A stretch of DNA of 64,000 bases from contig NW_002476370.1 of NCBI RefSeq assembly GCF_000189635.1, positions 682,001 to 746,000 on the forward strand, in the 5' to 3' direction. Shown here one piece after another: positions 1 through 64,000 of the stretch; the stretch's first letter is position 1; every line of letters starts with the position of its first letter. The notes beneath the pieces are model-generated. The model saw only the letters and a list, made by a program, of their open reading frames with translations, was not told the origin of the DNA and made no database searches. This stretch comes from Tetrahymena thermophila SB210. Its lineage: Eukaryota; Ciliophora; Oligohymenophorea; Hymenostomatida; Tetrahymenidae. Made by a program: the position numbers and the translations under genes.

Positions 1-3000
1 AAATGAGATGTCTATTAAAAACCAGTAAATGCTTGAAGTTTTATTATAAAAATTTAATGAGCAGCTTGAATTTGAATAGAAAGTTGAAGGAAATACTTAC
101 AGTTATTTTAATAATTCATTTCTTCTTCCAATAATATTCGAATAAATCACATAAGAAACTACGAATTAGCTTGATAAGGCAATAAATATTAAATTGAATA
201 TTTTATATATGATGTCAAATAAATTTATAGATTTAGAAATATTAAACGATAGATTGGTTTAAATTTACAAACTAAGAGATAGAATAGTGAAAAATTTGAA
301 TTCTTTAGCCTCTATGAATTAATTAAGTGAAGAACTACACTATTTATATATGAATTTCTTAGAAAACTTGTCATTCTCAGAAAGGGATGTTAAAATAAAC
401 TATTAATAAAAATAATTAAATTATATTTAGAAACATTTTTTCTAAGAAGATACAGGAGTATTATTTGTGTCTATTTAAAAAGAACGTTAAAATATAATAA
501 AGAAAGTTTCTAGTTCGTTCTGTTCACTATTCAAAGTGAATGAATCTGATATAATAAACACTGAAATCGATAGATTTATTCCATCTTAAATTTAATCAAA
601 GCACAAAATTTATATTTAAAGGTTCTTAGAAAACCCTAATTTGAGTGAATAGAATATTTATAAAGATATGCTCTTTGGAATCATAAAAGGTGGTTACATT
701 CTTCCAATAGAAATGAATTTAAGACTAACCTAATTTATAGTTGGTTCTGAGTACACCGATGATTTTGGAATTACAGCGCTTATTAAAGGAATTAAATAAA
801 ATAGTGAGTTTATCCTTTATGAACATTCTAAAAAAAATAAAATAGTTGGCATTACTGAGAATTTTCATTAAACAGTGTTTGGTCATATTAAAGATTTCAA
901 AAAAATTGATTTAAAGAAATTTTTCCCATTTTTAAAAAACAAAAATGCCATTCGCTAGCTTTTTAACTATGAAAAAACATTAAAAGCATTTAATCACACT
1001 AACACAAATAACTCTTCATACTTCTAAAGTACTACTAATGTGAATAGCTTAAAAAAAATATAAACTTCTAATAATATTAAAAATAATGATTAAGATCTTG
1101 TAAATAACTCATAAGGAATGCAATCGGAACCTGCTTAATCTTCAAGACATCCTTAGAGCTTTCATAGTTAATATGATAACTTGACAACATTCTATGATGA
1201 AGAAGGAGATTTTAAAAATAAAGAAAATGATGAAGATCAATAATATGAAGAAGATTTCCCTGTTGATTTTGTGTTTATAATGATCGTAGAAAAGCCACAG
1301 TCATAATTTTCTAACATATAATAAAAGGTGAATACAACAAATTCTATTCAAAACCTTTATGCCTAAGTAAATTTGTAATCAAATACAACAAAAGCCTATT
1401 CATTTTACTAAATGAGAGTAAATGTCAAGCCTTTTAGAAATAGATTACTAAATTTAAATTATCTCGAAATAGATTCTTTAATTGAAATAAATCCTGTTTT
1501 ATGCACTTAAACAATTTTGCCCTTATTAACAAATAACGAAATTGCTGAAATAAAAACAAATAAATTTTCAGTCAATTAGCACGATCTTGAGAAGTTTATA
1601 TTAGAATTACAAAATATTCAAACTCTCACATAGATATAGCAGTAGTAAGGCCCTGTCTCCAGTATATCCGAAGAAACAGAAGAATATGATGAGGTAACCA
1701 CCCCTTATATATATCAAAAAAGAAGGACTAAAGATTTTTCATAAAAAATAATGATTAATAATGGATCTTTTTCAGTAAATGAAAATTAAAAAAGTAATGA
1801 CTCCAAAAATATATAAAGTAGCATACCAATTAACAATAAATCAAAGGAATAGATGGAAAAAGTTATAGAGACTAAAGAAGAAAATGAGAATGATTTGCTG
1901 TCTTAAAGATAAGAAAAAATCATAAAAAATAGATAAATAAACTATGACAATTAATAGACATAAAACGATTAACAAGTTTATTAAGATGTAAATTTTCCCT
2001 TAAACTCACCTATTATTAATAGTGGCCATTTAAGTACTAATAATATGCCTTTAAATATGCTTTCTCCTAAATCATTAAATATTATGAGCTATTAGGATCT
2101 AAATAATGAATATGATAATTTAAACTACACTAAAAATAATGATAACGGAGATAACTATAAACATGAGTTTTCAATGAATAATTAGGTTAACATTACTCAA
2201 ACTAAGTAAATTGATGATTAAACTAACCACGAAGCTAATAATTTGCATAATAATTCTTAAAGCCAAAGCATTTCGTATATCAAAGCCAGTACTTAAATTT
2301 CGAGGAATAAATTGTTTTCAAATTTTTCTGAATAAAGTCACATCGGGATTGCAAGACAACAGAAGTTCTTTTCAAAATAATAGAGTCAAGTAGATGAATA
2401 ATTGCCAAGTGAGCACAAAAGCTCTGACAAAAAGGAAAATTAAGAAAACAAGGAAGAAAAAGATCTCTAAGATGCTTTAGAAGTATCTTCCACCCACTCT
2501 AGATCTTCAAACTTGAGCTCTACAAAAAAAAACATTAAAAAAATAGTAAAAACTAAAAAATCTCTGTTTGTTATGAAAATAATCAGTATTGTTGGCTTCT
2601 TGTGTGTTTGTGCTATTATTGGAGTGACTGTATGGTAGTACTATTAAATCATTTCAATTTTCGATGACCAGATTTAAAATTTTAAAGTATTTGACTGGCC
2701 TATGTAAATACAAAGCTAAATGTCATTAATTTAAAAGAATGTAAATTTTCAAACTTTATTAGGTAGCAGAAACTAACTTCCAATAGCCTCTGGTAATAAT
2801 GTTACTCAACTAAATTATCAATCTGATTAAGAGCTAAACAGCTCATATAGTAATATAATTAGACTGCTTTAGTAAATGTAATAACCCTCATAGCAGATTC
2901 AGATTTTTTATTACGTTAGATAAACACCTTCTAATTTTACCTATATACCATAAAAGTTCGATAATAGAAAAAGACCAAACTGTACTTAAAATGGTACAAA

Positions 3001-5116
3001 TACAGGATAAGGAGGAACCGGAAGTTCTGGAACTAGTGGAGGGGCTAGCGGAAGTGGAAGTGGCAATACAGGGACTGGTGGAAATTCTGGAACTGGAGGT
3101 ACAGGAACAGGTGGTAGTGGAAGTACAGGAGCTAGTGGAAATTCTGGTACAGGTACTGGAGGAAGTGGTAGTACAGGAAAAGGCGGAAGTGGAAGTTCAG
3201 GAAAAGGAGGAAGTGGGAACTCTGGATCAGGAAGTAGTGGTAGCACAGGTACAGGAGGAGGTGGAAGTGCAGGTACTGGAGGAAATACTGGTACTGGAGG
3301 AAGTGGTAGTTCAGGCAGTAGTGGGAATGCTGGAGCAAGTGGAGGTAGTAGTGCAGGAACAGGAGGAAATCCAAGTACTGGAAGTGGTGGTTAGGGAAAT
3401 GGAGGTGGAGGTGGTGGAAATAGAAATTGTTCAGGCTAGAATAATACTAATTGGTATAATTAAAGCAATAATTAGTTTAATTTTAGTTTATTTTATTCCA
3501 CTATGCAAAACACTACTTATACCCTTGACTATAGTTTACTGCTTTAATCAGAAAATATTTTTAGCTATGCCTTTTTGAATGATGATTAAGGAACATCTGA
3601 AAGAGGATTTATAACAAATATGTTTGTCTTGAAAAATTAATTGAACACAGTTTACTAGTCATCGAAGCAATAAATGTATGATCAGTTAAATAATACTTAA
3701 CAATAGTTAGGTCAATTAATGATCATTATTATGATTGTACTTGCTTGCTGCTTAATTGTTGTCATTCCTTTATTTTCTTTTATACAATCGAAAAGAGAAT
3801 AAATATTAAAGTTGTTTGCAACATTTGATAGCTAAAAATTAGAAATTAAGATTATTTAATTAAATACTCTTTATTTTTAAAACAGCACATCTCTTAAAAA
3901 GGGAAGTCTTAATTTAAAGACAAAGTTAAATTAGTAAATCATTGTGAAATAAAAGTAAATATAATCTTCTAAAAAGCAGATTCTGAGCTCTACTTCAAGT
4001 TTACCTAGAATAAACAAGACGATTTTGGTATTCACTGCTATTTCTTATTGTCTATCTATAATCTATCCACTATTAAATGAGTACATCACTTCAAATTACA
4101 CTTAATAAGGAAAATAGAATACATAATTGATGTGTAAAAAACTTATTTTTATCTTCAAGATATTTTCAAGCAAAAATTATTAAATTTTAAAAATATTAAA
4201 TTTTAAAAATATTAATAATAATTTTTCAATTTAATTATTTTTAATCTTTAAATAAATTCAAAGCAAAATTTAACTATTTTAATTTATAAATTAGCTAATT
4301 TATTTGAAATTCAAAGCTTCATATTAGCTAGCGTAGCTTAAAACTACTTTTGTCTTATCTTAAAAGGATTTCCTAATAAAAAGTAGTTTAATATTACTTT
4401 GCAAGTTTAAACACTTCAAGATATGTACACATAAGGATAAAATCTCATAACTAATTTATAGGGAACAATTTAATAACAAGAGTTTATCAACAGGTAAAAT
4501 TTTAAATCATAAAATATTAGATAACTAATTATATAAATAAATAATTAGGTATTAATAAAACCTTTATGATAACTTTCTTTTCGAACTTTTAAATAACAAT
4601 GTTTGCACTCCTCTTAACTAATATTAGCAATTCTAAGATTAGTAAAATTTGATTCCCCAAAGCAATTGCACAGGAATAAGAAAAGGAATACTTAATTAAG
4701 GATTACAAATATCTCTTAAAAAGTTCACTGAGGTGTTTCCTGATATGCTTTCGATGTATTAAATTACAGACAGCAATATATTTACATAGAAATTTACTGC
4801 ATATTAATCTGCTTTTAACTTTGCAGAATTCAATACATTTGCAACTTATCTGGCTCAAATAATTTCAGCATTGAGAACATTTATAATTTAAAATAGTGAA
4901 GATTACTTCAATTATATGAAAACATTTTAAATTGCTTTGTTAATATACTAAATGCTAATAATGGTGCTCATTTTTTACTTTGGGTGGTTCTCCTTTTATA
5001 AGTATCTTGATCACCAACTATTTCAAACAAAGCTGCTACTTTCAGTGATGGACGTGAATTCTCTAATTGAAAATTCTTATATATATAATTTCTTAAAGAG
5101 AAATGTTGATTTATGA
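1..5116 (+). CDS. PAS-like large membrane protein, paralogue of the next gene (5' end outside window)
   Basis: The frame is open from base 2 with TAA/TAG read as Gln, so the start lies upstream. About 1,620 residues are visible. Inferred introns are 4134-4327 and 4494-4548; the TGA stop is 5114-5116. A PAS-like segment lies near 600-930 (GGYILPIEMNLRL, then DDFGITALIKG) and matches the equivalent part of the gene at 5545. A Gln/Asn-rich stretch follows. One membrane segment is near 2565-2640 and another near 3715-3785; the loop between them holds a Gly/Ser/Thr-rich tract. Further membrane segments lie near 4020-4075 and 4925-5010, the last containing LIFYFGW, which the paralogue also has. The architecture recalls Tetrahymena proteins annotated as PAS S-box or tiny-macrocyst-like, which suggests a surface sensor. 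No ligand or output can be assigned. The first C-terminal intron sits in the same place and phase as in the paralogue. Confidence 0.85.
2990..3436 (+). repeat. Gly/Ser/Thr-rich low-complexity tract inside the first PAS-like gene
   Basis: In the gene's frame this stretch encodes about 145 residues made almost only of Gly, Ser, Thr, Asn and Ala in short imperfect units such as GTGGSGS and SGNSGTG. It is far richer in G than anything nearby. It lies between two predicted membrane segments, so it should be on one face of the membrane, probably outside. The overlapping Glu/Val-rich and Pro-rich open frames are by-products of this composition. Confidence 0.9.
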
Positions 5117-5544
5117 TATTATTTTTTTCGTTTTATATGTGTTAAATGCTTTTGATGTTCCTTTAAATAAATAAATATTAATTTTGATAGAAATTAAATA
5201 AGGTAATTTACTGTTTTAATATAAAATGTAGATAGGATGATATAACAATCATTTAATTACTTAAATCAATGTAAATTGTAAATTACATATTTCATAACAT
5301 TCATTTAAAAAGAAAAATTAATAAAATTTTAGAACAAAAGTTCATTTTATATTGTAAAAATGTTTATGGCTATCATTATCAATTATAAAAATACACATTT
5401 ACATGTAATGAATTTTTTAATTTTAAAATTATTCAGTATATTAAAAAAATTAATAGACTAATTTTTGGTAAACATTCTTTTGATTACAAATATTAGGTAA
5501 AACAAAAGTAATTAAATTGAATATATAAAGGAAAAACGAATAAT
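5117..5544. other. Intergenic spacer between the two PAS-like paralogues
   Basis: AT-rich, with no frame, RNA gene or repeat that I can support. It should hold the 3' end of the first gene and the promoter of the second. Confidence 0.6.
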
Positions 5545-8500
5545 ATGCAAATCAGGTTGATAAATAAGAATCAAGTTAATGAAGTATTTAGAAAATTAGA
5601 ATCATTCTATATTGAAAAAATCAGAGTTTTGATGATTGGATATGATATAAACATCTTTCTAAGCATAATTTTTATATTAGTTAATCATGCTTTTCGCTTT
5701 TAGCTTTCAATAAATACTTAAGTAATTAAGGATTTAGAAAGCTAAGATTATCTGATATCTAACTTAAATAGATTCTAATTATTATTACCAAATGCATCAT
5801 ATCGAAATATAATATTTTACTTCTCACTTTCTGTAAATTCTACTCTCATCATTTATTTATTAGCCTAGTCTTTTGTCTACATGATAACTCAAAAAAAGAC
5901 ATCAGATGTAGAAGAAGAAAGACTTTAATAACTTAAAAACTATGAAAAGACGTTCTCTTTTTTCTATTAAAGCTACAATTATATATTTTTGATACCTTTT
6001 TCCTATTTTAGCTCAGAATCTTCAAGCGATAAGAGCATTTTGTGGCTCCTTAACTTTATATTTACTATGCTAATAAGTACTATATTTTATTATAATTGAT
6101 TAGTTTTATCAAAAAACTCTTTGTAAAGAAAGAAAGATTGATTGATTGATTAATAGATTGGTATAAATATATAAATTCTTAATTTTTTTATCAATTGATT
6201 GCTGCATCTAACTAAAATAAATTAATCTCCATTTAGAATTTAGGTTAATTCAGAACAAAGAAAAAAATTACAAAATATACTGCTTCTGCAAATATATTAA
6301 CTTTTAATAATTGTTCGATGCTAATAATTGCTATTATTTAATTTACGTAATTTTATAGTATTTAAAATTAATCAATAGAACTGATGAAGTAAGAAGCATC
6401 GAAATTAAATTCAAGAACTGAAATAATATCTTCAAAAAAATTAATTCACTTAAAAGGATAATCTTAATATCAATCAATCTAAGCAAAAAAGAATTTAGAA
6501 AATATAAATCAAATTGAAACATTTTTGTTCTTAAAAGATTTTAAATAATGAATATATAAATAATCAATATTTTCTCTTTAATACTATTTATTAAATTATT
6601 TTTTTAATAATATGAAAAAAAATTAGGTTACATCTGTTGTCTTAATATATATGAACACGCTTATGCAACAAAAAATAAAATTTCTAAAAGATATTCTTAT
6701 TTTACATATTTAATAGCATTAATAGAGATATTAAATGCAGTTTTTAACAGTATCTTAAATTATAAGATAATTGTTTATGTCAATATAGCTATGAATTTAG
6801 CTACTTGCTTGGATATTATTTACGAATTACCTTACTATACTTAGATCTTGCAAAAGATAAATATGTACTGTTGTATATTTAATTTTTTATCAAGTGTTAT
6901 TTTTACTTTTAATGTTTATATTGATGTGGGTAGAGATTTGTCTTTATTGCTTTGCTTAATTTGTATTATACCTATCTCAATTAAAGTTGGGAACCTTATT
7001 TATAGGAGTTTGATAAATTAAGCAGAATACTAGTTGCTCTAATCAATAAATAACCCAGATTTTGAGTGCAGGAATCCTAATTTCATAGATATTTATCTAA
7101 GAAAACTTTATGAAAAAACTTAATTTAATTTTAAATTTAGTCATTTCTTTAATGATCCAGAGACTTGCTTAACTTTATCTGCTTTAATTTCATCTGAATC
7201 TATTGAAGATAATGTAAGTTAGTGTTTATTAGTTACTATAAATAAAATTCAAATTTATTATAAAAATTATTTAGTATTATTACAGCTTTAAAAATATTAT
7301 ATCATCTCAATAATAGGATAATTATAATTATTTAGTTTAAAGCTACATATTTAATAGCGGAATTTGTATTAACTTAGAATTTTATGCTTTAATATTGGCC
7401 TCATTTTTTATAATTACAATTTTTGTTTAATCTCAATTTTTGAGAAGTTTACAATTTAAATAATATAAATGTACAACAATAATATAAAGTTACTTATTAT
7501 AAAAGATAGAAGATGAAAAAGAGGATTACATAGGGCTTTCAAGACAAACATTTATTGTTTAAGAGTTTTTTAGAGACTTATATAAGCAAATCCTCAAAGC
7601 GCGTTAGAAAATCGACAAAAAAGCAAATATAAAATATTGTTACATGTCATTTTTAATTCAAGTGTACAAAAAACGAACAATAGCTTACTTAGAAATTTTA
7701 AATGAAAAAAATGACAAGACAAGATAAAAATCTTTAAGAGAAAAATAATCTCTTTACTCAATATTATAGCAAGCTGAAGAATCCTTCAAGTATGAAGCCT
7801 TTATGAATGATCATATCAATGTTTTGTAAATTATTGACTACGATAGGGAGTTGAAAAATAATTAATTCCTACTTGAAGATTGCATTAAAAATAAGAAGCT
7901 ACTCCTAAATGATATGTCTAATAATATTATGGACTTAAATTAATTTTTTAAAAAAGCCACCTAGCTGATTCAATAGAGGAAACTTTTAAAAGCGAAATTG
8001 CATTAAAGCTGCGCAATTAATGATGAAAATAGTAACTTGAAAGAATAGATTTAAAGTTACATATATTTTCTTAGCATGGGCGATGTCAAGCTTAAAAATT
8101 TTTACTAAAAGTCTTCATAGAGCAATTAATAGTAAATAAATAATCAGTAGAATACTGGACAAAATCAAGCAGCCCCTAAAATTTAAATGTACAGATCAGA
8201 GCGTTTTAGCATTGTTTTTATAACTCTAGTTAAAAATATAGGAACAATCACAGGGGCGTCTAATAATTTAGGTACTCTATTTGACTACCAAAACCACGAA
8301 ATGATTGGAAAAAATATTAATATAATTATCCCTTCCAACATTTCAACAAAACACCAGTAAATTTTAAATAACTTTTCTAAAAGAGGCTCTAATAATCATT
8401 GCTTTTAGAACTTCAGATTTATTCTTGGGTAAAATAAGAAAGGTTTTATTATACCTCTAATGCTTAAGTTAAAAATTGATATTGTAGGCAAAGATGATTT

Positions 8501-11500
8501 TGGAATAAGTGGAATCTTTAGAAGGGTTAGCGAAAAGTAGAATTTCATGATGATCTCTGAAGCATTTAACATTTCAGGCATTTCTGAAAGTATTTACAAA
8601 GAAGTCTTTTCTTAATATTTTACTTTAAGTGAAGTATAATAATTTAATGTTAATAAATTGATTCCACTATTTTTAGGAACAGTCACAATTAAAAATGAAG
8701 AAGATGTAGCGTATTCAAACAATTAAGATGAAATATTTGAATCCTTTTTAATTGTCAACTACTCTAAGCAGGCTCGTTAGATCTTATTTTAAAAAACATT
8801 TAGCATCGAAAATGACATTTAATAAATTTAATTATCAACCAGCAACATTTATAAAATTGTTTTTTAATTGCAATCTCACTTTTCGTATGGCTTTAGATAT
8901 TATAACTTAATTATAAATAGTTTTAGTAAAATAAAATAACTTTCAGAAGAATATGCTAGTGCTTGTTCTACTCTTGTGTAGCAGCTCGATGAAATTTATC
9001 AAACTCCCAGATAAATTCTTTTAAATTTAATGGACCAATGCTTAAATTTAAAATATGATGATGAAGTTAGCATCGAAAAAATGATTACAAATAAATTAGC
9101 AGAGTAAAATAGTGTTTTTCTTCCATTAGATGAAAGTAATTAAGTGTAAATTAATCAAATACCTAGTAAGAAAGAAATTGAAAGCAATTTTAATCCATTT
9201 AATTAAATATAAAAATCCATCAACAATATTTCTGATGACCAAAATGATTAAAAGCCAGACAATAATTTATAAATGCCTTAAATTAATCATTGTGAATCTC
9301 TTAAATAAATTTAAACCAACAATGATGATAATATATAACTAACTTAAGTTAGTAAAGAAAACAATAACTCAAACTCATAATAAGTGTAAAATTATGTAAG
9401 GCATAAAAATGAGCTAAATTTGAGGAAATAAAAAAAAAATTTGACGTTTGCTGATAATTTTACAAATAACTATATTCTTAAAAGAAAAAAGTCAAATAAC
9501 ACTATTAATGAAGAACCAGTTGAAGAACAAGAAAGTTTTGCTTAAACAACAAAGAGCAATAAAACAAGTGGTACTTAGAGTAAAAGTTAAAATAGTCAAT
9601 CTTAAGTTTTGTAGAAGATACAAGAAACAAAATTAGCTTTAGAATAAAATGATATTTATTAACAGTAAATGTATTAAAGTGCAGGCAACAAGAGATTGTA
9701 ACAATTTGCTTAAAAACTAAAATTTAGTTTATAAAATTCTAAGAATAAGTAAAGTCCAAAATTGAAAAAATCCCCTTTAAGCCCTGAAAAAGTTATTTAA
9801 ATTTTACAATTAAATAAAAAAAGTAGTTCAAATGAATTCTAATCACCTTTATAGAATTAGAGAGGCATTAAGTTTTAAAGAAAAAATTAGAGAAAAGGAT
9901 TAATTAGGTTGTTAACAAGTAGGATGTAAGATAAAGAAAATGTAGTGTCTGAAAGTGATAGCAGCAATAACAGTGCAAAAAGTAAAACAAAGAAAAATAC
10001 AATTATTGATTAGAGTACAGACTAGCACAAACGAAATCATATGCATAAACATACATTTGTTTCAATATAAAAAAAATCTAGCTCAGAGATAGATTAAATA
10101 TCTCCATTTTCTAACTCTCCTTTATCATCATTTAGGTAAGGCAAGCAAAGAACTATCATGCTAAAGAGTATATAAAATCTTCTTCAACAATAATTTTAGA
10201 ATATCTAAAAGTAAGAAGATAATAATGAAGAAAATGGTCAGCAAAGCAATAGTTAAGATTTAGATATAAAATAAGCTCCTTTGACATCTGATAGAGAACA
10301 AAGCTAGAAAAATTTTGCTATTTTTGAAAAAGATGACAAAGAAGATATGCTCAAAAGCTATAGAAAGAATTTGAATTCTTAACAGGAAATAAATAATCTT
10401 AATGAAAATGGCAAGATTAAAATAAAACTTGGCAATATTGTTTAATAATCAGAAAAAAGCTTCAAAGAAGATATGATTAAAAGTAAGATTTCTAGTTTAG
10501 ATTTTCTTAAAAATAGTAAAATTGAATCAGGTACTAAAATCTCAAAGAAGGGTTCAACTCTCATGATAAGTAAGAACACCGAAATGAATCACATGAGTAA
10601 GTATAGTTTTGAAAAAGCTCAGGAAATGCAATCTAAAAATACAAAATTTGATGTATACGACTATGACTTCTCTTCTTCATCCTCAGAGTCATCAGGAAGC
10701 TTAAAAAATTAAAATCATAATGAAACCTCCAAGCTAATTCAGCAGTAAACCCAAAATTTGTAAACAAATTTAGCTATTTTGGATTCTCGATAAGATATCA
10801 AAAACCCACTTTAAACAGCGAATAATATTTTTAGCGGTTCAAACATTGCAGGAAACATTGGATAATTTAATAGTGCCTAAGTAATTGAGAAATTAAGGAA
10901 TGATCTTAAAATTTCTAATTAGACAAAACAACAACTTTAAAAAAAGAAAAAAAATAAAATTGACATAAAATAAAATATTGATGAAGATGAGGAGACTTCT
11001 TCTTAAAGTGAATAAAAAAAAAGAAATTTAATATTTCAAAAGTTGATTATGCACTAAATAAATAAATATTAGAGGGATTTAATTATATCAGCAATCAAAA
11101 TACTTGGTTTCTTGGTACTGCTAGGAATAGCTCTTGGGACATTTATAATATATTTAGATATCAATAATTAATTTGGTAAGATGAAAAAAAATATTGACTA
11201 CCTAGGGTGGCCTATGAGCGTAAAGTCTCAAATCATTTTAGTATTAAAAGGAGAAGTGCTCTTAAGATATTTAAAGAATAATATTTTTAATTATGAATAA
11301 TAAGATATAGATTAGTATTCCTAAATAGCTTAACATTAACTTTAATAAAATTATAAATTATTATAAAATTTGATTACAGATCAGCTGGGAAAAGATATTA
11401 ATGAATATCTAATATTTCGAGATATTGTGAACACTTAGGTAGATTACACTTTTTAAAATTCAATTAATACTCTACCTTATTAATATAATGCTACTATGTT

Positions 11501-13127
11501 TTTACAATATAACATAGATTTTATCAATTCATTTTTATTTCGAATAAGCAACATGCTCCCTGACAGAGAAAACGATGAATCAAATATTTTTTTAAATTAT
11601 TTAAAATCTTTAGATGCCCTAGATATAATAAATAATAATTCTTTAAATAATGAGAATGACATTAAATCCTACTTGGACTTTCAGCTCTACTTTGGGCTAT
11701 TCGCAATGATTACGATATCTCTGTTTTTTGCAATATCAGTTTTCCCATTGTATGCAATCATTTCCTCTTACTCTTAAAAAGTTTTGAAAATCTTCTCTAC
11801 TTTTTCTCATGATCTCCTTACTCAGATGCATACTCATCTAAATTAATTTTCGAAGCATATTAAGAAAAATAAAAAGCTCTTAACTCACCACCAATAATAG
11901 AATATTTTATTGTTTGAAACTATGAGAATTGAAAAAAAAAGAAATATTTCTGATACGACTGATCTTCCAAAATTAAAAATTTTCCACATCCTTTTTTCAA
12001 TCTCCTGTTTTTTGATGATTATTGTTTATCCTCTGCTTAATTTTTTTCTTTGCCAAGCTTTTGTAAATGAATAGCACCAAAATCTCAATTTACTATGTAA
12101 TTAATTTTTAATTTAATTTCTATAAAAAATATGAGAGTCTTACTAACACCATCACCAAATAAAAAATATCTAAAATCCTCATGCTAAATATTTTGATTAA
12201 CAATGCTTTTAGTTTTACAAAATTTTTTAAAATTAATTGCGTAATCTTCCTCCCATTTTCTATTTTAAAAGAAAATTATAAGGAAAAACTTATTAAATTC
12301 TTTATCCATAAAATATTAATTTTTACTAACCTTAAAATTATTTTTTAAAAAAAGAAATTCTTTTTTATACTAAATCACTCTCGATTGAAAATATTGAACT
12401 TAACTATCTGATAAGTTATAAGAAAATGATGCCTAATGAGTATTCTAGTTTTAATGTTACTTAATTTGAGATGAGAGGAAATGTACTTATAGATAAAAAC
12501 ACATAAGATATTGATTAGCTTTAAATTATTGTAAAGTAGTAACATCAATTTATTAGAAGAAATTAAGACGAATTTTATAATTTTGTTTTGGCTATTTTAG
12601 AGGGAAATGCGTGTAATGTGATAAATTAAAATAGTAGATATTTTAATAACTAATCAGATCTAACTTACAGCAATTGCTTATAAATAAGAAATGGAATATT
12701 TACAAGAGGATTATTACTAAGTATTAGTGATACATTTGGAATCATGCCGATTGTAGCTTCATTATACAAGATAAATGATCCTATTCTTTATAAATAACTG
12801 CTCAACGCATATTAAAAAACAACTAGCCTTGTTGATCTTGATAATTATAATGTAGGTCTTTCTATTTTTATAGATGCATGCAAAAATTTCATTCTTGATA
12901 TAAGCTAATCATACTTTAGTTACATGTATACAGTCTAGCTAGCCCTTATTTGCTACCAAATTATCTTGCTTCTTCTTATTTTTTACTTTGGTTGGAGCTA
13001 CTTCTGTAGCAATTTGCAAAATTAATTATATTCTTCAAAGTAGCTGTTTTCGCTTTTTCATATATCTTTTCTTATAGAAAACCCTTACTTTTACTCTTAT
13101 TTTTCCTCCAGAAAGTTTAAAATTTGA
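5545..13127 (+). CDS. PAS domain, tiny-macrocyst-like large membrane protein
   Basis: ATG at 5545 opens an N-terminal exon with several membrane segments (to about 6070). The next clear exon is about 6629-7213, containing DIYLRKLYE, a type of segment conserved in Tmc-like proteins. Then come 7286-12096 and 12355-13127, with a TGA stop at 13125. The join between 6070 and 6629 is unresolved. The estimated length is about 2,200 residues. The first part has many hydrophobic helices. A PAS fold is likely near 8190-8360 (IGKNINIIIPSNIS), followed by the GFIIPLMLKLKID segment shared with the upstream paralogue. A long Lys/Ser/Gln-rich linker (9100-11050) follows. The C-terminal cassette has membrane segments near 11085-11160, 11690-11775, 11985-12055 and 12925-13010 (LIFYFGW again). 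This is probably a sensory or mechanosensory-type membrane protein; the function is inferred from architecture only. Confidence 0.82.
6136..6155 (+). repeat. (GATT)n microsatellite
   Basis: About four GATT units lie in the unresolved intron-like stretch (about 6070-6628) of the second PAS-like gene. This supports reading that stretch as non-coding. Confidence 0.8.
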
Positions 13128-13627
13128 GAAAAATTTTTCTAATAATATTTTGTAATGTATGGATTTAATTTATGTTTCGTTGTTGCAATATCAATCTATT
13201 CTTTCTAATAAGTAAACAACAACTTTTAGTTTTTAATTAATTTTTTTTTTTAGTGTTATTTCTTTATTTAAATATATATCATTTAACTACGAATTAAAAA
13301 ATGTATATTTTGATAAAACTAAATACTCATGACAGCAACTATTTATTTTAGTTTTATTTGCATTTTTAAAGGCAAAAAGTACCTCGATTTTATTTTTTTA
13401 AATTTAATAAGTTGTATGATAAAAAGTATAAATTTGATTTTTAAGCAATTAATGATTGGATTCCATAACAATATTACAATTTGATGTAAAAATCAGTGAA
13501 TATCATTCAATTTTTTTTTATGAACTAAATCTAATTTTAAATGAATAAATAAATTACTTAGTTTATTTTTAAAGTAATTAAAAAATATTAGACAAAGTAT
13601 TGTAAAACAAACTAAGTTATCTTGAAG
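13128..13627. other. Intergenic spacer
   Basis: AT-rich DNA between the second PAS-like gene and the first cysteine-rich gene. I see no gene or clear motif in it. Confidence 0.6.
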
Positions 13628-16600
13628 ATGTCTTTTTTTCAAAAAATATTGCTTTTCATAATTTTTAATTACTTTTAACCTATCGTACTATCATTAAATT
13701 GGTAAACAAGCTTTTATCCATTTGAAGAAACATATTTAAGGTATTCTTTAATTATAAAAAAACTAAAATAATTTAAATTTTTACTTTAAAAGGAAAGAAA
13801 ATTAATTTTAAGTTAGGAAATTATTAATGTGCCATCCTCTTTGTTAAACATGTATTGGCTCTGATTAATACAGTTGTACTTCGTGTGACTCTTCTAAAAA
13901 CTTGGTTTAATCAGGTACTTCTTCTCCATTTTAATGTGTATGTTAATAAAATTATTATTTGAATTCAAATTCTTGCTCTAAATGCGATTTATCTTGTAAA
14001 TCTTGTAATGGAGGAAATAACTAAAATTGCACATAATGTTAATCTAATCGAACTTTCTCAAACGGAAGATGCTTATGTAATCCTTCATTTTACGATGATG
14101 GTTCAGGGAATTGTTTAGCTTGTATTGCAAATTGTTTAAATTGTAGTTCTACTAACCCTTTGTAATGTATTTAATGCTCTTAAAATAGGATTTTTTAAAA
14201 TTCTATATGCGAATGCATTTAAGGCTACTATGAAAATGGTAGCTTATGTATTTAATGTAACAGTCTTTGTAAAATATGTAAAATATCTAAAAATACAAGT
14301 TGTGATTAATGTCTTGAAAATAGTTCTTTATAAAATTCATAGTGTGTCTGTAATTAAGGCTATTTTTAGAATAATTAAAATTAATGTTAATAATGTGATC
14401 ATACTTGTTAAAATTGTTTAGGTCCAGGCTCTAATTAATGCTAAACTTGCAATTAAAATTATTATTTAGATAGCTTAAACCAGTGCTAAAAATGTTACTC
14501 GGCATGTTAATTTTGTTCAGGTCCTGCATCTAACTAATGTACGAATTGTGTATAAAATAGAAATTTAAGTAATGGGATATGTTATTGCAATGATGGTTAT
14601 TATGAAGACTTATCTCATGTATGTTAGCCATGCTAATATTCATGCTCAAAATGTAATAATGGTACCGCTAACGATTGTACAGCTTGCTAAGCTAATAGAT
14701 AATTTAAAGGAGGTTTATGTGTTTGTAATGATGGATATTTTGATAATTCAATAAATTAAATATGCTCTAAGTGTCATTATTCTTGTGCAACTTGCTCTAA
14801 CTCTTAAAAAAATTATTGCTTAATATGTTAGGCTAACAGGACTAAGTAAAATGATGGTTCTTGCTTATGCAATCAAGGGTATTTTGATGATTCTAATTAG
14901 TAGCTATGTTAATAATGTCATTATTCTTGCTCTACCTGTTTAAATTCCTTACAAACTAGTTGCATAACTTGTTAAGCTAACAGAAGCCAATAAAATGATG
15001 GTTCTTGTCATTGCAATTAAGGATTTTATGATGATTCTGCTTCTTAAAAATGCCAATAGTGCCATTTTTCTTGTTAAACTTGCCAAAATAGTTCATAAAA
15101 TGGCTGTTTAACCTGTAAATAATTTAGATTTTTTCAAAATGGAATATGTAATTGCAGTGATGGCTATTATGAAGATAGCAAGTCAAATTTATGTTAACCA
15201 TGTTAATATTCATGCTCAAAATGTACTAATAGTACTGCAAATGACTGTATAGCATGCTAAGCTAATAGATAGTTATAAGGCAATTAATGTTTATGTATCG
15301 ATGGATATTTTGAAGATGTAATTAACAAAACTTGTTCTTAATGTCATTACTCTTGCGCTACCTGCTCTAACTCTTAGAATAATAGTTGTTTATCTTGTTA
15401 GTAAAATAGAACACCTCAAATGAATGGTACTTGTCTCTGCAACTAAGGATTTTATGATGATTCAAATTCTAAGCAGTGCTAACCTTGTCATTATTCTTGT
15501 CAAACATGTTCTGGTAGAAATATTAATAATTGCCTCTAATGTTAATCTAACAGAACTTAATAAGGAAATACATGTATTTGTAACTAAGGGTATTATGATG
15601 ATACATTAATATAAACTTGCGTTCCTTGCCATTACTCTTGCTAAACATGTTAAAATAGTTCTTTTAATGGTTGTTAAACTTGTAAGTCAAATAGAAATTT
15701 TTCTGCAGGTTCATGTCCATGCAAAAGTGGATTTTATGATGATACTTAAACAAAAAACTGTTTACCCTGTTAATATAGTTGCTTAACTTGTACAGCTGGG
15801 TCTAGCAGTGACTGTTCCAGCTGTTAAGCAGATAGATACATTTAGAATGGAATGTGCCTTTGCTACCCTGGGTAGTATGACGACACATAAAATAAAAAAT
15901 GTTCTCCATGCAATTATACATGTTAAACTTGTAATGGTAATTCTACTAATTCATGTACGTCATGCAATTCAACTAGATATTTAACAAGTAATAGTTAAGG
16001 TAATTGCTTATGCAAATAAAGTTATTATGAAGAATCTTAAAATTCTTTATGCAAGCCATGTGATAAATCCTGCTTAAATTGTATTGGTCCCTCTCCTTCA
16101 ATGTGTACTTAATGTGATTCATCCAAAAATTTCACGCCATTAAATTCCTCTGCTTCATAATTTTCTTGTGTTTGTATTTCTAACAGCTTTTATGATCCCC
16201 AAAACATTGTATGTATATTGTGTAATTATAGATGCGCTACATGTAACGGTGCTTTATAAACATAATGTCTCTCTTGTTTACCTTCTTTATATAGAGAGCT
16301 TTAAGGCTCTAGCTGTGTTTGCATATAAGGGTATTTTGAGAATGCTAAAGGATAGTGTTAACCCTGCCATTCTTCATGTTATAATTGTATAGGTCCTACA
16401 AAATTCTAATGTTCATAATGCGACTCTTCTTAAAATAGATTTTACAACTAAAATTACTCTACATGCGATTGCATTTAAGGTTTTTATAATATTTTATAGC
16501 CATTTTAAGCTGGGAAACCGAAAGTTTAAACCTGTCTGCAATGCAATTTTTTATGTTCATATTGCACTTCAAACAGCTCATGTTTAGGATGTATAAACAA

Positions 16601-19418
16601 TTTAATATTACTACCTAACTTTCAATGCTCTTGTCCTGAAGGAACTTACTTAGATAAAAGTACAAATTATTGCTTATAATGTTATTAAACATGCTAGAGT
16701 TGTGTAGGACCTAACCAATAAGATTGTTTAAAGTGCAAATTAAATTTGATTTAAACACCATCATATACTTAAGCTGTTTCTCCTTTTAATAAACTGTATA
16801 AATGTATTTGCTCATAATAAAACTGTATTAAATGTCATTACTCTTGTTAGTTAAATTCATGCAATCCAGATAAACCGAATATTTGTTAAAATTGTTTGCC
16901 AAATAGATAACTAGTTTAAAAATAATTATAAGGATAAAGCGCATAAATATGCATTTGTAATGATGGATTTTATGAAGATGAAATAACTTTATAATGTAAA
17001 CCATGTAATTAATCTTGCGCTACATGCTTAGGTCCTTCTGAATATGACTGCATTACTTGTAATTAAAATAGAATTATTGACTTGTAAAATTCTCTTATTT
17101 ATGGTAGATGTTTATGCAAAAATGGTTATTTTCAAAATGAATTGACTTAATAGTGCTAAAAATGCAATAACTCATGCGCCTCTTGTGCAGGAAACTCTAA
17201 TTTTTGTACTTCATGCTAATAAAATGCCTTTTTAAACTCCCTAGGAATCTGTACATGCATCCCTAGCTATTTTCTTTCTTAAGAAGGAGAATGTTTAAAA
17301 TGTCATTACAGCTGTGAAAATTGTTTTGGTCCGACAGAATTTGATTGCCTTTAATGCTCATCTAAAACAAGAACTTAATTAATAATTAGTTAATCTCCAC
17401 CTAAAATTACATGTTATTGTAATTAAGGTTTTTATGATTCAGGAGTTAATGATTGTCAAGCATGTAGCCCAATATGTATGAGCTGTATTTAATCTTCAGA
17501 CCACTGCTTAAGTTGCTACCCTTAAGAAATAAGCAAAAGAATATTAGTAAACAACTAATGTGTATGCAAAGAAGGGTATAAGGAAAATAAAAGTGGAATT
17601 TGCGTTTAATGTCCTTATGATTGTTTGATGTGTGATAATAATGGTAATTGTATAACCTGCTCAAATAGCTTAAGGGTCTTAAACCCTTTAACAAAAAGAT
17701 GTTCTTGTAGAGAAGGATATTACGAAGCAAATGATACCTCTTGTTAAAAGTGTAGTTATAGATGCAAAAACTGTAATACAAATCCAAACCTATGTTCTGA
17801 ATGCCATACAAATTCATACTTAAATAACCATTCTACCTGTATTTGTATGGATGGTTTTTATGAAATGTAACCAACCTAAGATTAAATAAACAAAATTCCA
17901 GAAATTTAATTTTAAATATGTTAAAAATGCAACTACAGGTGCAATACTTGTGATAATTCTACAACATGTACTTCATGTTTATTATCAAATAGCAATGTTT
18001 ATTTTAATTTAGATACCTAGCTTTGTGAGTGCTATTTTGGATTTTAAATGGTAGCTAATTTACAAGCAAATACTTTCAGCTGTATTTAATAAGATAATTT
18101 TACTTTCTAAAATACCAACCAAAACTCAATTTAGCATTCCATGGATAGAGTATTAGGACTACTTATGTATATATTTAACATAACAGCAGTCTTTTCTTTG
18201 ATATTTGGCTAATTTATAGTCTCAGATTTAGGATTTTAAACTTGCTTTGATTTTTAATTATTGCTTTATTACAATGGAATGAAACTAAATTTAATAATAG
18301 ATTTCCTAGAAGCTCTTGATAAGAATTCTATTTTCAAATTATTAAATTACATAAATTTATTTAAAGATTTAATACAAGAAGAAAATTATTTATCAGTATA
18401 TTAATAATATTATAAAATATCTACCAACCTATATCAATTAGGTGGTGGAGCAATATTACTATGGGCAATTATATAAATAGCTAATTTAGTATTGAATAAA
18501 ACAATCTTTCACAAAAGGTATGTTTTGCTAGATTAGATATATAAAATATCTAAGGGTAGGATATTTCTATCAAAACTATACAATAATCATATACAGCCAA
18601 TTATCATATCAACATCTAATGTTTTAGTATATTATTTATTTTTTGCTTTGATTCTTGGAGTATAAGATGGAAGCTTAAAAATATATCTACCGAGCTATAT
18701 TATTTTAGCTTTGTTAATTATTTATTAGCTTTTTAATATAAAGAATGTAAATGAATATTTTTAAGACCCATTCTAGATATTTTAGATTGATTAAAAGATA
18801 AAATACAGATATAAAATTTCAATTATTTAATTAATTATTTCATGCATTTAATTTCAAATATTAGTATCTCTGTCAAATTTTTAATATTTGGCGTTTATTA
18901 TGTACTTCAAGATCATTTACGCTTCTTTAAATATCCTAAAGTTTAAAGGGAAGAAGTATTTTTTTTAAATAGCTATCATCTCATAAGTATTTACTTTATT
19001 TGGATATTTAAATTTAATAATTATCACATATCTTACTGAAAAATAATATGTTTCATAAGATTAACAGAATCTGATAATAACATTAAGTTTAATATTTAAA
19101 TTAAATACTATAATTGTACTTATCCTGATGACCTTAGTTTTTATTTTTGATTTTAGCTTCTAACTATACTCTCGTAGGAATATATTAATAAATGAAGAAA
19201 CTATATTACAAAAGATTAGAAAAGAAATATTTTCCCTCTATAATTATGAGAATAACTTAAATCTATCTGATTCACCAATAATTGCTTCGAATAATTATTT
19301 TATACCAAAATTTAAACAAATTTAACTAAACTAAACAAAATAAACTTAAGAAAAAATAACTTTACCTAATAATTAAAATGGCAAAAACAATTTTTAAAAA
19401 TAACTTAAAATCAATTGA
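13628..19418 (+). CDS. Cysteine-rich (furin/growth-factor-receptor-like repeat) multi-pass membrane protein
   Basis: ATG at 13628 starts a signal peptide (FFQKILLFIIF). The intron 13741-13792 splices in phase, and the frame then runs to TGA at 19416, giving about 1,912 residues. From about 13834 to 18110 the protein is a long array of 35-50-residue units of the type CxxC...CxxC.GP....C..C......C.C..GYY(D/E)D, many containing CHYSC or CQANR. Such furin-like/GF-receptor repeats are normally disulphide-bonded and extracellular. The last about 420 residues (18150-19190) hold several membrane segments around a conserved GGGAI-(L/I) motif, shared with the genes at 23082 and 30235, then a short Gln/Asn-rich cytoplasmic tail. 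The layout is that of a receptor or surface adhesion protein; ligand and signalling are unknown. Large families of this kind are known in Tetrahymena genomes, often annotated only by the cysteine-rich region. Confidence 0.92.
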
Positions 19419-19842
19419 CAAGTGTAGATACTTCACAAAATTTTAATTATTTAAAATAATCAATAATTTATTTAAGATAAAAAACTGTTCCTTATTCAAA
19501 TCTATTAAAAAATGATTTAAAATAAAAATTAATTATTTTTCAAAAATTATTTTTAACAAATTCAAAATAAAAAATTAATATTTGTATGCAAAATAAAAAT
19601 TTTATGTTTCTCTGAATTAATTTTTTTTTCTAAAAACATATCAAAGACTCTATAATTTCATAATATTTAATAGTTTTAAAAATAAAATATATTTTTATTA
19701 AAATTAATTAACAACTAAAGTATAATAAATAATGGTAAATAGTATTCAACATAAAGGATCAAATAATAAAGGATATTAGTTTAAAATATTGATTAATATT
19801 TTTTAGATAATTATTGTTTCGTATTATTTAAATAAAAAAAAT
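19419..19842. other. AT-rich spacer before tRNA
   Basis: Contains runs of A and T only. The A-run just below the tRNA (about 19832-19841) reads as a T-run on the - strand and fits a Pol III terminator for the tRNA. Confidence 0.6.
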
Positions 19843-19915
19843 TGATTCCTCCGAGGTTTGAACTCGGGACCTTCAGTGTGTTAGACTGACGTGATAACCA
19901 CTACACTAAGGAATC
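19843..19915 (-). tRNA. tRNA-Val (anticodon AAC)
   Basis: The reverse complement folds as a complete cloverleaf. The 7-bp acceptor stem is GATTCCT/AGGAATC, the D arm contains TAGTGTAGTGGTTATCA, the anticodon stem TCAGT/ACTGA encloses the loop CTAACAC (anticodon AAC), and the T arm contains GTTCAAA. No intron is present. The discriminator base is A and CCA is not encoded. AAC reads GUU (and, as inosine, GUC/GUA) valine codons, the common valine codon class in this AT-rich genome. A and B boxes of the internal Pol III promoter are in place, and a T-run follows the 3' end. Confidence 0.97.
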
Positions 19916-20381
19916 GGATACAATTATTTAAACCTTTAAAATAAAAATATTTATTTTTTCAATTAATTAACAAATGATTTCACTCATAATATTTGAATAA
20001 TAAACCAATTTTAAAAATCTATATAAGAGTTTGAAATTGTCGCTTATTAATTATTTTTTATTAAGATGTAACATATAAAAAAAAAATTATAAAAAAATTA
20101 AATGAAATATCATATACTTTAAATTTTTAATTATTTAGGCCAAATTTTGCAAAATACATTATTATATTTAATTTTTCAAAAATTTGTTATTAAAATTAAA
20201 TCTTTTATGCAAAAAATTATTAATAAATTGAAGTCTTTACCTTTAATATCAAAATTTTTAAATAAATATTTTTATTATCAATTTGTGGTGATTTATTGAT
20301 TGAAGATCAAAAAATTAATTAATTTTATTAAAAGATACATTTAACATAAATTTAAATGATAAATAGTTTTTTAAAATACAA
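19916..20381. other. AT-rich spacer between tRNA and transporter
   Basis: The 3' flanks of two - strand genes; no coding frame or RNA fold that I can support. Confidence 0.55.
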
Positions 20382-21326
20382 TCATTTTTTTTTTACAATA
20401 TTAATAGAAGAGTATAAAATAAGCAAAAACCCGATTACACTTAAATAACTAATTGTTGACTTGAAAAAGAAAATATCTATTGTAAAAGAATATAAAATTC
20501 TAGTGTAAGCCAACTAAGAAAGTTTAGCAGGGCTTTCTATAAACATCCCTCTTGTCATTAACAATTATGCTAAATATGCTATGCAAGTGATCAATAGTAT
20601 TAGTGCAAAGTATTCTAAGCTTTAATAAACTCTGATATCATTAATTTCTCTGTAAATCATAAGAACAGGAGTACTGATAAGATTAGAAAAATAGAAATAT
20701 TGCATTGCTATTAAATTAGATGTCTTTCCTTACAATCCTTTAAATAAGCTTTGAGACAAAGCGAGAGTCATAGATCCAAAAAGCATACAAATACACCCAA
20801 AAAAGTGATTTTTATCAGATAAATCATTATTTACTTATTCATCATTTCCGAATATAAAGCTTGGTCTACAAATGAAAATAATTCCTGTAAAACTCAAAAA
20901 AGTATACAAAAAGTTTTTTGATTATAGCTTTTCTCCATAAATAAGCCAACAAAAAAGTTAAGTCCATATTGGATTAGTAAGAGTTAAAACAGTAGCATCT
21001 GAGATCTAAAGCTAAGTTATTCCGTAGAATTAGAAAAGAGGAGAAACCATTTAAATAAAGAATCTAGCAAACAAAGTCTTTTAAGCACCTTCATTTTCTG
21101 GATACATTTTATGTTAATACTTCTTAATCCAATACAGATTAAAAAGAAATACCATAACTCCTCTAACATAGAGTATTTAATTTGGATCAAAATGATAATT
21201 GTTTAAAAGCTTAAAGATTGCCCACTAAAAAACCATCATAAAATGACCAATTAAAACATAAATGTAAGCAATTCTGGAATGCTCTTTTTCTAAAATTGAA
21301 AGCTTTTCAAGTATATCTAAGCCCAT
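20382..21326 (-). CDS. EamA-type drug/metabolite transporter (DMT superfamily)
   Basis: The frame of 314 residues has no introns, from ATG (complement of 21324-21326) to TGA (20382-20384). It shows about ten hydrophobic helices in two halves, the usual DMT/EamA or SLC35-like pattern and length. Typical segments are QISDATVLTLTNPIWT (the conserved 'ATA..L....P' type helix), a following GEKL before a helix, and GIIFICRPSF closing the first half. The second half has the matching MQYFYFSN and a terminal lysine cluster (VKKK) that could act as an ER/Golgi retention signal. The substrate is not predictable; nucleotide sugars, amino acids or nucleosides are all used by the family. A broken partial copy of its 5' end lies at 29515-29625. 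Confidence 0.88.
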
Positions 21327-23081
21327 TTATGTATAAATCCTATTAACTAAATTTGCTTTTTATGTATTTTACTATTAGTATGAATATTATCTAATAATTA
21401 ATTAATAATTTTTTTTAGTGGATTTAGCAATGTAGTCTATAAATTTAATTTATCTTTTAAGACTACAAAATCTTTTATCTATTTTACATTTTTTGTAAAG
21501 TATTTTCTAATTAATCATCATGCATTTATTACCATATTATTATTACATTTTTAAACGATACTAATGTCAGAATAAGTACTATCTACTATTAATGATCGTT
21601 TCTATTATTTATTTTTACCTTTCTCGCAAATCATTTGAATCTTCCTTCATATTTAATAATTTATTAAAAATATTTATATAAAAAGTAAGGGACTTTTTAT
21701 ATATAACAAACCACTAAGAATTTTATAGAACATTTCATGAATTAGCTAGTTATATTCTAAAAATAAAAACTTTGTACTAGTATATATGTATGTATGAATG
21801 AAATATAATTAATTAAATAAATGAGAAAAAATAAGGTCAATTTATATTATTTTATCTTACTAAAAATTACCAAAAACTATTTTGATATAATAGAAGAAGA
21901 TTAATAGTTCATTTTCTTGAAGTTTCTTTATATTTAAATATAGTCTATTATTCAAAGTATAAAAGAAAAAAAATACTTGATTTTCTTAAAATTAATTTAT
22001 ATAGTCGTTTTTAAATAAAAATAAGATTCTATCTCAAAATATTTAACAAATATTATTTTTTAAATAAGTAAAATAATAATTTAATCAATAAATTTATTAT
22101 TTTCAATAAAAATTATTAATAAATAGCAGATATGCTATTTACTACATAAAAACCTCTTAAATTTCATATATAAATATTTATCATAAGAATAAATTATTTA
22201 AATAATGCTTAAATAAATTATTAAAAATCATATCTAAATTTTATTAATTAATTGTTGATATTTTTTAATATTTTTGATTTTATCAAAAATTAAATAATAT
22301 TATGATTAATATTTGATTAAATGATAATAATATTGAGAATAGAAACCAAATTGATAGAGGGGATAAATATCATTCTTATTATTTTTCTTTTAATTTTTAG
22401 AGTATATATTTTATAATTCATATTAATTTTAATTTCTTTCGCACAATTAATTAGTAATAATTGAATGTTAAAATATTTTATTAATTAAACTTTTTTTTTT
22501 TAAAGCATAAAAACTCCTATTGAAAATTTAAAAATTTACATTATAGATTGTACATTGAAAGCAATTTAAAAAAAAAATATATAAAGTAATTTAAATTAGT
22601 ATTTTTATTAATTTATATAAATAATAAATAATTATGAGCTAAACGAAATTTATCACTTTCTTTCTTTAAATTAAAAATTGAAGCTAACTTACCTCTTTGT
22701 TTGATATTTGTTACTATAATTAAGTAGAATATAATTAACTCTTAAATTTTTAATAAAATCCTTACAAACTAATTTAAGCAAAAAAGTCTTATCCTAATTA
22801 TGTAACCTAATTGCAAAGTAGCTTTATTACTTTTTATTTTTCTTCTTTCATTAAAATAATATTTACATTTTTTTCATTTCACCAAAACTTTTGTTTTCTG
22901 GTATAAATTACAATTAAATTAATAGAGGTATTTATATAATTCTCTTTATACGAGTATTTTGATTACATATGTCACTTTTATATAAATTTTAAATCAAATT
23001 ATATTTTATTACAGATTGAGATAAGACAATCAAAAAAAAAAAAATCAAAATTCAAATAAATTATCTCTTTTAATTTGCTAA
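21327..23081. other. Intergenic region between divergent transporter and cysteine-rich gene
   Basis: About 1.75 kb of AT-rich DNA that should hold both promoters. The parts near 21800-22000 and 22770-23081 are recognisably related to 29650-29870 and 29920-30234, the matching flank of the tandem copy. The middle (about 22010-22770) has no clear counterpart there. No gene seen. Confidence 0.65.
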
Positions 23082-26000
23082 ATGGTATTTGATTTAATTA
23101 TCATTTTTACTTTAGTAATAACTCAAATGATGGCATATAAATAATCTCAATACTAAGTTAATAATAGCGTAATAGAATTTTTAAGGTTAGAGTATTCACT
23201 TTATTTATATTTTAACAATTTAAAAATATTTTAATTTATAAAAGCTTAGATAAAAGATATGATATATACCTTAGATAATTAAAAGAAAGTTGTAATAGTG
23301 ATGAATATTTTGATGGTAAAGTTTGTTAAAAATGTCATCCTACATGCTTAAGTTGCAATGGACCAAACTTTAATTAGTGTCTGGATTGCGATATTTCAAA
23401 ATTTAGGAAAATTTCTGGATCTTAATAATGTAATTGTATTGAGGGATATTATGATAATATGAATAATTGCACCAAATGTGATTAATCTTGTCTAAGTTGC
23501 AGCGGAAGTAGTGATAAAGAATGTTTGACTTGCGATTTGAGTAAATTTAGATACTTAAAAGATGGCTAATGTGTGTGCTAAGATACGTATTATGACAAAG
23601 GAGATAAAAATATTTGCGAAAAGTGCTAAAATCCATGCAAAAATTGTATTTTATAAGGATTAAATATTTTGTGCTTAAGCTGCTTAGATAATTTGAAAAT
23701 TTTGCAATTAGGAAAATGCATTTGCTAAGATAGATTCTACGAAGATAATTAAAAAAATTGTTAGAAATGTATTAATAATTGCTTAATTTGTTAAGATAGT
23801 ACTACTTGTAACAAATGTGATTAAAATAGACAATTTTAAAATAATAAGTGTTAGTGCTTAACTGGATTTTATGATGATGGATCAAATTGTTAAAAATGCG
23901 ATTCTACATGTTAAGAATGTTCAGGACCTTCATCTTTGGAATGTACTTAGTGTGATTCTTCTAAATTCAGAACTTTAAAAAATAATTAATGCGTATGCAA
24001 AGAAGGATATTTTTATATCAACTCATATGATGTTTCTTGTTTGTAATGCTATAATAAATGTGAAACTTGTAAAAGTGGATAAAAAGAAAATAATATTTGC
24101 TTAACTTGCAGACCAACAGACAATAGAATACTTTAAAATAACTCATGTTAATGTAAATAAGGTTATTTTGAATCTTTATCATCATCCAGCACTATATGTG
24201 ACTAATGTTAGCCAAGATGTTTAACATGTTCAAATAAAACAACTTGTGATAGCTGTGATCAAAGCTTATAACTCATACTAAACTCATCAAATCAGTGCGT
24301 ATGTAAAGATGGATACTATGAAGATAATGGTTTATGTAAGTTATGTCATTACTCTTGTGAGAAATGTAATGGACCTGGATCAAACAACTGTACTTCTTGT
24401 ATTTAATCTAAAAATAGGATATTCAAATAAAATTAATGCATTTGCTTGGATTCTTATTATGATGATGGTTCAAATTAGTAATGTTAAAAATGCCATTATT
24501 CTTGCTACACTTGTAATAATAATCAACCTGATTCTTGCAAAAATTGTGGAAACTCTTTAAAAAATTATAGGATATAATAACAATAAATTAATTTACCATC
24601 TTAATCTTAATTTAAATGTATTTGTTAGGATTAATACTATGATGATGGTAGTAATAACATTTGTGATAAATGTCATTATTCCTGCAAAACTTGTTCATAA
24701 TAAAACATTTGCACAAATTGTGATCAGTCTTCTTTTAGGTAATTGTAATAGTTAGAAGCTAATAAAATTTACTGCTTGTGCTAAATTGGATATTTTGAAG
24801 ATTCAAATAAAATTTGTTAATAATGCTCTTAAAACTGTAAGTCTTGTGAAAAATAAAAAGATTAATGCACAGATTGCAGATAAGATATGAACAGAGTTTT
24901 AAATAATAAAACAAAGAAATGCGATTGCAAGGATGGAATGTATGAAGATAAATCTGGAATATGTTAAATCTGTCATTTTTCTTGTGATACTTGTGAAGGA
25001 GGTGGGTCAGTTAATGACTGTAAAACTTGTAACTACTAAAATAACAGAGTACCGTAATAAAAGGATTCAAAAATTACTTGTTAATGCATGTAAACATTTT
25101 ATGATTCTAACAAGGCTATTTGTGATAAATGCCATTATTCATGCTTAACCTGTTCTAAAAATAGTAATGAAAATTCTTGTGATTCTTGTGATTCCTCTTT
25201 ATTTAGGGTACTAAATAGTGGAAAATGCATTTGTAAATCTGGTTATGTAGAAGTGAATCAAACATGTGTTCCTTGTCACAAATCTTGTCAAGAATGTATT
25301 GGAATAACAAACAAAGATTGCACTAAATGTAACATGGATGATTAAAGAGTGTAATCAGTAAAAGATTAAACCTCATTTTAATGCTTTTGTAAGTCCTCTT
25401 ACTATGAAGATTCTAACTTGATTTGTTAAAAATGCCATTTTTCATGTTAAGAATGTATCGGTCCTAAAGCTGAAGACTGTACTTAGTGTTCAAGATAAAA
25501 TTTTAGAATTCCTAGTGAACTTTCATTAAAAAATTTTTTTTGTGTTTGTTAAGAAAAATTTTATAGTGATAATATTAATTCCCTTTGTTTATCATGCCAT
25601 TATTCATGTAAAAACTGTGAGGGCGGTAATAATAAATAAAACTGTACTGAATGCAATTAATCTTTTGGAAGAATTAAGCTTTTACAGCAAGGCTAAAATT
25701 AAGGTCAATGCATTTGTAAAGAAGCGTTTTTCGATAATGGTAGTAATGAATTATGTACTGCTTGCGATATTACATGTAAAAACTGCTTTAATAGCTCCAA
25801 TTAAGGCTGCAATTAATGCTATGATGATAGAAATTTTATGTTAACTTAATAGAAACAGTGTATTTGCAAACCATAACACTTTTATAATTAAATATAAAAT
25901 GCATGCTTAAAATGCCATGAATTTTGCTAAAGCTGTAAGGGGTTGGGTAAAGAAGATTGCTTGTCTTGCTTTCCATATTAGAATAGAGAATTAATTGGTA

Positions 26001-29000
26001 CATAGTGCCTGTGTAAATAATCATTTTTTTAAATAAATCAAAACAGTATTTGCCAAGCTTGCCATTACTCCTGCTTAAATTGTAATGGATATTCACGTAT
26101 TTAGTGCACAGATTGTAGCAGTGATTCATTAAGAATATTTAATAGAATGTATTCCACTTGTGATTGCTAGCAAGGTTACTTTGAAATAAAAAATACTTAA
26201 AAATGTTAGAAATGTGATTAAAATTGTAAAACTTGTGAAATGAAAAGTGATAAATGTATATAATGCAATAATAACATGGTACTGAATAAGGAATCATACA
26301 AATGTGAGTGCTAATCTGGGTACTATTTAGATATTAAAGAGAATTCTTGTTATCCTTGCTCATACGCTTGTAAATAATGCTTAGGACCTTAAAATGGATA
26401 GTGTCTTACTTGTAAAGATAATTATTTAGGCTTATTATCAGGTATATTTAACAACTTATAGACATATTAATGTATTTGTGATCCTAATTGCCCATAAAAT
26501 ATGTAATTAACACCAATTTAAACAATAAATAATATACAATATTAAATTTGTGTATGTATGGAAGGTTTTTATGAAGATATTATTCTTTTAAAATGCTTAA
26601 AATGCCATTTTACTTGCTAGACATGTGTAGGACCATCTGCATAAGATTGTTTGAGCTGTAAAGATGAGGACTTAAATTTTAGGCAAGCTAAACCTGTTCT
26701 TGATTAAAATTTAGTTGAATGTTCTTGCAAAAAAGGTTATTTTGAAATATAAAATTAGTTAAAGTGTTAAAAATGCCATTCAAGCTGTGAAACTTGTTAA
26801 GGTTAATTTAATTATTGCATATCTTGCCCTGAGAATTCATTTATTTCTTAAAACGGAGTTTGCATTTGTAAATAAAATTTTATTTTTATGAGCACTTTGG
26901 GTATTTGCCAGTAATGCCACCATAGTTGTAATTAATGTGATGGATTATAATTAGATGATTGCTTATCATGCTCATCTCTTACTACGAGAGTATTTGTACC
27001 TAAAAACGCTAATATGAAAAATAGTTTAGGAACTTGTAAGTGCTAGTAAGGATATTATGATATTGGTGATTCAGAATGTCAAAAATGTCATTATAGTTGT
27101 GAGACTTGTATTGGTTAAGCTAATTTTTGTATGACTTGTCCTCCTTAGAAATTAAGCCATCGATTTTATTCATCTAACGGTAAGTGTGATTGTTTGCCAA
27201 AGTATTTTGAGGATGTAAACAATAATTGTGTGCCTTGTCCTTATGATTGCTATACTTGCAATCTTGAAAAAAAATGCTTAACTTGCGAAGAAAGTTAAAG
27301 ATAGCTAGATACCAAAACAAATAGGTGCACTTGTTATAAAGGAACATTTGAAGTTTAAGACAGAAGTTGCTAACCTTGCGATTTAAACTGTGAAAGCTGT
27401 AAAGACAATCCTAAAGTTTGTTCAACTTGTCATCCAAATTCCTACTTAAACTACTTCAGTAAATGTGTATGTAACGAAGGCTTTTATGAAGACCCTGAAT
27501 TTTATAAATAATATTCTATGATACCTAGAAAATAAATTTCTATTCTGAATAAAACTGATTTATGCAAAAAATGTTTTACTACTTGCAAAAGTTGTGATAA
27601 TAAACTTACCTGTTTGTCTTGTGATGTAATGAAATTTACAGTACTTAACCCTAAAACTAAAATATGTGAGTGTTTTTATGGTAGATAGCTAATTTTAAAA
27701 GAAGATGGGAGCTTTACATGTGAATTGTTAAATACTTATATAACTTAAAGCAAAGAATAATAAATTAGCACTATCCACGAATTAATAAGCAAAATAATGA
27801 ATTATATTTATATTATTTTTGGATTTCTTTCTTTTATGAGTATTTTCACAGGAAATTTAACCTTACCTAATATTATGCTTTAAAGAGTTTTTGATATTGA
27901 ACTATTATTATACTTAAATGTAATGCCTATAGATAATGTTAAGCAATTCTTATCTACAACAAATAAATCAATCTACATGTACATAGGCTATATCAATCCC
28001 TTTTAAAATATTTTATCAAGTGAAGATGATTATTATATAAGTAATAACTTAAAAGAGTACAAAATTTCTACAAATATTTACAAATAAGGAGGTGGTGCAA
28101 TCATTTTTGTTTTATCATTATACCTCATCCATATTATTTTAAGAAAAACCGTTTTCCATAATAGATATACTCTTATTGATTAATATTATAAAGCTATTCA
28201 TTCAAGAATTTTATTAGCTAGGCTTTATAATCTCTACTATATAAATGTATTTTATTCTCTTGAAGGGATTTTATCCTATTTATTACTATTCTATTCATTC
28301 CTCGGAGCTACAGATAGCCGACTTTTTTTTAAAGTACCATCAATATTTATTATTTGCTTTTTTACTATTAATTATGCTTACAAAATAAAATTTTGCTAAA
28401 ATCTTTTGTAAGATCCATATGAAGTAATTTTTAACAGCAAGAAATTAAAAATATTTTCATTTTAAGTATACTTTGCGAGGTAATTAACAAGTTTGATACT
28501 TTTTTATTTATATTTTTCTTAATAAGACTAATGGTAAATAGTATGGATATTGGTTTATAAGATACTAATTTGCATACCAATATTAGCAATCAAATACAAA
28601 AATAAAAGTATCTTGAAGATAAATATTTTTGTTTAAGAATTAATATATGCATCTATATTAATATTTTATCTACTGCTAAGTGTATAAACAAAAAGAAATA
28701 TATTAAATGAAAACGATAGACAATAGATGTTAAAACTGTGCTTAGTTTTCAAGATTATGATAGTTTCTTTAGTTTTATTAAGCACAATTTTTCTATTTGT
28801 ATATGTTATTTACTAACTAGTTAGACTGTTTATATAAAAATATGATTATAAATCTAATATTTTTATCATTCAACAAAAATTATACAGTTAGAACATCGTG
28901 TTATCTGATAGATAATTTAGATAAAACTAAGAAAATTATATTTTTAAAATTTAAATTTAACCTAAAAATGAAAATAGTAAGAGTGAATTATCCGCAAATT

Positions 29001-29032
29001 TATAAAATAAATTAGAAATAACTAGCTATTGA
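23082..29032 (+). CDS. Cysteine-rich repeat multi-pass membrane protein, tandem copy A
   Basis: ATG at 23082 begins a signal peptide (MVFDLIIIFTLVITQMMA). A 59-base intron, 23186-23244 (GT...AG), restores the frame, which then runs to TGA at 29030; about 1,963 residues. Residues from about 23285 to 27690 form a long array of furin/GF-receptor-like cysteine units (CHYSC.TC, C.C..GYYDD). From 27790 to 28840 there are several membrane segments with the GGGAI motif and HNRYTLIDQYY, related to the gene at 13628, then a short polar tail. It is probably an extracellular cysteine-rich receptor or adhesin anchored by a multi-pass domain. It lacks 588- and 75-base stretches present in copy B, both in whole codons. 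The near-identical copy starts 1.2 kb downstream. Confidence 0.93.
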
Positions 29033-29510
29033 AAAGTTAAAAAAATTCATAGTAAAAATTAAATTTAATAAATAATATTTAAGAAAATTGATTATGTTGT
29101 ATAAAAATTACACTTCATTTAAAATACATAAATCTTCTAAAAATAAATTTTTAAGTTAATAATATTTATATAGAATAAATTTTTAAAAATATATTTTATA
29201 ATAAATTATAAGATTAAAAACTCACTAATTAAAAACATTAGACATTTAATTTTTAATAATTTTATAATTGCTAATTTTGAGTTTTAATTTATATTATTAA
29301 TAAGTAAAATTTAATATCTTAATAAAAAAATTATTTTTAAACATGTATTTTAATGAAAATTATTTTATAAATATAGTAAATAAAAACAATTATAACAATT
29401 TGCTATTTTAAAAATACTTTATAACTGGTATGGTAATGAGTGAACTTTTAAAAATGAAAAAGAGTCAATAAAATAATTTAGTGGGTTTGTGTTCTGTAAA
29501 TCTATATATG
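29033..29510. other. Spacer after tandem copy A
   Basis: AT-rich. Only the first about 30 bases after the stop align with sequence after copy B; the rest is unique within the window and shows no gene. Confidence 0.6.
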
Positions 29511-29514
29511 ATCA

Positions 29515-29625
29515 TTTATTTTTAAAAGCTTAAAGATTACCCATTATAAAACATCATAAAATAACTAATTAATACATAAATTAAAGCAATTCTGGAATGT
29601 TTTTTATCATAAATAGAAAGCAAAA
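29515..29625 (-). pseudogene. Relic of the 5' end of the EamA transporter gene
   Basis: The + strand here (for example AAAAGCTTAAAGATT and GCAATTCTGGAATG) matches 21195-21303, which is the N-terminal coding part of the transporter at 20382-21326. Small insertions and deletions break the frame, and the rest of the gene is absent. It is best explained as the end of the duplicated block, which cut into the transporter, and not as a functional gene. Confidence 0.85.
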
Positions 29626-30234
29626 AAAAATATTGTACTTTATAGTATGATTGAAATAGAATTAATTAAATAAATGTGAAAAAATAATCTTAATTTATAT
29701 TATTTTATCTTACAAAAAAATTTTCAAAGTTATTTTGATTTTATAGAAGAAGAGGAATTATGATTCATTCTCTTAAAGTTTCTTTATTTTTAATTAATAT
29801 CTATAATTCAAAGTATAATAGAAAAAATACTTAATTTTCTTAGTTGTCAATTTTAAAAAATAAACAAGAAAATTTTAAATAAATTAATTAATTTTATGAG
29901 TTAAACTTATTCTAATCATATAACAAAATTAAAAGTAAGTTTATTACTTTTTATTTTTTTACTTTCATTAAAATAGATTTTACATATTTATATTTCACCA
30001 AAGTCATTTATTTATAAACTAAACTTTTTCTCCTAATTGAATACTATATAATTGAAAGATATTATTGTATCAGTTTAGATATCCGAATAATTTGATTAAA
30101 TATGTTACTTTTATCTTATAGCTTATCAAAATTTTACATTTGCAGTATATTTATTGCTGATCTTTAAATTATTAGAAACAATCCAAAAAAAAAAAAATCA
30201 AAAGTTAAATAAATTAACACATTTAATTTCCTAA
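29626..30234. other. Upstream region of tandem copy B gene
   Basis: Diverged counterpart of the copy A upstream region. The T-rich tract, the poly-A near 30186 and the bases just before ATG (TTTCCTAAATGG against TTTGCTAAATGG) are conserved, which suggests that the core promoter was duplicated too. Confidence 0.65.
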
Positions 30235-33200
30235 ATGGTATTTGATTTAATTATCATTTTTATTTTAGTAATAACTCAAACTTTGGCAAACAAATAATCT
30301 TAATACTAAATTAATAGTAGTGAAATATAATTTTTAAGATTAGAGTATTCAGTTTATTTATATTTTAATCATTTAAAAATATTTTATTTTTTCAAAAGCT
30401 TAGGTAAAAGGTATGATGTATCATTTAGGTAATTATAATAAAATTGTAATAATGGCGAATATTTTGATGGTAAAGTTTGTTAAAAATGTCATCCTACATG
30501 CTTAAGTTGCAATGGAACAAACTTTAATTAGTGTCTGGATTGCGATATTTCAAAATTTAGGAAAATTTCTGGATCTTAATAATGTAATTGTATTGAGGGA
30601 TATTATGATAATATGAATAATTGCACCAAATGTGATTAATCTTGTCTAAGTTGCAGCGGAAGTAGTGATAAAGAATGTTTGACTTGCGATTTGAGTAAAT
30701 TTAGATACTTAAAAGATGGCTAATGTGTGTGCTAAGATACGTATTATGACAAAGGAGATAAAAATATTTGCGAAAAGTGCTAAAATCCATGCAAAAATTG
30801 TATTTTATAAGGATTAAATATTTTGTGCTTAAGCTGCTTAGATAATTTGAAAATTTTGCAATTAGGAAAATGCAATTGCTAAGATAGATTCTACGAAGAT
30901 AATTAAACAAATTGTTAGAAATGTATTAATAATTGCTTAATTTGTTAAGATAGTACTACTTGTAACAAATGTGATTAAAATAGACAATTTTAATATAATA
31001 AGTGTTAGTGCTTAACTGGATTTTATGATGATGGATCAAATTGTTAAAAATGCGATTCTACATGTTAAGAATGTTCAGGACCTTCATCATCCTAATGTAC
31101 TTCATGTGATTCTTCTAAATTCAGGATACTTACTGGTGGTTAATGTTAATGTATGCCATAATATTTAGAAGACTCTCAAAAAAATTGTATCTGCAAAATT
31201 CCATTTTGTCTCAAATGCTAAAACAATAATAATATTTGTGATCTTTGTGAAGATAATAGAATTTACAGTCCAAAAAATAATAGCTGCATTTGTAAAGAGG
31301 GATATTTTGAAAAGGATAAGACATGCTAAATTTGTCATAAATCTTGCAAAACTTGTTCTGGAGGAACAGAACTAGAATGTGATTCATGTGCTTCTTTACG
31401 TTAATAAGTATCTCCTAAAAAATAATGCTTATGCTAGGATGGTTATTATGAAGATACAAATTTTAATTGTTAAAAATGCCACTATTCCTGTTAAAAATGT
31501 ATAAATGATAACAATTCAAACTCATGTACATCATGTTCATTCAGCTCAAATAGGATTTAATAATCACTTCCTGATTAAAAAATATTTAGTTGTGTTTGCT
31601 AAAATAAATTTTTTGAAATTCCAAATAATTAAAATTGCGGATAGTGTAATCCTTAGTGTAATCAATGCTCTGGAGATTAGAATCATTGTATTTAATGCGA
31701 TGAAATTACAAGAACTTTAAAAAATAATTAATGCGTATGCAAAGTAGGATATTTTTATATCAACTCAAATGATGTTTCTTGTTTGTAATGCTATAATAAA
31801 TGTGAAACTTGCAAAAGTGGATAAAAAGAAAATAATATTTGCTTAACTTGCAGACCAACAGACAATAGAATACTTTAAAATAACTCATGTTAATGTAAAT
31901 AAGGTTATTTTGAATCTTTTTCATCATCCAGCACAATATGTGACTAATGTTAGCCAAAGTGCTTATCATGTTCAAATAAAACAACTTGTGATAGCTGTGA
32001 TCAAAGCTTATAACTCATACTAAACTCATCAAATCAGTGCGTATGTAAAGATGGATACTATGAAGATAATGGTTTATGTAAGTTATGTCATTATTCTTGT
32101 GAGAAATGTAATGGACCTGGATCAAACAACTGTACTTCTTGTATTTAATCTAAAAATAGGATATTCAAATAAAATTAATGCATTTGCTTAGATTCTTATT
32201 ATGATGATGGTTCAAATTAGTTATGTTAAAAATGCCATTATTCTTGCTACACTTGTAATAATAATCAACCTGATTCTTGCAAAAATTGTGGAAACTCTTT
32301 AAAAAATTATAGGATATAATAACAATAAATTAATTTACCATCTTAATCTTAATTTAAATGTATTTGTTAGGATTAATACTATGATGATGGTAATAATAAT
32401 ATTTGTGATAAATGTCATTATTCCTGCAAAACTTGTTCATAATAAAACATTTGCACCAATTGTGATCAGTCTTCTTTTAGGTAATTGTAATAGGTAGAAG
32501 CTAATAAAATTTACTGCTTGTGCTAAATTGGATATTTTGAAGATTCAAATAAAATTTGTTAATAATGCTCTTAAAACTGTAAGTCTTGTGAAAAATAAAA
32601 AGATTAATGCACAGATTGCAGATAAGATATGAACAGAGTTTTAAATAATAAAACAAAGAAATGCGATTGCAAGGATGGAATGTATGAAGATAAATCTGGA
32701 ATATGTTAAATCTGTCATTTTTCTTGTGATACTTGTGAAGGAGGTGGGTCAGTTAATGACTGTAAAACTTGTAACTACTAAAATAACAGAGTAGTGTAAT
32801 AAAAGGATTCAAAAATCACTTGTTAATGCATGTAAACATTTTATGAATCTAACAAGGCTCTTTGTGATAAATGCCATTATTCATGCTTAACCTGTTCTAA
32901 AAATAGTAATGAAAATTCTTGTGATTCTTGTGATTCCTCTTTATTTAGAGTACTAAATAGTGGAAAATGCATTTGTAAATCAGGTTATGTAGAAGTTAAT
33001 CATATATGTGTTCCTTGCCACAAATCTTGTCAAGAATGTATTGGAATAACAAACAAAGATTGTACTAAATGTAATATAGATGATTAAAGAGTGTAATCAG
33101 TAAAAGATTAAACCTCATTTTAATGCTTTTGTAAATCCTCTTACTATGAAGATTCTAACTTGGTTTGTTAAAAATGCCATTTTTCATGTTAAGAATGTAT

Positions 33201-36200
33201 CGGTCCTAAAGCTGAAGACTGTACTTAGTGTTCAAGATAAAATTTTAGAATTCCTAGTGAACTTTCATTAAAAAATTTTCTTTGCGTTTGTTAAGAAAAA
33301 TTTTATAGTGATAATATTAATTCACTTTGTTTACCATGCCATTATTCATGCAAAAACTGTGAGGGTGGTAATAATAAATAAAACTGTACTGAATGCAATT
33401 AATCTTTTGGAAGAATTAAGCTTTTACAGTAAGGCTAAAATTAAGGTCAATGCATTTGTAAAGAAGCATTTTTCGAGAATGGTAGTAATGAATTATGTAC
33501 TGCTTGCGATATTACATGTAAAAACTGCTTTAATAGCTCCAATTAAGGCTGCAATTAATGCTATGATGAAAGAAATTTTATGTTAACTTAATAGAAACAG
33601 TGTATTTGCAAACCATAACACTTTTATAATTAAATATAAAATGCATGCTTAAAATGCCATGAATTTTGCTAAAGCTGTAAAGGGTTGGGTAAAGAAGATT
33701 GCTTGTCTTGCTTTCCATATTAGAATAGAGAATTAATTGGTACGTAGTGCCTGTGTAAATAATCATTTTTTTAAATAAATCAAAACAGTATTTGCCAAGC
33801 TTGCCATTATTCCTGCTTAAATTGTAATGGATATTCACGTTTTTAGTGCACAGATTGTAGCAGTGATTCATTAAGAATATTTAATAGAATTTATTCCACT
33901 TGTGATTGCTAGCAAGGTTACTTTGAAATAAAAAATACTTAAAAATGTTAGAAATGTGATTAAAATTGTAAAACTTGTGAAATGAAAAGTGATAAATGTA
34001 TATAATGCAATAATAACATGGTACTGAATAAGGAATCATACAAATGTGAGTGCTAATCTGGGTACTATTTAGATATTAAAACTAATTATTGTTATCCTTG
34101 CTCATACGCTTGTAAATAATGCTTAGGACCTTAAAATGGATAGTGTCTTACTTGTAAAGATAATTATTTAGGTGTTTTATCAGGTATATTTAACAACTAA
34201 TAGACATATTAATGTAATTGTGATCCTAATTTAAATTGCTTAGGTTGTCATCCTTCTTGCGAATACTAATAGTGTGATCCTAATAATCAAAATATTTGTT
34301 TATCTTGCCCATAAAATATGTAATTAACACCTATTTAAACAACAAATAATATGAAATATTAAATTTGTGTATGTATGGAAGGTTTTTATGAAGATATTAT
34401 TCTTTTAAAATGCTTAAAATGCCATTTTACTTGCTAGACATGTGTAGGACCATCTGCATAAGATTGTTTGAGCTGTAAAGATGAGGACTTAAATTTTAGG
34501 CAAGCTAAACCTGTTCTTAATTAAATTCCTCATTTAGTTGAATGTTCTTGCAAAAAAGGTTATTTTGAAATATAAAATTAGTTAAAGTGTTAAAAATGCC
34601 ATTCAAGCTGTGAAACTTGTTAAGGTTAATTTAATTATTGCATATCTTGCCCTGAGAATTCATTTATTTCTTAAAACGGAGTTTGCATTTGTAAATAAAA
34701 TTTTATTTTTATGAGCACTTTGGGTATTTGCCAGTAATGCCATTATAGCTGTAATTAATGTGATGGATTATAATTAGATGATTGCTTATCATGCTCATCT
34801 CTTACTACGAGAGTATTTGTACCTAAAAACGCTAATATGAAAAATAGTTTAGGAACTTGTAAGTGCTAGTAAGGATATTATGATATTGGTGATTCAGAAT
34901 GTCAAAAATGTCATTATAGTTGTGAGACTTGTATTGGTTAAGCTAATTTTTGTATAACTTGTCCTCCTTAGAAATTAAGCCATCGATTTTATTCATCTAA
35001 CGGTAAGTGTGATTGTTTGCCAAAGTATTTTGAGGATGTAAACAATAATTGTGTGCCTTGTCCTTATGATTGCTATACTTGCAATCTTGAAAAAAAATGC
35101 TTAACTTGCGAAGAAAGTTAAAGATAGCTAGATACCAAAACAAATAGGTGCACTTGTTATAAAGGAACATTTGAAGTTTAAGACAGAAGTTGCTAACCTT
35201 GTGATTTAAACTGTGAAAGCTGTAAAGACAATCCTAAAGTTTGTTCAACTTGTCATCCAAATTCCGACTTAAACTACTTCAGTAAATGTGTATGTAACGA
35301 AGGCTTTTATGAAGACCCTGAATTTTATAAATAATATTCTATGATACCTAGAAAATAAATTTCTATTCTGAATAAAACTGATTTATGCAAAAAATGTTTT
35401 ACTACTTGCAAAAGTTGTGATAATAAACTTACCTGTTTGTCTTGTGATGTAATGAAATTTACAGTACTTAACCCTAAAACTAAAATATGTGAGTGTTTTT
35501 ATGGTAGATAACTAATTTTAAATGAGGATGGAAGCTTTACATGTGAATTATTAGATAGCTATATAACTTAAAGCACAGAATAATAAATTAGCACTATCCA
35601 CTAATTAATAAGCAAAATGATGAATTTTATTTATCCTATTTTTGGATTTCTTTCTTTTATGAGTATTTTCACAGGAAATTTAACCTTACCTAATATTATG
35701 CTTTAAAGAGTTTTTGATATTGAACTATTATTATACTTAAATGTAATGCCTATAGATAACGTTAAGCAATTCTTATCTATAACAAATAAATCAATCTACA
35801 TGTACATAGGCTATATCAACCCCTTTTAAAATATTTTATCAAGCGAGGATGATTATTATGTAAGTAATAATTTAAAAGAGTACAAAATTTCTACAAATAT
35901 TTACAAATAAGGAGGTGGTGTAATAATAATAGTATTATCACTGTACCTCATCCATTTTATTTTAAGAAAAACTGTTTTTCATAATAGATATACTCTTATT
36001 GATTAATATTATAAAGCTATTCATTCAAGAATTTTATTAGCTAGGCTCTATAATCTCTACTATATAAATGTATTTTATTCTCTTGAAGGGATTTTATCCT
36101 ATTTATTACTATTCTATTCATTCCTTGGAGCTACAGATAGCCGACTTTTTTTTAAAGTACCATCAATATTTATGATTTGCTTTTTTACTATTAATTATGC

Positions 36201-36891
36201 TTACAAAATAAAATTTTGCTAAAACCTTTTGTAAGATCCATATGAAGTAATTTTTAACTGTAAGAAATTAAAAATATTTTCATTTAAAATATACTTTGCT
36301 AGATAATTAGCAACTTTGATACTTTTTTATTTATACTTTTCTTAATAAGACTAATGGTAAATAGTATGGATATTGGTTTATAAGATACTAATTTGCATAC
36401 CAATATTAGCAATCAAATACAAAAATAAAACTATCATGAAGATAAACATTCTGGTTTAAGAAGCAATCTATATATCTATATTAATATTTAGTCTGCTACT
36501 AAGTGTTTAGACAAAAAGAAATATATTAGATAAAAATGATAGCGAAAATATGCTAAAGCAGTGCTTAATTTTTAAAGTATTAATAGTATCTTTGGTTTTA
36601 TTAAGCTTGGTTTTTCTATTTGCATATATCATTTTTTCATTTATTAGATTTATTATCTAAAAATATGATTATAAATCTAATATTTTAATTATTTAATAAA
36701 AATTATACCGTTAGACCATCAATATATCTGAGAGAGAGTTTAGATAAAAGTAAGAAAATTAAATATTAAAAGTTTAACTTTAGCCTAAAAATGAATTTAA
36801 GATGAGTAAAATATCTAAAAATTTATAAAATAAATTAGAAGTATTTAGCTATTTAAAAGTTAAAATAAATTCATAGTCGAAATTAGATTGA
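30235..36891 (+). CDS. Cysteine-rich repeat multi-pass membrane protein, tandem copy B
   Basis: ATG at 30235, TGA at 36889. Domains are as in copy A: signal peptide, cysteine-unit array (about 30440-35540), then the multi-pass region with GGGVI (35620-36660). Unspliced, the frame gives about 2,218 residues. The region equal to copy A's intron (30339-30398) has AT where copy A has the GT donor, but is now 60 bases long and free of TGA, so it can be read through in frame. A nearby GT at 30345 would also splice in frame (54 bases). It carries two in-frame extra stretches (31125-31712, several cysteine units; and about 34231-34305), and its stop lies 12 codons further than copy A's because that TGA reads TTA here. 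It appears intact. Function as for copy A. Confidence 0.9.
31125..31712 (+). repeat. 588-base block of extra cysteine units present only in copy B
   Basis: The block is exactly 196 codons, and the sequences flanking it in copy B join at 23970/23971 in copy A. The edges share similar repeat sequence, as expected for loss by recombination between neighbouring cysteine units in copy A, or gain in copy B. Confidence 0.88.
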
Positions 36892-38663
36892 ATAACTTAT
36901 GTAAAATCTTAATTTTAAACATAATTTATGTTAATTTATATGGAGTTTCAATTAAATGTTATTTTATAATAAATTCATTCTAACCTTAATTTATGATATT
37001 TTTATTAACTATTTTAGCTAAATGTAATATCAATTTCATTTAAAAAATAATTAAAAAAAAATTTTATTAAATATTTTTCAATTAAAAAATAAAATGGTAT
37101 TTAAAATTCATCTATTAGACTAATTTTATAAAATAAAATAAATTTGTCTATTTTTATTATTAAAATAATTAAAATTTTATAAAATATTTATTAATGATAT
37201 ATATTACTAATTAATAATTCATATTCAGTCTAAAGACTTTACTAAAAACATAAAATTTATAAATTAATCATTTTCAAAATATTTATTGTTTGTTAGTAGG
37301 AATTTTAAGCTTATTTAACTATTTAAGGTTTGCTTTTTATAAGAAGAATAAATTATTTAATTAGATAATAATTAATATAATATATTATTTATTATAGTTA
37401 CATCATAACTCCCTTTTAGAATTTTTACTTTCGAGCTTGAGATTTTTTAATTACATTTGACAAATAAAAATAATTTAATGCTTAATAGACTGGCTAGAAA
37501 TAGAAATTTAGAACATTCATTAGCTTAATTTAATTATAAAAAAAGCATAAAAGCATAATAGTAGTTTATAGAATTAAAATTATATTAAAATTTTCATGAC
37601 TCATAAATAATTGAAATAAGAAATTGATTAAATTATTAAATATAAAAATATTTAAGATTGTTAAAGCAAATATGCTTATATTTACTATGTAAATTGATTA
37701 CAAAATTATAAAAAATACTCTTGAATCAATTTTAATTTTTAAAAATTAAAACAATTTTTGGATTAATTTTGATAAAAATATATATTATTTTCTTTCCTTT
37801 GTAAGAAAACGAATTTTAGTAACAAAAATTTGATTTTTTTATTCTATCTTTAAGCATTGCATAAAGGAAAATATTATCCTATAGAATACAATTTATGTAA
37901 ATCAATACAGTAAAAAAAATTGAATGAGTAGAAATAGATTTTGTAATTTGTGGGTTTTGCTTACCTTAAACAAGATCATTTTACAAAAAGAAAATATATT
38001 TATAGAATAAATGAAAAAAGTGAGGTGGGGATACGCAAAAATAGGATAATTCAAATTAGTTGAGCCTCTTTAACTTAAGAATATAATAATTTGTTATAGG
38101 TGTCTCAGTTAAAAAAAAAGTGTTAAATTTCTTCTAATAGAATTATTTACTTAAAATAGTATGTAGTTTAAAAATTAAAAATTTTGTAAGAATTTTATGA
38201 TGTCATTAAAAACACTAGTAATCAGATAACAAATATTAACAAAAAATAAAGAAAAATATTAATAAATGTTCAAATTGCTTAGATGTATATAAAACCTCTT
38301 TATTTTTGTATGATAAGCTCATCAAAATAAATAAGCTTTTTAAAACAGTGGCAGCTGCTCACATTTCACATTTCTTTATTTTTTATAAGGACCGAAACTT
38401 TTAATTAAATGATTAGAAGGCAAGTAAGTGAATCAGTTTGTTAGTTAGCAAATAATAATAAATTACTTTATTTTATATAGCTATGTTATTGATTAATCAA
38501 AACAATAAGATTATTAAAATCAATATAAAGCAAAGAAGATTAGATAAAATACATAAGAAATCAGCCAAAAAATAAATAAACTATCAAAAACATTATAAAG
38601 CAAGCATAAATATTAGAAAATTGCTCATATAAACTGTTTATACCATAAAAAAAACAAATAAAA
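36892..38663. other. Long intergenic region
   Basis: Mostly extremely AT-rich with no supportable gene. A less AT-rich patch at about 38340-38440 (GTGGCAGCTGCTCACATTTC and following) may be promoter or 5' untranslated sequence of the gene at 38664. Confidence 0.55.
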
Positions 38664-41600
38664 ATGTCTGATAACAAGAAAGAAAGCGAAGAAGTATAGA
38701 CTACTAATGTAATCTTTATTTTTTAGGTTAAAAAGAAATATTTAGGAGTAGGCTTATTTTACTTTTAGCTTAAGTTGCGAAATTTTTATCTTTAATCAGA
38801 TTAAATTTTACAGCATTTATTGACTAAATGAGTGAGTTTCATTTCACAAAATTAGAGTTAAAAGTGGAGAAGCCATATCTTAATTGTTTTTTAGATCAAA
38901 ATAAATATTTTAAGGCAGTTTATTGTAAAAATTTTAAAAAAATTATTTTTTAAAAAATGAAAGTCTTCAAATAAGAAATCAATCAGATTTTTACAAGAAT
39001 AGTATGAACAAGATGATTAAATTCCATCAGGAAACCTTTAAAAATCAGTGGTAACTTTAAAAAATGAATGAAATAAAAATAAAAAATAATTTTAAAATCC
39101 TAATTGGTGAGCTTAATTTGGTTTTTAAAAATGGATAATTTTTCAGTTGGAAATTCAGTGAAGTATATTCGTTTTTGAAAGCTAAGAGCTCATTCATTCC
39201 TTTCATTTATTTTTTATTTCAGAACTTAGATTTTAGTTAAATTTTAAATAAAGTATAATGAATGAATAAATTTTTATTACTAATAAATCAGAACACAAGC
39301 AGAGCAGTAAGTGACTCAACACGCGAAGGAGAGGAAAGAGAGGAAGATATTGATGATATCGTTGGTGAAAATTAATCAAAATTTAAACATATTAAGAGTA
39401 TTGATGTTATTCTACCAAACTGTGAAGATAAATTGACTGAAACAGTTTCTCCTTCCAAGAAAGTAGAAAAAAGTTTAAATGCTAGCAGTCTACAAAGTGA
39501 AAACTAAGATGATAATCTCTCAGTTCATTTTGGAGGATTAGAAATTTTAGATGATAATGAAGGTGAACTTCCTAAGTTTGAATATGAACCTGATGATGTT
39601 CCCATGAAAAGTATTCTGAAAAACGATTTAAATCGCTCAAGAAATATATCGTTCGATGTTAGGTAATATTAAATCACATTTACTTTATAAAATAAAAAAC
39701 TTTAAATTCTGCTATTTTTTGTATTTTCTTAATATAAAATTTAAATTGTTAAATTCTTAAAATGCATTTTATAATAACGATTGATAAATTCTTTTATATT
39801 TATTTATTTATTTACATTTTATTGTAATCAAAATAATATAGAATGCTAAAAGACATTGAAGGCAAGATAATTAGTCATGATAATTTATCTATGAATCCTG
39901 ATGATTAAATTGATAATGATTTAAGAAATTCGATATTAAAAAACTGTTAGTTTAATGAAGATTCTATTAGTTAAGGTAGATCTTAAGGCTCTGGCATCAT
40001 GAATAAAAGTATAGATTCAAATGAAGATGAAGATGATTATTTCTAGGATGAAAATCAAAACGAAAATAAAATTGAGTTTCGTAATAGATTAGATAGTGAA
40101 GTTAGATTTAAATTAATTCCTACTGTTTAGGAAGCTTCTGAAAAACCAATTGATACTAGCATTGCTAAAAGAAATTCTCTACTTTTCCCAGCTTATTCTA
40201 TTTTAAAGAATAGTCCTCTTGTGCAACCTTCTGAGTTCAAATCACTCAAATAAATTGAAAAGGTGGCCAACCATAGCCATCGTAACAGCACTGATTAAAA
40301 TGCATATAAGATAAATTAAGAAAATGAAAGTGGAGAAGATAGTGAGGATAGTCAAGACAATGAAGAATCAGATGTTCGTTTTGTTGGTGATATTGTCCTT
40401 CAAGATGAAAGTGCCTATAAATTTAAGTATAACCCTGAAGAAAACCCAAAGAAACCTATTATTAAAAGAGGTTCATGCATGACTCATGCAATGACTCCAA
40501 CAGCTAGCGTATCTTCATAGTTTGCATCAATAGCTTTTTCTAATGTTAAGAATGAAGAAAATAAAAGAAAGCGCATGTCTTATGACTTCTTGAATCTTAA
40601 GAATGTAGATGGAAAAGTTATTAAGCACTGGTAGCAAAAAGTAATTGAAGACACAAATCTTACTGAAGATTAAAATAGAGATATTAAGTTTGGAGGGATT
40701 GAAATTCTTGAAACAGATAAGCTAGGGGACTAGGTCAATATTGCTTCTAAATCTATTAAACCCCAAAAACCTATTCTTAAAACTTACAGGGGACGTAGTT
40801 GCTCATTAGACTTCAAAAAGCCTATTAAAAATATAGATGGTGTTTACATTCGTAAAACTCAAAATCAAGAAGGAGATGATGATGAAGAGGGCGAGAAGGT
40901 TGTTCATTTTGGTGAAGTAGAATAAGCAGAAGAAAATGTAGCTAATAGTGGCAATACTTGTGGCAATAATATAGCATAAAATCAGGCTAAATAAATATCA
41001 ATAAATTTAAATTTAATTCGTTAGTATAACTCATAATAAACTGAGGAATAGTAAAAATAGAACGATGAATAAAATAAAAAATCTATCTTGAAAAGATCTT
41101 CAAGTGTGCAAATGAGAAAACCACCTACTTTTAATTCCTCCAATGACAATACTCCAACCACTAAAAAGAAAAGTAATTTCTCTAATCGTAAAATTGAAAT
41201 CAAAGAGAATCTAGGTTTCGATATTCCTACTTCTGAAATCTTCACTGCAAACTGGACTTCAATCCGTAACGACTACATAGAGTCTGCATTAAAATTTTTA
41301 GTGGTAAAGATATTAATTTAATTATGCTTTAATTAATGAAAACAGAGATTATACATAAATTAAACTTCATTGGAATTTTTTAAAATATTTTTTTTGTAAT
41401 TTAATATAATAGAGGATAGATACTAAAAATTTACCTTAAATTTTCTAACATGGAATGCAGCCTCAATTATTCAGCCAAATTATCGAAGTTCTACATGAAA
41501 GGACTGAAAAGTAATATTTTTTGTAAAGATATTACAATTTTAAACATTTATTTAAATTTAAAAGTGATGCTTTTGTCAAATCTTACATAGAAAACCTTTA

Positions 41601-41822
41601 CAAAATTAAGAATTTCTAGTCTCTCCTGTACATAAATAAGTATCAATAAGATAGTAATTAATTATTTTTTAGCAGAGAAGTTATTTTTATAAACATTTAA
41701 AATATTTTTATATAAATATAGTAATCTAAGAAATTCTTGATTCACTTGAATAAAACCATTCTATTGATGAGAATACTTACAATTAGCTATGCTCAATCTA
41801 TATATTAAAGTAAAGTGATTGA
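38664..41822 (+). CDS. Acidic low-complexity protein with repeated SILK and VxF motifs (candidate PP1-docking protein)
   Basis: Six exons are inferred: 38664-38708, 39292-39662, 39842-41303, 41461-41510, 41565-41653 and 41722-41822. All joins keep phase, giving 705 residues and ending at TGA 41820. The first join (583-base intron) is the least certain. No classical domain is seen. The protein repeats a block of roughly VxFGG(I/L)E(I/V)..., then K.(S/P)I(L/I)K followed by Arg/Ser. SILK-type motifs lie at 39610, 39930, 40197 and 41082, with PIIK and PILK variants at 40455 and 40770. VxF-type motifs lie at 39523 (VHF), 40374 (VRF), 40683 (IKF) and 40896 (KVVHF), and RNISF at 39640. In other eukaryotes, SILK and RVxF are short docking motifs for protein phosphatase 1. 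The C-terminus is helical and may be a separate small domain. PP1 binding is inference. Confidence 0.78.
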
Positions 41823-42884
41823 AAATCATTACCTGCATTGCATTTTTACTAATATTTCTATTCCAAATTTCTTATATGAAAAGAATAAATAGTATGATTT
41901 ATAAATAAATTATCTATTATTCTGTCTGTATTAAATCTAAGCAATAAGAATAACCATTTAAAACAATTATTCAAAAATCATACTTAAAGCAAATCAGAAA
42001 CTATTCTATCAATATCCTTTTAATTATCCCTTTTTAAGAAATTATAAAATAAATTTAGATAAAATCAGCCAATATTTTAGAAATCATAGTCCAATTTTTA
42101 TTAATATTAAATTAATTGTAACTAATTATTATTTATTATCAATAAATATGTATAAACTAAATAAAATAAGATTTTTTATAAATGGAAAGATTAATAAATT
42201 ATTATTTATTTACAAAGTATGTTAAATATTATCATCAAAATATAAATTATAATACATTTATTTGAATAAACAGTTAACAATAGTTTATATGTTAAGAAAA
42301 TTAGAAAAGATATTAATTACAAGGAAATTTACTAAATAAGTAATTACATTTACTAATTAAAAAAATTACACAAAAATTTTTAAAAGAAATTTATTGTTTT
42401 TACCTCAAGTTAAGTTTGAGAGTTTGCTGAATTATGTTAAAAAGAGCTCAAAATTTATTATCTATATATAACCTTTTATTAAAATTTCCCTTTGAATCAT
42501 TTTTATAGAAGCTAAAATTCAAAAAATTTGAAAAAAATATTGAAGAATAATATTAAATAACTAAGCCTTTTGTATTTTTTTTTTAAGTTTAATTTTTTTA
42601 ATAAAATAAGATTACTTGAATAAATATACTTATATACATTTGATTAAAATATTAAAAATATTTATAAAAAAGATACTCACACCTTATTTATTCTTTGTTG
42701 TTTTTTTAATTTTAAATACAAGATATTATTTTAACAAATTATTTTTAAATGATAAAATTTAATATGATAAAACTCAAAATTTTTAAAAATGACTTTTAAG
42801 AAATTTAAATGAATCATTGATTGCTTATATGAATGTTTTATTATATCCATACTTTCAACGATAATTTATATATTTTTCCTTCTA
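41823..42884. other. Intergenic region between convergent genes
   Basis: AT-rich 3' flank of two convergent genes. A long TGA-free frame crosses it, but its composition is that of spacer DNA. No gene called. Confidence 0.6.
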
Positions 42885-45800
42885 TCACTACTTAGATTGG
42901 TTACAAATTAAGTTAGAATTATTATATTACTCTTTTTCATGATGTTAAATTTTATTTTTAATTTAACTATTTAAAATCTATATTTGTTGTTAGGAATTAT
43001 ATATTGGCCCTCTAGAAGTTTTAGATTATATAACAGGGGAAACTACAGATTTTGTTGAATATGATCTTGTTTTTAACTATTTTGTTTTTATTTACTCAAT
43101 TTGATTTTCAAAAAAATTTCTTTATTCCTACAACTTGAAGTTGATTTCTTAGTTATATTTAAGTAGCTTTTCAATACAATGTCCAATAAGGCTACAAACA
43201 TTTTGCATAATTTCTTTATAGAGAATATCCATCTTAAGCACTTTTTTACCAAGCTAAGTATTAAGATAAGAAACTTACAATGCTCCTAAAACTTAGTTAT
43301 TTGATATGATAGGTAATGTATAAGTAGGTAAATAAGTATCAATATCAGTCAAGGGATTGAAATAGGGATGTTGCTGTTATTCCATCACTTCTATCTCTTA
43401 TTTACTTGTTATACTCAATCCTATAATACCTGTTCTTATTTCAAACTCTTCTGAATTGATAATATATTTTTTATTTTAGGCGGATTTATTGTTATTATTT
43501 TCATCATATATTCTTTTTTCAGTTAATGTTTAATTATTTTCTAAGTATTATTTAGTAAATCTTTCAAGTTTATTGTTCGAATTAATTAGATACACAAAAC
43601 ATTTTTGAGTACCAAAAATTTCAATAAGTGCTTCTTATGCTTCTGCCATTAATTCATTTAATTTTTCGATTTCTAACATCCTAACATAATTCTAAAGTGA
43701 ATGATTAATAGTTAATTTATATAAATAAATTAAATATTTTTACTTGAAGTAGTCTAGAGATTCTTTAATTATTTAAAAAATTCTATTCATATATCATCCC
43801 AATTGAAATAATATTTCCAGATACTCTGATGATATTCTCAACTTTCATTTGATCATAAATATATTTCGCCTTGCTTTTGTAGTTCAGATTCACTATTTAA
43901 ACAACACCTATTATTTATTTTTAAAATTAAATGAAATTTAATTAGCTAATCAAAAAATAGCTGTACCCATTAATCCATTTTAATAATTAAGCAATGGAAT
44001 CAGAAGTAAGCTTTTGATATCCGGATGGAGGATAGAGTCTATCTCTGGATCAAAACGAGGATCATATGCAATGTCGTCAACTTTTATTTTTTCAAGGGTT
44101 GTTACTAAGTGTTTTAGTAATCCTCTTTAAGGCTTTATTCTAATTACTGAATTATCACTCTTTTTTGACCAAAGTTCTTTAGTCTTTTCATCATAAATAT
44201 AGAAGAAGATCTTTTAGCAGTTTATATTTCTAATTAGTTGCTAATGTAAATTATTCATAATTTCATTAAATCTTAAGCTCTTAGATACATCAATGCAAGA
44301 TTCTAATGATTTTTTAAGCATTAATCCATAATCAAGAGAAATTACATAATCTGTTAGCAGCTTTTAAATGCTATCAGCAAAAGATACTTATTAATCAACA
44401 GGCTATAAGCTTAGTTTATAAAAAAATTATGTAGGATCTTCAACAAAGTCTCCTATCCAGTAATTTCTTGGATTTTTTTTTGCTTTTTTTAAATCTTGCT
44501 CGCTAGTTAAAAACATAATTTGATTCTCTTCATCATCTAACTTCCTGTATTAATCTAATTTTCAATTTAATTATAAAATATTTTTATAAAGTTTCTAATT
44601 TACGTTTTTTTGGTATTCTTTAAGGGGATCTTTGAGAAAGTAGCATTCTATTTGGTGTTTGTATATTCTAATTTTAGCTGCTTGTGATAGTGAAATTTGC
44701 ATTTTGTTTTAAATTTCTTGTGCTTCCACTCGAATTTAATTATCTCGTTTATGGTGAATTGCATGGAGATTGTCGTGATATAGCTTGAGTGAAGTTTAAA
44801 TTTTTTTTATTTTCTTCTTCTTCGTCATAATCTTCTTCAATAGTAGAATCCTGCTTATCATTATTTTTGTCTAGGTGGTCATCAGATTAAAATGTTTCTA
44901 AAGTTGCATAGAAGCTATTTCTTTTAATAGCAGGTTTATTTACCTACTGGGGAGCTATTTAGGAACTGCTATTTCTGTTTTTAGTTGTTGAGTTTCTTTA
45001 AGTAGGAGGAGTTAGAGCATTATTCCTATTAGTCTAATCGCCACTTTGAATATGCCTAGAATGTCTTATGCTTTTTGTCATCAAATTTTAAGACTCATTC
45101 ATCACTTAATCTGGATTTTAGTCTTTTGAATCACTTTTAGTATATTCTAAAGGAAGATTATTTATTTTGATGTCTACTTTATTGTTTTTTTATTCCAAAT
45201 TTTAAGTTTATCCTTCTGAATTATTTTTAGATTACTCATCTTAAACATTCTAGTTATTTTATTATACACTTTTTTTATAATTTTATGAAGAAGCTGATTT
45301 TGATCTTTATATTTAATTTTATTATGGACTTTATAGATATAAGTTATTTTATGGTACATTTAGATTATTATTGGTCGAAACCTAATTTTAAATACTTTAA
45401 TTTTTGTTTTTTTCTTAGCTTCCTTTATTTATTTCACTGCCACCTTAGGTAGTTTTAGCTTAAGTATTTTACTAATTTTAAATAAAATTAATTTTTTCGT
45501 TTTTATTTTCAGGTATAACAGTTCCTGAGTATGGCCTTTTTTAGTTTTCAGTAGTAAACTATTGATTTAATGAATCGTGGCCATTGTTTAATTTACAGAT
45601 ACTTGAACTTGGTCTTACATTTGTTTATTGTTAAATTTTATTAGTAGAGTCTTATTCTTAACTAATTTCTAAATTTTTTGTACTCATTTTATTAATGATA
45701 ATTTTAGCATCTTATTCCCTTTAAATTTAATCTCTTTCAACAAATTTTGTTGGAGTATATGAAGTCATTACTCTTTGTGCAGAAGTAATGTCAGATACAC

Positions 45801-46773
45801 TTTAAGCAATTCTTTGTCTCTTTTTTATCTTAATTGTAGGATTTTTGTAAGCAGAAGGCTATTATTATAAATAAGGTTAAACTTTTTTCTCGGTGTTACT
45901 TTTGAGTATAAAGTGCTCATATTTATCATAATTAAACATTTTATCTTATTCTCTATTGTAAAAACTTGAATTTTCATTAGGTACAGTTTTGTTTTTATCG
46001 CTTTAATTGCTTTTTATGACTTTTGGAAACCCTTTTGATAGATCCACAAAAGCCTTATTTTATGAATTAGGCACCTCTAATTTATATAAATTTTTAGTGC
46101 TATCTTGCTTTTAAAAAGTTGCTTATTTTTGTAGCGCTTAATTGTTCTATTTTAAAGTCTAATCTTCAATTTTTATCTCTTTATCATTTTAATTATTTTG
46201 TTAGCTATGTATTTACTTACTTTATTCTACTTCTTTATTACTTAGTTATTATTTTTAAAGATTGCGAACAGCTTCTTAGATTTAATTTGCCAGTTCTTTT
46301 TATTTTATTTGCTTTTCAGTCTTTTCATCTGTTTCAATTTTCTATGCAGAATTTATGGATGCAGACCTTAAAATATTCTAAGAATTTTTAGAAAAAAAAC
46401 TTCTTGCTGTATAATCAGGTTATTGCTGCTCAATTTAAGATTCAAGTTTAGAAATCCTATTCTTCAAGTTTAATATTTGATGTTTTAAGCTTTGGCTTTC
46501 AGTAGCGTAATGAGTCATTAATTCTTCTCTTTTTTGCAAAGCTATATCTTTGTACTTAATTTCATAAAGGAGCTATTCTTTTTCTTTAATCATTTTCCTC
46601 ATTAAGACTTCAAATTTTTGGCAATTCTTGCAAACTGAGTTATTTCTTGTTGAGGAAGAATCATCCTCAGCATATTCTTATATTTTTATTGATTAATTAT
46701 GCTTTTTATGTTCATCTTAGCTGCTAACTTATTCAGATTTAAAGATTGATTTCTTATAATTATTTTCTTTCAT
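42885..46773 (-). CDS. Coiled-coil protein with two GAF domains
   Basis: ATG is the complement of 46771-46773 and TGA that of 42885-42887. Three introns are inferred, at 44555-44603, 43908-43966 and 43692-43743; all are GT...AG and phase-consistent, giving about 1,242 residues. The N-terminal third has a CKNC pair and a heptad-like coiled coil (KRISKLESQIEQQ type, about 46380-46620). A long Gln/Asn/Ser-rich linker follows. GAF 1 (about 43890-44330) has FNEIMNNLHQQL, DDIAYDPRFDPEID, LLLIPLLNYQNGLMG and VVQIVN, matching the end of typical cyclic-nucleotide-type GAF domains. GAF 2 (about 43170-43660) has CFVYLINS, GIIGLSITSKQ, PYFNPLTDID and LGALQVSYLN. GAF domains bind small ligands such as cyclic nucleotides or mediate dimerisation. 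No catalytic domain is seen, so a regulatory or scaffold role is likely; the ligand is unknown. Confidence 0.85.
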
Positions 46774-48401
46774 TTTAACTAAAATTTAATAAATACTAAT
46801 AATATAAAAGTTTATTATCTGTGTAAATATCTGTTAAATTTTTGATTTGTTATTATGCTTTTTTAATTACTTGGTTTTATATATAATCAAATATTTAGTC
46901 ACTATTGGCATAAACACCTAATACCATTTGATAAAAAATGAGTATCTATCTATCCATTAATATTTGTGGTTTTATATGTACTAATATTATAACTTTTTGA
47001 TATTATATTACATTAATCTTCATTTATATTTCAAAACCTTAAAATTCTAAAGATACAAAAAAATAAAATTAATTTCGTATCCGATAATATTTTTAAATCA
47101 ATCAAACCTAATTTGGTTATATTAATATGATTAATAATTAGTATCTTATATTTTAAAATGAAAATAAAATTGATTACTATTAAATTAAAGATGGGAATCC
47201 TGATAAATTGAGCATGCACTTGTTAAAAATGGTCAAAATTTTTGGTACTATCTTAAAAATTGCAAAAAATTGCAAAATGCAAAAACTGCAAAATCTATAA
47301 TATATATGCTCTTATTTAAATAAATAAATAATTAATTATATAAAAATTGAAATTGACTACTATAATTTTCCATATTATTAAAACTCCTTCTAAATTAGCA
47401 CTTGCTCAAAAATTTTAAGGATTTAAAGTATATTATTTTATCCATTTTTTATAAAATAAGGATTCTATTAAATAATATGTATATAAAAAGGTTTTAATTG
47501 GTTATTTAAATAAAGAACAAAGGTAAATTAAATTGTGATATAAGTATTTAATCTATATTTTAAACTATTTACCTTTTATCTGGTACATACCATTTAATAC
47601 GATCAATTATTTTATTTAAATAGTTTGTTTTCAAATTTTTATTTTTTTAAAAAAGTAAAAGTTAAAATGATTTTTTTAGACCGAATTTAATTTGACTAAT
47701 TTATTATAAGTATTGTAATTAAATAAAATTTGAATTAACACACAAAAATAAATTAAATTGAGAATTAATCACTTTTTTTATTTTATAAATTTTGCTTTTT
47801 ACTTTAAGGGTATTCATAAAGAATATATTCAAAAGTAAGAAGTTAAAATTATGAATGAATTATTTTACATAAATAGTAAATTTTAATGCTTTCTATATAT
47901 ATTGTATTTTTAATATTATTGTCTGTAAGGCATATTTTATCTTGCTAATTAATTAATAAGGTCAATTCTATTAATAATATTTCTCTAAGTTTATTTAAAA
48001 GCTTTTTGTAAAAGTAGCTTTTTTATAAATCATCTTGTATGTATAAAAATTATTTATTTTCTTTCTATTAATTTCTCCTATTAACTCCTCCATCAAATTT
48101 TTGTATGGTATCAAAAAAGTTAAGTAAATTATCTATTTTTATGGACTAAGAAAAAAAGGTTTATCTTACACTAATTTAATTATTTTTTTATCTTATCAAT
48201 CATCTTAAAGAATATTTATAAACTAATAAAAATCAAATATATAAATATATTCCTCCTCAAATTAGGTAAATAAAATATTCTAATAGCAAATATGTGCAAT
48301 GATTTACAAATTCTACAAATAGTTTCTATTTAAAAGCACATTTTTAGCTAATGATAAAGGAAACTTCATATTTATATTTTTTTTTATGATTAAAGAATAA
48401 G
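46774..48401. other. Intergenic region between divergent genes
   Basis: About 1.6 kb, strongly AT-rich. A small cluster of imperfect TGCAAAA repeats lies at about 47255-47290. No gene or RNA seen; it should include two divergent promoters. Confidence 0.55.
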
Positions 48402-48881
48402 ATGAACAGAAAAGCTTAAGTTGAAAATACTGCTAATTTAGTTAAATTGGTATTTACCACATGCGTTGGATTTTCAGGAGTTATTGTTTCTGTCCTTGTT
48501 GGTATTAATTGCGCTACTTACTATAATATGACCATTTTACCAGCATTCATTATCGGTTTCATTCCTTTGGTTGTTCATTTCCAAAAGCAAAAGAACACAA
48601 GCAAATTATTTTATTTCATGATGTGGGTTGTGCACTTTTTCTGTTTTGTCTTCTAATGTGTTTGGGATTAGAGCTATAACAACTATTATAACAGCCAATC
48701 TTCCGAACAGACATTTTATTGTCCTAAAACTTCTAAAACTTTAAAATCCGATTACTCAATAAAAATTGGAATAGGTAATTACTATCTCTTAATGCTCAGT
48801 ATTACTTTCTTCCATCTTTTAGAATGTATTCTTCTTGCAAGAAAGGTTTATGAATTAGCTGATAGCAAAAAATCTATTTGA
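48402..48881 (+). CDS. Small four-pass membrane protein, unknown function
   Basis: Intronless frame of 159 residues; ATG at 48402, TGA at 48879. Four hydrophobic segments are seen at about residues 14-36 (VGFSGVIVSVLVGI), 42-60 (ILPAFIIGFIPLVV), 69-88 (LFYFMMWVVHFFCFVFQ) and 126-148 (YLLMLSITFFHLLECILL). A soluble loop of about 40 residues with one Cys lies between helices 3 and 4. The codons are less AT-biased than the flanks, which suggests a well-expressed gene. I do not recognise the family. Tetraspan or MARVEL-like folds have this layout, but no diagnostic motif is present. Confidence 0.85.
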
Positions 48882-49800
48882 AAAAATGAAAATAATATAA
48901 ACTTGTAGAAAATAATTGAGTTATTTGTTGTATATTTTGATGAATATTAAGACATATATTGAAATTCATTAAATATCAAATATTTTATTTAAAATATTAT
49001 ATGTAAAATATGTTTTAGATAAAAAAGATAGCACTTTTATTCAATAATACAATGCAAAAGCTATTTTGATTTCTTAAAAGATATTTATTATTCACTTTTA
49101 ATAATCCTATTTTGTATGCATAGATTTTTTTTAATTTTTATACCAATTAATTGTAATAAGCAATTTTTTGTTGATTATTATGAGATAATTAATATCAATA
49201 ATTAATCATTTAAATTAAAAAAGATATAAATTGATTGATTACTAAATTTTTTCATAATAATATTAAAATATACTTTTTCTATAGAAGAAAAATAATGAAA
49301 ATAAAAGATTAGTATTTGCCAACAAAAGAGTATTTATTTATTTAAAGTATTAAATTAAATATAAAATATTTATATTGTTTGTTACTTACTAATAAAGAAA
49401 CATTTTAATAAAATATATTATTAATTAAAGAAGTCAAAATACTCATTAAAAAGAAATAAAATTAATAAAAATTTTAATATTTTTATTTTTACCTATGATA
49501 AAAAGACTTTTTAATTTAATGAGTGTTTGTATTGTATTTGGTTGGTATTTACTGTAAGTAGTTTATATAGTAATTTTATTTTTGCTCTTGTTTTATTTTA
49601 AATTTTAAACAATTTTATGAAATAAAATATTTTGTTTGATTGAAAGAAAGAAATATTTAATAAAAATAAATTTCTAACTATTTTACTACACTATTAACAC
49701 TAAAAAAATATTTTAGAAATCAAACTTCTTCCTTTATTTAATTAAGTTAATGGAAAGAATTATTACAATTTAATTATAATAAGATTATATTATATAAAAA
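48882..49800. other. Intergenic region between convergent genes
   Basis: Very AT-rich, no frame or motif of note; 3' flanks of both neighbours. Confidence 0.6.
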
Positions 49801-52800
49801 TCAATCAATATATTAGATTGCATCATCATTACTATGGTTTGTGTGAAGCTAAATTTATTTTGGTTAGCTCTGTTATTAATGTGATATTGGTAATTAAGTA
49901 TCTAAATTTGGGTACTTTTACTTGTCAGAGGCCTCATAAGTAGTTTAAATTTATTGATTTATTGAAACAGATTCATAAGGTAACTTATTACTAATACCAT
50001 ATTATTTATTGCTGTAGTTTATTTCTTTAGCTTTCTATTGTAAATTTCCTTGATTAAGGTCACTTATTTGGTTTATTTAATTTGTTTACAACTCCCCTAA
50101 TACTTTATGATAAAGAGATTATTGCTACTAAGGCTAATTAACTATTTATATTTATGGATATTATTCAGAGTATTTTACTTATGTTCTTTGGCTCTTTTAG
50201 TGCAAATCATATTCTCCTCTTTGCGTTCTATTTTGTAAATTTTATGTGAATACAGACACAAATTAAACTTTTTCAACGTTTTCCACTCCACTGTATCTTC
50301 TTTGTAAGTTTTCGTTATTTTAATTCGTAGGATGGCTCAAAACAACACGAACTGGAGAGTAGGGAGGTAGAATATTATTTTATGATTAAACTATTTTCTA
50401 TGTATAATTTTATGCGTTTTTTTATCCTTAAGAGGAGTTATAGATTGTAGAGCTTATCACATTCGATATATTAGGAACGAAATTTCTATTCAAAGGACTT
50501 AATGTTTGTCTATCTTTTTATATTACTTGGTTGTTAATATTAGGTTACTACTATGATAATACTAAATTAAATTAGTGACGACTGTTTTAATGATATTGTT
50601 GCTATTAGATTTAGGTAACTCCTTATTATGGAATATTAATTTGAATATTTTTATTTTCTTTAAACAATTCCTACTGCTTAGGAATGGAATTCTCTAAATT
50701 AAAGTTCCTATTTGTAACTTTTATGGCTTCATTCGCGATACTAGCATTTCTACTTCTGCTATTTAGTCTTTGAATTCTATCTTAATTTTCTGCTTCTCTT
50801 AACACATTAATCTAGTTTTCAATTATTGTGTGCTTGTCAAACTTGCTTGGAGAGTTTATATTTTGCATCAAATATCCTTATTATTGACATTTATTACTAT
50901 GATCTGTTGTATTATCAGATTTAAATAATTGTGTTTATTGTTATAAAATTTAGATTTCTTTTGCACTTTACTGCTAATTATTATTTTATTTCACACAATT
51001 ATTTTAACTTTTAATTATTTCTTGATACTAATTATTTTTTTATTATTGTTGTGATTAAATCTCTTGATTTTAAAATGGATTTCTTGTTGGATTTAGGTAT
51101 GAAAAGTTGTTTCCGTCTAATGAGGAATTATTCCAATCAAATGCACTACCAAAATTAGGTATTGCCTATGTGTAGTAATCGCTTTGATTATCAAATTTAT
51201 TTATACTTGGTTAAGCAAGCTATTAAAAATTTCTGTCCACAGGCTAAGATTAATCTTAGATAATATTTTCATTTGTAGAATTAGTATTTTGTAAAAGTTA
51301 AGATGATATTTTAGAATTTGAAGTTATTCCTTTTTTTGAGTCATTTTTATGATAGTAGACTATTCCATATTAGTAATACTCTTAAAGATCTTTTGCTTTT
51401 TCACTCAAATTGTCTTTATTTGAACTATTTACAAAATCCAAAGAATACTGTCTGCCACATTAATTTGAAAATTTTTTTACTTTTGAAGCTTACTCTGGAA
51501 ATTATTATTATTATTATTGTTCTTATTGTTATTATTGCTATTACTATTACTGAGGTGAACAGAATTATTTTTCTTAGAAATTGTTCTTTCTGAATTCCTA
51601 GCTTGAATGTACTTATTAAATATTCTAGCTTTCTACTAAAAAGGGAGTAATTTATAGTTAACTATTTTATACATTTTAAAAATTAGTTCCTCTTGAAAAA
51701 TTAATATGCTATTGACAATCTGGTATCTAAAGCTTAACAGTAGGAGAAAGTGCAGAAGAGCTGGGACTCCTAACAAGGTTATTTACAGGTGATTTAGTTT
51801 AATTAGAGTTCTTATATGCATTACTGATTGGAGGCTTTTATATTATAATATTTTCATTTGCTATTTACTGTAGAAGGTTTAACTAGTTTGAAATATACTA
51901 TTCAGTATTGTCAATCATTTTATCGCTTTATTCTTTAAATTAATTATGAGATTAAAATATGTTTAATCCTTGATTTTATTAATGATTTTTAGATTATTTT
52001 CTTTCTGAATATGCATCTTAGAATATTTTCTTTCTTGCAGGTTTTGGTGTCATTTTATTTTCGAAGTGATTCTAGTCTAGTTTTTTATCTATTTACTATT
52101 ATTATTATTATGAATCTTTGAAAAGTGAATCTTATCTTATTTAAATTTAATGGGCATTTATTTATTATTCTGTATTTTTTTACTGATAGGATATCAAAGA
52201 TATGCCTCTCTACTAAATCTATCCTGATAAACTGTTTGATTTAGTATGACCTGCAACAGCTCTAGTATTTTTTATTTAATTAAACTGATAGTTAAATTCT
52301 GGATCTACCTTCTTTTGATTATTTTAATCAATAGATAAATTTTAGTACTGTTTTTGTGTAAAAGGTATTTATTTTTTAATATTTTAGTAAAATTGTTAAG
52401 ACTTTTGCTAGTTATTCTATTTATTTTCATATACATTATCATCGCTTGGAAGAGACTGTAAGTGTGTATTAGGTTTAGAATTATTGTAAAAACTATTACT
52501 GTTTATGTTGAAAGAGTTTAATTAGGTATTCTTGTTACTAATATCTGGTTAGTTTGCAGTTGTAATTTAGTTTAACTGCTTAATTTATGGTCTACTTATG
52601 CAATTTAATTGGATAAATTAAACTATTTTCTAGAAAAACTAATTAGGGCGAATGGTATTATGATTTCCTTCGAATTCAATTATACATTTATCATCAGACC
52701 TACATGCCTTATAAAGAACTTAAGAGTGATAAGGCAAAATTATATTATCATTAGTACCATAAGCAAACAAAATTGGAATTTAGAGATTTTTAATTTTTTC

Positions 52801-53790
52801 TTCAATTTAAGTATTAAATATATCAACTCCATTCAAAGCCTCCTAAATTTATGACTTCATCAATGAAATAACACCGTCAACTATCAAAGAAGGAATCTTC
52901 GTTTTAGATGATGCAATTTCTAACATGACTTTCTTTAAATCACTGAAAGGACTATCCAAAACAAGTCCTTATATTTTTGATTAATTCTTTTGGGCATAAA
53001 GAATTCCAGTTACTGCACCCATACTTTATAATAAAATTTAATAGTAATTTATTAAGTTTGCAATAATAATAAATTAGAAAGTAACTATTAAAGTTAAAAT
53101 TAAGTTTTGTTAACTAAATTCTTTGTATACTATATTGAGTGCTATGTTTGAAGTTAATTAATACTTAAATAAAAATACCTTCTTCCCCAAATAATAATCT
53201 CACTCTAAGTTAGATTATTTTGAACATATTGAACAATGCTCTCTAAATCTCTGCATTCATTAACCCCCATAGTTACATACTTTCCCTAGCTTTTACCTGA
53301 ACCTGAAAAATCAAAGCAAAAAAGCCCAAAAGTAGGAATAAGATGCTGAAGAGTGCTAACAGCTTCTACTCTAGATCCAGAATTTCCATGCAAATAAATT
53401 ACTATAGGAAGTTTTTTTTCTTTTATCATATTATCAGGAAGGAAGTAGGTGCATTCTAATTATTCCCCTCTATCATTTAGTACCTGCACATCTTTTCTAA
53501 TAACTGCAATTGAATGCAATATTCTAACATTTGAACCTATTTTATAAAATCAAAATAAGCTTTCATATATAATGCCAAATAAATATATCTAAAAAAGTAA
53601 TTTTCTAACTAAATATATGGCAAATTTCTTTATTTAAATTGCATTTATTCTCACTTTTCAGACTTTTTTTGTAATTAATTTGAAATATTGTATTACCCAA
53701 ATCTGATAATGAATACTACTACCTCTATGGTTCAATAATATTTTTCCAAAACTGGGCATACTTATCTGAAATACTTTTGAAAAAATCCAT
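49801..53790 (-). CDS. Alpha/beta hydrolase with very long Gln/Asn-rich C-terminal tail
   Basis: ATG (complement of 53788-53790) opens exon 1. Introns 53537-53696 and 53024-53178 splice in phase, and the frame runs to TGA at 49801-49803, about 1,224 residues. The first about 300 residues form a serine hydrolase: oxyanion-hole motif YLHGNSGS, nucleophile elbow GRSMG (split by intron 2), acid residue in YGTNDN (about 52740) and catalytic His in GNHNT (about 52655). This resembles the ABHD17/ABHD13-like and BEM46-type branch, which includes membrane-associated thioesterases and lipases. The remaining about 900 residues are disordered, rich in Gln, Asn and Ser, with a poly-Gln run coded mainly by TAA repeats (51498-51553). 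The tail has no second domain I can name. The substrate is unknown; depalmitoylation is possible but not shown. Confidence 0.88.
51498..51553 (-). repeat. Poly-Gln run coded by TAA/TAG/CAA triplets
   Basis: On the - strand, in the gene's frame, consecutive TAA, TAG and CAA triplets encode an almost pure Gln run. The same bases in another frame would give poly-Asn or poly-Ile, so the surrounding frame decides the reading. Confidence 0.85.
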
Positions 53791-54828
53791 CTTTAAATCT
53801 GATATAATAAAGTAAGGTTATATAGAGATGAGAATATAAAATGATAGATAGTTGCTTGCCTTGCTATCCCTAATTTGTTTCTATTTTATAAATTTATTGA
53901 GGATTATAAACCTGTTGTTTCTACTTTTAATAATTAAACTTTTTGATAAGTTAATAATAATAATTTATAAATATCATCAATAATGAAAAATAATAATTTG
54001 GATAATAACTAACTAATTCTAACAATATTTTTAGAACATTAAATTTACATTTAATGTTAAAATTTATTTTTGATTATTTATTTCACAATTGATAAATTAA
54101 TTGATTAATACATACATACATCCATTCATATAATCCTAAAAGTCTTATTAAATTTTTACTGGAAATTTAGTTGTAAATTTAATATTTTTAGATATTCAAT
54201 ACATTTATTATTACAATTATTATTAATTTATTTCTAAATTTTATAAAAATATTTTTTTTTAATTTTATTTGAAAATCAAACATGAAAAAAAATTATTTGA
54301 AATTAAATTTCATATTTTTTTCGAATTCATTTATTCAAAAATCAAAAATTAATAAGAAAAGAATTTAACTTGTTGTTTAGCGATTAAAATATTTTTTTCT
54401 TAATCATAAAGTTTTTTGAGGTTAACTAACAGCTTGATAAAAATGATTTTTAATAAATTAAGGTTATAAATAAATAAATAGATTATACTTAAATATTATT
54501 CATTTTTGATAGTAATTACTATAGCTATTATGCTTTTGGTAACTATATGAATCTTATTATGCTTAATAATGAGGTTATACTTTATGGCTTTTACCTGAGA
54601 CAAAAAGATCATTTAGCCCAACCATATTCTAATTTATTCCAATTAAATTTTAATCCAGGCTGCTTTGTATAGCTTATTATGCTTATTACTGCTAACTAGA
54701 TTAAAAGCTTTGAATTTCAAAAAGTTTTGGTTGTAAAAACAAGCCATTATTATCCTTGAGTTAATTTATACTTTAATTCTATATCTACCCCTTTTATCTT
54801 AAAAAAATAATTATAATTTGAATTTCAT
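53791..54828. other. Intergenic region with an unexplained less AT-rich patch
   Basis: Between two - strand genes. The right half (about 54520-54780) is more complex than spacer DNA and contains three copies of a TATTATGCTT word (near 54532, 54557 and 54678). No TGA-free frame of coding quality is convincing, and I cannot fold it into a known RNA by eye. Confidence 0.5.
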
Positions 54829-57800
54829 TCAGTAAATTAATTACTTTATTGTCACTCGTTTATCAGTTTTATATTATCCAGAAATAGCTCCTCCAACAGC
54901 TGCTAGTATTTCCTTACTATTAGAACTATTAGGAATATCTGCAATAGATTGCATTACATTTGTTTAAGGATGTATAGGTGGTCCTTTTGGAAGTAATGTC
55001 AGCTTTTATTAAGGTTAGTATTATTGTTAAGATAGCTGATATTATAAATTTCTTTAAGCTTGTATAAGCCATTATCTCCTTTCTTCTTCCATTTAAGCAG
55101 CTGTATTATCAATTCTATTAGTTAAAATATTTTATTTATTTTGAAAACATAAAATTTATTTATTAAATTACAATTAAAATTATAATTTTTGTTAGGGTGG
55201 TTTTGCTTAATTGAGAATTTAAAGCTTTTTAGTTTGAGGTTCTTATACAAATAATACTTATGGCTCTATTTATGGCTTTTTAGCTTAAACTGCTCTAGAG
55301 GAATTATAATTTTAATCTTAAAGAATATTCATGTTTTTTATTTCTAATTGCTCCTTTTCTGAGGTGATATACGCTTAGATCTTTTTGACATTTGGATTAG
55401 ATGGTTTGCCATTTATATTTTCTTCAAATTGGAAAGGTTCTTCTGCTAGCTTCAATTCTTTGACTCCTATTGCTACTCTGTTTTCTTGTTATTAATTAAA
55501 ACAATGTAAAATAATTTAATCAATATTGTAATTTGCTTTACATATTTTATTTTTGAATTTTTGGTGTATATTATATGGAGAATTTTATTTTTTAATCCTA
55601 AAATCATGCATTCTTCCACTAGCTGATCTTGTGATAGCGTTTTCAATAGCTTCATCTTTATTTTATTCTTGGTCTTCGCATTGAATAGTTTCACCTTCTT
55701 CGTTTAATTAAGAAGAGCTTGGACGCTATCCATTTTAACCGGGTATTCCTTTATTAATAGTAGTCTAAGAATTAGGCTTACGAGGAGGTAGTTTAGCTCC
55801 TATTTTTGTATTATAAATTTTTTCTAAATCTTTTGGTTGATTTAGCTTTTTTGGTTAATTTGTTATTTTTTTAGGATCTTCAGTGACCTTTTTTGTATTT
55901 CTTCTAATATCTATTGATAATTATACAAGTATGATAAAAGAAAAATTATTAAATTGAGTATTTACTTGCTCCAGTTTGTTCTTCATAACACTTTAATGCA
56001 TATTACATATACTCAGTAAAATTATCATCTTCATCATCCTTTTTTAATAAAAGTTATACATTGGTATTCAATTCCAAAGTTTTTAATTATTTACTTCCAT
56101 AGGAAAAATTCTTTCAAATCCCCCTAAATGTTTATCTTCATATTCATCTCTTTTTTATTATGCTTTTTTTATTTCTTCTAGCTTTTCTTCAGGTGTGTAC
56201 TTCACTTTTTTACCAGTCAAAACTCTTTTTTACATTATTTCCTTTCTTTAATTTATAATCTCATTTTTTGCTTTACAAGTACAATTCATCAATTTTAATG
56301 AGTCCCTAATTGTGTTCTTTTTGATGTAACTTTGATTAAAAACGCTTATTATTAATCTATATTTTAAATAAAATATTACCTATCAAGTGGAGTATCAGTG
56401 GAAAAGCTTGGCGTGTGATTAACTTCTAAAACCCATGGCTTCAAATGGCTATCCAATATAATATCAAATCCTAATATTTCGAAACACATATTATTCATAA
56501 AATTATCAGGCTAGCAGCTTTTGTAATGATGAGCTAATGTTGGCTAAGCACTAATAATTGTTTTAATTAAAACCCTCTTAATATCTTTCCACAGCTTGTT
56601 AACATCATGACCCTAGTCTTCAAGAAGCTATTTATTAGCAATAAATATATTAATTACAAAATTTATCAAAAAAAAGATTTTAATTTATGATTTAAATTGA
56701 TATTTTAATTATTGAATAAATACAATATGAGGATCTAATAAAAACTTTAAACAAGATCTTAAAATATAAATATGTAAATTGTGTTTTAAAAATATAATAA
56801 TGTTTATTATTAATGAAATACCTGTAAAACAGAAGTGAGAGATCTTTTGTGTCCAACATCCATTTTTTCTTTGTCTTTATTGAATTTGAAATTAGGATTA
56901 TCTTTATTGATAGCATAGTTTGTTAAATGCATACACATATCTTCTATATTATCTCTATTTACTTCTTAATATTTTTCAGTAGCAAAACGAGTTAAACCCT
57001 CGTAATATAAATAAATTCTAAGAGGATCACACCCAGCTAGTAAGACGTATAGTCTGAAATCGAACTTCAAACCATCAATTAAATATGGCTTATTTAAATA
57101 CCTTTATACAACATAATGATCTGAAGGATTTAAGTCATCTAGACTTCGAGTTAGGAAAATACCTCTGCCTTAACAACTAGCTTCAGGTTTAACTATAAAT
57201 ATTTTTTATTAGGATCTGCTCTTTTCAAATTAGTTTTTAAAATCATTGTATTCAGCAGGAAGAAGCCAAGTTTACGGGAAAAATTTATACTAATCAGGAA
57301 ATTACTTACGCATTTTCATAAGATTTCTAGCTAAGTGATTTTTTCTTGCTAAAGAAAACATACCAGGAAAGTGATTGATTTTTTAATATGGCTGCATACG
57401 TCCTAGCTATTCTGGTTAAACAGCATTATCAGTCCAAAAGATATCAAAATCCATAGATTCCATGTCATAGGCTAATTTCCATTTAAATATTTTTTTACCC
57501 ACAAATTTCACAACAGGATATTTTGTATCTAAAAATTGTTATAAAATAAATTTTTATAAGATTAAAAAAATAATAATAAAATTAATTTATAAAAATGTTG
57601 GCATTATATTTTTATTTATTTTTCTACTTTAAATGTATTTGCTTATTTTTTTTACTAAAATAGTCCAGATTTTATATCATAGAAAAATAATTCATTTGAA
57701 AGCAGCTGATTAAATAATTGTTTTAAAATTTTTTCTATTTTCGAAATGCTTTTATAAAAAAGCCTACTCAACCAGCTAGCTTATAAACTTATGCTCAAAT

Positions 57801-58926
57801 ATAATTAGTAGATTATTTCAATAAATAATTAAATAAATAAGTAATAGTAACCAGCTACATTCAGGACTAAAGTTTATTTCTTGTAAACTTTTTTTACTTA
57901 TTGCTTCTTTGCCTACTCTTTCTTATTATTCTTTTTTTTTAACAACTAGGCTTTATTTTTTCTGCTTCTAGATTCATTTTCTGATTCATCATCTTCATCT
58001 TCGTCATCATCTTCGTTGTTTGCTTCTTCATCACTTTCTCCTGAATCAGAATAGTCTCCTGTATATTAATCAACATCATTTTTAGGATCATAAATAACCT
58101 TAGGACGCAATTCTATTTTTTTTTATTTTACGATAGGAGCTTCAACCTATTCACTTTGCTTGCTCTCCTCTTAAGCTAGTACTATATCACTTTATTTATT
58201 ATCCATCTCATTTTTTTATTATTAATCCTCACTATTAACTTCTTTAATAATTTCATTATTTTATTGTATATCAACTAAATTATTTGATTAGTCCTTTTTA
58301 ATGTCCTCTTAATAATCGTTAATATTATTTTACTGAATGTTTAATTTTTAATTATTATCTACAACTTTTTCATGAACATTTTCCTCTGATTTCTTCATAA
58401 TTTCATCATTTTCAATTTTTTTACTTTCTGCAGCTTATTAATTTTCATTTTTTCCATTTAATTCTATATATTGTTTAAGTTTTTCATCCATATCTTATAC
58501 ATTTTCACCAGACAAGTTACTTTAAATGTCAAGTTGATATTTTAATTCGCTTTTTTCATTTGTTTTTATTTAACTTAAATAGTCTTCTGCTAAAAATTCA
58601 TTTTAGTTGTCAGTCATCTCAGTTTACTAATTCTTCTGGTTTGTTTTGTCATACTATAAATTGGATTCTGAATTATTTTATTAATCTTAATTATTTTCTT
58701 CATCATCTTCTTCTTCGTCTTCCTCATCATAAGATTCTTCTTATTCTTCATCATCTTCGCCTATAACTCCTTAATCTTCATCCAAGTCTTCGCCTTATAA
58801 TGATTCTCCTAAATCTTTTTCTGGACTTAATTGGCATGATGATTCTTAATTCTCATCATCATCTTCCTCTTATTGGTCGTCTGCGCTTTAATTTGAATAT
58901 TTATTATATATATCTTTCTATGACAT
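54829..58926 (-). CDS. Tubulin tyrosine ligase-like (TTLL) protein, probable tubulin polyglutamylase
   Basis: ATG is the complement of 58924-58926 and TGA that of 54829-54831. The N-terminal about 350 residues are highly acidic (Glu/Asp/Gln-rich). The TTL catalytic region follows an intron at 57529-57851. It contains [47 protein letters not shown] (ATP-grasp binding), [26 protein letters not shown] and [16 protein letters not shown], all classic TTLL motifs in the right order. Further introns are at 56628-56821 and about 56330-56379, with two more short ones downstream. The long C-terminal part is basic and Gln-rich, and may bind microtubules. The NPNF segment after HLTNYAINK is typical of the glutamylase branch (TTLL6-like). 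The enzyme would add glutamates to tubulin in cilia and other microtubules; the exact subtype is inferred. Confidence 0.93.
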
Positions 58927-59542
58927 CTTTTTTGCCTATTTTTAATGCAGTGTAAAATTTTTAAAAATAATAAGTTTGAAAAATTATGATTGAAAGTAAT
59001 AAATAATTGTTATTTGTAGTTATAGATAGCTTTCTTTATTAAGGGTAGATTTTTTGCTTAAATTTAAGTTGATATCTCAAATCATGAGATTCTTGTAAAA
59101 TAAGTAGTGATTGATTTATAAATAATTGTAAAAATTTAAATTTGTTAAACTACCATTAATCAATCAATCAGTCAATTCAATTATTAATTAATTTTTTTTT
59201 ATATAACAATCAAAACAAAGCAAACGGATTAAATCAAACTGATATAATTTTAATATTTCATATTGATTTTTTCTATATATTTTTTATATTAAAATATTTT
59301 TTTATTTTCAGATATTTCTTCAATTCAATCAAATATTTGAAAAAGTAAAAATTTCGTTTTATTCTTTTTTTTATTTTTTTAAGAAAGTTTATTTTTTTAA
59401 AACTTTGATGATTTTTTAACTCATCAACTAATCATTTTTATTTCTAAGTGTGAATTTTAAGACTTATTTAATGTTAGATAATTCATTTTACAAATATACA
59501 ATTTAAGGAAACATGAATAAAAGCATAAGATATAGATTTATT
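58927..59542. other. Intergenic region
   Basis: AT-rich, with a short ATCA repeat near 59158-59172. It holds the TTLL promoter and the 3' flank of the eIF3d gene. Confidence 0.6.
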
Positions 59543-61335
59543 TCAGATTTTATCATCGTCGTCATCTTCGTTTTCTTCTTCTCCTTCTTAGTCGTTGGGG
59601 AGTAAGTAGGTTTTAACAGATTGCTTGAAAGCAGTCTTAACGAACATATATTTACCATCCTTTTCGTTAAGTATTTGATCGATGAAGTATTTTACAACTT
59701 ACCATTAATCTTTAAATTTGAATTAAATGATGTTAGTAAGAGTTTAGAGATCGAATGAATCAACACAGAGAATGTTGTGATTTTAAGTATCTTTAGGAGA
59801 AGCACGAGAAGTGTAGGCTAATTTAAGTCTCTCAGCACCACTTAACTTCATTTGGATAAGCCATTTCATGAATAAAGTAATATTATTAATATATTCAGTT
59901 GATGTAACACTACCCTTTTAATTTAAGAGCTTAGTTTTCCATTAGGCTGCAGAATCAAATTCATTTAAAGCTCTAACGAGAATAGGAACTTTTTCTTAGT
60001 AGGGTTCAGCAGTTTCGGGATCAACTTTATTAACGATATCATAACCATCGATTTAAACTCTAACTTTGAGGTTAACTTTATCATCAATGTTTACATTAAC
60101 GTACTTGAAAGCTATATTTTATTCGTCGATCTAGTTTGGTTCTCCTTCAGAAATATCCCAAATTTCGCCATTATCTTCCTTGCAAGTTTAAGCTTAGAAC
60201 TTTTTGGTAATTGTAGTGGCTTCAACACACAATTTATTTAAATCCTTTTCTTCTTCAGGGAGAATATTGCTATTTTCATTAACTGATTAGAAATCCATGT
60301 AGTTCATTCTTTCTTCTTCATAAGTATCGAAAACAATAGCATTACCATCTTTTTAAACTAAAATATCCCAAGGGAATTCGTTTTTCTTGCAAGTCATCAA
60401 AGCAAGTAACAAGGCATCAGTAGTATAAACTTTTCAAATTAAACAAAAAAAATTAATTTCATTTTTATTATTGGTAAATAGTTAAAAGTAGCTTATTTTT
60501 ATACTGTTTAAATTAATAAATGTTAATACTTATTGAACATATATATTAATATAATTGTTAGTTTACCAGTTGGTTTATCAGATTTTTCATCAACGTCTTA
60601 TTGAAGGAGTTCGATTAAAATATCATCCTTTAAAGTAGAAGAGTTAACAACACTCAAATTCTTACTGGCGTCTAACTTTTTAATACCACGAGGGTCAATT
60701 CTGTCAAAGGCCTTTTCGTATTATTTAAGCTTTCCTGTAATTTTGATAGGAGTAATGGTAACATTATTGATAGGATGTTATTCAATGTTAAGTTTTTGAC
60801 TTTCATGGAGGACTTCCCAATCAACCTTGATATTGGTATATTCTTTAAACTTAGTTTTAATGATAACTTGCTTTTTGTTGTTGGCAGAAATAATTTTAGG
60901 CTTCTTTACATTTTAGATTTTGCTATTTTTTTCTTATTCTTTTTATTCTTATTCTCTCTACTTATTAATCTTTTAATCTCTAAGACCCTATTTGATAATC
61001 TTTTAAGCATATAAATTCTTATCCTTCTTAGCTGTGACTGTATGGAAATCATTTTCGGCATCAACAGCAGTAGTAGTAACTTGGACAGACTCAACGGTAT
61101 TGGTAGGAGCATTTGCAGGAGCTGTGGATCTAATAACCTAGGTTTGTTTTAAACCAGTTCTGGTAGCCATGATATTTTATAAATCGCAACAAGCACCAAG
61201 CTTTTCTAATCTGCTAAAAGGGGTGAAGGGTAAATTATCAAACTTTGTAAAAACATAGTTTCTATCAGGACCCCATGTTTGCTTTGTGAAAGATTTCAAA
61301 TTTTCTAAGTCAGCTAAGTTTAAATTAGATTTCAT
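59543..61335 (-). CDS. Translation initiation factor eIF3 subunit d
   Basis: ATG is the complement of 61333-61335 and TGA that of 59543-59545. One intron, 60430-60566 (137 bases), splices in phase; 551 residues. The N-terminus has DNLPFTPFSRLEKLGACCD, matching the conserved start of eIF3d. The middle has VDWEVL, the RNP-like region, and TTDALLLALMTC with PWDI. Further on are ERMNYMDFQSVNE, GYDIVNKVDPETAEPY and KWLIQMKLSGAERLKLAYTSR, and the protein ends with an acidic tail, as in other eukaryotes. eIF3d is the cap-binding-capable subunit of the eIF3 complex that recruits the 40S ribosome to mRNA in the cytoplasm. A Gln/Lys/Glu-rich insert near residues 120-140 is not typical. Codons are CTT/GTT/GGT-biased and less AT-rich than those of neighbours, as expected for high expression. 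Confidence 0.95.
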
Positions 61336-63162
61336 TTTATGTTCTGCTATTTTAATATACTTTTAATTTAGATTCTTTTTATTTATCTTTTTTATTATAA
61401 ATTTCCTCTTTTCCTCTTTTCTTTAATTTTGTTTTTATTTTTTTCGATTAGAATGAAGATCTATCTATAGGTATCATCATATCTTTTGAAAATGATATAT
61501 AAATTAATTTACTTATCAATTAATCCACATACATATATACATAAATGCATGCACAAATGCCTAACACTCATTATCAATATTAAAATTTAATTAAGTAGAG
61601 ATCTTCTTGCAATTAATCTATATCAAATATTTAAAGCATTAAAAGATAATTCATTAAATAATGTAAATAATAAAAACAAATTATATAAAAATATAACATA
61701 TAATTATTAGTAGCACAATTAAATAAAATCATATTATTTGTTTTTAAATTTAAAAATATCAGTAAAAAAATATGAAAATTTAAACTAAGTAGACATTGAA
61801 TTAATCTTATAAAGTAATTAGAATTACATATTTTATATGATTAAAATATCTATTTATTTTTTTAAATAATTTATCTGGTAAATGAAACACTATCTCAGTC
61901 AGTTTGGATTAACTTTCAAATTTCTATAAAATTATATTTAAAATATAATTATTTTTATCATTAAACTTCTTACTTTCAACACTTTGAATATTTTAATATT
62001 GTTTTTATTTTAAATTTATTTTTAAAACACATAAATTCTTTTTCAGTAACTCATTTTTTTCAAGTAAAAATTATTGTTCTTTTCTTTTAAAAATTCTTTT
62101 AAATAAATTTATTTTAATTTTTAAAACTAAACAATTTTTTATTTCATTAATGTTTTAAATAGAGTTCAAGAAGAATACTATTGCTATACAAGAATTTTAA
62201 AAATTTATTATTTAATTAAAATTTATAATTGTTTATTAGAATAAAATTTCTTTTTTTCAAATTAATTAATAGTATTTAATTATTTTTTAGTGACTCAAAT
62301 AAAATTTTTGAGACTTACTTATCTCCTATATTAATAGAAAACTATTTAAAAGCAATATTGAATATTAACGTGTTAAATAAACATTATAAAATATTAAAAT
62401 TCTTAAAATACATTAGTGGATACTCAATTTGTATCTTTTTTTAATGGAATGGATTATAATTAAATAATTTTTTATTTTATCAAATTACTTAATTTATAAT
62501 TCAAAAATAAAAAATAATTTTGATCAGCATCATCTTTAAAAATTAGTTACTGAATTAAACTTTATTAATCCTTCTAAGTTTAAAATTTTTTATTTTATTT
62601 TAAGTTAATTAAATTAACTTATTTTTTAATTTATTAATTTAAAGGTTTTATTCAAATAATTAATTATTCAAGAATAAAAAAATGTTGATTGGCACTAATT
62701 TTAAATATTTAATTAGTTATTTAATTAAAATTTATGAATATTTCTAATTTTTATTTTCAATTTAATAAATTGTATTCAATTATTTTTTATTTAGTCAAAT
62801 AATATTATGGAGCTTATTATATATATTTATTTTGAATTTATTTTTAAAAGGAATATCTAAAAGTGATATTATTAAGTACATGTATATATATTTTTTTAAA
62901 TATAAAGTATTATAAATCTTAATATATTAGTGGAGACTCAAATTTAATTTTGTTTAGGTGAATAATTAAGCAAGCAGCTTAAAACTCATTAAATGCCTTT
63001 AAAGATTAAGTTTGATAGAAAATTATCAAATTAAAATTGAATATCTTCTACTTTTAATTATATATCTACATTATTTATTATACAATTTGCTTGCTGATAA
63101 ATTCGTAGGATCGCAAAATCTATCCTAATTAACTAGTAACTTTATTTATCTAACTATGCACT
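61336..63162. other. Long AT-rich intergenic region with a degenerate internal repeat
   Basis: No gene found. Two segments (about 62200-62440 and 62740-62960) share diverged sequence in the same order, ending in ATTAGTGGAKACTCAA (K = G or T). They look like an old tandem duplication of non-coding DNA. Confidence 0.5.
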
Positions 63163-63993
63163 TCAAACTTAATCAAACTATTGAAGCCTTTTTTGGTAAT
63201 ATACTTTTTTTAGTAGTAGGGATAACAAAGAGTTATGAGGAGCAAAATGAAATGTTTGAATCCTAGATAGCTTTATCATTTCCTAAAGCTATGTTAAATG
63301 ATCATATTATTCAAAGGTTTCTTAATTTTTAAGATACATAATCCTAAGCATGTAAGTAGTTACATAAAATGTCAAACCAAAAAGCTCCTCTCCATTCAGC
63401 TTCATATGGCATTATTTCATGTACTTATAATTTTTGAATGCAAGAAATTCTATCATTTTTTAAACATTTTTGTTAAGGGAGAGCACATTGTTTGGTCTTC
63501 TGTGTAATTCCTTATAATACACACTGCCTGGTTACGGATAAATAAATTTAGAAAGTGGAACCCAAAACGTATTTGAAACTTCATCAGGGTTTAAAATTTA
63601 CTATTCTTCCTATACATCTGGGGAAAGCAAGAATATATTCACAGACATCATTATTTTCTATCCTTTTCTAAAATATGCAAAGACGTTTAAAGGTAGCTTT
63701 CCTAAATAAATGTAATTTTATTTAGAATAAAGATTGTAACCTATTTCTTCTTAAACTTCTCTTATTGCTGCTTACAAGTCATTTTCATCTCCATCTGCTT
63801 TACCACCTGGAAAAGCAACTTACCCACTGTGTAAATCACTATCCCTAATACTTCTTTTCATATAAAGTATTTCTATTGCATTCTCTCTTATATTCGAGCT
63901 ATCTAAATGTTTTGTTATTTCCTCTATTCGGTCTATAGCTAGATTTGTATTCCTATTAATGATTTACTAGATAGCTTATGTTGAGGTGATCAT
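63163..63993 (-). CDS. Nudix hydrolase, CoA-diphosphatase (NUDT7/8-like) type
   Basis: Intronless frame of 276 residues from ATG (complement of 63991-63993) to TGA (63163-63165). A full Nudix box, GX5EX7REUXEEXGU, is present: GGKADGDEND...REVQEEIGY at about 63737-63807. Directly before it is YMKRSIRDSDLHSGQVAFPGG, close to the (L)xxH.GQVAFPGG pattern of coenzyme A pyrophosphatases. These enzymes cut CoA or its esters to 3',5'-ADP and phosphopantetheine derivatives with Mg or Mn, often in peroxisomes or mitochondria. No C-terminal SKL-type signal is seen. The start could lie further upstream, outside the window, but the first Met gives a normal family length. Confidence 0.92.
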
Positions 63994-64000
63994 GTTTGGT

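Follow-up and report, generated by a model that had tools for sequence, protein, structure and literature searches.

The window analysed here, 64,000 nucleotides of the Tetrahymena thermophila SB210 genome (101 Mb in 445 contigs), has just three frames of at least 100 amino acids when read with translation table 11, whereas table 6 yields frames of up to 2375 amino acids; TAA and TAG are therefore taken to encode glutamine, as in the ciliate code. A forward-strand gene model at 38664-41822 has six exons (38664-38708, 39292-39662, 39842-41303, 41461-41510, 41565-41653, and 41722-41822) in a single open phase throughout, and under code 6 it encodes a protein of 705 amino acids terminated by TGA. 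Its five introns are all of the GT..AG type, with an A+T content of 0.79-0.89. The short exons 1, 4, 5, and 6 are placed by phase and splice signals alone. The model is least secure in its last exons; the 3′ end, with three introns, was built by hand from phase, and automatic enumeration of splicing, which allowed at most two introns there, put other models on top. Every motif named below falls within exons 2 and 3.

Several other genes are recognisable in the window. Two adjacent forward-strand frames (23093-29032 and 29764-36891; 1979 and 2375 amino acids) share 1823 of 1966 aligned residues, which indicates a tandem duplication. By eye, both are rich in cysteine, carry repeated CxxC units, and have a hydrophobic C-terminal part; the first matches no Pfam family at E 0.001. 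A third frame that looks like a relative of these (13626-19418) matches the Pfam family VSP at E 4.7e-9, with no single stretch passing. A tRNA-Val (AAC) gene (19843-19915, reverse strand) was found by both ARAGORN and Rfam. Also on the reverse strand, Pfam identifies an EamA transporter (20382-21566), a serine hydrolase domain with a long Q/N-rich tail (49801-53199), a member of the tubulin-tyrosine ligase family (56666-57676), and eIF3 subunit 7 (zeta) (60397-61473).

The 705-residue protein is acidic (K+R minus D+E = -32) and is predicted, by a simple charge/hydropathy score alone, to be mostly disordered. In each of the ten windows of 80 residues that reach up to residue 620 the score is zero or below (one of them at -0.00), and the window at 601-680 is the sole one above zero (+0.12; residues 681-705 fall outside the scoring). 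The C-terminal part (about residues 598-705; 41217-41822 including introns) is the lone stretch with a score of the folded type. No Pfam family matches the protein at E up to 10, an NCBIfam scan of exon 3 gave no match, and a PDB search gave none. The original prediction from the DNA letters, of a disordered acidic protein encoded between 38664 and 41822, agrees with these results, including the two gene ends. Paralogues were sought in the organism's own genome with 119 residues of exon 2 at an E limit of 0.001 and, at a limit of 10, with exon 3 and with the C-terminal part; the gene itself was the only match. Exon 3 has no match in viral contigs.

Four exact SILK motifs ([GS]IL[KR]) are present, at residues 122 (KSILKN; 39610-39621), 169 (NSILKN; 39930-39941), 258 (YSILKN; 40197-40208), and 553 (KSILKR; 41082-41093), all on the forward strand, as are the other features of the gene. 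At two further places where a SILK is expected the protein has PIIK (residue 344, KPIIKR; 40455-40466) and PILK (residue 449, KPILKT; 40770-40781), giving six SILK-like sites in total. Sites 122, 344, and 449 lie in the repeat units described below as U1, U3, and U4, and sites 258 and 553 in stretches U2 and U5; site 169 is outside the long repeat. In 20,000 composition shuffles the mean number of exact SILK motifs was 0.065, and none reached four. For comparison outside the gene, one SILK occurs in the 11,340 amino acids of ten long stop-to-stop frames in its neighbourhood (unspliced, two of them near-duplicates), equivalent to 0.06 per 705 residues. The Poisson chance of four in one protein is approximately 7e-7, so that over the genome's some 25,000 proteins about 0.02 such proteins are expected, before other motifs that might equally have been noticed are considered. 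The excess of SILK in this protein is thus strong. The serine codons of the four motifs are AGT, TCG, TCT, and TCT, and the leucine codons CTG, TTA, TTA, and TTG. A DNA pattern for KSILK is hardly enriched genome-wide, with 1866 occurrences (906 + 960) versus 1730 (849 + 881) for the reversed pattern; this comparison is uninformative because the pattern also takes phenylalanine at the leucine place and omits AGY serine codons.

Motifs of the form [VI]xF number eight, at residues 93 (VHF, the start of VHFGGLEIL; 39523-39531, unit U1), 134 (RNISF; 39646-39654), 216 (KIEF; 40071-40079), 226 (EVRF; 40101-40109, stretch U2), 317 (DVRF; 40374-40382, unit U3), 369 (IAF; 40530-40538, within an insertion of U3), 420 (RDIKF, the start of IKFGGIEIL; 40683-40691, unit U4), and 493 (KVVHF; 40902-40910, stretch U5). 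The motif at 134 stands eight residues behind SILK 122, and those at 93, 226, 317, 420, and 493 each precede a SILK or SILK-like site. Shuffling gave a mean of 3.2 (20,000 shuffles; P 0.009, uncorrected), and the ten neighbouring frames contain 51 in 11,340 residues, again 3.2 per 705. A fuller RVxF expression of the ELM type fits the motifs at 134, 216, 420, and 493 (four of eight; shuffle mean 1.3, P 0.049). Three of the five block motifs (93, 226, and 317) have no basic residue ahead of them, the preceding letters being DNLS, LDSE, and EESD. The VxF excess is accordingly modest, and the RVxF side of a PP1-docking interpretation is weaker than the SILK side.

The two kinds of motif are spaced with some regularity. 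Five distances from VxF to SILK-like site fall between 25 and 35 residues (93-122, 29; 134-169, 35; 226-258, 32; 317-344, 27; 420-449, 29), an outcome that random placement of the motifs gives with P 0.0008, for a band picked post hoc; the pair 493-553, at 60 residues, lies outside it. Read the other way, from SILK to a later VxF, the gaps run from 8 to 72 residues, so a SILK could be paired with the VxF before it or after it. Published accounts of motif order differ. SILK has been said always to be N-terminal to RVxF, and the contrary order in LAP1B was taken to mean that its SILK is unimportant (PMC3792071). In mouse Rif1, SILK (2128-2131) is ahead of RVSF (2150-2153) and both contribute (PMC5437018); in budding-yeast Rif1, KSVAF (114-118) is ahead of SILR (146-149) (PMC6035837). 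Sreesankar et al. report that both orders occur (PMC3410773), although the orders printed there for the Rif1 proteins of single-celled and multicellular organisms are opposite to the positions given in the other two Rif1 reports (PMC6035837, PMC5437018), and the positions are followed here. A [KR]xxS or [KR]xx[ST] site lies no more than 15 residues after four of the six SILK-like peptides; random positions reach this with P 0.056, which is not significant, and it is a lead only.

The first description of the locus had noted four SILK-type motifs and about five (V/I)xF motifs in a semi-regular block, and had interpreted them as a possible multivalent scaffold for PP1. The motif counts were well judged (four exact SILKs, with PIIK and PILK in addition, and eight VxF motifs, five of which stand ahead of a SILK or SILK-like site), and the semi-regular layout is recovered in the five gaps of 27-35 residues. 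Of the docking interpretation, the SILK half holds up well, the motifs being exact, far above chance (4 against 0.065), in predicted disordered sequence, and found in a genome whose PP1 keeps the residues on the SILK side (see below). The scan that had been proposed against the RVxF consensus was less favourable, with four matches against 1.3 expected and three of the block motifs lacking a basic residue.

Part of the motif block consists of a repeat. Units U1 (residues 83-152; 39493-39881, spanning the intron at 39663-39841), U3 (residues 307-402; 40344-40631, with a 28-residue insertion), and U4 (residues 413-478; 40662-40859) are homologous across about 60 residues. The likeness is clearest for U1 with U3 (z 12.0) and U1 with U4 (z 10.3), none of 500 shuffles being as good for either pair, and lower for U3 with U4 (z 3.6; 1/500). 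U2 shows no significant likeness to U1, U3, U4, or U5 (99, 58, 453, and 37 of 500 shuffles as good), and U5 is significantly like U3 only (z 3.6, 2/500; 27/500 against U1 and 27/500 against U4). The consensus of the three units can be written DVxFGGxEIL - acidic - PxKPILK - NRxRxxSxDF - LKNIDGKxI. Their alignment has 13 invariant columns, of which three are within the motifs (F of VxF, I and the last K of SILK) and ten are outside (G15, L19, D21, P37, K39, S53, D55, K60, G64, and I67). Residues outside both motifs are therefore at least as conserved as those within, so the unit does more than carry SILK and VxF.

The age of the repeat was assessed from codon choice at identical residues on the three-unit alignment, with expectations from the gene's own codon usage. 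The same codon is used at 11 of 23 such residues for U1-U3 (expected 11.4), 13 of 23 for U1-U4 (10.7), and 13 of 19 for U3-U4 (9.5). Separate pairwise alignments give 11/26, 14/22, and 9/16 versus 12.7, 10.1, and 7.3 expected, with U3-U4 out of register. Synonymous places are thus near background while 19 to 23 residues per pair have been kept, which argues that the protein has long been constrained and speaks against recent duplication at the DNA level; the agreement between U3 and U4 in the three-unit alignment is above expectation, and these two may have a later origin. For the most part, similarity between the units has persisted longer in the protein than in the DNA. This test cannot distinguish constraint on the PP1 motifs from constraint on the rest of what the unit conserves.

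The genome encodes at least one orthodox PP1. A PF00149 profile search gave 45 exon-level matches; among those read, which were part of the total, one gene (L063, G000:C405) was recognised by eye and confirmed by alignment, its hand-spliced product matching PP1-gamma at E 1.1e-168. This gene occupies about 1430-3135; the hand splicing gives it four introns, one of them some 600 bases long. In PP1, N86 lies in the SILK pocket, and E54, E56, D166, E167, D242, and E287 lie between the SILK and RVxF pockets (PMC10066265). The Tetrahymena protein keeps all seven of these, on numbering placed by hand on the PP1-gamma alignment. It also keeps nine of the ten residues that we take to form the RVxF pocket, L266 being I.

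We consider it probable, with some reserve, that the 705-residue protein is a PP1 regulatory (targeting) protein with putative binding through its SILK and VxF motifs; this reading is the best available for SILK and less secure for VxF. In the mechanism that we propose, the chain, acidic and disordered over about 600 residues, would display five or six docking places. At each place a SILK or P-I-[LI]-K peptide would enter the SILK pocket of PP1, and a VxF peptide, about 30 residues before the SILK (as in yeast Rif1) or after it, would enter the RVxF pocket. Several sites per chain could hold more than one PP1, or one PP1 tightly through rebinding. A basophilic kinase acting at [KR]xxS near SILK might turn docking off in the way that Aurora B does with KNL1, and the C-terminal part may anchor the protein, which is a guess. 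On sequence grounds the protein is a good candidate for a scaffold of several PP1 molecules, and a multivalent scaffold is a plausible hypothesis; the narrower suggestion that several PP1 are in fact held at once on one chain, as on a PP1-collecting scaffold, is made tentatively. If several were held, the PP1 present locally might be set in steps by phosphorylation, since candidate kinase sites stand beside some of the VxF-SILK places, a suggestion that is itself speculative.

PP1 could instead be bound through one or two sites only, the remainder being idle or serving other partners, which would make the protein a monovalent regulator. SILK 122 with RNISF 134 could be such a site, as the only pair in which SILK comes first, the RVxF pattern is full, and the gap is short (eight residues). 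LAP1B offers a precedent, since only one of its three RVxF motifs bound PP1 and its authors held the SILK to be unimportant (PMC3792071); motifs on a list need not all function. Two points count against a monovalent regulator: U3 and U4 have kept their residues while synonymous places drifted, and three of the exact SILKs (169, 258, and 553) stand apart from the best-matched repeats and so are not mere by-products of that duplication. We regard this alternative as doubtful, if well worth keeping in mind.

The strongest objection to PP1 docking of any kind is that conservation outside SILK and VxF is no weaker than within them, so another partner may read the unit. The 60-residue unit would then be a repeated motif or small domain, and its likeness to SILK and VxF incidental to a longer pattern, VxFGGxEIL...PxK[SP]I[LI]K...[KR]xxSxD...K[DN][IV][DE]G. 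The ten invariant columns outside the PP1 motifs fit this account, as does the change of SILK into PIIK in U3 and PILK in U4. Both of these sites, out of six SILK-like ones, replace S with P, and PIIK also replaces L with I, which counts against PP1 docking. PP1 nevertheless tolerates variants of SILK, such as the LTIK of inhibitor-3 (PMC10066265), and no clear unit surrounds three of the exact SILKs (169, 258, and 553), so that their four letters would need a reason of their own. Another partner seems rather unlikely to us as the explanation.

Comparison with Ki-67 and RepoMan, whose PP1-binding domain has RVSFGG, shows a resemblance to the VxFGG found here, but the PF15276 (PP1_bind) model has no match to the 705-residue protein. 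Budding-yeast Rif1 is close in layout, with a VxF followed by SILR in the same order and at almost the same distance of about 30 residues (PMC6035837). Rif1 has two putative RVxF/SILK pairs (PMC6035837), a partial precedent for motifs in several copies, whereas the Tetrahymena protein has five to six sites and, by Pfam, lacks a Rif1_N/HEAT domain; mutation of the Rif1 motifs loses the interaction with Glc7 (PP1) (PMC5098799; see also PMC3989773). Genome searches with Rif1_N and PP1_bind gave no match, but the controls were equally silent, so these searches have no bearing on absence. Inhibitor-2 likewise uses a SILK-type and an RVxF-type motif (PMC10066265, PMC5437018), but in a single copy, and PF04979 (IPP-2) does not match here. 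LAP1B has three RVxF motifs and one SILK, the SILK C-terminal to the working RVxF (PMC3792071); it differs in being a membrane protein, and a repeat is not described in the parts of that report drawn on here (PMC3792071). Since no Pfam family matches at E up to 10, the protein is, by these tests, not Rif1, Ki-67/RepoMan, or inhibitor-2.

A further reading takes the protein for a known PP1 partner with several motifs that has diverged in ciliates, for instance the kinetochore protein KNL1/Spc105, whose N terminus has SILK and RVSF with PP1 binding lowered by Aurora B (PMC6406801). The 705-residue protein has no match to the MELT-like pattern used ([MILVF][DE][MILV][ST]) and is thus not a plain KNL1, and the C-terminal RWD domain of KNL1 is not among Pfam matches at E up to 10, a search that remote versions could escape; such an origin is very improbable. 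Also highly improbable is chance, by which coding DNA that is AT-rich and encodes much K, I, S, and N would yield a SILK that short duplication multiplied: the KSILK DNA pattern is indeed common in the genome, but the protein shuffles, the ten neighbouring frames, and the differing codons of the SILK copies speak against it.

To our knowledge, the specificity of PP1 comes from its partners, usually with one set of docking peptides each. Many docking sets on one protein, if confirmed, would provide a natural test of avidity and of local phosphatase dosing, and the occurrence of PIIK, PILK, and VxF variants in one chain would offer a natural series for measuring what PP1 accepts. An array of SILK/VxF units is not described in the titles and opening parts of abstracts of the open-access literature searched, and the same searches showed little on PP1 partners in ciliates.

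Other phosphatase-related genes were noted in the genome. Among the PF00149 matches, L007, L008, L009, L011, L017, and L018 were rejected as PP1, being judged by eye to be PP2A/4/6-like (for L007, not by eye alone), and L010 was judged by eye to be another PPP type. A weak inhibitor-2 candidate with KKGILSKK (C309) scores 25.0 bits at a cut-off of 25 and lies on another contig. A weak inhibitor-3 candidate with KIQW scores 31.4 bits (cut-off 27), and a second inhibitor-3 piece, with CCIYHK, is below cut-off at E 0.09. L049 (G000:C188:313373-316406) appears by eye to comprise two adjacent PP2A/4/6-like genes, each broken up among several frames in a way that suggests introns. Two PPP phosphatase frames, L056 (G000:C312) and L057 (G000:C411), have Kelch-like sequence ahead of them, by eye, and altered metal and catalytic signatures (GSINGQ, GNYVGRG, and RGNMED; GNIHGR, GNYVDRG, and RGAHEE); they may be pseudophosphatases and have 47% identity to L010, which looks normal.
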